A stretch of DNA of 64,000 nucleotides from Hanleya hanleyi (Eukaryota; Mollusca; Polyplacophora; Lepidopleurida; Hanleyidae), in NCBI GenBank assembly GCA_036873755.1, contig JAVTVY010045495.1, positions 143,089 to 207,088 of the forward strand. The letters are read 5' to 3'. Under the pieces are notes generated by a model. It had not been told where the DNA came from, did not search any database, and saw nothing but the letters and a program-made list of their open reading frames with translations. The translations under genes were made by a program, and so were the position numbers. Shown here one piece after another: positions 1 to 64,000 of this stretch (the first letter of the stretch is position 1; each line of letters begins with the position of its first letter).

Positions 1-333
1 CCAGTCATCACCACCACCACACCCCGTGTACAAGCCACATCGAGCTCCACACCAAGTATACAGTCAACACCTACACCAAGTACACCCACTACGTCTGAAA
101 ACCCACCGGATTTCATCCGTCACAGTGAACAGACAACGACGACCGACGTTGTACCCACCACCACTCCAGTTCACTCGTACCAAATTTACAAGAGCGGGTT
201 ACCACGACAGCGGATACACCTCGAACCATGGACCCTCGGTGGCAGCATCCCTTCACTTGCGTCATCGCAGGACCGACGGGTTCCGCCAAAACGCACTTCG
301 TCAGGAAGCTCCTTCAACACGCCGACAGCATGA
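1..333 (+). CDS. Possible C-terminal end of an upstream gene (open at the left edge)
   Basis: Frame 1 is open from the first base to a TGA at 331-333. The translation is rich in Thr, Pro and Ser for the first ~70 residues, like a low-complexity linker, and overlaps the first 106 bases of the ATPase gene. No domain is recognisable. In a compact viral cluster such an overlap is possible, but a Thr/Pro-rich reading can also arise by chance from CAC/ACC-rich DNA. The other open frame over this stretch (26-472) is less likely because it runs deep into the ATPase. Confidence 0.22.
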   Translation, partial: PVITTTTPRVQATSSSTPSIQSTPTPSTPTTSENPPDFIRHSEQTTTTDVVPTTTPVHSYQIYKSGLPRQRIHLEPWTLGGSIPSLASSQDRRVPPKRTSSGSSFNTPTA

Positions 334-836
334 TCACTCCACCCATTGCCCGAGTCGTGTGGTGTTACGGAGAATGGCAGGCAGCGTGTGCAGCAATGCC
401 TCACATCACGTTCGTGGAAGGCCTATCCAACCTGGCCGATTTGGAACCGGACACCTTGGAGGTTCTGGATGATCTCATGGCGGAGACGGAAGCGCGGGTC
501 ACCCAACTCTTTACCAAAGGCAGCCACCATCGACAGCTCAGCATCATCTACATTGTGCAGAATCTGTTCAGTAAAAACAAAGAACATCGGAACATCAGCT
601 TAAATGCTCACTACCTGGTGGTCTTCAAAAACCCGAGAGATACCACTCAACTGCTGCACCTGGCGAGACAGATGTATCCCGGTCGCACACCGTTTGCGTT
701 GGAAGCCTTTAAAGATGCCACAACCCCTCAGCACGGGTATATGCTCTTCGACCTCAAGCAAGCCACCCCCGACCACCTTCGACTACGGACCGGCATCTTT
801 CCCGGAGAGACCCACCACGTGTACATGCAAAAATAA
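228..836 (+). CDS. Polinton/adintovirus packaging ATPase (FtsK-HerA type)
   Basis: A 202-residue P-loop ATPase expected to pump the viral genome into the capsid. The Walker A motif GPTGSAKT is at residues 15-22, close to the N-terminus as is usual for this family. A Walker B-like strand with two acidic residues (LEVLDD) is at 77-82, and a hydrophobic strand ending in Gln-Asn (SIIYIVQN) at 105-112 fits the sensor position. Length and layout match the short genome-packaging ATPases of Polintons, adintoviruses and virophages. The start is the ATG at 228; no earlier in-frame ATG leaves the P-loop at the normal place. The gene is intact. Its 3' UTR carries a stem-loop and poly(A) signal shared with the zinc-finger genes of the large palindrome. 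Confidence 0.93.
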   Translation: MDPRWQHPFTCVIAGPTGSAKTHFVRKLLQHADSMITPPIARVVWCYGEWQAACAAMPHITFVEGLSNLADLEPDTLEVLDDLMAETEARVTQLFTKGSHHRQLSIIYIVQNLFSKNKEHRNISLNAHYLVVFKNPRDTTQLLHLARQMYPGRTPFALEAFKDATTPQHGYMLFDLKQATPDHLRLRTGIFPGETHHVYMQK

Positions 837-842
837 TGTAAA

Positions 843-875
843 CACATCCACAGTGGCTCCCCCAACTGAGGTGTG
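843..875 (+). promoter_or_regulatory. 3'-UTR stem-loop with loop GGCTCCCCCA (ATPase gene)
   Basis: Bases 855-864 read GGCTCCCCCA. The flanks pair: CAGT (851-854) with ACTG (865-868), CC (848-849) with GG (870-871), and CACA (843-846) with TGTG (872-875), leaving one A/A mismatch and one bulge. The same 10-base loop sits in a different but equally paired stem 3' of both outer zinc-finger genes (minus strand 11,386-11,416; plus strand 18,193-18,223), each time shortly before a poly(A) signal. Likely an RNA element of the viral mRNAs; function is inferred. Confidence 0.65.
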
Positions 876-894
876 TGTGTTTGATGATGGGGAT

Positions 895-900
895 AATAAA
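895..900 (+). terminator. Poly(A) signal after the ATPase gene
   Basis: AATAAA, 59 bases after the ATPase stop and 20 bases after the stem-loop, inside GGGGATAATAAA. The left-arm zinc-finger gene has the same GGGGATAATAAA on the minus strand near 11,362-11,373. Confidence 0.6.
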
Positions 901-990
901 AAGAATTAATACCACATCATGATTGACTTTGTCTCTGTTCTCTGAGGTAGATAAGAAGAGCAGAGTTGTGGGTTCTGGCATTAGTTGTAC

Positions 991-1335
991 ATGATGTCTG
1001 CGCGAGTACGGAAGCACGCTCCGACGCTCCGTGTATTGAAGACGGCCCCACCCGAGTTGGTCCGAACCATTGTACGCGGTGCGGACCCTGATCTTGTATG
1101 CTGTCTGTGCGAGATCGGGTACAACCTGTTAAAAGGCAACGTACCGCTGACTCCGGCTCAGAAGACCAAGTTGACCAAGCATAAGACTGGTCTCCGAACC
1201 CTAGTTCAGAAGCGAGTCTCTCAAACACAAAAGAAAAAGGTGTTACAGAAAGGCGGCTTTCTCGGGGCCATCTTAGCACCGTTGGCCGCTTCCGTGTTGG
1301 GTACAGTATTGGGTGGACTCTTCGGCCGACAATGA
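991..1335 (+). CDS. Small basic Polinton protein with hydrophobic Gly-rich tail
   Basis: About 114 residues from the ATG at 991 (a second ATG follows at 994). The protein is Lys/Arg-rich over its first 90 residues. It ends in a lysine cluster followed by about 22 hydrophobic residues rich in Gly, Ala and Leu, which look like a membrane-active amphipathic helix or membrane anchor. Small proteins of this form lie next to the capsid genes in many Polintons and adintoviruses and are proposed to be virion or membrane-lytic proteins. Intact. Its stop overlaps the next start as ATGA (1332-1335), which suggests coupled translation or one shared transcript. The exact role is not established from the sequence. 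Confidence 0.72.
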   Translation: MMSARVRKHAPTLRVLKTAPPELVRTIVRGADPDLVCCLCEIGYNLLKGNVPLTPAQKTKLTKHKTGLRTLVQKRVSQTQKKKVLQKGGFLGAILAPLAASVLGTVLGGLFGRQ

Positions 1336-2145
1336 ACCACACGAAAAAAATGGTCCTCGTCGAACCACGGTTCCTTCAAAACCTCCAACCGCCCTACCCT
1401 GTCGCACCTACGGTGAAGACCATAAACACCCTCGATGAAGAGATGCAACAGATCTTACAAAGACCGGGGTTAAGCGACAGTGAGAAAGTACAACGGTACA
1501 ATGAGACGCTTCAACGGTACATGACGTTCATCGACCAATACAAAACTCTCTCTACCACAGCGCCACCACCACCACCACCACCACCACGCGACACACCGCC
1601 GACCTCAGCACCGCTCCAACCGCCGCCATTACCAGGGGTACCACCTACAGCCCCACAGTGGGTGGAAGATGAAGTCCTGAAGAATGTTCCTGCATCGTTC
1701 AAGAAACAAGCTGGCCTGGTATTACAACGGATGAAACAGAATCCTAACATGACTTGGAATGATAAAGGCGAACTACTGGTACAGAATCAGGTGGTCCCCG
1801 GTACCCACATGACGGATTTAGTGAATGACCTGATGCGTCAACGCAGGTCGCACACGGATCCTCGAAGACATGCATGTCCCACAGGAATTGGTGGGGAACC
1901 CCCAGCGCTGGGCCTGGATGCAGCGGACCCAGCAATCGCCGAGTGGCCCACTACCTTCTTGGAAAGCAGAGTGGGGACCGGAGTCACCCCTCAAAACACC
2001 ACCACAACGGGCACCTTCTTTTCACACCTTTATAAAACCACCCTTGATCAAGCCACCCCACATCTCCAGAGCCGTGACACGTAGCAAGTCACCGCGACGA
2101 ACACGACGCCGGACACAACCGCCCAAGGCCTGGAACACCTATTAA
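1332..2145 (+). pseudogene. Proline-rich Polinton protein, frameshifted
   Basis: The frame opening at ATG 1332 (alternative ATG 1350) starts with a conserved-looking hydrophobic stretch, a helical acidic segment near residues 35-80, a run of eight prolines near residue 80 and further Pro-rich sequence. After about 1,834 this frame loses its character and runs on to a stop at 2,082-2,084. The downstream part that fits the family, with a basic Arg/Lys/Pro-rich end, is in another frame (open from 1,834 to 2,145). A net frameshift therefore lies between about 1,834 and 1,864. The family is a recurrent but uncharacterised neighbour of Polinton capsid genes. A frame change caused by an assembly error cannot be excluded from one sequence. 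Confidence 0.6.
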
Positions 2146-2178
2146 AACCAACAGCAGCAGCAGGACAGCTCAGTCGCC

Positions 2179-2902
2179 ATGTTTTACCTCACCCTACCCA
2201 GTAACAATTCGCTGGATGTGTTTCCTGACAACACCTTGGCCAAGTACGTCACCCAGTTACCGCAACCGTTGCATTTACCTGGACGCTGGGAATGTGGCCT
2301 CGTGGATATCCAATACCCTTACTCCTGGTACAACGTGCGAGCCAATGAAGTGTGGTACGAGGTGACCTACGAAGGAAAAGACACCCGACTCACCCTCCCC
2401 GAATACCAACACGATACTCCCAAGGAGTTCATGGGTGGGCTGACAAAGACTGTTATAAGGCTCTACGGGAGGTCACGAATACTTCAAAACCCATCAAAAC
2501 TTTCCCCTTCAAAAATCATGTAGACTTCGATTACAACGCACACAGCGACAAGGCACAGATCATCCTCATCGCCAACGTGAGTGTCGTACTGAGTCCTATC
2601 TTACAGCAAATGCTGGGTTTCGATCTACTGACGTTCGCTGGTCCCACCGCCCACCAAAGCCAGATCCCGACGGATATGAAGTCGGGTATGTACGCACTCT
2701 ACGTCTACTCGGACGTGGTCGACAACCACATAGTGGGCGATATCAACACACCTCTGGTAAAAAGACGTATGGAGATCGTCACCCACAGTTTCACCCACAT
2801 GCTCTACCTACCCGTACGACAAACCGACAAACGACATTCGAACGAGGAAAAGTGGTGCTGACACTTCATTTTGGACAAGCACGTGCTCCCCACTTTGTAT
2901 AA
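2179..2902 (+). pseudogene. Penton-like minor capsid protein, frameshifted at two places
   Basis: The N-terminal part (frame of ATG 2179) has the opening expected of the Polinton minor capsid (penton-type, single jelly-roll) protein: a short beta-rich stretch followed by a Trp-Glu-Cys-Gly-Leu strand and an aromatic YPYSWY segment. Continuity is lost between about 2,430 and 2,470, where the reading moves to another frame that carries the middle and most of the C-terminal half up to about 2,810. A second shift between about 2,810 and 2,850 puts the last strand (read from 2,852) in a third frame ending in TAA 2,900-2,902, which overlaps the ATG of the next gene. That overlap supports 2,902 as the ancestral stop. 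It would form the capsid vertices together with the major capsid protein; this copy is broken. Confidence 0.78.
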
Positions 2903-3306
2903 TGAAGGTGCCTTACGAGTGCGATGCACGCAGCTATATGGACTATTATGCCCAACAGGCCGAAGGTGGCCTTCCGGTCTTTAGTGGTGCACGCATGCAA
3001 CGAGGACATGGACTGGGGAACATACTCGGGAGCATCGTCAAAACGTTCCTGCCCTTGGTGACGCGTGGGGTGAAAGCAATCGGCAAACAAGCGGTACGCA
3101 GTGGACTGCAAGTGGCCGGTGATGTCTTGGGGGGTACGGCACCCAAAGAAGCCTTGAAACGGCGGGCCAAAGAAGCAGGAGGCGTCTTGGTCGCCAAAGC
3201 ACAACGCACCGTAGGGAATAAAAGACCTGCACCACCGAGACCACGCACCAGTCGACGACCGACCCAGCGACGACGCACATCGAAGACCCAGGATATCTTT
3301 TCTTAA
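2902..3306 (+). CDS. pX-like minor virion/core protein
   Basis: 134 residues, intact, starting at an ATG that overlaps the stop of the penton gene (TAATG). The N-terminus carries a tyrosine-rich segment (residues 12-17), then a Gly-rich stretch with Gln-Arg-Gly-His-Gly near residues 33-37 and a helical, mildly hydrophobic region. The last 35 residues are Arg/Lys/Pro/Thr-rich and strongly basic, suited to binding DNA. This architecture fits the adintovirus proteins compared with adenovirus core protein pX or pVI. The position directly before the major capsid gene fits a minor virion protein. The assignment rests on architecture and context; residue-level similarity needs a profile search. Confidence 0.7.
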   Translation: MKVPYECDARSYMDYYAQQAEGGLPVFSGARMQRGHGLGNILGSIVKTFLPLVTRGVKAIGKQAVRSGLQVAGDVLGGTAPKEALKRRAKEAGGVLVAKAQRTVGNKRPAPPRPRTSRRPTQRRRTSKTQDIFS

Positions 3307-3308
3307 AC

Positions 3309-4621
3309 ATGTCCTTGATCCACGCAGAGTCCTGCCCCTCCACCAACAGTGAATTTGATTTGTGGACCGTCCCGCCCACACAAACCAGTGCCGAACAAGG
3401 ATTATGGGTGGAGCATCTCCCGCTCTCCAGCATCAACAAAACAGGGCCCATCGAATTCACCATCAGTAATGCGGATACGGCCTATGTGGATTTAGCCCAT
3501 ACATACTTGTATGTGAAAGCCAAGGTCGTCAATGGGGATGGCTCCAGAATCGTCGACCAAGCAACGGTGGGCCCGACGAACCTCTGGCTGCACTCTATGT
3601 TTCAACAGGTGGATATATTTCTCAGCGACAAACTCATCATTGACTCGACCAACACGTACCCCTATCAAGCCTACATCGAGACGCTGTTGTCGCATGGACG
3701 AGAGGCTAAAAAATCTCAGCTGACAGCCGCTTTATTCTACCAGGACACAGCCGAGCACATGGGCGCAGAGAACGACAATGCGGGATATAACAAACGGAAG
3801 GCTTTCACCGCGATCGGTGTCTCGGTGGATCTGATGGGTCGACTGCACGCAGACATTTTTATGCAAGACCGGTACCTCTTGAACAAGATTCCCAACAAAA
3901 TCCGACTGATACGGGCGCCTCCGACATTCGCCTTGATGGCCGCTAACGTAGACGGGCATGCAGCTGACTACAAGATTGTCATCCAAGACGCAGTCCTGTA
4001 TGTCCGAAAAGTGAAACCGAATCCAGCCGTTCAATTGGGACACCTCAAAGCCTTGGAAACAAAACCAGCCCAGTACCCTATCCGACGTGTGCAAACCAAA
4101 GTGTTCTCTGTGTCTGCTGGAAATATGAGCGCCAACAAAGAAAACCTGTTCCTGGGGGAACTACCCAAGCGATTGATCCTGGCCTGTGTGGAAAATACCA
4201 GTTTCAGCGGAGCCTACCCAGAGAACCCGTTTGACTTTAAACATTTCGGCATCAATGTTGTGGCTCTGCATGTGGATGGACAACAGGTCCCAGCCACGGC
4301 CTTAACAACGAACTTTGGGCGCGCGAATTTCATTCGAGCCTATCAGAGCCTGTTTACAGCTACCGGTCAAATCAACCAGGACGAAGGGAATATGATCAGT
4401 CGGGAGGACTACGCGAACGGATACACGTTGTTCTGTTTCGATCTGACCCCACCTTAGAGAACGACCATCAGCTGGCTCTCGCCAAGCAAGGCAATTTACG
4501 GTTGGAAATCCACTTTGCACGAGCCCTCCGGAGCACCGTCAATGTGATCTGCTACGCCGAGTTTGACAACATCATTCAAGTGGACAAGACGCGCAACGTC
4601 CTGTGTGACTTTGCTACCTAA
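3309..4621 (+). pseudogene. Major capsid protein (hexon-like double jelly-roll), frameshifted near its C-terminus
   Basis: A 382-residue frame (3,309-4,457) contains most of a Polinton major capsid protein: an acidic N-terminal arm, several beta-strand-rich blocks, and a conserved Phe-Asp-Leu-Thr-Pro close to the end. The frame then meets a TAG at 4,455-4,457. A second frame is open from about 4,445 to TAA 4,619-4,621 and codes for the remaining ~55 residues, with strand-like sequence ending in a Tyr-Ala-Glu-Phe-Asp block typical of the C-terminus. A one-base net shift therefore occurred at about 4,445-4,457, inside or next to a CCCC run. The gene would encode the capsid hexamer. It begins 3 bases after the pX-like stop, and the protease ATG (4,623) follows its ancestral stop at once. 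Confidence 0.86.
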
Positions 4622-4622
4622 C

Positions 4623-5096
4623 ATGGATAAAGACCAGATAACCACCGTGCTGGAGAAATACCCAGGGACACGTATGGTCTTTCAAGGGGTGTTCGCCCGA
4701 GATGTGTTCCCATTAGACCGTGTGTATCCTGCTGCTTACGTTCTCAACACGGACCCGATGGATCGGCCCGGTGAACATTGGGTGGGCGTGTACTCGACAG
4801 AACAGCAGGGCGAATACTTTGACCCGTACGGCCTGCCACTCCTCCATCCCGATTTAACAGACTTCATGGATCAAGGCACAGAGACGTGGTGTTGGAACAG
4901 TCAAACGTTGCAAAGCCTGACCAGTAGCGTGTGCGGACAATATTGCTTGTTTTACCTGTACCATCGATGCCAGGGAAGAACCTTATCTACCATCGTACAG
5001 ATGTTTGACGAGTACCCCAAGGCCGAGGACCGATATGTACTCGTATATGACTGGGCCGCCTATCATTTCAATATACAAGCCCCGTTCTGGGTTTAA
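4623..5096 (+). CDS. Adenain-type maturation cysteine protease
   Basis: 157 residues from ATG 4,623; an in-frame ATG at 4,563 lies inside the major capsid gene and is not favoured. The adenain/C5-like catalytic set is present: His52 in EHWVGVY, Asp67 in YFDPYG, a Gln at 94 or 97, and Cys104 in SSVCGQYC, in the order and spacing of adenovirus proteinase and its Polinton homologues. The enzyme would cleave capsid precursor proteins during virion maturation. The gene is intact and last in the cluster. Its final codons already form the first of four hairpin repeats that fill the 3' UTR. Confidence 0.92.
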   Translation: MDKDQITTVLEKYPGTRMVFQGVFARDVFPLDRVYPAAYVLNTDPMDRPGEHWVGVYSTEQQGEYFDPYGLPLLHPDLTDFMDQGTETWCWNSQTLQSLTSSVCGQYCLFYLYHRCQGRTLSTIVQMFDEYPKAEDRYVLVYDWAAYHFNIQAPFWV

Positions 5097-5198
5097 GTTC
5101 TTTCAATGTACAAGCCCCCTGTTCTGGGCTTAAGTTTACAAGCCCCCTGTTCTGGGCTTAAGTTCTATCAATCTCCAAGCCCCCTGTTCTGGGCGTCA
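5079..5198 (+). repeat. Four hairpin repeats at the protease 3' end
   Basis: Four copies of a ~21-base hairpin unit, AAGCCC (N8) GGGCTT or close variants, start near 5,079, 5,115, 5,139 and 5,177, separated by short T/A-rich spacers. The first, slightly diverged copy is inside the coding sequence. Each can fold with a 6-bp stem. The series ends 40 bases before the poly(A) signal. The loop differs from the GGCTCCCCCA element of the ATPase and zinc-finger genes. Confidence 0.75.
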
Positions 5199-5236
5199 GT
5201 TTTCACGTGGTTGTTCTCACGTTGTTGTTGTTACTG

Positions 5237-5242
5237 AATAAA
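5237..5242 (+). terminator. Poly(A) signal after the protease gene
   Basis: AATAAA followed by an A-rich stretch, 141 bases after the protease stop; the most likely 3' end of the capsid-gene transcript. Confidence 0.6.
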
Positions 5243-6110
5243 AAACAAAATGAGATCTCACCAAAAAAACCCTGTCTTGTGTTTTCTATATGACCATAAT
5301 GCATGAAGGCTATAACAGGCATGTGGGGATTCGGTGAAACTGGCTTTGAACACCGTGGAGAAAGTAGCCAATCAGTGGCCTAGGATGGGGCCAAATGTAA
5401 CCCATCAATGTCCAAAAAACATTACTCGGATGTACAAGAACCCGGATGTAGGCGCGGATGTAGGCGAAAGCATCCTAGTACCTGAATGTAGGCGCGGACG
5501 TAGGCGAAATTCTAGTACCCGTCCATTGGTTCTTTTATCGATCGCTCATTGGCTCTTCTCGACCGCTGATTGGTCCAAATGGAACTACCCATCCTTCCCA
5601 GGTTAATTTACAATCCCCTTTTTGTGTTCAAGCTTTGTACATCGATGCCGCAACATTGTTGCCAAACATTGCCGAAAGGGAGACCTTTGAACTTTTGACC
5701 TGGATGTGACCTTTGACCTTTTGACCTGGATGTGACATTTGAGCTTTTGACCCGACATTCACCCGAGCACTTCCGGTGATGCCGCGCAGGCGCGCGGCCG
5801 GATAACCCGCGCACTTCCGGTGATGCCGCGCACGGCCGGAGAAAGCCCGCCCGCGCGCACGGCTGGAGAAATTCCGCGCACTGCGTGCTCGCGCTGCGGC
5901 CGAGGTGGGCCGGGCCGGGGTAAACCCGGATGTTGAAAAGGTCCCGGATGTTGAAAAGCTCCCGGATGTTGAAGAGGTCCCGGATGTTGTAGTACATGCA
6001 TTCCATAGATCTAAGAAAAACATTAGAACTCTTCTGTGTTCGGAGGTCATTCTGAAAACCGGAAATGACGTCACACACCACCCACCAAACCACGTGACCT
6101 GCGCAGCAGA
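5243..6110. promoter_or_regulatory. Promoter-like, GC-rich noncoding segment of the Polinton
   Basis: No gene recognised. From 5,420 to 5,515 a 'GGATGTAGGCGC' type motif is repeated about four times. Three ATTGG (inverted CCAAT) boxes lie at about 5,524, 5,548 and 5,569. A DR1-type nuclear-receptor site TGACCTTTGACC is at 5,707-5,718 among other TGACCT half sites. Two ETS-type CACTTCCGG copies lie in a CpG-rich block (5,765-5,905), followed by four ~18-base 'CCCGGATGTTGAA' repeats (5,926-5,990), and an ETS/CRE pair at 6,060-6,073. This looks like a regulatory region, possibly for transcripts running in either direction. Confidence 0.5.
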
Positions 6111-7010
6111 ATGTTAAACACGAACGACACACTAGTCCAGGCGGATGCCCCCTCACATAGGCTTCACATGGATACCTCACTCGATCCCTTCGGCCCACTA
6201 GTGGCCCACTTCGACCCCAACACGTCTATGTCCATACCCTTTCCTCACAATTCCCTGTCTGCGCATGCGCAGAACGTCGAACACGAACGACACACTAGTC
6301 CAGGCGGATGCTCCTTTACGAATGCTTCACATTGATACCTCACTCGACTCCATCGGACCATTAGGGGCTCACCTAAACCCCAAAACGTCTATGTCCATAC
6401 CCTTTTCCCACAATTCCCTGTCTGCGCATGCGCAGAATGTTGACAGCGAACGACACACTAGCCCAGGTGGATGCTCCCTCACGACTGCTTCACAGTGATA
6501 CCTCATACGACTCCATTGGCCCACTCGTGGCCCACCTAGGCCCCAAAACGTCTATTTTCATACCCTTTCTCTACTGCGCATGCGCAGAATGACGTCAGTT
6601 CCACGTCACACCCAGCGCGTTGGATACTCCCTCACGACTGCTTTACATTGATACCTCACTCGATCCCATCGGTGCACTAGTGGCCCACCTAAACCCCAAA
6701 ACGTCTATTTCCGTACCCTTTTCCCACAATTCCCTGTCTGCGCATGCGCAGAATGTGGACAACGAACGATACACTAGGCCAGGTGGATGCTCCCTCACGA
6801 CTGCTTCACATTGATACCTCATACGACTCTAGCGGCCCATTAGTGGCCCACCTCGACCCCAAAACGTCTATTTCCATACCCTTTCTCTACTGCGCATGCG
6901 CTGAATGACGTCAGTTCCACGTCACACCCAGTCCGTTGGATACTACCTCACGACTGCTTTACATTGATACCTCACTCGACCCAATCGGTCCACTAGCGGT
7001 CCCTACAGAT
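6110..7010. repeat. Tandem array I: alternating ~163/~151-bp units with TGCGCATGCGCA
   Basis: The palindrome TGCGCATGCGCA (NRF1-type) recurs at 6,260, 6,423, 6,574, 6,739 and, with one change, 6,891. The spacings 163, 151, 165 and 152 show a two-unit higher-order repeat. Alternate units add TGACGTCA directly after the site (6,590 and 6,906). Units share 'GATACCTCACTCGA' and 'AAAACGTCTAT' blocks, also found in the palindrome arrays at 8,300-8,940 (opposite orientation) and 20,940-21,465 (same orientation). Reading frames here are by-products of the repeat. Confidence 0.85.
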
Positions 7011-7340
7011 TGCCGAACATTCTCACGAAAACCCACGGTTTTGGGACTACTTTGGGTCCGCGGAGGCAGACCGCATCACCCCCAAACTGCATCACCGCGG
7101 AGGAATACATGCCCCCATGGTCACGCCCTATTCATCCAGACCGGAAGTGACGTCATACACTTGCGCAGAACACTCCTGCGCACACCTCCTCATGACCTCC
7201 TCATTTCTGCGCACACCACTTTCTCGCGCATGCGCAGTGAGGCGAAAAGGCGTCGAACGGTGTTTATACTACTACTCGCGCGGCGAAGGGTTGAAATTTC
7301 ACAGGCAGGTCACAAAATCCGATCAACCCTGACTCAAACC
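7010..7340 (+). other. Probable right end of the Polinton
   Basis: After the last array unit comes sequence with blocks shared with the right end of the large palindrome (21,465-21,600): 'GGGACTACT', a CCGCGGA motif, and 'GCATCACCGCGGA.GAATACAT', followed by GGTCACG. It also holds an ETS/CRE composite (CCGGAAGTGACGTCA at 7,141-7,155) and one more CGCGCATGCGCA (about 7,223). The exact terminus and any target-site duplication are not defined. Confidence 0.5.
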
Positions 7341-8290
7341 TAGATAACGATTTTGTCACCAAATAATGGAGCCTTTCTCATATAACTCGTATATTCTCGA
7401 ATTGAAAGACAATCATCATTGGAAGAAAGCTGAAAAGGCCCACAGTCGAGATAAAAGTGCGACAAACCTTCGTTCAGCTGAATTTGTCGACATTTTTGCG
7501 ATCTGCAGCAGATGAATTTCCGTAGCCTCGTTTTGATCGGTAGTCAAGGGCAACAGGTTACAAACTATTTCAAACCAGTGTGTGAATTATTTCAAACCCG
7601 TTTGTTGTGATATGGCCATTTCAAGCCTTGTAATCGACCAATGAGTTGATACGGGGTTCGGTGACAAAGATAATTCAATAGAAAATAAACTATAGCAGAT
7701 ATCAATTTCAAATTTTCCACAAATACACAGTAAGATACGTACTTTTCAGCCCATCTGTTTAAATAGAGATCGAATTCAGCGCTTTCATCCCACACAGTTC
7801 GGTATGTGTCAGACCATGCTTCTTTTCCAAACAAGGTGACCCATCACATCTCAATAATATTCATACGCCTATATAGGCAAGTAGTATATAAAGGACGGCA
7901 CAGCGCAACTTGACCTACTTTTTTGTTCCCCCCGGGTAAAATTTGCGGAGGAAATTGCGGAGGGGTTTCCCAGTGGGGGATTCCCCAGTGGGGGTTTCCC
8001 CATGACGATCACGTGATCAAGGCATGTCCTGACTTGTTCTGGGTTGTACAGTTCCGCCATGCGGAGAATGGGTACTAGTATTTCGCTGACGTCCTAGTAA
8101 TAAACATAATCTATAGGTGTTGTACCATGTTAATAGGATCAGTCTAGCATCTGTACCACCCTAGGGTCGATCATTTATTGTCCCGTGTATCTCCGCAGAA
8201 AATCAACAAACAAAATGGCGGCTCCAGGATGGTGTGGGGACGCCCTTTCCACATCACGGCGTCGATCCTAACCACAGCGCCATCTGCACA
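7340..8290. other. Spacer without recognised genes
   Basis: AT-richer sequence without viral motifs to about 7,900. A small repeat block, 'CAGTGGGGG.TTCCCC' with its approximate complement, lies at 7,965-8,003. Only short, non-conserved reading frames. It separates the end of the Polinton from the large palindrome and may be host DNA. Confidence 0.4.
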
Positions 8291-8299
8291 CACTGACGC

Positions 8300-8940
8300 A
8301 AGGGAGACAACTCGTGTGGACCAAGGGTATGGAAATAGCCGTGTTGGAGCTAGGGGAGCCACTAATGGACCAATGGGGTCGAGTGAGGTATCAAAGTGAA
8401 GCTTAGGTGAAGGGGCATCTAATGGGCTGGGTGTGGGATTGAAATAGCGGCATTCTGCGCATGCGCGGTGGCCCAAGGGTATGAAAATAGACGTTTTGGA
8501 GCTAGGGGAGCCCCTGATGGTCCAATGGGATCGAGTGAGGTATTAAAGTGAAGCCTAGGTGAGGGAGCCTCTGATGGGCTGGGTGTGGGGTTGAAGTATC
8601 GGCATTCTGCGCATGCGCGGTGGCCGAAGGGTATGGAAATAGCCGTGTTGGAGCTAGGGGAGCCACAAATGGTCCAATGGGATCGAGTGAGGTATCAAAG
8701 TGAAGCATTCGTGAAGGGGCATCTAATGGGCTGGGTGTGGGGTTGACATATCGGCATTCTGCGCATGCGCGGTGGCCAAAGGATATGAAAATAGCCGTTT
8801 TGGAGCTAGGGGAGCCCCTAATGGTCCAATGGGGTCGAGTGAGGTATCAAAGTGAAGCATTCGTGAAGGGGCATCTGATGGGTTGAGTGTGCGGTAGGAA
8901 TATCATTCTGCGCATGCGCAGACGCAATGCGGAGCTCTCG
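8300..8940. repeat. Tandem array II, left arm (~152-bp units)
   Basis: Four units marked by TGCGCATGCGCG/A at 8,456, 8,608, 8,760 and 8,909. Each unit has 'TCGAGTGAGGTAT.AAAGTGAAGC' and 'GTTTTGGAGCTAGGGGAGCC' blocks. The reverse complement of the same unit forms 20,940-21,465. Confidence 0.85.
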
Positions 8941-9140
8941 TCCAATCAGAAGCGAGTATTTCAAATTCGTCACAGAGCTCTCAGCCAATCAGAAGCGAGT
9001 ATTTTGACCCGGTGCATTATGGGCCATATCCAAGATGGCGGCACGTATGTTCAAGATGGCGGCACATCCGGTGTCGAAAACTGGCCATTTCGTCGGGATG
9101 TGGCCACCTAGTGTCGAAAACTGGACCTTGTATGGGTCCT
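8940..9140. promoter_or_regulatory. CCAAT and YY1-type site cluster (left arm only)
   Basis: Two copies of CCAATCAGAAGCGAGTATTT-like sequence (about 8,942 and 8,983) are followed by two YY1-type CAAGATGGCGGCA sites (about 9,032 and 9,051) and two 'GTGTCGAAAACTGG' copies. The right arm has no counterpart between its ~152-bp array and ~175-bp array, so this is a left-arm insertion or a right-arm loss. Confidence 0.6.
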
Positions 9141-9229
9141 GCTAGACGTTTTGGAGCTAGGGGAGCCCCTAATGGGCCGATGGAGTTGTATGAGGTATCA
9201 AAGTGAAGTATATTTCAAGCATGGGTGGG

Positions 9230-10010
9230 TGCATGTAAAATTTTACCTGAAAAAATACGGAACACGGACTTTATCCTAAATTACGCGAAAATGCCTATAT
9301 GGGGTATGGGGAGTATAGGACCATCCTGGGAAACCTACTTCTCGACATTTGCGGTATAGGTTGTGAGGTCTCGTTTTCTTAGTCTCGTCATGTAGAACAT
9401 GATAGGAAGTGTCGCGAAGCGAATCGTTGAAATTTTTGAAAAAGTACGATATAGCCCCATATAGTCCCATACTGGGGTATAGGATCAATGTTTGTCCCCC
9501 TGGGAAACGTACTTCTATACATTTGCGGTAGGGTTGTGGGGTCTCGTTTTACTCGTCTCGTCATTTAGAACATGATAGGAAGTGTCCCCGTGCGAATCGG
9601 TGAAATTTTTGAAAAAAGTCACCGAACCCCATATAGTCCCATACTGAGGGTATAGGATCAATGTTTGTCCCCCTGGGAAACGTACTTCTATACATTTGCG
9701 GTAGGGTTGTGGGGTCTCGTTTTACTCGTCTCGTCATTTAGAACATGATAGGAAGTGTCCCGGCATGAAACGGTGAAATTTTTGAAAAAAGTCACCGAGA
9801 CCCATATATAGACCCATATAGTCCCATACTGGGGTATAGGTTCAATGTTTATCCTACTGGGAAACCCACTTCTATACATTTGCGGTAGGGTTGTGGGGTC
9901 TCGTTTTTCACGTCTCGTCATGTAGAACATGATAGGAAGTGTTGCGGAGCGAATCGGTGAAATTTTTGAAAAAAGTCACCAAGGCCTGGGTAGGCCCATA
10001 GGCCTATACT
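9230..10010. repeat. Tandem array III, left arm (~174-183-bp units)
   Basis: 'GAACATGATAGGAAGTGT' recurs at about 9,394, 9,568, 9,742 and 9,925, each time followed by 'GAAATTTTTGAAAAA' and preceded by 'CATTTGCGGTA.GGTTGTG'. The mirror copy is at 20,160-20,760. No convincing gene. Confidence 0.85.
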
Positions 10011-10039
10011 GCATGGCTATGGGTGTATAGGGCCATACG

Positions 10040-10930
10040 GGGTGGACATGTTGGAGTCTAGGTGAGTCCCTAATGGTCCAATGGGGTCGAGTGAGGTCTT
10101 ATTTTGAAGCTCTCGTGGAGGAGCACTTGACTGCACTAATGGTTCGTCCGTGTTCAATAGTCTGCGCATGCGCAGCCTGGCCCGTAGTATAGAAAGTAGG
10201 CATTTTGGGGGTATGTGGGTGTGTGTTTGGGTTAGAGATGGGCTATTCACGGTTCGAATGGGTCGTGTGAGGTATCAATGTGAAGCTTGTGTGGGGTAGA
10301 GTCAGAATGGCGTGTTTTTAAATGCAAGTCGCGTCAATCTGCGCATGCGCAGTTGGTTGTAGTAGAGAAATCAGGCATTTTGGGGGTATGTGGATGTGTG
10401 TTTGGGGTAGAGATGGACCGCTATGGGTCCGAATAGGTCGTGGAAGGTGTCAAAGTGAAGCTTGTGTGGGTTAGAGTCAGAATGGTGTGTTTTTAAGTGC
10501 AAGTCGCGTTAATCTGCGCATGCGCAGTTGGTTGTAGTAAGTAAAGTGACCATTTTGGGGCAGTGCAGGTAGGTATTTGGGATAGAGAGGGACCATCCTT
10601 GGTCCGAATGCGTCGTGTAAGGTGTCATCTTGTAGCTCTCGGGGTGTAGATCCCGATTTAAGGGATGTTCGCGTCATCTGTGACGTCATCAGTGACGTAA
10701 TCAGTACGAGTAGTAGCGAAAGTGGACATTTTGGGGCAGTGAAAGGAAGGTATTTGGTGTAGAGATGGACCATCCTTGGTCCGAATGCGTCGTGGGAGGT
10801 GTCATTTTGTAGCGCTTAGGGTGTAGATCCCGAGTTGAGGGATGTCCGCGTCATCTGTGACGTCATCAGTGACGTCATCAGTGACGTCATCATTACGAGT
10901 AGTAGCGAAAGTGGGCATTTTGGGGCAGTG
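10040..10930. repeat. Tandem array IV, left arm (~175-bp units with NRF1 or CRE sites)
   Basis: Units near 10,040-10,530 contain TGCGCATGCGCA (10,163, 10,340, 10,514). The next units carry TGACGTCA sites instead: 10,681, and three at 12-base spacing at 10,858, 10,870 and 10,882. A shared frame of 'GAGATGGACC', 'AAGGTGTCA' and 'CATTTTGGGG' blocks shows one family with exchangeable site cassettes. Mirror array: 18,480-20,160. Confidence 0.85.
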
Positions 10931-10997
10931 AAGGATGGATTAGTAGTATGAAAGCGCATGTCGAGCCCCATTGACCTTGCGGCGCATTGCGCAATGA

Positions 10998-11282
10998 GTA
11001 TGCATGTGTGTGTGTAGGCGTCTGTGTGTGTGTGTGTATGCGTCTGTGTGTGTGCGTGTGCGTGCATGTGTGTGTGTATGCGTCTGTGTGTCTGTGTATG
11101 CGTCTGTGTGTCTGTGTGCATGTGTGCTTGCGTGTACGTGTGTGTGTATGTGTGTGTGTGTGTGCGTGTGTGTCTGTGTGCATGTGTGCGTACGTGTGTG
11201 TGTGTGTGTGTGTATGCGTCTGATGCGTGTGTGTGTGTGTGTGTATGCGTCTGTGTGTCTGGGTGCGTGTGTGCATGCGCCG
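10998..11282. repeat. (TG)n-rich tract, left arm only
   Basis: About 285 bases of TG repeats broken by regular 'ATGCGTC' and 'GCATG' interruptions. There is no equivalent at the mirrored place (about 18,340-18,480). The open frames coding for Val-Cys or Thr-His runs are artefacts. Confidence 0.9.
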
Positions 11283-11361
11283 AGTTCTAAGAGCCCCGGA
11301 GAGAGAACAACAACAACAAGGATGACACATGAGAGAACAACAAGAAGTTTTTGTCATATAG

Positions 11362-11416
11362 TTTATTATCCCCAAATTTTACATCATACCCAGGCTGGGG
11401 GAGCCGCCCTGGGTAT
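11362..11416 (-). terminator. Stem-loop (loop GGCTCCCCCA) and poly(A) signal of the left outer zinc-finger gene
   Basis: On the minus strand, GGCTCCCCCA (complement of 11,396-11,405) is closed by GGC/GCC and then, after one bulged base, ATACCCA/TGGGTAT (11,386-11,416). AATAAA follows at 11,362-11,367. The right-arm copy has CGC/GCG in place of GGC/GCC, a paired exchange with an unchanged loop. Confidence 0.7.
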
Positions 11417-11579
11417 GTTTAGTATGTTCGCATTCGAAATATCAAACACCGTGTTTTATTATTCAACGCATCGTCACATCAGGCACAAGTGTTTACTGAG
11501 CTCAAGTCAACGATCAGCATGTAGACATAGAGAGTATGTACGGCATGTTGTGGTATTCATCAGTGCATGGGTGACGCAT

Positions 11580-12503
11580 TCACCCGATGGGTTGATTGGT
11601 CGTCTTGGTGACGAAAAACGTAACATTGGTTACCCTCTTTACCACCCATTGTGTGTTGGGGCGTTGACGATGTGCCCATCTCAAGGCATCCAATTGTTCC
11701 ACTTGGGCCAGCATCATCTCTAGCGACGCCCGGTGAATGATGGTAAACGGCAGGTCAAACACAAGGTTGTTGGCACTGGGGTAACAATACCGTAACTGGT
11801 CCGTCTTTTTGTGACGTAAGATGTACCCGAAAGCGACATTCAATTTGAAGGCCGTAGTTTGATCTTCGAAGATGGCTTCCACGTAGCTGCGTAAACGGGT
11901 GAGTTTGGTCAGTGGGAAATTGTAGATATCTTCAATAGGGCGATGTTTGTGGAAACAGTACCGTGTCATGGACCAATGGCCCCGATCGTCGTCACTCACT
12001 GGATGGTTGTCCTGTAAGAGATCGCTGGGAACATTTATGGGCTCGACCATAAAATGTTCGATGTTGTCAGGCGAATGACTGGGAGCAGTAATGCTGGGGT
12101 CCGGCTGGATATCCAGGCTCTTCTGAACTGTGGGTATTGACAGACTCTCCGTCATCGCATCACCAGTGGCATTCGTCTCCCCGGGCTTATCTTCACTGGG
12201 TCTGACCTTCCACGGCTCCTCTTCAGTAGAAGGTTGTCGCTCATACCGTGGTGATGAACTATGAATCAAACGTTGGTGTCGCAGCAACTGACTGGGTCGT
12301 TTGAAAAGCCGACCACATTCATAACATTGTTCCTTCGCACCCTCGTGGAGTGAGCGTTCATGGCGCAGTAAAACATCCTCCCGATTGAACGACCGTGCGC
12401 AGGTTGTACATGTATACCGAGCATCGTTGTGGGTGGAGGCCTCGTGGCGTCGTAAATTATCTAGACGAGTAAACAGCTTCTGGCAAGTTGTGCAAGTGAA
12501 CAT
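11580..12503 (-). CDS. Outer three-finger C2H2 protein, left arm
   Basis: 307 residues, intact. Three C2H2 fingers of the C-x2-C-x12-H-x4-H type occupy residues ~4-82, followed by an acidic, Ser/Pro/Glu-rich linker to about residue 165. The C-terminal ~130-residue domain has conserved His-Trp, Tyr-Asn-Phe, 'FKLN.AFGY', 'RPNT.WVV' and 'VTNVTFFV' blocks. Domains like this C-terminal one are, as far as I recall, seen N-terminal to polymerase B in some invertebrate Polinton proteins; a profile search would settle this. It is only about 70% identical by eye to its mirror copy at 17,019. Likely a nuclear DNA-binding viral protein. Its own TATA box is at 12,550-12,556 (minus). Confidence 0.8.
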   Translation of the reverse strand: MFTCTTCQKLFTRLDNLRRHEASTHNDARYTCTTCARSFNREDVLLRHERSLHEGAKEQCYECGRLFKRPSQLLRHQRLIHSSSPRYERQPSTEEEPWKVRPSEDKPGETNATGDAMTESLSIPTVQKSLDIQPDPSITAPSHSPDNIEHFMVEPINVPSDLLQDNHPVSDDDRGHWSMTRYCFHKHRPIEDIYNFPLTKLTRLRSYVEAIFEDQTTAFKLNVAFGYILRHKKTDQLRYCYPSANNLVFDLPFTIIHRASLEMMLAQVEQLDALRWAHRQRPNTQWVVKRVTNVTFFVTKTTNQPIG

Positions 12504-12549
12504 CTTGGTGGTTGACAGAGAGTCGGATGAAACGACCAGGCCGCTCCCC

Positions 12550-12581
12550 TTTTATAGTACGCTAGCTGGTGATCTATTTTT
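12550..12581 (-). promoter_or_regulatory. Promoter of the left outer zinc-finger gene
   Basis: The minus strand reads AAATAGATCACCAGCTAGCG, three more bases and TATAAAA (TATA at 12,550-12,556), 47 bases before the ATG. The same box stands before all four zinc-finger genes. It overlaps the 3' end of the inner gene's transcript. Confidence 0.75.
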
Positions 12582-12637
12582 GATCCCCAAGTCGAGGACC
12601 AGACATATAGAGTATGTATTACATGCTATGGTATTCA

Positions 12638-13558
12638 TCAGTGCAAGGGTGGCACATTCACCCGATGGGGGTGGTCGGTCAGCTTGGTAACGAAAAACGT
12701 GACATTGGTCACCCTCTCTACGACCCATTGTGTGTTGGGGCGTTGTTGTTGGGCCCATTCCAAGGGATCCACGGTGTCCAGTTTCTCCAGCATTGCCTCT
12801 AGCGACGCCCGGTTAATGATGGTAAACGGTTCGTCAAATACCCGGATGTTACTGCTCGGGTAAAAATATCGGGCTGCTTGGTCTGTGTCCTTATGCTGCA
12901 GCACATAACCAAACGCCAGATTCAACTTGAAGGCCGTAGTTTGATCGTTGAAGATGGCTTTCACGTAGCTGCGTAGGCGGGTGAGGTTGGTCAGTCGGAA
13001 ATTGTAGATATCTTGAATGGGGCGATGACGGTAGAAACAGTGCCGGATCATGTGCCAATGGCGCCGATAGATGTCACTCACTGGATGGTGTTCGTGTAAC
13101 AGATCGCTAGGAACATGTATGGGTTCGTCCACGAAGTGTACTTTGCTCTCCTCGTCGTGCAAAATCTGGCCCAATGTCTTGTCGTCGGAATTTGACTGTT
13201 GAATTAGGGCGACATCATCATCTTCAACCCTCGTGCGATGGGTGGGAGTTCCCGCTTTCTCGATACTGGTGCCTACGGACTCTTCTACCTGCAAACGTGA
13301 CTGCAGAACAGGGTGTCGTGTGCGTTGGTGTCGCAGCAACTGACTGGTCAGTTTGAAAATCCGACCACATTCTTCGCATGGACGCTTGGGTACTTCATGG
13401 CGTGCACGTGTGTGGCGCTGTAAATGATCTGGGCGCTGAAACGACAGTGTACATATCGTACAGCTATGCCGGGCGGTTCCTTCGTGCTCGGTACCCTCAT
13501 GGCGGCGCAAGTCGTGCAGACGAGTGAATGCTTTCGAGCACGTAGTACAAGTGAACAT
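12638..13558 (-). CDS. Inner three-finger C2H2 protein, left arm
   Basis: 306 residues, intact. Fingers: C4/C7/H20/H25, C33/C36/H49/H54 and C61/C64/H77/H82. A linker with an Asp/Glu-rich segment follows, then the conserved C-terminal domain (about residues 175-300), as in the outer gene. The start codon is fixed because Phe2-Thr3-Cys4 begins finger 1 and the TATA box is 45 bases upstream. Its mirror copy at 15,957 differs at about eight residues but has a frameshifting deletion, so this is the only intact inner gene. Role: probably a sequence-specific DNA-binding protein of the element, possibly acting on the arrays in the same arms (inference). Confidence 0.85.
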   Translation of the reverse strand: MFTCTTCSKAFTRLHDLRRHEGTEHEGTARHSCTICTLSFQRPDHLQRHTRARHEVPKRPCEECGRIFKLTSQLLRHQRTRHPVLQSRLQVEESVGTSIEKAGTPTHRTRVEDDDVALIQQSNSDDKTLGQILHDEESKVHFVDEPIHVPSDLLHEHHPVSDIYRRHWHMIRHCFYRHRPIQDIYNFRLTNLTRLRSYVKAIFNDQTTAFKLNLAFGYVLQHKDTDQAARYFYPSSNIRVFDEPFTIINRASLEAMLEKLDTVDPLEWAQQQRPNTQWVVERVTNVTFFVTKLTDHPHRVNVPPLH

Positions 13559-13602
13559 CTTGGTGGTTGACAGTGTCTGATGAAACGACTAGGCCGCTTC
13601 CC

Positions 13603-13634
13603 TTTTATAGCACGCTAGCTGGTGATCTATTTTT
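13603..13634 (-). promoter_or_regulatory. Promoter of the left inner zinc-finger gene
   Basis: TATAAAA on the minus strand (13,603-13,609), preceded by the same GATCACCAGCTAGCG box as the other three zinc-finger promoters. A p53-type double half site lies ~110 bases further upstream (about 13,717-13,736) together with a TGACGTCA. Confidence 0.75.
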
Positions 13635-13812
13635 AGCACACACAAACGAACCCCCACAAACAGGTCAGTACCATCTCCTTTCCTTCAATTCACATCGAAA
13701 GTGACGTCATACCCCAACATGTCTAAACATGATCCGACAACATGAAAAGGATGCAGGTCAAGTGCACTCAATGACCTGGTGTACAAACGACCTAATATGA
13801 CCACTCACTCAC

Positions 13813-14390
13813 TCATGTGTGTGTGTGTGTCTGTTTACCTGTGTGTCTGCGTCTGTGTGTATGTGTCTGTGTGTGTGCGCATGCATGTGTGTGTGTAGGT
13901 ATGTGTGTGTGTATGCATAGGTGTGTGTATGTGTGTGGGTGTGCGTGAATGCGCGTGTGTGTGCGTGTAGGTGTGTATACGTCTGTGTGCGTGTGTATGT
14001 GTGTGTAGGCGTGTGCTTGTGCGTGTATATGCGTGAGTATGTGCTTGTATGCATCTGTGTGTGTGTGTGTGTGTAAGTGTGTGTGTGCTTGTCAGTGTGT
14101 TCACGCGTATATGTGTGCGTGTGTATGACTGTATGTGTGTATGCGTCTCTGTGTATGTGTGTGTGTGTGTACGTGTGGGTGTATGCCTGCGTATGCGTGT
14201 GTGTATGCATGTGTATGTATGTCTCTGTGTGTGTGTGTGTGCTTGTGAGTGTGTACGCGTGTGTGTATGCGTGCGTGTGTATATGCGTCTGGGTATACGT
14301 GTGTGTGCGTGTGCGTGTGTGTATGCATGTGTGTATGCATGTATGCCTCTGTGTGTGTAAGTGTGTGCTTGCGAGTGTGTTTCTTAGATC
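13813..14390. repeat. Interrupted (GT)n tract, left arm
   Basis: About 580 bases of GT repeats with ATGC, CGTCT and AC interruptions; mirror image of 15,118-15,705. Such alternating purine-pyrimidine DNA can adopt Z form. The long Cys/Val and Thr/His frames are not genes. Confidence 0.92.
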
Positions 14391-14394
14391 GGAG

Positions 14395-15118
14395 CTCTTG
14401 GAGCTCAAAGCCTGTGGAGCTCAGAGCTCGGAAGTGACATTTGCATATGTCCTCTGTGAGGTCACTTCCGCTTCCGTTCACGTGACCGGAACTGAGCTTT
14501 GACCCCGGCGCGCAAAGGTTTCCACAATGTTCATTCCTATATTTAAAGACTCTACCACCACCACACACACCACCCCCGACTCCACCAACACCACCACCGC
14601 ACACCACCAACACCACCACCAACGCCACCATCAACGCCACCAACGCCACCAACGCCACCACCGGGCGTCAACGCCCGGTGGTGGTGGTGGTGGTGGTGGT
14701 GGTGGCCGGAACTGACCTTTGACCCCGGCGCGCAAAGGTTTCCACCGCACGGTGGAAACCTTTACACCGCGCGCGCCGGGGTCAAAGGTCAGTTCCGGCC
14801 ACCACCACCACCACCACCGGGCGTTGACGCCCGGTGGTGGCGTTGGTGGCGTTGGTGGTGGCGTTGGTGGCGTTGATGGTGGCGTTGGTGGTGGTGTTGG
14901 TGGTGTGCGGTGGTGGTGTTGGTGGAGTCGGTGGTGGTATGTGTGGTGGTGGTAGAGTCTTTAAATATAGGAATGAACATTGTGGAAACCTTTGCGCGCC
15001 GGGGTCAAAGCTCAGTTCCGGTCACGTGAACGGAAGCGGAAGTGACCTCACAGAGGTCATATGCAAATGTCACTTCCGAGCTCTGAGCTCCACAGGCTTT
15101 GAGCTCCAAGAGCTCCGA
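14395..15118. repeat. Palindrome core with nested GC-rich hairpins
   Basis: The block 'TGA.CTTTGACCCCGGCGCG' occurs four times: + strand at ~14,492 and ~14,712, and inverted at ~14,775 and ~14,995. Between them, CACC-rich strands face GGTGG-rich strands, and two smaller hairpins with GGGCG/CGCCC stems (loops TCAA and TTGA) sit at ~14,655-14,690 and ~14,808-14,843. The outer edges hold octamer (ATGCAAAT), E-box (CACGTG) and ETS-like motifs. The whole could fold into a branched cruciform reminiscent in plan of hairpin telomeres. Confidence 0.85.
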
Positions 15119-15705
15119 TGTAAGAAACACACTCGCAAGCACACACTTACACACACAGAGGCATACATGCATACACACATGCATACACACACGCACACGC
15201 ACACACGCGTATAACCAGACGCATATACACACGCACGCATACACACACGCGTACACACTCACAAGCACACACACACACACACACAGAGACATACACACAC
15301 ATGCATACACACACGCATACGCAGGCATACACACACACGTACACACACACACACATACACAGAGACGCATACACACATAGTCATACACACGCACACATAT
15401 ACGCGTGAACACACTGACAAGCACACACACTTACACACACACACACACACACACAGATGCATACAAGCACATACTCACGCATATACACGCACAATCACAC
15501 GCATACACACACATACACACGCACACAGACGTATACACACCTACACGCACACACACGCGCATTCACGCACACCCACACACATACACACACCTGTGCATAC
15601 ACACACACATACTTACACACACACATGCATGCACACACACACAGACACACACCCACAGACGCAGACACACAGGTAAACAGACACACACACACACACATGA
15701 GTGAG
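15118..15705. repeat. Interrupted (AC)n tract, right arm
   Basis: Mirror copy of 13,813-14,390, matching even in most of the interruptions. Confidence 0.92.
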
Positions 15706-15778
15706 TCAGTGGTCATATAAGGTCGTTTGTACACCAGGTCATTGAGTGCACTTGACCTGCATCCTTTTCATGTTGTCG

Positions 15779-15798
15779 GATCATGTTTAGACATGTTG
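15779..15798 (+). promoter_or_regulatory. p53-family-like response element upstream of the inner gene
   Basis: GATCATGTTT AGACATGTTG fits the double RRRCWWGYYY consensus at 18 of 20 positions with no spacer. It lies about 125 bases upstream of the TATA box at 15,904, with a TGACGTCA site right after it (~15,804). The left arm has the mirror copy. Confidence 0.4.
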
Positions 15799-15879
15799 GG
15801 GTATGACGTCACTTTCGATGTGAATTGAAGGAAAGGAGATGGTACTGACCTGTTTGTGGGGGTTCGTTTGAGTGTGCTA

Positions 15880-15910
15880 AAAATAGATCACCAGCTAGCG
15901 TGCTATAAAA
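15880..15910 (+). promoter_or_regulatory. Promoter of the right inner zinc-finger gene
   Basis: Box AAATAGATCACCAGCTAGCG at 15,881-15,900 and TATAAAA at 15,904-15,910, 47 bases before the ATG at 15,957. A start of transcription near 'TCATCAG' (~15,930) would give a 5' UTR of about 25 bases. Confidence 0.75.
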
Positions 15911-15956
15911 AGGAAGCGGCCTGGTCGTTTCATCAGACACTCTGTCAACCACCAAG

Positions 15957-16866
15957 ATGTTCACTTGTACTACGTGCTCGAAAGCATTCACTCGTCTGCA
16001 CGACTTGCGCCGCCATGAGGCTACCAAGCACGAAGGAACCGCCCGGCATAGCTGTACGATATGTACACCGTCGTTTCAGCGCCCAGATCATTTACAGCGC
16101 CACACACGTGCACGCCATGAAGTACCCAAGCGTCCATGCGAAGAATGTGGTCGGATTTTCAAACTGACCAGTCAGTTGCTGCGACACCAACGCACACGAC
16201 ACCCTGTTCTGCAGTCACGTCTGCAGGTAGAAGAGTCCGTAGGCACCAGTATCGAGAAAGCGGGAAGTCCCACCCATCGCACGAGGGTTGAAGATGATGA
16301 TGTCGCCCTAATTCAGCAGTCAAATTCCGACGACAAGACATTGGGCCAGATTTTGCACGACGAGGAGAGCAAAGTACACTTCGTGGACGAACCCATACAT
16401 GTTCCTAGCGATCTGTTATACGAACACCATCCAGTGAGTGACATCTATCGGCGCCATTGGCACATGATCCGGCACTGTTTCTACCGTCATCGCCCCATTC
16501 AAGATATCTACAATTTCCGACCGACCAACCTCACCCGCCTACGCAGCTACGTGAAAGCCATCTTCAACGATCAAACTACGGCCTTCAAGTTGAATCTGTC
16601 GTTTGGTTATGTGCTGCAGCATAAGGACACAGACCAAGCAGCTCGATATTTTTACCCGAGCAGTAACATCCGGGTATTTGACCATCATTAACCGGGCGTC
16701 GCTAGAGGCAATGCTGGAGAAACTGGACACCGTGGATCCCTTGGAATGGGCCCAACAACAACGCCCCAACACACAATGGGTCGTAGAGAGGGTGACCAAT
16801 GTCACGTTTTTCGTTACCAAGCTGACCGACCACCCCCATCGGCTGAATGTGCCACCCTTGCACTGA
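15957..16866 (+). pseudogene. Inner zinc-finger gene, right arm, broken by an 11-bp deletion
   Basis: Near-identical to the left inner gene (12,638-13,558) up to about 16,680; the three C2H2 fingers are intact. Eleven bases present in the left copy are missing just after 'GTATTTGAC' (~16,674-16,682), so the frame meets a TAA at 16,689-16,691 after 244 residues. The rest of the C-terminal domain continues in another frame to the ancestral TGA at 16,864-16,866. A truncated protein with fingers and half of the C-terminal domain could still be made. Confidence 0.88.
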
Positions 16867-16941
16867 TGAATACCATAGCATGCAATACATACTCTATATG
16901 TCTGGTCCTCGACTTGGGGTAGTTGAACTAAAAGTGTGCTA

Positions 16942-16972
16942 GAAATAGATCACCAGCTAGCGTACTATAAAA
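16942..16972 (+). promoter_or_regulatory. Promoter of the right outer zinc-finger gene
   Basis: Same AAATAGATCACCAGCTAGCG box followed by TATAAAA (16,966-16,972), 46 bases before the ATG at 17,019. It starts about 75 bases after the inner gene's ancestral stop, so the inner gene seems to have no poly(A) signal of its own and may read through. Confidence 0.75.
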
Positions 16973-17018
16973 GGGAAGCGGCCTGGTCGTTTCATCCGAT
17001 ACTCTGTCAACTACCAAG

Positions 17019-17942
17019 ATGTTCACTTGCACAACTTGCCAGAAGCAGTTTGCTCGAATAGAAAGTTTACGACGTCACGAGGCCTCCACCCACAACGATG
17101 CACAGTATACTTGTATAATCTGTGCACGATCATTCAATCGGGAGGATAATTTACTGCGCCATGAGAAGGCACTCCACGAGGGTGTGACGGTACAATGTAA
17201 CGATTGTGGTCGACTCTTCAAACGACCCAGTCGGTTAAGACAGCACCAACGTTTGATTCATGCCCCGGTACCATGGCATGTGCGACAACATTCTACTAAA
17301 GAGGAGCCGCGGAAGGTCAGAGCCAGAGAAGATGAACCCGGGGAGACGAACGGCACTGGTGATGCGATGACGAAGAGCCCGCCTATACCTACAGTCCAGG
17401 AGGGCCTGGATATCCAGCCGGACCCCAGCGTTACGGTTTCGAGTCATACGCCTGACGACATCGAACATTTTTCGGAAGATGCTGTGGATGCCCCTAGCGA
17501 TCTGCTACAGGACGACCATCCAGTGAGTGACATCTATCGGCGCCATTGGACCATGATACGGCACTGTTTCTACCGTCATCGCCCTATTCAAGATATCTAC
17601 AATTTTCGACTGACCGACCTCGCCCGTCTAGGCAGCTACGTGGAAGCCATCTTCAATGACCAAGCAACGTCCTTCAAATTAAATCTGGCGTTTGGTTATG
17701 TGCTGCAGCATAAGGAGACAGATCAAGTCCGATACTTTTACCCGAGCAGTAACATCCGGGTATTTGACCAACCGTTTACCATCATTAACCGGGCGTCGCT
17801 AGAGACGATGCTGGAGAACCTGGCCACCGTGGATCCCTTGGAATGGGCCCAACAACAACGCCACAACACCAAGTGGATAGTGGAGAGGGTAACCAATGTT
17901 ACGTTCTTCGTGGTTAAACTGACCACCACCCCCATCGGATGA
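17019..17942 (+). CDS. Outer three-finger C2H2 protein, right arm
   Basis: 307 residues, intact, with three C2H2 fingers, an acidic/Pro-rich linker and the conserved C-terminal domain. Its N-terminal half resembles the left outer gene. In its C-terminal domain (HWTMIRHCFYRHRPIQDIYN and following blocks) it is closer to the inner genes than to its own mirror copy. This points to gene conversion between neighbouring genes on the right arm. A stem-loop and poly(A) signal follow. Probably a viral DNA-binding regulator. Confidence 0.82.
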   Translation: MFTCTTCQKQFARIESLRRHEASTHNDAQYTCIICARSFNREDNLLRHEKALHEGVTVQCNDCGRLFKRPSRLRQHQRLIHAPVPWHVRQHSTKEEPRKVRAREDEPGETNGTGDAMTKSPPIPTVQEGLDIQPDPSVTVSSHTPDDIEHFSEDAVDAPSDLLQDDHPVSDIYRRHWTMIRHCFYRHRPIQDIYNFRLTDLARLGSYVEAIFNDQATSFKLNLAFGYVLQHKETDQVRYFYPSSNIRVFDQPFTIINRASLETMLENLATVDPLEWAQQQRHNTKWIVERVTNVTFFVVKLTTTPIG

Positions 17943-18192
17943 AAGTATTCACCCATGCACTGATGGATTCTCAGAATGCGCAAACAACTATCTGAGGATA
18001 TGTTGCCTCAACCGTATCCTGGCCTGCCCGACGGTGATTAGAATAAACGGTTCAGAGCGAACATGGCCGAAGATGGAACTTTCTGAAATGGAGACTTCTG
18101 ATTGGACAAGAATACATCTAACGGACAGGAACGAATATGAAACATGCAAATGGTGGCCTCTGATTGGACAAGAATCTTCTTGAATTGTAAAT

Positions 18193-18246
18193 ATACCCAA
18201 CGCGGCTCCCCCAGCGTGGGTATGATGTAACATTGGGGAGAATAAA
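18193..18246 (+). terminator. Stem-loop (loop GGCTCCCCCA) and poly(A) signal of the right outer zinc-finger gene
   Basis: ATACCCA (18,193-18,199), bulged A, CGC, loop GGCTCCCCCA (18,204-18,213), GCG, TGGGTAT (18,217-18,223): a 10-bp stem. AATAAA follows at 18,241-18,246. A (GTT)n-rich stretch follows to ~18,330, matched on the left at ~11,295-11,350. Confidence 0.72.
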
Positions 18247-18479
18247 CTATATGAAAAAAAACTTCTTGTTGTTGTTGTTCTCTCATGTGTCATCCTTGTT
18301 GTTGTTGCTGTTGTTGTTCTCTCTCCGGTCTATATCATAGTGTTATGTTAGAGTGTTAAAGCGTAACGACGGGCGTCGAGGGCGTCGCTGCATTTCGAAG
18401 AATTAGTGACAATTCCATGGAATATCAGAGCTTCTGAGATATTTCACCAGGGCGTTGAAGCATTAAGAATGGCTTTGGT

Positions 18480-20160
18480 GGGCGTTGCTACAAGATGACA
18501 CCTCACACGACGCATTCGCACCGCGGATGGTCCATCTCTACATCAAATAACATCCTTCACTGCTAAAAAATGCCCACTTTCGCTACTACTCGTACTGATG
18601 ACGTCACCAATGACGTCACAGATGCTGTGGATATACCTCAACTCGGAATGTACACCCCGAGAGCTACAACATGACACCTCCCAGGACGCATTCGGACCAA
18701 GGATGGTTCCTCTCTACTCCGAATATCTTCCTTTACTACCCCAAAATGTCCACTTTCGCTACTACTCCTACTGATGACGTCAACAATGACGTCACAGATG
18801 CTTCGGACATGCCTCAACTCGGAATGTACACTTCGAGAGCTACAAAATGACACCTCACACGACGCATTCGGACTAAGGATAGTCCCTCTCTACACCAAAC
18901 TCACCCCCACGCACCCACAAAATGTCCCCTTTCGCTACTACTCGTACTGATGACGTCATCAATGACGTCACAGATGACGCGGACATCCCTTAAATCGGAA
19001 TGTACACCCCGAGAACTACAAGATGACACCTTCCAGGACGCATTCGAACCGTGAATAGCCCATCTCGACCCCAAACTCACCCCCACGCACCCCCAAAATG
19101 TCCACTTTCGCGACTACTCGTACCGATGACGTCACCGATGACGTCACAGATCACGGGAACATCCCTCAAATCGGTATGTACACCCCGAGAACTACAAGAT
19201 GACACCTTCCAGGACGCATTCCAACCGTGAATAGCCCATCTCGACCCCAAATACCTTCCTTCACTTCCCCAAAATGGCCACTTTACTTACTACAACCAAC
19301 TGCGCATGCGCAGATTAACGCGACTTGCATTGAAAAACACACCATTCTGACTCTACCCCACACAAGCTTCACTTTGACACCTCACACGACCCATTCGAAT
19401 CGTGAACAGTCCATCTCTACCCCAAACACACCCCTACATAGCACCCAAAATGCCCCCTTTCGCTACTACTCGTACTGATGACGTCACTGATGACGTCACA
19501 GATGACGCGGACATCCCTTAAATAGGAATGTACACCCCGAGAACTACAAGATGACACCTTCCAGGACGCATTCGAACCGTGAATAGCCCATCTCGACCCC
19601 AAATACCTTCATGTACTGCCCGAAAATGGCCACTTTCGCTACTACTCGTACCGATGACGTCACTGATGACGTCATAGATGACGGAAACATCCCTCAAATC
19701 GGAATGTACACCCCGAGAACTACAAGATGACACCTTCCAGGACGCATTCGAACCGTGAATAGCCCATCTCGACCCCAAATACCTTCCTTCACTGCCCCAA
19801 AATGGCCACTTTACTTACTACAACCAACTGCGCATGCGCAGATTAACGCGACTTGCATTCAAAAACACACCATTCTGACTCTACCCCACACAAGCTTCAC
19901 TTTGACACCTCACACGACCCATTCGAACCGTGAATAGCCCATCTCTATCCCAAACACACCCCTACATAACACCCAAAATGCCTGTTTTCTATACTACGGC
20001 CAGACTGCGCATGCGCAGACTATTGGACACGGACGGACCATTAGCCCAGTCGGATGCTACTCCACGAGAGCTTCAAAATAAGACCTCAACCGACCTCATA
20101 GGATCATTAGGGGCTCACCTAGACTCCAACATGTCCACCCCGTATGGGCCTATACACCCA
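18480..20160. repeat. Tandem array IV, right arm (~175-bp units with CRE or NRF1 sites)
   Basis: About nine units. Pairs of TGACGTCA or near-matches, 12-15 bases apart, recur near 18,598, 18,773, 18,950, 19,126, 19,478 and 19,653, and TGCGCATGCGCA at 19,301, 19,829 and 20,006. Unit frame: 'GACACCTTCCAGGACGCATT', 'CCCATCTC.ACCCCAAA' and 'AAAATG.CCACTTT'. More units than the left arm (10,040-10,930), so the arms expanded or contracted independently. Confidence 0.87.
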
Positions 20161-20760
20161 TAGCCATGTAGTATATAGGCCTATGGGCCTACCCAGGCCT
20201 CGGTGACTTTTTTCAAAAATTTCACCGATTCGCTCCGAGACACTTCCTATCGTGTTCTAAATGACGAGACGTGAAAAACAAATCCAAACAACCCTACCGC
20301 AAATGTATAGAAGTAGGTTTCCCAGGGGGACAAACATTGATCCTATACCCCCAGTATGGGACTATATGGGGCTATATCGTACTTTTTCAAAAATTTCACC
20401 GTTTCGTGCCGGAACACTTCCTATCATGTTTGTCTTGACGAGACGAGTAAAACGAGACCCCACAACCCTACCGCAAATGTATAGAAGTACGTTTCCCAGG
20501 GGGACAAACATTGATCCTATACCCCCAGTATGGGACTATATGGGGCTATATCGTACTTTTTCAAAAATTTCACCGATTCGTGCCGGGACACTTCCTATCA
20601 TGTTCTAAATGACGAGACTAAGAAAACGTGACCCCACAACCCATACCGCAAATGTCGAGAAGTAGGTTTCCCAGGGGGACAAACATTGATTCTATACCTC
20701 CCATACCCCATATAGGCATTTTCCCGTAATTTAGGATAAAGTCCGTATTCCGTATTTTTT
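20160..20760. repeat. Tandem array III, right arm
   Basis: Three units with 'TTCAAAAATTTCACCG' followed by 'CACTTCCTATC.TGTT' and 'CCCAGGGGGACAAACATTGA', the reverse complement of 9,230-10,010. Confidence 0.85.
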
Positions 20761-20939
20761 CAGGAAAAATTTTACATACACCCACCCTGGAACTAGGGGG
20801 AGATAACTCTATTGATAGGCAAGCCCCGTTAAGCCCGGCGACCTATATACCCCCCATATCCCATATAGGCATTTTCCCAGGTTTTTCGGTAAAGTCCGTG
20901 TTCCGTATTTTTTTTTTTCAGGAAAAATTTTACATGCAC

Positions 20940-21465
20940 CCACCCATGCTTGAAATATACTTCACTTTGACACCTCACTCGACCCAATCGGCTCATTAGG
21001 GGCTCCCCTAGCTCCAAAACGTCTATTTCCATACCCTTTTCCCACAATTTCCTGTCTGTGCATGCGCAGAATGGTGACAACGCCCGAGCCGCTAGTCCAG
21101 TCAAATGCCCCTTCACAAATGCTTCACTTTGATACCTCATATGACCCCATTGGACCATTAGGGGCTCCCCTAGCTCCAAAACGTCTATTTCCATACCCTT
21201 CGGCCACCGCGCATGCGCAGAATGCCGATACTTCAACCCCACACCCAGCCCATCAGATGCCCCTTCACGAATGCTTCACTTTGATACCTCACTCGATCCC
21301 ATTGGACCATTAGTAGCTCCCCTACATCCCAAAACGGCTATTTCCATACCCTTGGACCACCGCGCATGCGCAGAATGCCGCTATATCAACCCCACACCCA
21401 GCCCATTAGATGCCCCTTCACATAAGCTTCACTTTGATACCTCACTCGACCCAATCGGACCATTT
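20940..21465. repeat. Tandem array II, right arm (~152-bp units)
   Basis: NRF1-type sites at ~21,057 (one mismatch), 21,208 and 21,361, with blocks as in 8,300-8,940 inverted and in array I of the Polinton (6,110-7,010) directly. Confidence 0.85.
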
Positions 21466-21600
21466 TATCTAGGGACTACTGTTTCTCCGCGGAAGTTTTT
21501 TCCCGAGACCGAATCACCGCCAGACATGATCGCATCACCGCGGATGAATACATCTTTGACCTGGGTCACGTGATATGCAAATTTGGAACTCTCCTGTGCT
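21465..21600. other. Right end of the palindrome, related to the Polinton end
   Basis: 'GGGACTACTGTTTCTCCGCG', 'GCATCACCGCGGATGAATAC' and GGTCACGTGATATGCAAAT follow the last array unit and parallel 7,010-7,140. The mirrored left end (~8,290) lacks this block. Confidence 0.55.
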
Positions 21601-21712
21601 GGAGGTAGCTTTTGGTCCTTCTGCCGGAACTATACTCCACCTGACCTCTGTGACCTTGAAATGAGGTCGAAATGAGGTCAATACGCGCTGTAATAGCCTT
21701 TACCTACTACTT

Positions 21713-21818
21713 ACCTGTTTTAACGCATTAGTTTACCGAGTTTTGGAATTGATTACTTAGAACTTTGTTTGGTCGTCGCTATATAGCTGAAAAATTGCTG
21801 AATGCGACGTTAAACCTT

Positions 21819-21851
<33 letters not shown>
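21713..21851 (+). mobile_element. 5'-truncated LINE 3' tail with (CT)n
   Basis: 'CCTGTTTTAACGCATTAGTT', a spacer, 'GTCGCTATATAGCTGAAAAA', 'TGCTGAATGCGACGTTAAAC' and (CT)n. The same order, with small changes, forms the 3' UTR of the LINE ending at 44,172. Confidence 0.8.
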
Positions 21852-21853
<2 letters not shown>

Positions 21854-22719
21854 GTGAATTGTTATTGTTATGAAATATGGATATATGGAGTAACTTTATT
21901 TTGGAAGGAATGGGTCAGAAACAAGCTTATTGCCCTATGTAACTTCACACTGTTTTGAGGTTGCATATCGTTCTGTTTTCATTGTCACACATCTCGAAGG
22001 AAAGTAATAACAACCTTCTCAAGAGATATTGCCAGGACAACGAATATTCCACGTACATGCAAATGTAAAAATATGGTCAGCTGACATACTAGACGACCCT
22101 TCTCGCTCAGAATTCAACGTTGCTCGTGAATATAAGTGTCAGTAATATACTTCGTAATCAATCGATGTCCGTCGATGCATCATATTAAAAATTAGTACAT
22201 CACATGATAAATTCTGGAGTAATGATTGGATAGCCACACGATTACTATATGCATTAGTGACCGCGCAGGCGGGCATTATTCCTGTGATGTTGTTACTCGG
22301 AGTTATGCCCCTTCGTTAATGCTGATAGGTGGCGCAGTTTCATGAATATCGGAATCGATAAAGCGAAGATTTGTGTCTGACGAACCAGACGTATTTATCC
22401 AACAGCAACCGTCTAAGAAAACCGCTAATCTGACTAAATATGCCGTAAGAATATTGCTTCAGTTTTGTGCTGAGAGAAACATGGACGACCAGTTTGAGAA
22501 GTACGAAGTATGTAATATATTCGAATAAATTTTAATAGACGTGAGAATACACGAAGTTATCTTGTTACAGAATATGACAGGATGTTTTTCATGAATAAAG
22601 CATTTTCTGTTAATTGCAAAATAATATACTTTACTTATTTTAATATGATATCCGGTATACTTAAAGTTGATATAATTGGTAAATAAGTGTGAAATTGTCA
22701 TGTGACGTACTAAACCCAT
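21852..22719. other. Gene-free host sequence
   Basis: AT-rich, with only short frames and no recognisable exon, repeat or RNA gene. Confidence 0.4.
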
Positions 22720-22861
22720 TATTGACTGTTCTTGCGGGCACTATGCTTTCATATAGTGTTGCTGAGGGAAGAATAGTGCCCTTGACTCGCTTCGCTCGTC
22801 CGGGCACTATTCTTCCCTCAGCAACACTATGAAAACATAGTGCCCGCAAGAACAGTCAATA
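22720..22861. mobile_element. Fold-back MITE, ~142 bp
   Basis: Arms of 62 and 60 bases (TATTGACTGTTCTTGCGGGC and its complement at the ends) differ by only two or three changes and enclose a ~20-base loop containing GACTCGCTTCGCTCGTC. Flanked by TA-like bases. No coding capacity. Confidence 0.85.
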
Positions 22862-23588
22862 TAGGTAAGTATTCATCGAAAACACTTGATATTACGGAGT
22901 TACGGAATCATGCGTCCGTTTTGGACGAATATTAACTGTATAGTATCCAATTTGATGATAGTCTTATATCTGAGCTTAAAACTGTTGCCGGGTTCACAGT
23001 AATGCCAGTATCACGAAGAGAGGGTTAATCACCCTGACTATCAATAAGTAATAACTTCGGCCTGGTTAAGTAAGATTGAGTTGATGGGTTCTACTATACA
23101 TTGCACATGCAATAATTGTTCAGTGAATATAAGCTCCATAAATGTCCATTGAAATAAGCTCACAACTGGCGAGACTGGCCTAATGAGTTAATGTATTTCA
23201 TGTAGGTTATAGTGAAGAAAGCCGATTTATTTCCCCATCATTAATTTCACTGTTCAAGTTCGTCCAATCAGTTCTTACGGCATCGATCTACATCGCTGGA
23301 AAATAATACTGAGAGACACTAGTAAATGAGATCGTGAGCCGCATAACGACACGTATTAAAATACAAATCAGATGGGAGAGATCGTAAGCAATGGGATAGC
23401 GGCTGTAACGAAATTCAGAGGCTATGTTTGCACGCAGGCCACCACATCCATAATGCCTGAAATCCCTATCAAAGTTGGTTCTTTACATGGTACAGAAACT
23501 TAATCATCTCCAATGATATCATATTTGTAGTTTACTCGCTCATTTGCAAACATTGCTATCTAAATACAATTATAAACATAGAGTATAT
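22862..23588. other. Gene-free host sequence
   Basis: No gene or clear repeat seen. Confidence 0.35.
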
Positions 23589-23711
23589 CAACTGTTTCTT
23601 GATGAATATCATAAATATTTCATCGAGTGGGGCGCGAAAACTGGTATTTTCACGAGTGGCCAAGCCACGAGATGAACTATTTATGGTATTCGTCAACAAA
23701 CAGTTAATTTT
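23589..23711. mobile_element. Fold-back MITE, ~120 bp
   Basis: Imperfect terminal inverted repeats start AACTGTTTCTTGATGAATAT and end in the complement of AACTGTTTGTTGACGAATAC. The centre (CTGGTATTTTCACGAGTGGC) is GC-richer. Open frames on both strands are a consequence of the symmetry. Confidence 0.75.
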
Positions 23712-26480
23712 TTTTATTATATACTTTTGTTGTACTTCTTTATTCTGGATGACTGAAAACATTAAAATAATTAAGATTTTGTAGGGGTTTTTTTCGGCGA
23801 AAGATACACTGAAACATTGAATATTTTCGCTCTGACGTCACCCACAAGCTACTTCGCTGTGAACAAATCGCACGTGCTACATCTGCAAGCGAATTTCTTT
23901 CAGTCGACTATCATGCAGTATCGATGTCATCCAGCAGATCATGAATTTTATTAGCATTGTGTCCCAAATAATCGAATCTCATGCCGACCCATCAGCTTTC
24001 CCGCCTCTGCCTTCCTCTCGGCAGAAAAGCACGGTCAATCGTGTGTCGAGTCGGGCGTGTCTCGCTGTCTACACTTGGATAGGACAAACGCACTGGTTCT
24101 CCTTGGCCTCCATGGTTGAACACGGTGTTTGTGTTTGCACAAAATATTCTCATTTCAACTAAAATCTGTATTCGCCCTTAATTTCGTTCATGTCTAATTT
24201 TGATTTAGCAAAATCGAATCATTGGTTACGATAAACTATAGCCAGATTTAGATTTACCGGTTGTGACTGTTGTGCTTCCACGGTGTTACCATGGTTACAT
24301 GCCTAGGGAGGTATCCTTGTGATTTTGTCCGATTCTGAATGAATACTCACCCTACAAGAGTTCCCTGTAGTTGAATTAAGCTGTTCTTTTTTAATGTTTT
24401 CTCATCAACTTTGATGTGACATATTCATGATATGACCCAAGTTCTGAGCCTTCCGACAGACAGACAGACCGACAGATTTTGAATGTGTGGCCTCCCATCC
24501 TAAGTTGGATGATGTAGGCCATGCCATTGAGTTTGCTTTCAAAACGAGTCAATTAAAATTAAAACGGTACTTGAGTATAAAAAATAAATACTTTACGTTA
24601 GATTTTAAAAGAAATACTGTGTTTTTAAAAGATGCACAATGTAATATATAAACATGTATATTGAAGGGGGAGGTATTACTTTAATTTAAAAGATAATATA
24701 AATACAACCAGCATGCATATATAACAAAACAACGACCCTATTTATCAGAAATATATAACTGAATTATAAAGGCCCAAATAGCACATGCATATTTTATTTT
24801 CAATTAACAATAAAGTCATCATATTAATTTAGACGTAAGTAAGTGTTTATTAAAAATGATGTTGGATATAACATCTCTTATCCTCTGATGAACACCGTGA
24901 ATGAGGACCACACATGGCATCCTCAGACACTAATATCCAATTAGAACGAGCAGAGATGTCATTTAAAATAAACCTCTTCAACTGATTAATTTGTTTTATA
25001 TTCCCCGTTAGTTCGTGTTGCACTCTGCACTGACCTGGCCAGTCACGTTCGCTATGTGCGTGTGTAGGTGCACGCGTACGTGACGAGTGGTCTCATTGTC
25101 GCCATTACCAGTATTTCTTATTCATTTTATGTCGATTTGTGTGTTATTTCCTGGCATAATCTGGTCATCTCAAGGCGTGATAATATACAAATCCTTCCTA
25201 AATATTTAGCTTGGTTTTCTTTGGAGCATAAACCTGGTTGAGTTTCGGTCAATTGCCCTATCACTGTGACAATGGTGACATGTATTTGTGCTCTAATATC
25301 GATATCTTCAATGCTGGTGACGTCATTTGGTATATCAGTGATGATACATTTGATATCATCGCTGCAGTGAAAATATTGCTTTTAATCAATTGATAATTTT
25401 AACTATTTCATTACACCTTCCCTTCCGTCTCCTATCGCGAAGACGTGTACTTCCATTTTCTTCTGTAGAAATATAGGTCCAAATATGAAGTTTACTTGGT
25501 ACAACCCGGGTTTCTAGAAGAGTGAATCAACAGGATACATCAAAAGAGAATCAATAATATATCGACAATAGATCGTTTGATGCTTTAGAACGCATGCCAA
25601 ATTGGCAGATGCTGTTCGTGTTACAGAAATTGAAGAGCAAATAAAATCCTGTAGCTATATGGAAATAGAACATCTCAATGCAGTTTAGCTAAACAAAGAA
25701 TTATGGTTCCCGATGTGCTATATTATCTATATTTGGGTAAAAGCTGGGTCTCGGGTATTGAGGTTCAGATAGATAGTTCACTACATGTTTAGCATTTGTC
25801 GGAAAAGTCTGCTCCAATGGGCATCTACAATCAAGGCAACATTGAAAAATAGTAGTGTCCATTTGTTATAATTCTTCACAAAGTAACCTAAATTCGTGAA
25901 AAGCAAAACGCATTTTTCGGAGTTCTTCCATGAAATATCGACTCGGGTATTGACTGAATATAACCAAAAAGTGCCGCTATTTGCTTCATAGATGACGTAC
26001 CTTGAACACCTACCTCTCGGGGAAATACTCCTCGCGGTTCTCTTTGACAAATGTTGGACTAACTTACCAATTATTAATTCTGGTCCTTCTTCGTCAAAGT
26101 CAATGATCTGGACACGGATATGACAGACTAAAGTGCAGAAGCTTGCGCCGGGTAATACCAGTGTTGTTCAGTGCAACAATTACATTGACATTGATCAGAT
26201 AGATGGGTATAATTATCAGGATAAATATTTGAATAATTACACCACCCATCATTGGAATATGACTTCCCCATAATTCTGAGGCTTAGGCGGTGATGTCGAA
26301 ATCATCTGAAGCCGGAAATTTAGTTTCATTATTTATTTAGAAAGACAACCTGTTGCACACTCAATAACTTCCCTCAGACAAAACGTCATTTCACATCAAT
26401 AAAACGACATAAAGGAAACAATCAAAAATATACATCTGGTTTACACATATAAGCACAATACACAATAAACTACCTGATTT
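23712..26480. other. Gene-free host sequence
   Basis: About 2.8 kb of AT-rich sequence. A (GACA)n-like stretch lies at 24,458-24,475. Short frames such as 23,941-24,162 and 25,781-26,050 have no recognisable domain. I see no exon pattern I would defend. Confidence 0.35.
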
Positions 26481-26484
26481 AACA

Positions 26485-27000
26485 CCGACATTACGTGACT
26501 TTATAGCTTATCATATTGGGCTCATTTTGAGCCTATCTGCATAAGTCCCCGAGCGACGGATCATGAGTAAATTCAAGATGGCGGCCACGTGGGGTACGAG
26601 AAAGTTATGTTTTCGTCATATTTCTTCAAAATTTATGCTTTTCCGCGATGAAAAGTGGGCAAAAACTATTCTATTTCACGTCACATTAATATTTACTAAT
26701 TTATCATGCAGTTTTTGCGGAGAAATTGCACAAATAGAAAAATCGGAAAATCTGAACAAATAATCGACCAAAATATGCCGTTTTTTGAAACTGACGTCAC
26801 TGTAATGACAGTAACTTCATCAAAGCGGCCATCTTGATTTTTTTTTAACATTTTCTAGTAGAGCTTGATCCAAGGGTATAGAGCGGTAAGTTTAGTCCCC
26901 TAGCTCAAGCGGTAAGAAAAATAATTAGAGGGGGCCATTTCGCCCCCCCCCCCCACCCCCCAGGTCTGGACAGGTCACAAAAATACCAGGTCAGATAGGG
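26485..27000 (-). mobile_element. piggyBac-like MITE, copy A (one end missing)
   Basis: Ends in GATAGGG at 26,994-27,000, directly followed by TTAA. The interior (26,518-26,760) is about 80% similar by eye to copy B. The CCCTA end is not seen; the homology starts at ~26,485. Contains a poly(C) run. Confidence 0.65.
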
Positions 27001-27004
27001 TTAA

Positions 27005-27680
27005 AAGCCGAAAGGGCTACTGATATCAATATTCGGACCGAGTTGGTTAAAACTATTTAGCTCTATGGGAACAAAAGAGTGCTTCCGTATATTTGTTCTA
27101 CATTTAAAATATAAAAAACAGTGTTCTTTGTCTAAGCTATCATTAAATGAGGCTGACAGAGATGAACATGAGATGAACTAGCTACATCTAGCTAGGTGGA
27201 GTGAAATGAGAGTACAGCACCAGAAATGATAACTTGACAATGGTCAGAAGAATCCAACTTTCAATGATTAAATCCTCGATCAATAGCTTCTGTATCACAG
27301 CTCCCTATGCTTGCATCTATATGTGTACACAGTTGAGCTGGTGTAAACAATTTCCTCGAATACATACATATGACGTCATTTCTATAAATATAGAATGGTA
27401 GATCTCAACAAGTCAGCGGAGACCTGTAAAGAACGCTATACGATTAATCAAAGGTAAGGAATTACTGACCACCAAGATATAATTATCAGGCATGGGAAAC
27501 CAATTATGCAATACTTTTGATATCAGTCCAGCCAGTATCGCTACCGGTTTCATTGATCAGATTAATCAATCGACCGGATTCAGATGTAATTCTGCGGGAG
27601 TCCTTTGATTATTTAAATGTCAAAAGTTCACGACATGTGTACATGTACTTATTGTCTGAGAGCTTTGATTCATCTTCAAA
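27005..27680. other. Gene-free host sequence
   Basis: No gene recognised; leads into the dispersed repeat D. Confidence 0.35.
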
Positions 27681-28465
27681 TGGACCGTTACAAATAACAA
27701 CGCATATCAGGGAAGTGGAAAGAGGTGTCGATATACTGACAGAGTCACATGACTTCATAGTATAGTCTTCTGGTTAACCTATTCTAACCCTACCTGGCCT
27801 GGGGGGCCATTATGGCCTCCCTACCAAACTTTCTGCACGATCTCCAAAACGGCTAAAAATGGAGAGCTGAAACTTCGTGACTTTATAGTTTATCTTATTG
27901 GGGTCATTTTGAGCCTATTTGCAAATCCGCCCGAGCAGAGGATCATGGGTGAATTCAAGATGGCGGTCACGTGGTGTACCAGAAAAGTGATGTTTTTGTC
28001 ATATTTCTTCGAAATTTATGCTTTTCATCGATGAAAAGTGAGCAAAAACTATTTTATTTCATATCACACTAATATTTGCTATTTTTTCATGCAGTTTTTG
28101 CAGAGAAATTGCAAAAATAAAAAATTCGGAAAATCTGACCGAAAAATCGACCCAAAAATCCCGTTGGATTTTTTTTACATTTTCTGGTAGAGCTTGACCC
28201 AAGGGTATAGTGTAATAAGTGTCAGCTCCCTAGCTCAAGGGGTAAGAAAAATAATTACGGCGGGGTCATTTCGCTCCCCCCCCCCCCAGGCCTGGACAGG
28301 TCCCAAAAAGCCCAGGCCAGATAGGGTTAAAGCACATACCAAGAATCTAACGATTCGTGATATGTGTTTATCTCAGATACGCTATTATTGTACCTGTTCA
28401 TGTGGCAACTTGGATGACATGACCACACGGCCCCTAGCACCGGCATAAGCGGTATTAGCGGGCGA
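27680..28465 (+). repeat. Dispersed repeat D, copy 1, split by a MITE
   Basis: 27,680-27,787 and 28,327-28,465 are the two halves of repeat D. They become continuous when the intervening 539 bases (MITE copy B) are left out, as comparison with 34,900-35,060 shows. Unrecognised family. Confidence 0.75.
27788..28326. mobile_element. piggyBac-like MITE, copy B (complete)
   Basis: 539 bp. Starts CCCTACCTGGCCTGGG, ends CCCAGGCCAGATAGGG, and is flanked by CTAA (27,784-27,787) and TTAA (28,327-28,330). TTAA target sites and CCC-starting inverted ends are characteristic of piggyBac-type elements. No transposase, so non-autonomous. Confidence 0.75.
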
Positions 28466-29480
28466 AGGCGTCTCATAATTCCTTCGTATCATCGAACATG
28501 ATAATTCCGGCAGTGTAGTGTGGTTGATTCTTAATCACCAGACGTGGTAAATTTTTCCCACCTCTTGCATATCGCCCCAGTGATCTCCCTCTACGGTTTT
28601 GTTATCCAGATTCAGCCAGTTTAGTTAGGATTTCCTTTCCTTTTCTTTATAGTAGCTTGTGTTGCTAATTTTCTTTGTTCCGATGCGTCCTTTATGTAGT
28701 AATATGTGAGATCAGATAAATGTTAATTTAATATTGCCCCTCTTTACTCAAAATCACCCATATGTGCTTCATTTTGCATGCTTTAAATCTATCGGACCTT
28801 GCATTGAAATGCTGCATCGATGCCAGAGATTTACCAACAAATTATTACCTACCCCGAGGCTCACAAGTGAAATGAAATGTTCCTAAAATATATTCTGTTC
28901 TTGAAAGATAGCTAGATAACGAGTAATTTTCGTTTATGTAGAAAATAGTTAAGCATCACTTGGGATACTTTATGTGTTTGTCAGTTCCTTCTGCCTTCTT
29001 TTTTCTAACTTTAATTTTCCGTGGGATAATTTCCGAATGCCTTCGTCAATCACTTTTTTGTGCATTTTGCTCCTGTTTAGGGGAAGACACCTATTGTTTT
29101 TCAGATCTGTCAGAAACTGCATACTTGCATTATTCTCTTGTATGCAAGTTTTCATCTGGACTGTTTGGATACCAATTTCATTTGCATAAATAGCCCATCA
29201 TTGATTGGCTCAAAACCATGACTCAGACATGTAACTGTGAGGGTCAGTGCTTGGTTTACATCAATGCCATTCCGTCATGTACGGTATGGTGATTTTAGGA
29301 CCTGCAACATGTACAGGTTTATACATTTCTCTCACAAATTAATTTCTCGGAGTCACTGGTGTTGCAGGTTTTAAAACCACTGGCATAGATACATTAATCC
29401 AAAAATATATCTGTGTCATCTCCAGCAGCTAATTGTTCAGTTACCAAGATCATGTGATTTTGTTTGTGCCGATTCACCTT
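28466..29480. other. Gene-free host sequence
   Basis: Reading frames on both strands around 28,960-29,193 overlap and look random. No gene called. Confidence 0.35.
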
Positions 29481-30310
29481 TTGATGACGCAACCTGTGAG
29501 CAAAGTGAAAATTTCATTTCCGGACTACAATTCCTGAAAAACCAAAACGATTTTTTGTTCAAGTTTGGTCAGTGGGTCTCTTTCCTCAAGATTTTGCTTA
29601 GGATTGCTTGTTTGTGCTGATTTGCCTCTAGGTGGGACCACCTGCGGGTAAAGTTATAATTGCTTTGCCAAAAAATAAACTTTTTTTTTCAGAATTTGGT
29701 GTGTGGATACCTTGCTTCAAGATCTGGTATGAGATTTTTTCGTGCCGATTCGTGTGTGTATGGATCCACCTGAGGGCTAGTTAAAATAGTGCTTCCAGAC
29801 AATAACTGTTGAAAACCTGCACCGATTCTTTCCAAATTTGGTATGTGCGTATTTCGCTTCAATATCTCGCTTGGCATTGTTTTCCATGCCAAATCGCATA
29901 TAGTTGGCGCCACCTAACCGTTTAAAATTGTGTCAAAACATTGAATGGATTCCAAATTTGGTATCTGTGAACCTTGTAAGGATATCTCGCTTGGACCGAT
30001 CTGCTTATAAGTGGCGCCACATGTGGGCTATGTTAACTTTTTGGTAAAGCTGGACAGATTCAATTCTACATTTCTAATGTCGGGGTACCTTTCCTCAAGA
30101 TCTCGGTTGTTTCTCTTTTTTGCTGATCCGGCGCCACCTGTCGGCGAAATTAAATTTGCGTTTCCAGAGAGTAACTTTTGTAAACCTGAAAGTATTTTTT
30201 TCCATATTTAGTATGTGGGTCCCTTCCCCCAGGTTATCGCTTGGGAATGTATTGTGTCGATTCGCCTAAAGGTGGCATCATCTGGGGGCATGTTAAAATT
30301 GCTTTTTTGA
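29480..30310. repeat. Degenerate tandem array of ~140-150-bp units
   Basis: Five to six diverged units, each with 'TCCAAATTTGGTATGTG', 'CAAGATCTCGCTTGG', 'GCCGATTCGCC', 'GTGGCGCCACCTG' and 'GTTAAAATTGC' blocks in this order (for example ~29,690, ~29,835, ~29,950, ~30,060 and ~30,200). The central palindrome GGCGCC is kept in several units. No coding potential. Confidence 0.75.
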
Positions 30311-30890
30311 AAATTGTACGTTACTACCCTCTTCGCAAATATTTAATGTTTCCTTTCCTTAACATGCAAAAGAGGTGCCTCCTCGATCGTATTCGATCGA
30401 CTGTATCTAGTTTTCACTCGAATTCAAATTAATTTATACTTACGTGAATGGCTGAAAATAAATGCTTTATCTTAGGATTTATCCTGATGTGATTTAATAT
30501 ATAAATTTTACTCTGGTAGCTGTTTTGTTTATCACATTAGTGATTAACATTCAGTAGGTTGCTCGAAATTGCCATCCGATTACTTTGAGGATAAAATTTT
30601 GAGAAGAACATACACTCAGTTCAATAAAGTCCTAATTTGGAAAACGTTACTGTGTTTGATGAAAAAAGCAACCAGAACGATACCCGAAACAGTAACAAAA
30701 CACAATTTTCAAACAACGTGGCGGAGTTCAACAACGGATAGTTGTTGCTGAAACAATACCAAAGATATGAAGCTGATTCTATCAGTAACAAAACAGTAGC
30801 AAAAAACTAAGCTATGAATGTTAAGCCGAAACGTATTACGTAAACGATGATTATTCATCTCCTATAAGACCACACCGGAAAGAAAATGTG
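30311..30890. other. Gene-free host sequence
   Basis: AT-rich; nothing recognised. Confidence 0.35.
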
Positions 30891-30894
30891 ATAA

Positions 30895-31090
30895 ATTAAC
30901 AATTACAACACATATAAGGGAAGTAGAAAGAGGTGCCAACATACTGACAGAGCCACATGTCTTCACAGTATAGTCTTCCGGTTAACCGATTCTAAAGCAC
31001 ATATGTGTTGTATCTCATATACGCTTTTATTGTACATGTTTATGTGGCCACTTGGATGATATCACCACGCGGCCCCTAGCACCGGTGTGA
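30895..31090 (+). repeat. Dispersed repeat D, copy 2
   Basis: From 'ACAACACATATAAGGGAAGT' to 'CGGCCCCTAGCACCGG', with an internal gap relative to copies 3 and 4. Followed at once by a hairpin minisatellite. Confidence 0.75.
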
Positions 31091-31104
31091 CGGAAACGGT
31101 GGCC

Positions 31105-31275
31105 CCATGCATCCAGTGTCCGGGGGACACTCGCATCTAGACGTAAGTGTCCCAAGACACTAAGATCTGGATTTAATTGTCCGTCGGGCATTCAGGTCTG
31201 GATTTGGATGTCTTGGGACACTGGCTTCCAGGAGACGAAAGTCCTAACCTGGAGCCCAGTGTCCGCCTCGATTAC
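31105..31275. repeat. Minisatellite of short units with self-complementary cores
   Basis: Units of ~30-40 bases. Cores such as AGTGTCC-GGG-GGACACT, AGTGTC-CCAA-GACACT and TGTC-TTGG-GACA differ in sequence but keep pairing. A related block at 34,350-34,621 includes a perfect 20-bp stem. Both lie next to repeat D. Confidence 0.55.
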
Positions 31276-31332
31276 TACTTCCATCCAGTTTATACGTGAA
31301 CATGTTTACCAGGGAGTAGTATAGAAAGGGAA

Positions 31333-31590
31333 GTTACGGCGCTATTGACCTACTTCCGACAGGTGGCGCCAACAGATCATTTCCGTCTCACCTTTGTGAA
31401 GTCACTACCGGTTCCGGTCATGTGACATAAAGTGACCTTTAACCCTGCGCATGATTTCCGCTATTGTGCGCATTTTCACTATTGTGCACTTTCGATCACG
31501 TGACCGGAACCGGGAGTGACCACACAAAGGTCATCCGAAAGTGACCTGTTGACGTCACCGGTTGTAAGTAGGTCAATTACGCTCTAAGCC
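31333..31590. repeat. Small fossil palindrome related to the large palindrome's core
   Basis: Imperfect inverted repeat of ~255 bp centred near 31,460. Left CCTTTGTGAAGTCACTACCG faces right CGGGAGTGACCACACAAAGG, and GACCTACTTCCGAC faces GTAAGTAGGTC. Bases 31,391-31,426 match 14,451-14,486 of the large palindrome at 30 of 36 positions by eye, and TGACCTTTAACCCTGCGC continues the similarity. Confidence 0.7.
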
Positions 31591-32027
31591 CCCCCCCCCC
31601 TCTCTCTGTCTCTCCCTCCTACTCAGGAGGTGAGTGAGGACGAAAACGAAATGAAAAAACAAGATAATTTTAACAGAAAATCTTGAAATTTATGCTAAGA
31701 AATAGCCAGGTAAGACTGCATCACACCTAAGGGCTTTTCTTGATGCTTTTGCGCCTCTTTGCTTGTCCAGTGAAGAATACAACATATTGGCGAGCATACG
31801 TTACAACAAGTCAACACGAGAAATAATACGTTCTTCTGTTTGCACGAATGCAAGTGGCGATATGCAATTGTTCTATAAAGGTGTGGAAGCTGCCATTCAG
31901 TGGGGGTAACTAGGCCACTACTTGTATTCTTTTAACGGCATATTCCGTGGGTCTTCCAAAGACGAGGTCAAATTTGTATGTTTTCTATATATCTTGGACT
32001 ATTTTATGCAAACAATTCGTTGTTTAA

Positions 32028-32300
32028 CCCTATCAGGCCTGGTGGAGGGACATTCGCCCCCCCCCCCAAACTTTCTGCGCAATCTGCGGAACGACAACAA
32101 CTTGAGAGCTGACACTCCGTGAATTTGTAGTTTACCATACTGGGGTCATTTGGAGTCTATTTACATAACCTCCCGAGCAGAGGATTAAGGGCAAAATCAC
32201 GGTTAATTCATCATGCATTTTCGTTTGGAAAAATTACATGAATAAATTTTTCGCAAAATTTGATCAAAACATCGATTTACTCTAATGTTTAAAACGGTGT
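32028..32300 (+). mobile_element. piggyBac-like MITE, copy C (partial)
   Basis: TTAA at 32,024-32,027, then CCCTATCAGGCCTGG and sequence matching copy B over ~180 bases. The other end is not recognised. Confidence 0.6.
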
Positions 32301-32974
32301 AAACGTTTCCAAGAGTTTTGTTTGGTTTTCGTTGAAAGAAAAAGATAAAGTCAATTATGACGACGTTACTAGAAATGACAAAAATGTAAAGAAAACATGT
32401 GATAAACTAAAATCTGTTTGTAGAAAATAGGCGAAAATCAAGAGCATCCCCAATGAATGCAAAAAATGTAATAAAAAAAATGAAAAAAAAGTATCGATGT
32501 CCCCTATGGGCTACCCTTATTCAATCTTGGATGGAATAGGCAAATATACCCGGTGTTTGTCACGAATACACCATTAGTTTGCGAGCGCCTTAGGTTGAAC
32601 TAGCGGTAATATATAAATATTCGCCATAAATAAAGTCTACAAAATATATCAATTGCGGGTCACAAGGGCTCACTTTTCGCATTCCTATGTAAATGGGTTA
32701 TACCAAAAAAGTATAGTATCTCGCTCAAACAATCAAAACTCATAATAAATATATTCACTTTCAATGATCAAAACAACGGGAATTTGTTGGCATACTGCTA
32801 TCAGAAAATTCGCTTGAGCAACTCGACGTATGGAACGTTTCTCTTGCTGACTTTTCCCGGCTTCGTACTTGTCGATATTGTTGACCAAATATCGCAGACT
32901 ATCGGCAGGATCTAAGGATGACATGGGTCTGATTGTGGACAGGTGGTCAGCTTATATACTCACCTGATCAGGTA
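32300..32974. other. Gene-free host sequence
   Basis: AT-rich; no gene recognised. Confidence 0.35.
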
Positions 32975-33185
32975 CACAGAAAAAAAAATCCTTAAAAATT
33001 TAAGGAATATTCCCCGACTGTTACACCAGCGGAATATTCCTCAACATAACTAAGGGATATTCCTTACCATGTTAAGGAATTTCCTTAACATGCTACGGAA
33101 TATTCCTTATTGAATTTTAAGGAATATTCCGCCGGTGTAATAGTCGGGGAATATTCCTTAAATTTTAAGATTTTTTTTTTAAGTG
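32975..33185. mobile_element. Mariner-like MITE with TA duplication, 211 bp
   Basis: Begins CACAGAAAAAAAAATC, ends with the complement of CACTTAAAAAAAAAAATC, and is flanked by TA (32,973-32,974 and 33,186-33,187). The inverted repeats continue inward for ~65 bases (GGAATATTCCCCGACT). The interior is made of further GGAATATTCC palindromes. Confidence 0.8.
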
Positions 33186-33189
33186 TACT

Positions 33190-33880
33190 CAATATAATCC
33201 ATTAATTTCGCAGATGTGCCATATATGTATGCAGTAATCAGATGCATGTAGACGTCGTGGCATTTTTATTTTGCATTTATGTTATGTTTTATTCATTTGA
33301 TTATTTTTTAATGATACCAGATGCGCCCCTTTACGGTTAATGTGAAAACAAATTAAAACTTATATTTTATGGTATGCTCCTATGCAAACAAATGACCCGA
33401 TCTTAGTTCACGAACCGCGAGTCAGCTTGAAATGTCCGGAGAGGTCGTTCAGGATATCCCGCATTCGGAAGATACGGACCGAATATGAAAAGACCCTGAG
33501 CATTATATTTGCATATTGTAAAATATTCCAATTTCGCCCGGACTATGCGAGAAGTCGTAAGTAGTATCAGCGGACAAACGTGGTCATTTAACATTAATTA
33601 TAACAGTAATAGAGATCTCCGACATGACAATTTCCTCAATATTTACTGATGTCAGAAATGTGATATACGTTTTCATTAGATATCTCAATATCTCGTGTTT
33701 CTTTCTGATTTCGCAACATTCACAAAATCATATGGGTGCGAAAATTAACCCTGCGCGAAAAGAAGGATTCCTAGTACTTCTATACGGTGTTCTACGACAT
33801 ATGGAAGATGTTCGGCGGCCCATATATGACCTGCTATTTTTCCAGTTTTTTATTATTTTTTAAGTTCTAGGTTTGCTTCT
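33190..33880. other. Gene-free host sequence
   Basis: AT-rich; overlapping frames on both strands at 33,382-33,594; no gene called. Confidence 0.35.
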
Positions 33881-33887
33881 TTTGGTT

Positions 33888-34026
33888 TAGTTTTCACCCG
33901 GATGGAAACTGGGTGAAAAGGTTTTCACCTGGGTGGAAACGTTTTCACCGGGGTAAGAAGATTTTCACCTGGGTGAAAACAGGATTCCACCTGTGTTAAA
34001 ACAGGTTTCCACCAGGGTGATAACGT
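33888..34026. repeat. Short inverted/tandem repeats of TTTTCACC.GGGTGAAAA
   Basis: About six copies of a ~20-base unit that is itself self-complementary (TTTTCACC ... GGTGAAAA) fill this stretch. Confidence 0.7.
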
Positions 34027-34197
34027 TTGCGCATGTCGTATTTGGGCCACCGTAAATATGTATATTGACTTAAATACATAAAATTATTTTTTTTCTAAAA
34101 AAAAATAATCTATATTTAACAAAGATGCGACGGTATAACTTTACAAGACGTACTAAAGCTGTACATGAGAAATGCAGAAAATCAAACATTTTCAACT

Positions 34198-34285
34198 GAC
34201 CCCGACTAGGATCGAACCCACAATCTTACCTTCTACTGTACTGTCCAGCGTCTATGCCTTTACCCACTGCACCACCGATTTGCTG
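34198..34285 (-). mobile_element. tRNA-derived SINE head (or tRNA pseudogene)
   Basis: On the minus strand, an A-box-like GGTGGTGCAGTGGGTAAAGG (34,258-34,277) is followed ~40 bases later by a B box GGGTTCGATCCTAG (~34,207-34,220). Box spacing is right for a polymerase III promoter, but the acceptor ends do not pair, so it is not a working tRNA gene. Confidence 0.65.
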
Positions 34286-34349
34286 GCCGAACCTCTGTTC
34301 AGAATTTATAGTCTTTACTATTCCCTTAGTTTCATATATAGGTCAACCG

Positions 34350-34621
34350 GACTCTGAGGTATGCCGGACTCTGAGGACTTCCATAGCTGTGGAAGCGCCC
34401 ATAGTCCGCCAGATGCCATGGTCCGGGCCCTTATATGAGAAGGGACATTCCTGTCTAGATTTCAGTGACCCGGACTCCAACGATACCAGGACCCTGGTTT
34501 CTGCTGATAGGGGGACAATTGTTTCCGAGGGAGGACTTTCGTATCTGGATCTGGGTGCCCTTCGGGCACCCAGATCCAGATACCATGGTGTCCGGACCCT
34601 CATATCTGGCGGGCCACGGTT
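34350..34621. repeat. Hairpin minisatellite with a perfect 20-bp stem
   Basis: The 43-base palindrome 34,541-34,583 has a perfect 20-bp stem and the loop TTC. Weaker hairpins flank it (for example CTTCCA/TGGAAG near 34,378-34,395). Unit phrasing resembles 31,105-31,275. It abuts repeat D copy 3. Confidence 0.6.
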
Positions 34622-35524
34622 GCTTCCACACCGGCATAAGCGGTATTAGATACAAATCGAGAGAGCTACGATGGAAATGCTCCGACAACTCGTATATTGG
34701 TAATTGGTGAGCAGTTTAGCTGTGACAACTCGTACACTGAGGATCGGTGAGCTGTAGCGTCGTCAGATAAAATTGACGGTATTTAACACAAAAGAATAGT
34801 CTGTAAGGCCCGATGTCGACCCAGCATCAGCTTCCCACAAATGCCAACATATATCAATTACAACACATATAAGGGAAGAGGTGCCGACATACTGACCGCG
34901 TCACATGACTTCACAGAATAGTCTTCTGGTTAACCTATTCTAAAGCACATACCAAGAATCTTACGATTCGTGATATGTGTTGTATCTCAGGTACGCTTTT
35001 ATTGTACCTGTTCCTGTGGCAACTTGGATGATATGACCACACGGCCCCTAGTACCGGCATAAGCGTTATTAGATACAAATCTGGAGAGCTATGATGGAAA
35101 TGCTCTGACAACTCGTCTACTGGTAATTGGTGAGCTGTTTCGCTGTGACAACTCGTACATTGGAGATTGGTGAGCTGTATCGTCGTCAGATGTAAATGAC
35201 GGCATTTAACACAAAAGACTTGTCTGTAAGGCCCGATGTCGACCCAGCATCAACTTCCCACAAATGCCAACATATATCAAAGACCAAAAGTTCTGTACAG
35301 GGGGCGGGCCTCGGGGACGACACGTCCACCAGCAGAATCTCACCATATACAGGAAAAAATTACAACACATATAGGGGAAGTGGGAAGAGGTGCCGACATA
35401 CTGACTGCGTCACATGACTTCACAGAATAGTCTTCTGTTTAACCTATTCTAAAGCACATACCAAGAATCTAACGATTCGTGATATGTGTTGTATCTCAGG
35501 TACGCTTTTATTGTACCTGTTCAG
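34622..35524 (+). repeat. Dispersed repeat D, copies 3 and 4 in tandem
   Basis: 34,622-35,055 and 35,056-35,524 are two head-to-tail units that start ACCGGCATAAGCG.TATTAG and end near the GGCCCCTAG motif or just before it. Copy 4 has a ~75-base insert (35,283-35,357). The family has no recognised coding content. Confidence 0.8.
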
Positions 35525-35702
35525 ACCAAAAAGGTCTGTACAGCACACAGTAAGAGTATTTTTATCAGTAGCGAAACAATCGGCGGGTGCACTCGTAACT
35601 TAAGTCAAAAAGAATTACCCAAAATAAAACGACCTTCGATAAGTTAACCTTATATATCTTGGCTTGGGAAGTTTTGTATTTTATTTCTTTATACAAAATA
35701 AA

Positions 35703-36046
35703 AATGGCTCAGCCACCAACTATCATTCAGCGGAATTGCAGAGGAGTTTGACCAAATTGGAATGAGCTCCAATTATTAACTCTAGATTATGAACCATCAG
35801 CTTTATTTCTCAACGAGACCTTTCTGAAGAAAGCAGATAAATTTTGCTAATACACACCTTATCATTCTTACGCTTTAAACGAACATGGAAAAGCTACATG
35901 CGGCTCTTCAATATTGATTAAAATGGGTGTTTTACACAGTCCTGTTGATTTAGTGACAGATTTACAAGCTGTACCAGTTCGTATTACCTTGAATTCTGTT
36001 TTCACATTATGCACAGTGTACATACCTTTTTCTGGTAGTCTCCGGC
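35703..36046 (+). pseudogene. LINE endonuclease N-terminal part
   Basis: From the ATG at 35,703 the frame resembles the start of an apurinic-type endonuclease of a non-LTR retrotransposon (Asn-Cys-Arg-Gly opening, Glu-Thr-Phe active-site block near 35,815). It has in-frame stops near 35,748 and 35,848. The frame continues at 40,692 once the 4.64-kb transposon and one TTA copy are removed. Confidence 0.75.
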
Positions 36047-38084
36047 TTATAGTCCGGCAGATATGTAACAAAAAATGGGTCGATTGTGCACTTTGTGATA
36101 AAAGCATGAAACTTTATATAGTGACAGAGAAACACATATTATTCATTTTTAGAGGGGGAGTCCGGCTTGAAAATCCGTAGTTGGCCGCCATCTTGGATTT
36201 CAAAATGGCCGCCATTAGAAACCATCAAATTCGCAAATCGGCACTTCTAAGACACATAGAAGGTTAATTTAAACGGCTATCCCCACATTTTCGTACCCAA
36301 GGAAGTTGATCACCACACTTTTGCTGCACCAGAACGGATGGATTTTAAGACAGCGGCCATTTTTTTCAAAATGGCTGCCGAGAATCACTTATCTCGACGG
36401 TTATGTGACGTAGGTGAATCGATGGACAAAAATCTACTTTTGAGTGACTTAAAATGATTTTTTTGGCATCAGTAGACACTCAATCGTGTAGTTGATACCT
36501 GCAATATATAAAATTAGAAATTCCAGCACAATCTGGGTTAACCTTGCTGCATCTACAGTCTATCATGCAGCAACATCAGCTACATGTACTACTGATAGAA
36601 TGCGCTGGCTTCTGAAAATGAACACCAAACTGGCTGTCATTCATCTTTGGTATAAGTTCCCTATTCAAACTTACTTGAGAAGCTTCTCCTGAAGAACGGA
36701 GAAGAAACCAAGTTCAAATGGGACGGGCCTGAACGGCGGGTCTCTATACGCACTCCCTTCGTTTGGGAGCTCTTCCAGACCTCTACAAACATCAATAGTC
36801 CCATTGCTACTTGTATGATCAAACAGTAAGACGGTATAACCTCGAAAACAATAGTATTCTTCAACGAGGTTGACCCTGGCTCAACCTTCGACAGCACAGT
36901 GGACTTAGTTGAGTCAGTTGAGTATGATTAGGTCATACATGTACATGGACTAGATACGTTTCTTGGGGAGCTTTTTATGGTTAAAAATCCCTGTTAGTAT
37001 CTTGGATATCAAGCTTTTCGCCATCAGCGAACATTGAAGCCTAAAATGATGAAACTGGTTAAGGGACTTCTGTGTAATCTTGGTAGACGCTTGTAATTCT
37101 GTGTGGAACAATGCCCAGTCGGACACGACCACCATTATCATACACATGGATACTAAAATATTAACAAAAAAACTAAATCTGATAATCCCTTCAGTCTTCT
37201 CCAAGATATAGCCAGTGGATGTGGCATAATCAATATCAGTGCCGTGTCTGGTCTTGGTAGGCGATGTCCTCGAAATATTCTCCCTAAAATGGAGCTAAAC
37301 GGCTGAAACTTACGACAATATGTCTGGGTTAAGCTCTTTCCTTAACCTTGCCTTTCAAGATCAGATTACTAGGATGGAGTTTTTGAGATCCCGCCATGTA
37401 TCATGGTTGAGCTTTTCCGTGATATCTTGCAAACCTATAGTATTATGCAAGCATGTCCAGAATTTTCTCAATAGGATATGCCACAAGTCAGAGAGTTTTA
37501 GTCGCAAATTTTTTGAAAGTTCAACCTATGAACTGGTTTTGCCATGCATGCCAGTTGACTGTGCTACCATTGCTCCGTCGTTGAAGGAGCCCCATTACCA
37601 GATTCATATTTATCAGTTACTCCGAAAATGGAATAATCTCATATCAGTAATCCGTGTTATATTTGTTGACCACAATTTCCCTAATGATCGAACTTAGTTG
37701 TATGATAGAGATGGTTATTCATAATGTTGTGGACAAAGTGTCAGTTTGAAGCATTGAATGGGGATGCGGCTGGTTCCCGGGTTGCCTATCCTCCCAGCCG
37801 AGTCGCCAACAGTGTGATTGAATTCCAATGTTCAAGTACTGGCATACAAAACTGCAGGTTGAACTACTAGTTCTGGTTTTTGCATCATTTGTATTGCTGA
37901 TTCGGGTATGGAATTTCAACGACAATCTGAATCTATGAATATTGCACTCCAATATACCAAATACAGGCATGACTACATATTTGACTAGCTTGTCAATGAG
38001 CATTTTGTCATCCTCGAATCACAATGCCAGTTTCCAGTAATGACGATGGAACACAAATGAAAAAGGTGATGGTGGTGCCGTTGG

Positions 38085-38155
38085 CTTTAGAGGAAGTCCT
38101 GCTGCCCTTAGAGGAAGTCATGTTGCCCTTACAAGAAGTCCTGCTGCCCTTTTGC
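38085..38155. repeat. 21-bp minisatellite inside the TIR transposon
   Basis: Three to four copies of 'GAAGTCCTGCTGCCCTTAGAG' type units with small changes. Confidence 0.65.
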
Positions 38156-39343
38156 GCTGGGTAGCTAGGCGCTAGTCAAGAAGGCTCACATAACTTTAGG
38201 ACCGGCCATGCCACCCCACCCAGATGTTTGCGAAAAACAAATGACTTCGCTGATGATAGGTTGGATAAGGCTCATTGTTTTCAGTAATCTTAGTGGTTCT
38301 GCCTCTTCACATCTTTAGTGGACTAATGAATTGTAAAATGTGGCCTATCACGGAATGCTCAGAGAATCATTATATACGTTTTGACAAAGTCGACACAATT
38401 CGTACTACTTTGTTTGCTCTGAGCAAAAGTGATACAGGACACTTACAGTGTGTCTCGTAGTTTTTATTTCATCCTTGTTGGTGGAAATATATGTGTTGAA
38501 GCTGGACATCAATACCAGTACATTCGTAAAAAAATCACTACTGCAGAAATTCCAAACCGAGACGAATACTTGCAACTTCCCCAAACAGATATTTTCTGAT
38601 CTATTTATCGCTTGATCATTCTGGAGCACACCCATCTATAATTTCCAAAGCTTTGTCCTTACAACCTGCTCCTGGTTGGAAACACGTGTTGAACCAGACA
38701 GCTCCTGAACAGCTATAAATTCCTGCATCACAACGATAACTGGCTAGTATACATGTACATGTACATCCATGATCAACCATAAGCATACGGAGAAGATGAA
38801 AAGGGGAATTCAAGTAGTGTTCCATATTAAAATGATTTGCTTTTTGAATTCTTCGAGAAATATTGGAAACCTTTTCCCGAAGAGAGTAAGGATTTGCCGG
38901 AAAGCAAGAAGACCAAAAACGCTTATGTTGCCAAAATAGTTAATGAAATCGGAACCTGTGTCCCAGTCAATTTCTAATGTTCCCAAAGAAAAATATCTAG
39001 AGAAATTTTATTTATGAAACAAGCGGACTCGAGAAGGCCAAGCTGCCGCGAAGTGTCGGAGTCCAAGCCCCAACTGACCTCGCTGAAGAATGCATTTTCT
39101 CTTCGCGCTTGAATTGTATGATTGTTTTTATTTTGGTGCTATTAATGCTGTTATATGAATTATGGGCGCAGAAATTCTATTATTGACGAGGGATGAATAT
39201 TGAGTGATTGACTAGACGCTAGGTTTATCAACAACTTGTCAACAAGCTTGCTGTTTCTTCGCGATGGATGGAATGAAACTGGGTGTTTGTAGAAAAATCA
39301 CCCAGTAAAGTATGAGAGTCTTGAGTTAGCCGTCATTTTCATC

Positions 39344-39680
39344 TGACGACGATACAGCTTACCAATCCCCAGTGTACGAGTTGCCACAGCGAAACAGCTC
39401 ATTAAGTACCAATATACGAGTTGTCAGAGCATTTCCATCATAACTCTCTAGATTTGTACCTAATACCGCTTATGCCGGTGCTAGGGGCCGTGTGGACATG
39501 TCATCCAAGTTGCCAAATGAGCAGGTACAATAAAAGCGTACCTGAGATACAACACATATCACGAATCGTTTGATTCTTGGTATGTGCTTTAGAATAGGTT
39601 AACCAGAAGACTATACTGTGTATAGTCATGTGGCTCTGTCAGTATGTCGGCGCCTCTTTCCACTTCCCTTATATGTGTTG
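39344..39680 (-). repeat. Dispersed repeat D, copy 5 (inverted), nested in the TIR transposon
   Basis: Reverse complement of copies 3/4, from the GTACGAGTTG blocks to TTATATGTGTTGTAATT. It shows that repeat D moved, or was carried, into the transposon. Confidence 0.75.
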
Positions 39681-42600
39681 TAATTCTCACAAAGAATGGA
39701 GTTATACTGACATATCCGCCGCAGAGACTCACCACAGATGAGGCTAACTTTTTCTCCGTTGTTCAAGAGGGGCTTCTCCAAGTGAGTGAGGATGGAAAAC
39801 TAACACGAAAATTGAATGGCAGCCATTTTGACTCCTCAGAAATTGTCATATTCTATTTCGAACAGAATATCTATATTGGGGAAACTATACATGCAACAAG
39901 CTTAGTTTCTTCGAATTATGCTCAGCACTCTGTCACGGAGATCAGCATCACTAACTTCTTATATTGCAGACATCACCGATGGAAATACACGATGCCACAT
40001 GTCGGGTCAATCAAATGTACAGTATTAGGTAAATACCCAAGATGTGACCTATTCCGGATATCAGCTATGTGAATGAGTTGGAGAGATATGTAATTGGTGT
40101 GTAAAGTTGACGTTTGGCGACTGAAAAGCAACCATATCAGTCTACAGAATAACTTCTCTTGGTACCTCACTTTCAGACTTTAGAAAACGGAGGATTCTAG
40201 GATGTAACCGTAGTATCTCAACCGCGCTTTTATTGCAGCTGTGCATGTGGAAACTTGTCCACAAGTAACCATGCAGTGTCCAAAGACATGAAAAACTTTT
40301 GAGGCCACTCAGAAGTAGAAGTTTGTGCATCTGTTCACGTAAGTTACATAACAATGAAAATAAGCGATTCTCGGCAGCCATTTTGAAAAGAAAATGGCCG
40401 CCATCTCGAATTCCATCAGTTCTGATGCAACAAAACTGTGTTGATCTGCTTCCATGAGTACGCAAATGTGGGTATTACCGTTTAAATTGACCTATGTGTC
40501 TCAGAAGTGCAGAAATGCGACTTTGTGGTATTTGATGGCGGCCATTTTGAAATCCAAGATGGCGGCCAAAATACGGATTTACAAGCCGGACTCCCCCTTC
40601 AAAAATGAATCGTATGCATTTATCTATCATCCTACCAAATTTCATGCTTTTATCAAAAAGTGCACAATCATTTCACATATCTGCCGGACTATTAGTGAAC
40701 TTCAGGATCTTTACGATTAGCTACCGAAACCGTATTTAGTGATAGGTGATCTTAACTGTCTTAATATCCTCTGGGATAATGAGGACAATTGTAAAGGTAA
40801 AATTCTTGAAAATTTTATATCAAATAATTATTTGTGTATTTTTAATGATGGTTCTTATACACATTTGTCCTCAGCTCATGGAACATATTCAGCATTGGAT
40901 ATCTCACTTTGCAACCTTCCTATTCTTGAAGAATTTGCTTGGTCTGTTCATGATGACCTTTGTGGAAGTGATCACTTTCCCGCTGTCCTAAAAGCTGTTC
41001 ATTCAGCTGATGACCCTCGTTTCACAAGGTATAATTTCAAGAAAGCAAACTGGCACGAGTTTGAAAAGCTTTGTTCACAAAAACTACAAGCAGTCTTTTT
41101 AGCTGATGTCCCAGATCCTATACAGTTATTCTCAGACATGCTGATAGAAACCATTCCCACATCTTCAGGAGTTGCACATATTAAGAAACCTTGGTTTAAT
41201 GATGACTGCAAAGAAGCAAGAAAATGTAGGAAGAAAGCTGAACGATATTTTCGCCGACATCCTAATCCTGAAAATTTGAAAGATCTCAGAGTTACAAGAG
41301 TAGAACCATGAAACAGAATAAACGTGATTCTTGAGAAAATTACGTTTCTAAGATCAATATACATACTCCAACAACAAAAGTTTGGAATATGATCCAAAGA
41401 ATAAAGGGTAAAAGCTCCAAGTCCAGCGTTCATCATCTCAACGATGAAAACCCGGTGAATATGGACAGAGCAGAAATTGCGAATAAATTAGGCGAAATTG
41501 CGAAAATCTCTTTGCCAGAAATTTATGTACCTAAATTTCAATGTTTCCAAGAAAAAAGAGAAGAGAAAAACTAAATTAAATTCTCCTCCGGTAATCATGA
41601 AGGCTATAACGCTATGTTTACTATTGACGAACTTCATGCTCCTCTCACAAAAGCTAACGATTCTGCTGCAGACCCTGATAATATTCATTATCAGCTTTTG
41701 AAACATTTACCGGAATCTTCTCTAGAAATTATATTACACATATTCAATAGACTGTCGACAAGAGAAGACTTTCACCGTCATGGCATAATGCCATTGTTAT
41801 ACCAGTACCAAAGCCTGGCCGTGAACATACCGACCCTGGTAATTATCGTCCGATTTCACTGACTAGCTGTGTCTGCAAAACAATGGAACGCATGATGAAT
41901 GATCGCCTTGTTTGGTACCTGGAAAATGAAAAGAAACTGATATTCAAGCTGGTTTCCGTTAAAATAGAAGTACCATTGATCATTTTGTCAGATTAGATTC
42001 GTATGTTAAGAATGCTTTAGCCAAGAATGAACATGTGGTTTCTATCTTTTTTGATATAGAAAAAGCCATTGATACTACATGGAAATACGGGATTCTGAAA
42101 GATCTTCAAAATATGGGATTAAAAGACCGTTTACCCGTTTTTAATTCCAACTTTTTAAATGATAGACAATTCCAAATTCGTTTGGGTACAACTATGTCTG
42201 ATCATTTTCATCTAGACCAGGGTGTCCCACAGGGTAGTATTTTGTCTACTATGTTTAGTATCAAAATCAATAGCTTGACTGCAGTTCTGAATAAATCAAT
42301 TGATGGTTCACTTTTTGTAGACGATTTCAACATATCGTGTAGTGCAAAAAGTATACACAATATTGAGAGAGCATTACAACTTGTCTAAATATAATTCAGA
42401 AATAGTGTCTAGAAAAAGACTTCAAAGGGCTAAGACAAATTGTATACACTTTTGCAGAAAATATTTCCAGCACAAAGATCCAGTAGTTACATTACATGGA
42501 AATGAAATCAAGGTGGTAAAAGAGGTCAAATTCCTAGGCCTGTTGTTTGACCAAAGAATAACATTTAAATCGCATATAAATTGCTTGAAAGCCAAATGCA

Positions 42601-43259
42601 CGAAAGCTCTAGATCTGTTGAAAGTAGTTGCCAGCTATAAGTAGAGAGGAGATCAGCAAACTCTTCTTCATTTATATCGATCACTTGTTCGTTCCAAACT
42701 GGATTATGGTGTTATTGTTTACAATGGTGCAAGCAAGTCAAACTTAGCAAAGCTTATTCTTCATCAATGACTAAGACTTTGCCTAGGTGTGTTCAGAACA
42801 TCACATAAAGAAAGCTTGTATGTCGAAGCAGATGAATTTCCAACTTCGAAGAATTAAACTATCACTGTAATATATCACAAAATTGCGATCGAACCACTCA
42901 AATCCTGCATATAACTGTGTTTTCTACCCTCAATAGGCAGATTTCTATTTAAAGAAACCCTCGATTATTCCACCTCTTGGAATCCGTATGAAACCACACA
43001 TTGAAGCAGCTGGCATTAAAGTTAGTCAAATTTTACCTAACGTTCTCTTGCCAAGTCCACCATGGCAGTTAGCCAAACCAGAAGTAGATAGCCAGCTCGT
43101 GTATACACAAGAATTTGGTCTACTGGGAGAGAAATACAGATCACATCAAGCTATTTATACAGATGGTTCTAAAGATGGTTAGAGAGTAGCGTGTAGCTAG
43201 TTCCAAAACTAAAACATATCGTCTGCCAGGTAAAAGTTCCATATTCACTGCAGAGTCAA

Positions 43260-43314
43260 ATTACAAGCGTCTAGTCCGTCATTCATAATCCAGCCGTCGT
43301 CCATTAGAGAATAT
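43260..43314 (-). repeat. 55-bp insertion in the LINE RNase H region, inverted copy
   Basis: Complement of 43,768-43,822. It interrupts the RNase H reading between a Thr-Ala-Glu-Ser motif and the next block. Confidence 0.75.
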
Positions 43315-43745
43315 CAGCTTTAGAAGGTATTGGATCCCCTAAAAGGAAAAAATATGTCATATTCTCAGATTCACTATCATGCCTTCAAGCGATTAAGAGT
43401 GGAAATTCAACTCATCCCACTATCATGAAAATTCTACAATGATATAACATTAGATGTGATCAACAGATAGATATTGTGTTGTGTTGGGTGCCTTGTCACG
43501 TTGACATCAAAGGCAATACTGAAGCTGATAAAATAGCTAAAGCAGCTCTCTGGATAAAGATGTTGAAATCCCATACAGCGATTTAAGATCATCTATCTGC
43601 GCTTCTGTAAGAAAGCAGTGGCAATCTTTATGGGATACTATGGATAATAACACACTTCACGAGTTCAAACAAAACTGTTGGTTATACATATCTGAACAGT
43701 CAGAAACAATCAGGCCATGATTAGACGATGTAGGATCGGTCATAC

Positions 43746-43822
43746 GGTCTTTGGATTATGGACGCGGATATTCTCTAATGGACGACGGCTGGATTATGAA
43801 TGACGGACTAGACGCTTGTAAT
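43746..43822 (+). repeat. 77-bp dispersed repeat inserted in the LINE
   Basis: Appears identical to 54,621-54,697 over 77 bases by eye. Internally it has three related ~25-base parts (GGATTATGGACG, TAATGGACGACGG, GGATTATGAATGACGG). Confidence 0.8.
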
Positions 43823-44179
43823 ACATGATTAACTCACGAATATTCACTAAAACAGGAGCCGGTCACGAGGTGTATTCCATGCCATGAAGATCTCACGGTG
43901 AAACATATTCTCATAGACTGCGTAGATTTTAAGATTGTAAGAGATACTTTTTATCGAGCAGCTATGCAAGATCTTTTAAACCGAGTAAAAGAAGATTATA
44001 TTTTAGATTATTTGAGAGAGATTGGTTTGTTCTACAAATTGTAACGTTTGTACCTGTTTTAACACATTAGTTTACTGAGTTGTTGAATTGAATAGAATTG
44101 AATTGAATTGATCGTCGCTATATAGCTGAAATATTGCTGAATGCGACGTTAAACTTTAATTCTCTCTCTCTCCCGTAAC

Positions 44180-44690
44180 TTAAAGTAGTAGCTCTACTGA
44201 AATTCGTACTTTATTCATATGAACAGCCATAATCAAAGCGTGACAGATACTCTAGATGACGATCCTACAACGAACATCATATGGATTAAGAATACTGACC
44301 AGGGATACGAATTTGATATTTTGGGGATATCATGATATCTGGTCGGCATCATTGAAAATTGTTGACCACTTCTCTCTTACAGGAAATTAGCTTATATATA
44401 CTATGATTGTTTTTTGAATTTGGTGTTAATGCTGTTATATGGAATATGTCTTTGGATTAGGGACGCAGATATTGCTTATTGGACGACGGCTGAATTATGA
44501 ATGACGGAACAGGACTAATCTTTACGTTACGAAGTTGAGACGGTCTCCAAACTACCGGCACCGAATCTGCTAAATATGCCAAAGTAGAAAACGGATGACA
44601 GGGTGGCATAGAGCGACTCTATTTACTGATCACAATTAGGTTTTAGGCTCTAAACGTGCTGTGTTCTATTCCTACAGTACCGCTCTCATT
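44180..44690. other. Gene-free host sequence with a diverged 77-bp repeat
   Basis: A diverged copy of the 77-bp repeat lies at ~44,452-44,506. Nothing else recognised. Confidence 0.45.
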
Positions 44691-44815
44691 AAACGTCACT
44701 CTATCGCGGTAATTAAGGTGCTGCTACTGTGCCTCTACCGCATCGCTGCTGCGTTGCTGCTGCGTTGGTACCGCGTTGTCACCGCATTGCCACCGCGCTG
44801 CTACTGAGGGCTCGA
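44690..44815. repeat. GC-rich minisatellite (CTACTGCGTTG-like units)
   Basis: About nine diverged units of ~11-14 bases such as CTGCTGCGTTG, TACCGCGTTG and CCACCGCGCTG. The same type recurs at 56,838-56,990. Confidence 0.75.
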
Positions 44816-45056
44816 AATTACGGATTACTGCGCTTAAACGAAAGAAGGTTATTAACATATGTGTATCCTAATTTATCTCGTAGCATTCGAGTATATTATA
44901 TGTGAAGGCATTGGAATCCACTCTTGTGATTCCGGCTTAGTTTTAATGGCTCCGATCCAATGAAGAAAGAGAGTGAAGGATAATGATCGGGTATATCCGG
45001 TTCATGCAGTAGCAGTTACAAGTAGGTACCCCTCCCCTCCCCTCTTCCCTTCCCCG

Positions 45057-45120
45057 TCGTGATATAGCTAAAAAAATGTTGAAAGCGACGTTAAACCCTA
45101 TTCACTCACTCACTCACGCA
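45057..45120 (+). mobile_element. SINE/LINE 3' tail fragment
   Basis: 'GTCGTGATATAGCTAAAAAA', TGTTGAAAGCGACGTTAAAC and (ACTC)n: a diverged version of the tail at 21,770-21,850 and 44,112-44,172. Confidence 0.75.
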
Positions 45121-47930
45121 CTAGCATGAATATATAGACTTCATGCTATTTTTTTATGAAATTTATATGCAAAACTAAAGTGACTAATTCCGCCTGAATC
45201 CGAATTGTTTAACATATTTGTTCCACGTATGTATTTCAATGTGGTCTCAGAGATGTGGGAGGTCACTTTATGCGATTTTTTCATAGTCATATCGGCGCAT
45301 AGCAGGGATGGTCTTGGTGAACGAAGACTTTAAAGTGCTAATGCAGCGAAATTTTTATTAAATAATTTGATTCTCTATTCTTTCGTGATTAATTTGCTAT
45401 ATCCATGAGGAAAATCGGACAAGGAGAAGTTCTTATTTCAAAAGGAAAAGAGCGTGCAATTGTGCTCTAAAAAGTGCGTCCGTTTACATGGCTTTGTTTA
45501 CAAATATGATGACGTCATAAGTATGACAGATGGTCAGCTTGAGTCTGGGCTCTGCATGGCGGACAGTGTTTGGAGGGAGGCAAGCCCGTCCTCGAGGCCA
45601 ATATACTGGTTTGTTTAATAAAATTTTTGAATTTAATGTTCATCAGGAAATTAAGTATGCCAAGGGTTTATTATAAGACATACCTGTGAATGAATACAGA
45701 CAATTTGTATGGACCTAATGAAGATACAAAAAGCCCCGCATCCGCGACCGAGCAAAGCCTACCGTGTGCAACCAGGCTAAATTGAATTCATTACCATAGA
45801 AATGACTTCAAATTCCACTGAGCAGTTCCATTATAATTTGTATCTGGTCAAATTAATTACCAAGAATCTGTAGTCTATATAAATTTGTTTTGTATGATAT
45901 TTATAAAATTTATCTGCCAGTGTCCGCATTTTATTTGCCTACGGTGTATCACTTATCATTACACGGAAGGATTCCCAACTTTAAGAAAATAACGAAGATC
46001 GATCTTCATTATCCCCAGATTCTCAGAGAGATATGTTTTCTTCTTCCCATTACAATCAACTTTAAATTAGATCTAAAAACATAATATTATATGCTCTAAA
46101 TTGGAATGCCCAAATCTATCACGACGTCTGAAGCGGCCCGTCTGAAGTGCTCCCGCCGAGGTCCGCGTGCAAAAACAAGTCTTCGGTCTTCAATTTCACA
46201 TTCCGGTTTTCTTGTGCAAAAAGTGAAGGCTTTATTAAGAATTTCTTCCATTCACTCTAAATCTATATTCTATTTGCATTCCACAATATGATCGGTTATG
46301 AAAGCAAATGTAAACTTTTCATAAGTTTGTGCGGTATGAGAAAAGAAAAAGCCATTCAAAATTGTTGAATAATATTTTTTTATCAGAATTTATATTTGTC
46401 ATATATTTTTCTGTGCTGTCGGTAAAATTATCTTGCACCCTTCTCGATTATTATCACAGACAATTTTTTAGCATTATGTAGTTTTTTCAGAATAATATTG
46501 AACTAATTTCATGTTTATTTTTTATTTCAGATACTCCCGAGAGACTCGTTTTTCAATGTTGTCTTTGTCCGGTTTGTTGTTTTGTTGTTGTTTGAATCTT
46601 CTTTAGTTGAAATGTTTGAAATGTTAGTTTTCTCGGTATGTAAACTTCAATTTAATATTTTACGTAGTATTCTGAAATTATGTTGGTGCATGGCCTAGAG
46701 AAAGCTGAGCTCACTAATCTTTTCACTTACCCGGTTGCCGGCATGACCGTGTATTCAACATGCAGTTACTCAGACGATACACACTTTGAAGATTTTTAAA
46801 ATAATTTCTAATGCCAGGGGAATATTTTTGATGACAAATAATTGCATAGACAGAGTTTGGAATATATTGTGAGTTTCGACAGCTGATGTGATTTATTAAC
46901 TGATAAATCCACGAAAACCCCGTTCCCTCCTATGTGAATCAGATAGTAACTGCATGCATTCGTCCAACTACGGTACTGCCCACGAATTCAGGTAAATAAA
47001 TCATTTTAGCTGATCATGCACGGACACGTGGCCGACTAGATTCTTTCTTTCATTCCTGGCAAGTTACCATACGAAGACAGTGAAGGATATCAACAGTATT
47101 AACTCAACAACAATGTGAATTAAGTCTATGGATATTGGCCTTCGCCATATGCTACGCATGTATCGCTGGCTTGCTCGTCGATCGGCATGTCATGCTTATG
47201 ACGTCACATATACGAAAAACATGGCGACCGTAAGTGTCGCACTTTATCTGCTAACCCCCTTGTGTTTCGTAGCAAAATATAATATCTTCTTGTTTAAAAC
47301 TCTCTGTGAGAATTTTATTAAATTAAAGCAGAAATCCCAAACCGTAAAATTTCATGATAAAAATGAAATTGACACTTTCGCTGCATTAGCACTTTAATGG
47401 GATAGCAAGAGACAGCGTCTAGGCCGCTGATAAACTTCAGTTGTGACGCTGGAATGGCATCGCCCGTACAGGTGTTTCTTCATCCATATATAATTGTTTC
47501 TTTCGGTATTCACATTCAACCTATTCCGCATTACTCAGAATAGATTATTTATTATTTCAATCTTTCTATGAATTGATTGTATTAGTTAAACGCAACATAT
47601 AATCTTGGCGAGAGAATTTGCTGGTGTAGTAAGAAGAATTCATATGACCCTACAGGCCAGTAGTATATTAAAGTGAGGTTGGGGGGGGGGGGGTGAAATT
47701 GCGCAGGGAAAGCGGAAGGCGGATAACGTCGCGTCCGTTAGAGATCTCGTCTGGGTCAAAGGCCATGGTCGGTGAAGGAGTTGCCATGTCATTGTGAAAA
47801 ATAGAGAAGAGGTCACGTGATTGATTAAGGTGGATGTAAAACGGGGGTTTTTCTGAAAAGAAATGCGGATAAAAAACGGACCGAACACGCAGTCAAATGG
47901 GCCCAGATGGGCCAATATTGGGTCCTAAGG
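45121..47930. other. Gene-free host sequence
   Basis: AT-rich; a poly(G) run near 47,680. The frames 45,890-46,084 and 47,128-47,397 show no known domain. Confidence 0.35.
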
Positions 47931-48490
47931 GGTCGGGCTAGCGCTCGTCGAGATCGGCCGTGTGATAGGTGGGTAGATACAAAACTAGGATTTCTTCTGG
48001 AAAAATAGAATGCAGAATAAGGACTTTACACCCAAAACTAACCCCGGTCAAATTGGTTTACATGGGCTCTGCATGGTCTACATGTGTCGTGGCGGGTTCA
48101 TGGCTCATGGCATGTAAATTACGGCTTGGGGCGGTTCAGGGCGCAAATTACGTCAGTATGCGTATGCACAGTGGAGGCGTTGTTGCGAAAGCGGACATTT
48201 TGGGATGCGTGACCTAGAGGCCAATCTTGGTTCAAATATAGCGTGCAGGGTGTCATATTGAAGCCTACGTGGTGTAAACTACGACTGGTATGATTTGGAC
48301 TGAAAGTGACAGCATGATACGCATACACAGTTGGACAGCATTAGAAAAAGCGGGCGTTGTGCTGGTGCACCGGTACGTGTTTGGGTGAGATAGGGACAAT
48401 CTTTGATCCAAACGGGCCGTGCTTTATGTCTACTTGAAGTCCACGTGGTGTAGACTACGAATGGCATTGGTAGGTCGGACTGGCGTGGTT
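47930..48490. repeat. Decayed relative of the palindrome arrays
   Basis: Same block order as array IV of the left arm: a CGCATACACAGTTGG site (~48,319; compare CGCATGCGCAGTTGG at 10,342), 'GTAGAGA/TAGAAAAA', CATTTTGGG or 'CGGGC', 'GTGTTTGGG', 'GAGATAGGGAC' and 'GTC.ACTTGAAG.C.ACGTGG'. About two diverged units. A second such place is at 54,960-55,540. Confidence 0.6.
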
Positions 48491-51400
48491 TATATCGGAA
48501 GTATCGTCATGGGAGTAACCCCTTCACCGAACATGGCCTTTGTCCCGGACGTGACTTCGAACAAACATTACATCATCTACCCTCCCATTCACTTCGCATT
48601 ATCCCCCATACCCTCAGAAATGATAAGGGATTTCACCTTGATGTACTCCGACCCGATAGGTTTCGGGCAAGAGCTAATGTTGTGATGACATCAGGGCAAG
48701 GCACATCACCAAACCACTCCTGGGTTAGGATACCACAAAACGAGACAACTGATCAATATATGGCTGGACGGAACAAATCAATGTTGCATAAACAAACAGT
48801 TGGCTTCGTTTAACATCTAACCAGCGAACATTTGTGATCCATAGAGTAGATACTGGTACCGTAGCACTCATAACTAATTTGGTTGGCTCAAACCCATTTT
48901 GGCTCACTATTTGGCTCCCCTGATCCGCTGCTTCAAATCTATCTGTGTGACATTTGATTCTATTTCTCGAAATAGTGTATAACATTAATCAGCTGTGCAT
49001 ATTCACAATATTAAAAAGAAAAGGAGTATAAATATTCTCATGATACAAATACGAAAAATGATCGCGTGTATAATGAGGACATGCACTGATTAGACAAAAA
49101 GAAGCTCATTTTCTGAAAGACGATTCGCTATGGCGATGCAATGTATGCAATGCAATGTATTGAGAATGAGCTTAATTACTTGATTCAACGTCTTTTTTTC
49201 TCAGAAAAGGTATAACATACTATAAAACTTAATACTATATCAGACCACAATACATACTGAAAGGACACATACATATTCCATCTCTCGGACATTTTCTTCT
49301 CGGATAAATTTCCATAGGACAATTTCTCCCCGATAAATTCCCCGTCCCCAGTACCATTTTCCCCCGGAAAATCCCCACTACTATAAAAAATGTCATTTTG
49401 TTCTATTTTTTGTACATTCAGAAAATTGAACATATTGTGAGTTTGAACTGATGATCTGTCATGTGGAAATTCATGTTTTTGACCTTTTAGGGTGAAAAAA
49501 TGAAAGTGTCATATTCAGGGCCATTATATAAATATACATGTATATTAATATAGTATTAAACACTTCGCTAAATTGTATTAAAACTTTCTTGTCATTATTA
49601 ACAAATTTTGTATCTTTGCGCATTTACATTTATAAGTGGTTAAATAGATATTCATGCATCAATCCGGTGGAATTTATCCGGTGGAATACGTATTCTATAC
49701 ATTCAAGCTCATGCTGTATTATTATTTCAGAATGTCTTCATTCTACGTTGTGCTATCCTTTTACAATCCTGGGATATTACAAAACATGTATTATATGAGA
49801 TTTAATGAACAGAAATGGAACAACACACAAATAGCTCATAATCTTACCATTCAATTAGCCACGTTCCGTGTTTACGATAGAAGTGAAGAACTGAGCAATA
49901 TTTCCTTTGTTTGGTAGTATTTTGAGCACCTGTATAACTGTTTATCATGTATATAAGATCCGACGGCAATGAGATTATGGCTCTCAGAGCAATACATTAT
50001 TACCCTTTCCGGGTGGTATTTGATCGTTTTAACATTGGGAGGGGATTATCGGTGGGGGGATGGGGAGGAGGGGGTATAAATTGATGATAGGGAATTGTCC
50101 TGGAGGAATTTATCCGATGGAATACGTCCTGAGGTAATTGCCTGGAGAAGGGAGATTGTCCTACAGATGTTCAGTTACTGGTGCGTATAATTTCACTTTG
50201 CCCTATCTTATAATCTAAGACAATCATTTTTAACTGGTGATAGATGGTTGATTTTCATGTAGTATTTGATCAATTATATATTATTCTAAGCATAATGACA
50301 CTGTCACTGAATACTGGGAAAGTATAGTAACATTGTGTCAGAAATCGCCAGCTCAAAACAATGTCATGGGTTAAAAAAAGGGGCAAAATGAAATGATACT
50401 AGCCAGAATCTGATCAGTTGAAGTCACGGGTTACTGCACAGACAAGCCTCTCCTTTGTTATCTCAATATTGTGCAATAGGCGGATTGTTATCAACCACGT
50501 CATTATCATGCCTTGAAAGAACTTGTGCATTCATGTCAATCATATCTAATTATAAGCTGACTCTCCGGTGTAGACTGAAATCCTTTTCATATTCTTTATA
50601 TTCAGTTTGAAGGTTATCAATTTAGTATAGATTCAAAATATAGAATTTGGAAGATCACACACGATTTTCGGACAGTTTTACGCTGGAACGATTAGACCGT
50701 TGCACTAAATATCACCACTTTCACACTTTATTAGCATTAAGGGAGTAGCTCACATTCATGAGCTTATGGCACTGTATCAGAGGGATTTCTGGATTTTTTC
50801 TAAATATGCCACAGTTTCTAACACTAGTATTCAGACAGCTCGCAATAGGATGAATATAAATAATATATTGATATCTTCAGTGGTCTGGCTGTGAAGAGTG
50901 TTCCTTAGACTGAATATTATGGTTTTGGTGCCCCCAAGAAATACATACTAATTCAATTCCCATAAAAAAAAAGCAAGCTTACAAATACCTGGAAGATTAT
51001 CCCCAACATCCTCCTATTTCCACCCCAGTTCTCCATATCTACTCCTCTCGTCTTGTCCTAGCCTAAATACTGAAGGTTTTTCAGCACCTCCTTCAGTCTT
51101 TTAATACTAAATGTGATCTACTCCCTTAATACGTATGTTTACATCAATTGCTATTTCAAGAATAGCACATTTGGCCTCAAGGAATTTTGTTATCTCAGAT
51201 CAACATGAAAAGACTGTAATATATAATGTAAAACGATTATTCTGAAGATTTCTGGTAGGAATATCTCGAAACATAGTCTGATCGTGTGTGTTGAAAGCTG
51301 CCGTCATCCACTCATTATCATGTTCTGAGTTGCGTCGATCCCCCTCTCCCCCCCCCCCCAATTCAAACACGGAAATCCCCCCCCTCCCCCAGCCCCCACG

Positions 51401-51910
51401 ATTTTCCACCAGTGACCTTAACGAAATTTATAGTCACCTGTCGGAGATATAACATTTTGGCGGGTGAATATATAATATACTGCGAGATATCACGTGACGG
51501 CCAATGGTCCAATTCACTGCTGGTAATCTAATAATATTATCTGTTCTATCTTCGTACCCATGATCTCTAAATGAGGACATGGGTGCCATAATTTGTTAAT
51601 TTATTCAAACTATTATGTTACAATCATGCCGGCTTAAAATGCAGTGTTATTCAATGGTCAGTTTCAATCTGACTATCATTATTGTAAGTAATATGAATAT
51701 ATAGGTTTTCGTCCTGGCGTGATATTATATTCACCAAATATGAATCTGAACGTATACATGGAGTGTAAGAAGTTGAGACAATTGATAGCATGTGTCCCCC
51801 CCCCCCCCATACCATCCCCTTTCATTCGCTCTTTATCCTCCCATTTGTCCGCAGCACCCAGTAGATTATGGAGTTATCGGAACTGAAATCACATGCACTT
51901 GTTCACAGTC
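48490..51910. other. Gene-free host sequence with a diverged inverted pair
   Basis: 49,295-49,370 and 50,040-50,165 contain inverted copies of 'GGAATTTATCCG.TGGAATAC' type motifs; one more direct copy is at 49,668-49,690. Several poly(C) runs (51,346; 51,797). No gene recognised. Confidence 0.4.
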
Positions 51911-51911
51911 T

Positions 51912-53382
51912 CCCAGTCACACAGACGTGTATTACCAAATATCAACTTGAATGAACCTGTTAGTCTATGTGGATTTATGGAAAGTAACAGGTTTGACATC
52001 GCGACGATCGTTCCTACAAAATGTTTGTACGCGAGTCAAAATTAGTTAAAGCTGCCAAACAGTCGGTTTCTCTTGAGATAAAGAGGCGAAGATTTTGTCG
52101 TTGTTTTTACTACAGCTGAGTACATTTCCACGTAAGAGTTTAAGAAATTCAAACTTGTGAGATTTGTATTGTTATAGACGGTTAGCTTATGAAAGCGTTT
52201 TCTCTTTTAATATCTGCACCCGCTGACTCTTGTGTTTGCACTGAATCTGGCGTCAGCAAGTTAGTTATTATTATTAATAAGTATTCTTCACATTATCTAA
52301 CCAGTCTTATTTAAAGCGATATCTCATTCTGTTGTCCTATTTGAACTGTTGAACGTCCCACCACACGGCACTTTCGAATTTATTCTAAGATTTCACAGAT
52401 TCGCCGCCCAGTCACACAGACGTGTATTACCAAATATCAACTTGAATGAACCTGTTAGTCTATGTGGATTTATGGAAAGTAACAGGTTTGACATCGCGAG
52501 GATCGCTCCTACAAAATGTTTGAACGCGAGTCAAAATTAGTTAAAGCTGCCAAACAGCCTGTTTCTCTTGAGATAAAGAGGCGAAGATTTTGTCGTTGTT
52601 TTTACTACAGCTGAGTACATTTCCCCGTAAGAGTTTAAGAAATTCAAACTTGTGAGAATGTATTGTTATAGGCGGTTAGCTTATGAAAGCGCTTTCTCTT
52701 TTAATATCTGCACCCGCTGACTCTTGTGTTTGCACTGAATCTGGCGTCAGCAAGTTAGTTATTATTATTAATAACTATTCTTCACATTATCTAACCAGTC
52801 TTATTTAAAGCGATATCTCATTCTGTTGTCCTATTTGAACTGTTGAACGTCCCACCACACGGCACTTTCGAATTTATTCTAAGATTTCACAGATTCGCCG
52901 CCCAGTCACACAGACGTGTATTACCAAATATCAACTTGAATGAACCTGTTAGTCTATGTGGATTTATGGAAAGTAACAGGTTTGACATCGCGAGGATCGC
53001 TCCTACAAAATGTTTGTACGCGAGTCAAAATTAGTTAAAGCTGCCAAACAGCCTGTTTCTCTTGAGATAAAGAGGCGAAGATTTTGTCGTTGTTTTTACT
53101 ACAGCTGAGTACATTTCCCCGTAAGAGTTTAAGAAATTCAAACTTGTGAGAATGTATTGTTATAGGCGGTTAGCTTATGAAAGCGCTTTCTCTTTTAATA
53201 TCTGCACCCGCTGACTCTTGTGTTTGCACTGAATCGGGCGTCAGCAAGTTAGATAACTATTCTTTACATTATCTAACCAGTCTTATTTAAAGCGATATCT
53301 CATTCTGTTGTCGTCCTATTGGAACTGTTGAACGTCCTACCACACGGCACTTTCGAATTTATTCTAAGATTTTACAGATTCG
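51912..53382 (+). repeat. Three-copy tandem repeat, 494-bp unit
   Basis: CAGTCACACAGACGTGTATT occurs at 51,913, 52,407 and 52,901, 494 bases apart. Copies 2 and 3 are nearly identical, copy 1 differs at a few more sites, and the last unit lacks a TTATTATTAA stretch (~53,250). A 63-codon frame is kept in copies 2 and 3 (52,349 and 52,843), most likely by recent duplication, not selection. Confidence 0.92.
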
Positions 53383-53432
53383 TCTTGTTGGGCGCTCAAC
53401 ATTTACTCTATAGGCCTACTACATTTTCAACC

Positions 53433-53860
53433 ATGTCACTGCGAAGAAGAATTGCCCGTAAGTGTGAGTTTTAGCACGTGGATTTATTAAATATATCGGT
53501 GATTGTTCACTGAACGTCCTTCGAATGCGGTAAATGTTTCAACCCGAAAATCACTAGTACTCTGTACGAGTAATTACACTGTGAAATATTGTGAAAATTA
53601 TATCGTAAATTAATGATCGTGCAGTATTCCTTTGTAATTCATACATGTAGATGTGTTCTTTATGGTATTTTTAATGTAATTTCAGTACCAAGGCACGCAT
53701 TCATCAAATTTTGTATTTGACGGAAAGACTCGCCACATTAAAACTGTCCATTTGCCAAATGGAGATATGTTTGCGCCATGGGAGAGAGATTTACAAGGCG
53801 ACCATTCTGGTCGTATCGGCGTATCGTCTGGCGTTGCATGCATTGAACCGACCCAATAAA
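53433..53860 (+). CDS. Possible small two-exon gene (weak)
   Basis: ATG at 53,433 in a fair context, then GTAAGT donor at 53,458. A pyrimidine/AG acceptor (TTTCAG) ends at 53,685. The segment 53,686-53,856 is open for 57 codons with a protein-like composition, ends in TAA and overlaps an AATAAA (53,855-53,860). However, direct joining puts the first exon in a different phase from this frame, so either another donor or acceptor (for example the AG at ~53,692) is used or the call is wrong. No known domain. Confidence 0.25.
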
Positions 53861-54620
53861 GTTATCATTGAAGACCAGAGAACATAATCTGACAAAATTA
53901 CTTATATCTCCCTTTTATAATGGTATATATATAGGCAGTTGGTGTGTGTTCAGATGAGTCAATAACATTGAATGTCATAATTCTAAACACATGGCACAGC
54001 ACAACATTTTACCGAAAACGCGGGGGTGTTTTTTTTAAAGAGAAAACGTGTAAAAATATTGAGAATATCTATGTGAGCACAGGTAAGTGAATTCAGTTAA
54101 CTTGTTTATTGTAGTTATAAACAGCTGACATGGAACAACATTGTAGAGTAAATGCAGTTTATTATTTCAAGAGATTAGACGCAGAAATATACAGCATATT
54201 AAGTAATCTACAGCCACCTCCAACCTGGGCGTCTTGGACAAACGACAAGAATACCATGTTGATAGTATGTTTACAGGCCCATATTTACACCATCACATTT
54301 GATTTGACAAAGTAATCAAAATTCTGTACGTTTTCTACATGAAAATCCTTGCCCTAAAATATAAACTTTCCCAAACTAACCGTGCGTAAAATAACCATTT
54401 ATCATGTCTATGAAAACATTATTTCTTAATTTTTTTCTCAAAAATGAGATACACAAAATTCGCATTTGCATGTACTTTGCTCCAGACACAAATAGAAACT
54501 GGGAGGAAATAAATGTTTTATCAGTCTATAAATGGTCGGGAGAAATCGCCATCGGGCAGGGGCAAAGGGACAATTGGTGCGCAAGATGAATGCTAATACT
54601 GTTATATGGAATATGAAATA
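53861..54620. other. Gene-free host sequence
   Basis: Short frames at 54,130-54,315 and 54,404-54,589 without recognisable domain. Confidence 0.35.
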
Positions 54621-54697
54621 GGTCTTTGGATTATGGACGCGGATATTCTCTAATGGACGACGGCTGGATTATGAATGACGGACTAGACGCTTGTAAT
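54621..54697 (+). repeat. 77-bp dispersed repeat, second full copy
   Basis: Appears identical by eye to 43,746-43,822, 10.9 kb away. Confidence 0.8.
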
Positions 54698-54829
54698 TAT
54701 CAATGGTGAGAAATGTAGACATATATCGTCCATGTTTTCAATTTACCCCAGTAGTAAAGAAGTCGTAAATCTCTTGGTATTTTGGACGGGAATAATGCCA
54801 CAGGGAATGTGAGTCGTCTGGGATGTACC

Positions 54830-55540
54830 ATGACGCCACGGAATACGTCACGTCCGGTGATAACATCACGTCCGATTACGTGACTTCCGGTCTAGTCGTG
54901 TGGGGGGTCACTTACGATAACGTGACAGGGGAGGATATAAATCTAGGATTTTCTGGAAAAAATGCGGAAAACGGACATTACACAGTCAAATTGGACTAAG
55001 TGGACCCTACGTGGTCGTAAGAGGTCGTGCAGGGTCTCGACTTTGAAGCGCTCGTCAAGATCGGTCGCGTGACTGAGGAGTGGATGCAAAACTAGGACTT
55101 CCTTGAAAAACGGACTGAGTGTGAAAAGCGGACTTTACATCCTGTCATGTGTATATGGGTCATATGGAATCGAGCAGGCTTGGGGAACGCTCCGTAAGTG
55201 GTTGGATGCCACACTAGGACTTTCCAGAAAATAAAAACCGGAAAAGTGAACGAAATACAGGAAAACGGAATGCGCATCAGGTCACGTGTATATGGGTCTA
55301 CATGGGTCGTACAGGGTGGAGGAACACTCGTCGACGGCACCAGAAATGATGTCATGGTGCATATTCGGGTACGCACCGGTGATTTAGGGACAATCCTGGG
55401 TCCACATATAGCGTACAGGATCTTGGCTTGATGCTCTCGGCATGTAGACTACGACTGGGATGGTTTTAATCGAAAGTGATGTTAAAGTGTACATGCCCAG
55501 TCGAGGAGTAGTAGAGAAAGTTACATTTTAGGGATGAGAA
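54830..55540. repeat. Decayed relative of the palindrome arrays, second place
   Basis: 54,830-54,900 holds several ACGTCAC and ACTTCCGG motifs. 54,960-55,540 repeats 'AAAACTAGGA.TT', 'GGACTTTACA' and 'GCTCGTC.A' blocks shared with 47,940-48,050. Near 55,380-55,530 the array order 'GGGACAATC..GGTCCA', 'TAGACTACGA', 'GTACATGCCCAGTCG' and 'GTAGTAGAGAAAG' appears. Confidence 0.55.
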
Positions 55541-55644
55541 CGCTAAATGAACCGTTCAGGTGGGTGTTGGGGATACGATGGGCGATATGATGTAGTTGGC
55601 AGGGCACGAGGGATCTGTCTAACCTGACAGTGGTAACTGCCCTT

Positions 55645-55745
55645 GGGTACAGAGTGAATGAGTGAATGAGTGAACGAGTGAGTTAGAAGTGAACGAATGA
55701 GTTAGTTAGATGTGAGTACGACACACATACACACGCACACACACC
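55645..55745. repeat. (TGAG)n and (AC)n microsatellites
   Basis: GTGAATGAGTGAATGAGTGA-type repeats, then ACACACATACACACGCACAC. Confidence 0.8.
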
Positions 55746-55984
55746 AAATACCTAGTCCATATTCTCCTAACACGTTAACTCAATCAGATGAGAGATGGAG
55801 AACCAAAAAATCGTGTATTTCATATTTAGTATCCCCTCCATCACATTGCAATCCATACCGCGTGAGCCGCGCTCGGTGTGTTACCAATCCTCGTGAGCTA
55901 TTATGCATGCATCAGACACATCATCGGCCGTGTTGACTCTTGTCCAATCAGGAAATTACTTTGACATCTACCTTGTAGTAATAG

Positions 55985-56585
55985 TACAAACATTCTCTTT
56001 GAGATAGTTTATGGATATAAATGATTTGCGTTAAAGATTATTTGACTCTTGGTGACCGTAGAGGAGACCCGTTGTTTTTTTCGACTAACTGGATAACTGT
56101 AGAGTACAGATTTATGGGAATGGCTTTATCGAGGAGCGAATATACATCATAATGACAGTTTGCTTATTTTTACCAGGCTGATTTCATCTAAAGCATCCAA
56201 TTTTGTCTCGTTTTCAATACAAACCATAGGCTCGATAAAAGAGTCCACAGTATCATATTTCTGTGTACTACATGGTACATTAGTAATGGTATTAGATATT
56301 TGCTGTATAGATCCATAAAACAATTTTCTCCCCTATACTGACATATAGTTTGTGTGATGGTACAATTACGTCTTATAGCCACAAAATACACTTGCCAGAA
56401 GTATTTTTCAATATGAAATCACTCGACAGTACGGGATAAATGGAAAGAATTTGTACTCTCAAGGGATGTACAAACATTCTCTTTCAGGTGATATATGGAT
56501 ATAACAGGCTTGCGTTAAAGATTATTTGACTATTGGTGATCGGAGGGAGACCCTCTAGAGACTGGATAACTCTAGAGTGCACTCT
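55985..56585. repeat. Diverged direct duplication (two copies, ~485 bp apart)
   Basis: 55,985-56,112 and 56,470-56,583 share ACAAACATTCTCTTT, 'TGCGTTAAAGATTATTTGAC' and 'CTGGATAACT..AGAGT' blocks. Confidence 0.7.
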
Positions 56586-56837
56586 AATAGTAAATACTGT
56601 ACAATTCCTGAATAATGGTCAAGGAAATCTTCAACTCGGTGTGATAGTCATCTTTTGGGAAAAATCCTGTTTGATATGATCATTGTATATCTCTGTTCCG
56701 ATGCTTTCTCATCCCCGAAAATACTGATACGCAAAAAAGATCTTGAGTGAAATCCGTATCTGGACCCTTTGCATGCATGTTATCTTTTAATCTTTGTATT
56801 ATATATAAACATTCGTGATCTCAGTATAATATACGCG

Positions 56838-56990
56838 TACCGCGGTAATTATGCAAGAATGGCTGCGCACTAATTACTGTGCTCCTACCGCGTTGCTACT
56901 GCATTGCTACTGCGCGACCACCGCGTTGCTACCGCGTTGGTACTGCGCCTACCGCACTGCTACTGGGCCTCTACCGCGCAAGACTTGACT
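56838..56990. repeat. GC-rich minisatellite, second place
   Basis: Units such as TACCGCGTTGC and TACTGCATTGC, as in 44,690-44,815. Both blocks begin next to CGCGGTAATTA. Confidence 0.75.
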
Positions 56991-58943
56991 TTTAATGAGA
57001 GCGTTACTGTACATTGGAATCAATCTGGCAGAAAGAACGTTCAATCGCAGATATAGTTGGATAAATATCAATATAGATCAGATAAGGACCTGGTGTGCGC
57101 GAAAACTATAATCAAATACTCCCATATACCTTGGCTTTGTGAATACGATATACATCTGCGACGTTTTGGAAGAAAGACTTCGTATTAGTGCGTTAGTCCT
57201 TATTATGTTCTGCTAAATACACATCATCAAATGCACTATAGACGAGCGGCGAGCCCGGAAGAGACTAATTTATCCGATCCCATAACTGTCGTTCTTCAAA
57301 ATGCCGCAGTTAACACCAATAGCAATGCCAAAGGACCACATACTTTGTATGTCGTAGTAACAAATATAATAAGATAATTCTGCGTAATCAAATAATTCAC
57401 AATTCTGCCACAGCCGATCAGCCGACTTGCTGCCTAAAACCGATTGCAAATTTGAACTTCAATAACAAAAGTAATTATGGCAAAACTGCCAAACCATTAT
57501 GGCATGTGGTTAAACCCATAATCCCAGAGGAACGTAATCACAATTTTTTCTTCGCGTATATCACCCGCTTGTTTACCCTACTCACACCATCGCCTCATAC
57601 CTGGTAGATTATAAGCCTTGCAGGGTTCACAACCGTGTCATTGTCGTTAACCTTCAGTTAGTCACCGTGAATTATCTCAATCAATAATGTTTAGTAATGC
57701 GCGCTATATCGCAGCTGTGCATCGAATGACGAACTGCTCCCTCACTCAGTCTGTGTTGATGCAACGACCGCTCCTCGGTCATGTGACCACTTCCGCCCAA
57801 GAGTTGAAAACAACAAGGACCACCGGTGTGCGTTCCAGCCAAAATCATCATTTTCGTGGAATTTATTGCTAGCCTGACAAATCGATGGAGAACCACTCTT
57901 CAGGTACAGAACATAGAATATTCTGAGCGTTGTGTCGACTTGTTGTTGACACACAATTATGTTATTAGCGTCGAAAAACATGCTGAACTGATACTTTCAT
58001 TTTCACGCTCCCCGCTAATTCTATGGAACAGTCCATTTATTAATGGGGGTGTACTGGTTTGTTATGATCGAAACTACGTTACGATATAGGTTAAATCCAC
58101 CCCGATTTCAGTGATTCATGATTGAGATTAGATTGTGCATTTCTAATAATAGAATAATATTTCATGAGCACATTATATAAACGTTGTTGATTATGAAGTA
58201 CATGCTCAGACCATATGGTCTCCCCCCCCCCCTTCCCGTTTTCTCCCGGTTGTATTTCGCTCATGTGTTCAAGTTCGTGTAATCTCAACAGATTTATATC
58301 AGTAAAATGCAATGTTTGATGTGAAACAATTGGAGACATAATTTGTGCTAACATTCCTAACTGATCTAGAATACATTGAAGCTACATTGATTTGATATTG
58401 TAAAGAGCATGTGAGTCTCAGAGATGCAGAAGTAGCTATTTTTAGATTATTGCTAAATAAGGATGATGCAATGATAAATGCACTGACTGACCTTTTCATC
58501 TATCGAGATCAGAATTAATTGATATTTCATTTTGAATTGTTATGATTTGTCTATGACCATGATAATGGTATACAGTTTCCAAATGTAATTATTTCTATGG
58601 AAGACCAGTGATGTCATAATACAGTATTTTTGTATGGAAGACCAAAAGTGTCACACTGCGGTATTGAATTGAGAAAAACGCAAATAAGTGCAGAAGTCAA
58701 ACATTTATGTTCTGTAACAGATGTAATCTGTGATTGTTTTCATTTACTGATCTGATTTATTGTATTAATATTTCAGAACGCTGAATACAGTGTTACAAGA
58801 AATTTCCATCGGTGTTGTGTCAATTTTATCCCAGTTGTTCCATAATTCTGAAGAGTGCCGAAGCCTATTGTGTCGACAGAGAGACAGTTTGAAGGCTTGC
58901 TACAACGTGGTAATTGGGTTAAAATTGGGATATTGAAACTAAG
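56991..58943. other. Sequence upstream of the BEL element; LTR not identified
   Basis: A 5' LTR and primer-binding site should lie here, but without the 3' LTR (outside the window) I cannot delimit them. A CA-ACG-TGGTAATTGGGTT stretch near 58,902-58,921 could be an LTR end and primer-binding site. No host gene recognised. Confidence 0.35.
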
Positions 58944-60569
58944 ATGGCTGAAGTTGAAGTACACGTGGTCAATGAATCAGACATTGTTGAAGATGATTCA
59001 AATGGAGGTCAAGATGGAGGCCAAGGCCAGGGCCAAGCTCCTGAAGAGGAGCATCAACATCCTGCTCTAGACGAAGACAGAGCAAACGAGATCAAGGGAC
59101 GAAGAAAACAACTTCGGAGCAAAATTACGAGAGCGATGAATCGTGTGCGTGACTCGACAAATCGTCGCGATATGAATCAGCGAAGATTACAGAAGGAAAC
59201 TTGTGAGATTCGTAAAGACTATACTACTGCCTGTGGACTGCATAACGAGTTGTATGATCATGTGCCAAGTACCGAACATTCAAGATTGGACAGATGGGAA
59301 TCTGACCTATCTAATGACATATTTTCCTTTGAAGAAGAAATGGAAGACTATTTAGCTTCTTTGAGGCACTCTGAAACTAGTAGTATAGAACGCGCGACTC
59401 AACGTACTGACCATGAACCAGCAATCGTGGCACGACCACAAATAGTGACAAGAAGTGTCAGTGCCCGTCTGTCTTCAATAGAAGAGTTGTCCGCTTCCGG
59501 AAACATGTCACCTGACCAGACGTCATCACTACAGAGACAGCGTAATCTTTCAGAGGCTTCGTCGCCAGTGCATGTGGCACCAGAGACCGTGAATCCGAGT
59601 AACAATCAGTACCATCAAGGCAGACTCCCCTTTGATTCATGGATAGATGGTCTAACTGAATTTAGAGAAACTGAGCTTCCAGAACTTGTACGGGACATGT
59701 CTGTAGCCGATGCGCTATATAGACTTGAAGCCAGTAAGGACATTCCCACTGTTAAGCTAAGCAAATTTGATGGCAACCCCCTTATGTATGTAGAATTTAT
59801 TGAAAGCTTTAAGATACATGTGCATGATAAACACCACCTGTCGGATGATATCAGAATGGTACAATTGAAAATGCATGTTACAGGGGAAGCAGAAAGAGCA
59901 ATTTCAGGTCTTGGTTCAGGGGGTGTTATGTACGCAACTGCGTTAAAAATGTTAAAAGAGCAGTTTGGGCAACCAAGTATAATTGCTAGAGCTTTCATTA
60001 ACAGGTTAACCAAAGGTTCTAAAATCACGTCTAACAATAGACAAGGTTTACGTGATCTGTCACTTGATATTGTGAATTGTTTAACTACCTTGCAACGTAT
60101 GAGTTACTTTGCAGATGCCAATGCAACAGAGAGCCTTAGGCAGATTGTCAAGCGGTTTCCGGATCATCTGATTCTCAAGTGGAAGAGCACCGTGACTGAG
60201 ATCCGAGAGGGTGGTCGAACGCCGACCCTAGAGCATATCAGCAACTTTCTTCGCAAACATGTCAAAGCTGCATTTGACCCTGACTTTGGTGACATTGAAA
60301 GTAGTCGAAAGCCAGATTGGAAAGGTGGACAGAACAAGGATCGTCGATTCGGTGTGCATTCAGCACAAAATCAGTCTGCTCAAGGGAGGAAACCCATGAA
60401 ATGTTATGTTTGTGAAGAAAGCCACCGTGTGACAGACTGCCCAACCTTTACAGATTCTTCAGTTTCCGAGAGAATACAGCTGGTTAAGAACAACCGGCTT
60501 TGCTTTGGCTGTTTAGTCAAAGGTCACATGACCAAAGAATGTAGGAAAAATGTCAAAGAAAAAATGTGA
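58944..60569 (+). CDS. BEL/Pao Gag
   Basis: 541 residues. A charged N-terminal helical region (residues ~40-130) fits coiled-coil Gag of BEL elements. A DUF1759-type capsid domain follows, from about LSKFDGNPL (residue ~271) to residue ~440. Two C2HC zinc knuckles near the end (CYVCEESHRVTDC and CFGCLVKGHMTKEC) bind nucleic acid. The frame ends at a TGA inside an A-rich run. The protease frame starts in the overlap 60,550-60,569, one base ahead. Confidence 0.9.
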   Translation: MAEVEVHVVNESDIVEDDSNGGQDGGQGQGQAPEEEHQHPALDEDRANEIKGRRKQLRSKITRAMNRVRDSTNRRDMNQRRLQKETCEIRKDYTTACGLHNELYDHVPSTEHSRLDRWESDLSNDIFSFEEEMEDYLASLRHSETSSIERATQRTDHEPAIVARPQIVTRSVSARLSSIEELSASGNMSPDQTSSLQRQRNLSEASSPVHVAPETVNPSNNQYHQGRLPFDSWIDGLTEFRETELPELVRDMSVADALYRLEASKDIPTVKLSKFDGNPLMYVEFIESFKIHVHDKHHLSDDIRMVQLKMHVTGEAERAISGLGSGGVMYATALKMLKEQFGQPSIIARAFINRLTKGSKITSNNRQGLRDLSLDIVNCLTTLQRMSYFADANATESLRQIVKRFPDHLILKWKSTVTEIREGGRTPTLEHISNFLRKHVKAAFDPDFGDIESSRKPDWKGGQNKDRRFGVHSAQNQSAQGRKPMKCYVCEESHRVTDCPTFTDSSVSERIQLVKNNRLCFGCLVKGHMTKECRKNVKEKM

Positions 60570-61050
60570 CCAAAATGGCTGCACCAGGATGCACCATCCC
60601 TTACTCCATACTGATCCCCCGAGTGCCAGTAGTGCAAATTCGACTTTGGACCGAGATGGTATTCTACCTGTTGTGAGAGCACGCTTTAGGTCACAAAATG
60701 GGCGTGTTCGAGAAGGAAATATCCTAGTGGATAGTGGAGCAGGTACGACCATAATAAGAAAGGACTTTGCCAGGGCATTGGGTCTGCAGGGACCACGAGA
60801 GGGTCTAGAATTGTCAGTCGTAGGTGGCGAAAGATTAGGCCAAAAGGACAGCAGGAGAGTGAAAGTTTGGGTATCTCCAGTATGTGGGGGAGAAGAGTTC
60901 GAAGTGGAAGCCCACGAAATAGACAAAACTGTTGTAAGTGTCCCTCCACTGGATAGACCATGGTTGTCATCATTTGTGCACTTATCAGATACAGAACTCT
61001 CCCATAAGGCAGGGCCCATTGATTTAATCCTCGAGTTCAATACAGTCATC
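60570..61050 (+). pseudogene. BEL/Pao aspartic protease segment
   Basis: Begins with a third Cys/His motif (C-x4-C-x4-HH, start near 60,561) and contains the active site VDSGAG near 60,728. The frame differs from Gag and from RT. A second frame change between about 61,029 and 61,050 joins it to the RT frame; the other frame runs on to 61,167 without family character. Confidence 0.82.
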
Positions 61051-61055
61051 TTCAT

Positions 61056-62861
61056 GTGGAAGAGGAGATCCGTCAGGGATTGCCGTTCGAACCCGTTGGA
61101 AAACGGACCAAACTGGGATGGTTCGTCATGGGAGCTAACAGTTGTAAGACATCGATTTGTTCTGTAAACTTTGTCGAGAAAGTTGACATGGGCACATTTT
61201 ATGCACTAGAGACACTAGGAGTTCGTGTGCCAGACTGTTCATGTCCAAAACGAGTGATCTCCCCTGATGATAAAAGGGCCATGAACATGTTGGAGAGTTC
61301 CTGCCACAAAGTAGGTGACAGGTACGTGATTGGTCTTCCATGGAAGAAAGACCCAACTCTACTGCCGGACAACCACTTTCTTGCCGAAAAGAGACTCTTA
61401 ACTCTTGAGAGAAGTTTGCTGAAAAGCCCTGAGAAGGCAGAGATGTACAACAAAGCTGTACATGAATATGAGAAGAACCAGTGGGCAGTGCCATTGACAA
61501 GCGACGAGTTGAAGGCTGAAATGAAGCCAGTGTACTACTTACCACACCACGGGGTGTACCGCCCAGATAAGCCGAGTACACCTCTTCGAGTCGTCTTTGA
61601 TCCGGCCTGCTACTACAAAGGAGTGTCCTTAAACTCCTTTCTTCACAAGGGACCATGCCTCATTGGAGATCTGCTAGGGGTGCTGCTGCGGTTCAGGGAA
61701 GAAAGGGTCGCATTTGTGGGAGATATCTCCAAGATGTTTTTACAAATTCTTCTAACAGAACAAGACTCGCAGGTCCACCGATTCATGTGGAGATACCTGG
61801 ATACAACCAAAGCCCCAACTGTATACCGTCTGACACGAGTAACCTTTGGGGACAAGCCGTCGCCAGATATGGCCAGCTTTGTGATGTTGAAGCTGGCAGA
61901 AGAGTTCAAAACTACTTACCCGGAAGCTTCGATCATTCTTCAGCGCGATCGATACGTGGATGATCTGATCCACTCCTGCAAGACGGCAGATGAAGCTGTT
62001 GAGCGGATGCAAGGTTTGAACGAGGTCTTGGCAAATGGCAGTTTCACTATTAAGGAGTGGTTCTGTTCGTCAGAGGATGCCAAGGCTCTTGTCAAACAGA
62101 ACAGTCTAAAGCCTGTGATCAAGGAATCCAGCTTGATTGCTGAGGATAAACCAGGATTGAAACCTGTTCCAGATGTTGTGGACAAACAGGAAAACGTGAA
62201 GACACTCGGTGTCTGTTGGAACTCTAGCACAGATAGCATTCACTTCCAGGTGAAGGACATGGAAGTAGAGACACTCACCAAACGGACTGTTTTATCTAGG
62301 ATGTCAATGCTATATGACCCCCTTGGATTAGCGTCGGTTGTCACTGTGAAGGCGAGAATTGCCATGCAAGCCATTTGGAGACTGAAGGATGTTCACTGGG
62401 ATGATCCTCTTCCGAATGATCTATGCGAGTTGTGGCAGCGTCTGTTCCGGGATATGAAGAAACTCGAGACCATACAACTTCCGAGATGTTTGAAGCCAGA
62501 AAAGACATCTGGTACACCAGAGTTACATGTTTTCGCCGATGCCAGTGCTGTGGCCTACGGGGCAGTGGCATATCTCCTATGGCCCACTTCAGATGGACCG
62601 AGTGTTCGATTGGTATCTGCAAAGGCGAGAGTAGCACCTCTTCAACAAACAACCATCCCGAGATTAGAGCTCATGGCTGCGCTCATCGCATGTAGGTTGG
62701 CCAAGACTATAGTTGATGAACTAAGGGAACAGCCAAGTGTTACCTTATGGTCCGACTCCCAAATTGTGCTCCACTGGATTCAGTCAGAGTCGATCACCTT
62801 GAAGGCCTTTGTGGGCGTAAGAGTCGCTGAAATCCAGTCTACATGGAATTCTGCCAATTGA
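61056..62861 (+). pseudogene. BEL/Pao reverse transcriptase and RNase H
   Basis: 601 open codons. The RT palm blocks include 'PLRVVFDPA' near 61,580, 'GDISKMF' near 61,720 and the catalytic YVDD at 61,953-61,964. RNase H follows from about 62,525 ('VFADAS', 'PRLELMAA', 'LWSDSQI'). The frame stops at TGA 62,859-62,861, where the reading continues directly in the same frame. This position normally has Trp, so a single TGG-to-TGA change explains it. Confidence 0.9.
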
Positions 62862-64000
62862 AAATTTGTTCCAACGCTCATGAATCCCGCGGATGACCTG
62901 AGCAGAGGTATACAAGTCGACGAAATGTGTGGACGTTGGATGAATGGGCCAGAATTTCTCAGCAGACCAAAGGATGAATGGCCAGAGCAACCGCCATTCC
63001 GTGTTCCGTCAGAGGATGTTGAGCGCAAAAAGCCTAAACCTGTCTGTGCGATTGTAAAAACTGTTCCACCAATTGACTGTCATGTGTTCCCCAGCTGGCC
63101 AAGGCTGTTGAGAGTAACCGCATATTGCCTTCGCTTCATCTACAATCTGAAATGCAAGATCGTAGACCCTTCTGAAATGATCAAGATACTCTTCAGCGTC
63201 AGGAGATAGAAAAGGCTGAAAACTACTGGATCATCACCGTTCAGAGAGACCTATGTGATTGGAATGAGAGATATCGATATCTTGCTCCCTTCGTAGAGAA
63301 TGGAATCATCAGAGTAGGTGGGCGACTTCGTCGATCGTCTCTACCGTATGAACAGATCCACCCGATTCTACTTCCTGCCTCACACATTGTGTCCAAGTTG
63401 GTTTTGAGGGATACCCACAACAGGATGGGTCATCCAGGTTCTGAGAGAACCTTGTGTGAGAGCAGACGGAAATATTGGATCGTCAAAGGACGCAACCTTG
63501 TCAGAGACATTGTAAGGAACTGTACCATTTGTCGTAAACTTCGGCAGCCACCTCATGCGACCATGATGGCTGATCTTCCTCCAGAAAGACTTACACCATT
63601 CTCCCCTACATTTACGACATCAGGAGTCGACTTGTTTGGACCCTTTAACCTGAAGTACGGGAGAAACAAGACTACCAAAGCATGGGGTGCTCTATTCACT
63701 TGTGCCACAGTTCGCGCCATTCATTTGGAAATCGTGGATGGCTTGTCCACCCAGTCATTTCTTCAAGCATTGCGGCGTTTCGTAGCCCATCATGGATGGC
63801 CAGTCACCATTATCTCGGATAATGGTACATCGTTCGTAGGTGCTCAGAACGAATTGAAGAAGCTTCTCCGGGAAGGCCGAAAGCAAATTCAAGAATTTGC
63901 TATGCTACATAAGGTGAAATGGAAGTTTATCACCCCTCTAAGCCCACACCAGGGAGGCTTTTATGAGAGCCTGATTAAGCAAACTAAACGTGCATTACAA
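62862..64000 (+). pseudogene. BEL/Pao pol C-terminal part with integrase, cut by the window
   Basis: From 62,862 the frame continues with the NPADDLSRG block to TAG 63,207-63,209. A frameshift near 63,165-63,185 moves the reading to another frame that stays open to base 64,000. That part has the integrase zinc motif (THNRMGHPGS, then CTICRKL), a GVDLFGP block with the first catalytic Asp near 63,630, SDNGTSF with the second near 63,820, and the Glu in GGFYESL near 63,970, spaced as in BEL integrases. Confidence 0.88.

Follow-up and report, generated by a model that had tools for sequence, protein, structure and literature searches.

Palindromic elements with Polinton-type ends form a multi-copy family in the genome of Hanleya hanleyi

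Introduction

Polintons are regarded as standing near the point from which many DNA viruses of eukaryotes arose; to our knowledge, their replication is poorly known. The window analysed here (64,000 nt of the Hanleya hanleyi assembly GCA_036873755.1, contig JAVTVY010045495.1, positions 143,089–207,088, forward strand) contains a mirror-image structure beside a capsid-bearing Polinton. A first-pass annotation had read this structure as one integrated snap-back genome of a Polinton-type virus, i.e., a head-to-head dimer of one genome end, and the locus thus raises the question of what kind of element the palindrome is and how its symmetry arose.

Results

Extent and symmetry of the palindrome

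The following boundaries and central feature were identified in the window:
7,880–21,711, no strand: palindromic element of 13,832 bp, an L-type arm joined to an R-type arm
7,880–7,893, forward strand: left terminus, AGTAGTATATAAAG; the six bases outside it are TAGGCA
14,734–14,763, no strand: central hairpin with a 2-nt loop at 14,748–14,749
21,698–21,711, reverse strand: right terminus, AGTAGTAGGTAAAG; the six bases outside it are TACCTG

Self-BLAST, shuffled sequences, and the hairpin at the centre all showed that the mirror-image arms proposed about 14,748/14,749 are real. Positions 11,555–17,968 matched themselves as a single inverted match (90.6% identity over 6,484 columns; 8,962 bits), while ten 2-base-block shuffles yielded zero inverted matches; further inverted blocks flank the main match in the self-BLAST and reach 8,316 and 21,464. 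The palindrome had been located correctly by the first-pass annotation, with limits (8,300–21,600) that fell slightly short of its termini (AGTAGTATATAA at 7,880 and AGTAGTAGGTAA on the reverse strand at 21,711). Arm-to-arm identity was uneven along the palindrome; the inner arms were ~97–99% identical from the centre out to ~12,530 and ~16,990, identity dropped to ~74–84% in the outer zinc-finger gene, and a patch beyond this gene presented only ~43–59% identity. The arrays, where alignable between arms, were ~70–92% identical.

Terminal motifs and target-site duplications

Both ends of the window palindrome carry the AGT-type terminal motif of Polinton/Maverick elements. Among five palindromes of this family read at both ends (window copy included), nine of ten ends began with AGTAGT and one with AGTATT. 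Three of these five palindromes (C6721, C25803, and C47739) had identical 6-bp flanks on either side; comparison of the flanks revealed no target-site duplication for C39811 or for the window copy (TAGGCA vs TACCTG). In the sister copies, the unique flanks differed from side to side, yet the 6-bp duplication was identical, and it was for sisters, rather than for the window copy, that integration as a single unit could be demonstrated. Vertebrate Mavericks are reported to have (AG)3//(CT)3 or (AGT)2//(ACT)2 ends and 6-bp duplications (PMC8097293).

Zinc-finger genes and tandem arrays of the arms

Four zinc-finger genes and their predicted TATA boxes were found in the arms:
11,580–12,503, reverse strand: gene B-left, 307 aa, three C2H2 fingers and a polymerase-B N-terminal domain
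12,548–12,556, reverse strand: TATA box of gene B-left
12,638–13,558, reverse strand: gene A-left, 306 aa, with the architecture of B-left
13,601–13,609, reverse strand: TATA box of gene A-left
15,904–15,912, forward strand: TATA box of gene A-right
15,957–16,691, forward strand: gene A-right, open frame stopping at 244 aa
16,966–16,974, forward strand: TATA box of gene B-right
17,019–17,942, forward strand: gene B-right, 307 aa, R-type

Each arm indeed carries outward-facing zinc-finger genes, two per arm and each preceded by a TATA box. In one of the four, gene A-right at 15,957, a small deletion shifts the reading frame and cuts the gene short, with similarity running on to ~16,863. A polymerase N-terminal profile matched A-left (2.3e-40), B-left (4.4e-40), and B-right (1.1e-43), and the zinc-finger genes are free-standing versions of the Polinton polymerase B N-terminus, linked to the polymerases of the P0003/P0011 group. 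Polymerase frames of that group had no inner stops in 29 of the 38 scored matches. A relationship to the polymerase N-termini of C4967 and C19966 was also tried by profile comparison, which failed (hhalign probability 1.3%), and homology to those subfamilies is therefore not claimed. The zinc-finger genes are under purifying selection; comparison of B-left with B-right gave a dN/dS of 0.41 (NG86) or 0.56 (YN00).

Full-length polymerase B is missing from the palindrome, which carries only the ~300-aa N-terminal part (profile positions 30–262). Inspection by eye of the ORFs of ≥90 aa in 7,880–21,711, with Pfam applied to the four zinc-finger ORFs, revealed no retroviral-type integrase gene, and no capsid, ATPase, or protease genes were seen by eye among the palindrome ORFs. 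When the palindrome genes were scanned against Pfam and PHROG, zinc fingers emerged and otherwise only weak or chance matches; IMG/VR viral contigs contained no relatives of gene B-right or of the neighbouring capsid-type protein.

Arrays and simple repeats account for further stretches of both arms:
8,316–8,919, no strand: 152-bp tandem array, left arm, with TGCGCATGCGCA-type dyads
9,325–9,980, no strand: ~174-bp array, left arm
10,161–10,882, no strand: ~176-bp array, left arm
13,815–14,380, no strand: TG/AC-rich simple repeat, inner left arm
15,140–15,697, no strand: AC-rich simple repeat, inner right arm
18,488–19,812, no strand: 176-bp array, right arm, TGACGTCA-rich
20,209–20,703, no strand: 174-bp array, right arm
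21,101–21,464, no strand: 153-bp array, right arm

The neighbouring capsid-bearing element

1–7,276, forward strand: right part of the neighbouring capsid-bearing element
228–836: its ATPase-like gene
3,309–4,457: its capsid-type gene
4,623–5,096: its protease-like gene

The complete neighbour is 13,242 bp long, begins in the contig at L028:4035, and has AGTAGT ends flanked by CGCGCG at both sides. It carries an integrase (Pfam rve, 43.7 bits, cut-off 32.6), and no polymerase ORF was seen in this 13.2-kb element. The resemblance noted earlier between the right end of the palindrome and the end of this Polinton was borne out, as the 152-bp arrays of the arms are 74–83% alike to the terminal arrays of the capsid element, with 74–82% for the left-arm array at 8,316–8,919; arrays and one zinc-finger gene are common to the two. 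The proposed Polinton-type origin of the palindrome was supported in part, by its Polinton-type ends, by the 6-bp duplications of three sisters, by the arrays and zinc-finger gene that it has in common with the capsid element, and by the many palindromic copies elsewhere in the genome. A second class of palindromes in the genome carries a polymerase in both arms.

Copies across the genome and arm types

Rather than a one-off, the palindrome proved to be a multi-copy form. At least 45 arm matches were found on at least 34 contigs of the 2.48-Gb genome (40 scored out of 9,965 first-look candidates), and wherever a contig had two matches of ≥450 bp, the two were in inverted orientation (9/9 contigs). 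The central hairpin of the window copy was also present in six of 11 other copies examined; because one hairpin is common to seven of 12 copies (window copy included), the palindrome looks inherited and not remade at each insertion. These palindromes are mobile elements integrated in palindromic form. The family has Polinton ends, is integrated as a unit in sister copies, lacks core genes, and shares its genome with relatives that do carry such genes, as expected of a non-autonomous Polinton derivative.

Two arm types, L and R, were distinguished, and all five further copies in which each side was typed were LL or RR; the window copy pairs an L arm with an R arm, a typing supported by the tree. 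Its left arm is 91–100% identical to LL copies (98% for the array at 8,316–8,919), apart from the terminal 60 bp, while right-arm gene B is 92–97%, and the gene B 3′ region 99%, identical to RR copies (80–87% to LL). Gene A of the window is 97–100% identical to LL and RR copies alike, and some right-arm segments (174-bp array) are no nearer to RR than to LL copies. By this typing, the window copy is a chimera and not a simple snap-back dimer; the earlier reading as a dimer of one genome end fails because the outer arms are of two diverged types, and the target-site duplication is missing as well. L-type and R-type palindromes may have recombined through their nearly identical 4.4-kb core to give the window hybrid, which would also explain the missing duplication. 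In module A, the right half of the window copy has ten private substitutions and the left half two (1 vs 1 nearer the centre), only suggesting that the halves may differ in age; C39811 presents a comparable imbalance (0 vs 7).

Discussion

The window feature is probably one copy of a non-autonomous, palindromic, Polinton-derived family, a satellite with helpers in trans, of which the window copy would be an L/R recombinant. The missing target-site duplications of the window copy and C39811, the scant sign of fresh snap-back, and the right-arm segments that do not favour RR copies weigh against this reading. Four other explanations of the symmetry were considered. The first, that the likeness of the arms was kept solely by intramolecular gene conversion after integration, without snap-back replication, is rather unlikely; it draws on the longest inverted blocks within LL and within RR copies, which are ~97–99% alike, while gene B differs by 20% between L and R. 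Within-type likeness together with the L/R difference in gene B is explained by either conversion or snap-back. Gene A, however, is no more alike inside a copy (divergence 0.2–1.6%) than between copies (mean 0.8%), so that conversion after insertion is not needed and the symmetry probably predates insertion. In gene B, no within-copy value exceeds the between-copy mean, with values of 0.1, 0.3, and 0.7% vs a mean of 0.7% for the L type, and 0.4 and 2.1% vs a mean of 2.1% for the R type; there is thus little sign of a fresh snap-back at each insertion. The idea that arms are freshly copied from each other in every copy was not supported by the same gene A comparison.

Two separate, oppositely oriented single-arm insertions could also have abutted at the centre by chance, in keeping with outer arms ~20% apart in gene B and with the lack of a common target-site duplication in the window copy; this is very unlikely, as three of five palindromes sit as one unit inside a single 6-bp duplication and one central hairpin is common to seven of 12 copies examined. 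An assembly artefact, a read folded back upon itself, is highly improbable, although several copies lie at contig ends (L006, L008, and C29520), suggesting that the assembler had trouble with palindromes; the window arms differ by ~16–26% in gene B, and a folded read would mirror its flanks, whereas sister copies have unlike unique flanks with the same 6-bp duplication. Recurrence of the arms on at least 34 contigs, inverted in 9/9, makes both an artefact and a host duplication very unlikely, and the least credible of the four is a host segmental palindrome unconnected to viruses, its arms homogenised by gene conversion. Such conversion would fit the abrupt drop in identity from the inner to the outer arms; against a host palindrome stand the dispersed, multiple copies, the Polinton-type ends, the polymerase-derived genes, and the target-site duplications, which already refute it for three sister copies.

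A Polinton satellite mobilised in trans is the most likely reading, and the combination of Polinton ends and insertion marks with the lack of capsid, integrase, and complete polymerase genes suggests that the palindromes depend on viral relatives. The related capsid/integrase Polinton would supply integrase and perhaps capsid, and elements with full-length polymerase B would supply replication; judged by end motifs only, helper functions may be common to these elements. We infer that snap-back replication may be involved; in protein-primed replication, the displaced strand would fold back on itself, so that a mirror form would need a single functional end and could be passed on. Our guess for the role of the zinc-finger module is that the protein, made on its own, attaches to the arrays of the arms or to the ends and either brings in polymerase or competes with it. 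A broader scheme, which we put forward as a doubtful, speculative extension, is a divided Polinton system of 13.2-kb capsid and integrase elements without polymerase, 17.5-kb palindromes with one polymerase per arm, and 13-kb palindromes with zinc-finger N-termini, all with AGTAGT ends and co-mobilised, in which the palindrome would be a stable inherited form replicating through hairpins.

The family resembles Polinton/Maverick (adintovirus-like) elements in its AGT-repeat end motif, the 6-bp duplication of three sister copies, terminal arrays common with the capsid element, and genes derived from polymerase B; unlike them, it has no visible capsid, integrase, ATPase, protease, or full polymerase gene, and the whole element is palindromic, where Polintons have short inverted repeats at their termini. 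DNA transposons made non-autonomous by internal deletion, and MITEs, likewise keep their ends, lose their transposition genes, and are multi-copy, but the elements described here span 13 kb, stay palindromic across their centre, and carry protein genes under purifying selection. Snap-back or defective genomes and concatemer junctions of adenoviruses, parvoviruses, and poxviruses present a similar head-to-head palindrome with a small imperfect centre hairpin; repeated chromosomal integration as a unit and two diverged arm types, known here from sequence, set the family apart. Foldback transposons also have very long inverted arms with tandem arrays, but not the Polinton-type end motif, 6-bp duplication, and polymerase-derived genes found here.

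A wholly palindromic, multi-copy family inserted with duplications of the Polinton type would preserve a replication form as a record in nature. The finding also suggests that a satellite lifestyle, based on ends and a regulatory polymerase fragment, may arise among Polintons, and the family gives a way to test the sharing of integrase and polymerase between elements in animals.

Extent, Ends and Target-Site Duplications

Self-comparison of the whole window revealed an inverted repeat with its midpoint at 14,748/14,749 and a signal far above that of ten shuffled controls, bearing out the mirror-image arms described in the first-pass annotation. Outward alignment of both arms gave ~97–99% identity from the centre to ~12,530/16,990; beyond this point, identity drops sharply to ~74–84% across the second zinc-finger gene (gene B; gene A is the inner one), past which lies a patch of ~43–59% identity. 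The tandem arrays of the two arms are ~70–92% identical where alignable. The palindrome is 13,832 bp long, as given by its termini:

7,880, left terminus, AGTAGTATATAA
21,711, reverse strand, right terminus, AGTAGTAGGTAA

Both ends were determined for five members of the window's palindrome family, the window copy among them, and for one palindrome of another class, on C4967 (C-numbers denote contigs of the same genome). Three of them are flanked on both sides by identical 6-bp direct repeats:

C6721, 13,531 bp, ATCCTT
C25803, 11,951 bp, GATCTC
C47739, 12,870 bp, GGCCCT

Identical 6-bp flanks were not found for the C39811 palindrome (14,899 bp; 4/6 mismatched), the window palindrome (4/6 mismatched) or the C4967 palindrome (17,487 bp; 5/6 mismatched). 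Nine of the ten ends in the window family start with AGTAGT, and the remaining one (C6721, right) with AGTATT. PMC8097293 reports (AG)3//(CT)3 or (AGT)2//(ACT)2 ends and 6-bp duplications for vertebrate Mavericks, which the AGTAGT-type ends and the 6-bp duplications in three of five copies resemble. These elements integrated as a palindrome, with target-site duplication in three of five copies, and their ends are Polinton-type. No report of palindromic Polintons was found in the accessible text of the literature searched (Polinton/Maverick/adintovirus; PMC8097293, PMC2836005, PMC12368964), a set lying mostly outside subscription papers.

Elsewhere, the window contains Pao/BEL-type retrotransposon genes (58944–62861; DUF1759, Peptidase_A17 and a reverse transcriptase match), a 494-bp tandem unit repeated three times at 96% likeness (51912–53382), and MITE-like palindromic hairpin elements of ~140–235 bp (22720–22861, 32972–33188, 31344–31577). 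The stretch at 21770–21850, before a TC run, resembles a molluscan SINE tail, and a 123-bp stretch at 44051–44172 is similar to it.

Copies in the Genome and Arm Types

A search of the same genome (2.48 Gb, 52,793 contigs; 40 of 9,965 candidates scored) with positions 11,555–13,600 returned at least 45 matches on at least 34 contigs. Among those scored, 11 contigs carry two matches; in nine of these both matches are ≥450 bp and inverted, the other two have a second match that is shorter than 80 bases and lies on the same strand. The second arm of the window contig exists and is absent from the scored list; on some single-match contigs, the match ends at the contig end, close to the palindrome centre.

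Two diverged arm types, L and R, were distinguished consistently by four approaches (piece mapping on the window, within-copy inverted comparison, a tree of 37 gene copies, and segment identities). C6721 and C25803 have two L-type arms (LL), and C866, C39811 and C47739 have two R-type arms (RR); the window copy, with an L-type left and an R-type right arm, is the sole hybrid of the six copies in which both arms were assigned a type. The left arm of C29520 is L-type, and on the right its contig stops early in gene B; C10497 is an array of greater complexity, with C7043 and C40758 outside the typed set. Gene B differs by ~20% between types; gene A and its inner flank (15,700–15,956 and mirror) are 97–100% identical across them. 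Between the two arms of a copy, identity is 97–99% in the longest inverted blocks and 91–96% in some array and end blocks. By these assignments, the window copy is hybrid in make-up; its left end resembles an R end over the last 60 bp, and the 174-bp array on its right side is not nearer to RR than to LL, so more than one exchange has taken place. C10497:31001–44969 (fetched stretches L026 and L027) has R-type and L-type palindrome pieces lined up one after another, which look like nested or tandem insertions.

Central Junction

A central hairpin with a 2-nt loop is common to seven of the 12 copies examined, the window included. This shared hairpin points to a single ancestral junction that would have been handed down with later losses, rather than to dimers formed repeatedly. 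The hairpin carries a one-sided asymmetry of ~8 nt, variable in orientation, in the window, C866, C29520, C28675, C48657 and C45962, and is symmetric in C6721; C47739 retains one half, and the motif was not found in C25803, C39811, C10497 and C43990. Divergence between arms within copies is 0.2–1.6% for gene A, not below the between-copy mean of 0.8%, and at or below the between-copy level for gene B; concerted evolution is visible mainly at the level of arm types.

Zinc-Finger Genes

All four zinc-finger ORFs (A and B, left and right) have a TATA box ~50 bases ahead of the start codon; A-right is disrupted. Gene A is 31% identical over 96% to P0003, of a polymerase-B protein group; of the 3,180 candidates in a padded search with P0003, 1,041 proved to be related proteins, and PF03175 (polymerase B family) is present in 96 of the 120 listed. 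A profile built from the first 700 residues of 60 P0003-related proteins matched A-left (2.3e-40), B-left (4.4e-40) and B-right (1.1e-43), in two stretches each inside positions 30–262; by these matches to polymerase N-termini, genes A and B are N-terminal modules of a Polinton-type polymerase, standing alone. dN/dS between B-left and B-right was 0.41 (NG86) or 0.56 (YN00), and the module is under purifying selection.

Capsid Element and Possible Helpers

A neighbouring Polinton adjoins the palindrome on the left:

L028:4035 (fetched stretch) to window 7,276, 13,242 bp, capsid element

Its ends are AGTAGTAGTATAAACACC, with CGCGCG on either side, a duplication that is less secure because the element sits in a short inverted-repeat context. 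It carries an integrase scoring 43.7 bits against Pfam rve (cut-off 32.6), ATPase-like and protease-like genes named from sub-threshold Pfam matches, two small ORFs without Pfam match, and a disrupted zinc-finger gene 82–83% identical to gene B; no polymerase ORF was seen among its ORFs. Its capsid-type gene, which we take to encode a capsid protein, has at least 108 protein-level matches at ≥93% on 108 different contigs (27,664 first-look candidates). Capsid elements lie 603 bp from the palindrome in the window, ~4.3 kb in C47739 and within ~1 kb in C39811; no match to the window's capsid element was seen in the flanking sequence fetched for C6721, C25803, C866, C29520 and C10497. The motif TGCGCATGCGCA (≤1 mismatch) has 19 occurrences in the window, every one of them inside 6,260–21,372 (0.08 expected), tying the capsid-element arrays to those of the palindrome, and is absent from both C4967 stretches; TGACGTCA occurs 29 times, 22 of them inside 6,066–19,674 (1.1 expected). 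TGCGCATGCGCA and TGACGTCA resemble NRF1 and CREB sites.

The second palindrome class, represented by C4967, carries polymerase genes, and four further contigs hold pairs of them:

C4967:16,472–33,958 (L033, L034), 17,487 bp, arms of ~8.7 kb
C28015, C41214, C17501, C4519, outward polymerase pairs of the C4967 family

The C4967 palindrome ends in AGTAGTATAG, and the identity of its arms is 98.5% close to the centre, 90.6% farther from it and 85% at the termini. Each arm has an outward polymerase B gene (PF03175) bearing C2H2 fingers at its N-terminus. This polymerase matched at least 27 contigs at ≥68% (43 of 25,436 candidates scored), five of them with two copies, every pair outward-facing; C4967 alone was followed through sequence.

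P0011-group polymerases gave at least 38 matches (43–47% identical) on 38 contigs (38 of 37,977 candidates scored), 29 of them without inner stops; eight alignments start at the zinc fingers, the others from ~residue 83–107. The 38 polymerase contigs and the 34 palindrome contigs have no member in common. One canonical-looking contig, C19966, carries both polymerase and capsid-type genes. Core genes are absent from the palindrome, judged by eye from its ORFs of 90 aa or more; integrase and polymerase would be supplied to the palindromes in trans, and displaced strands may fold back on themselves.
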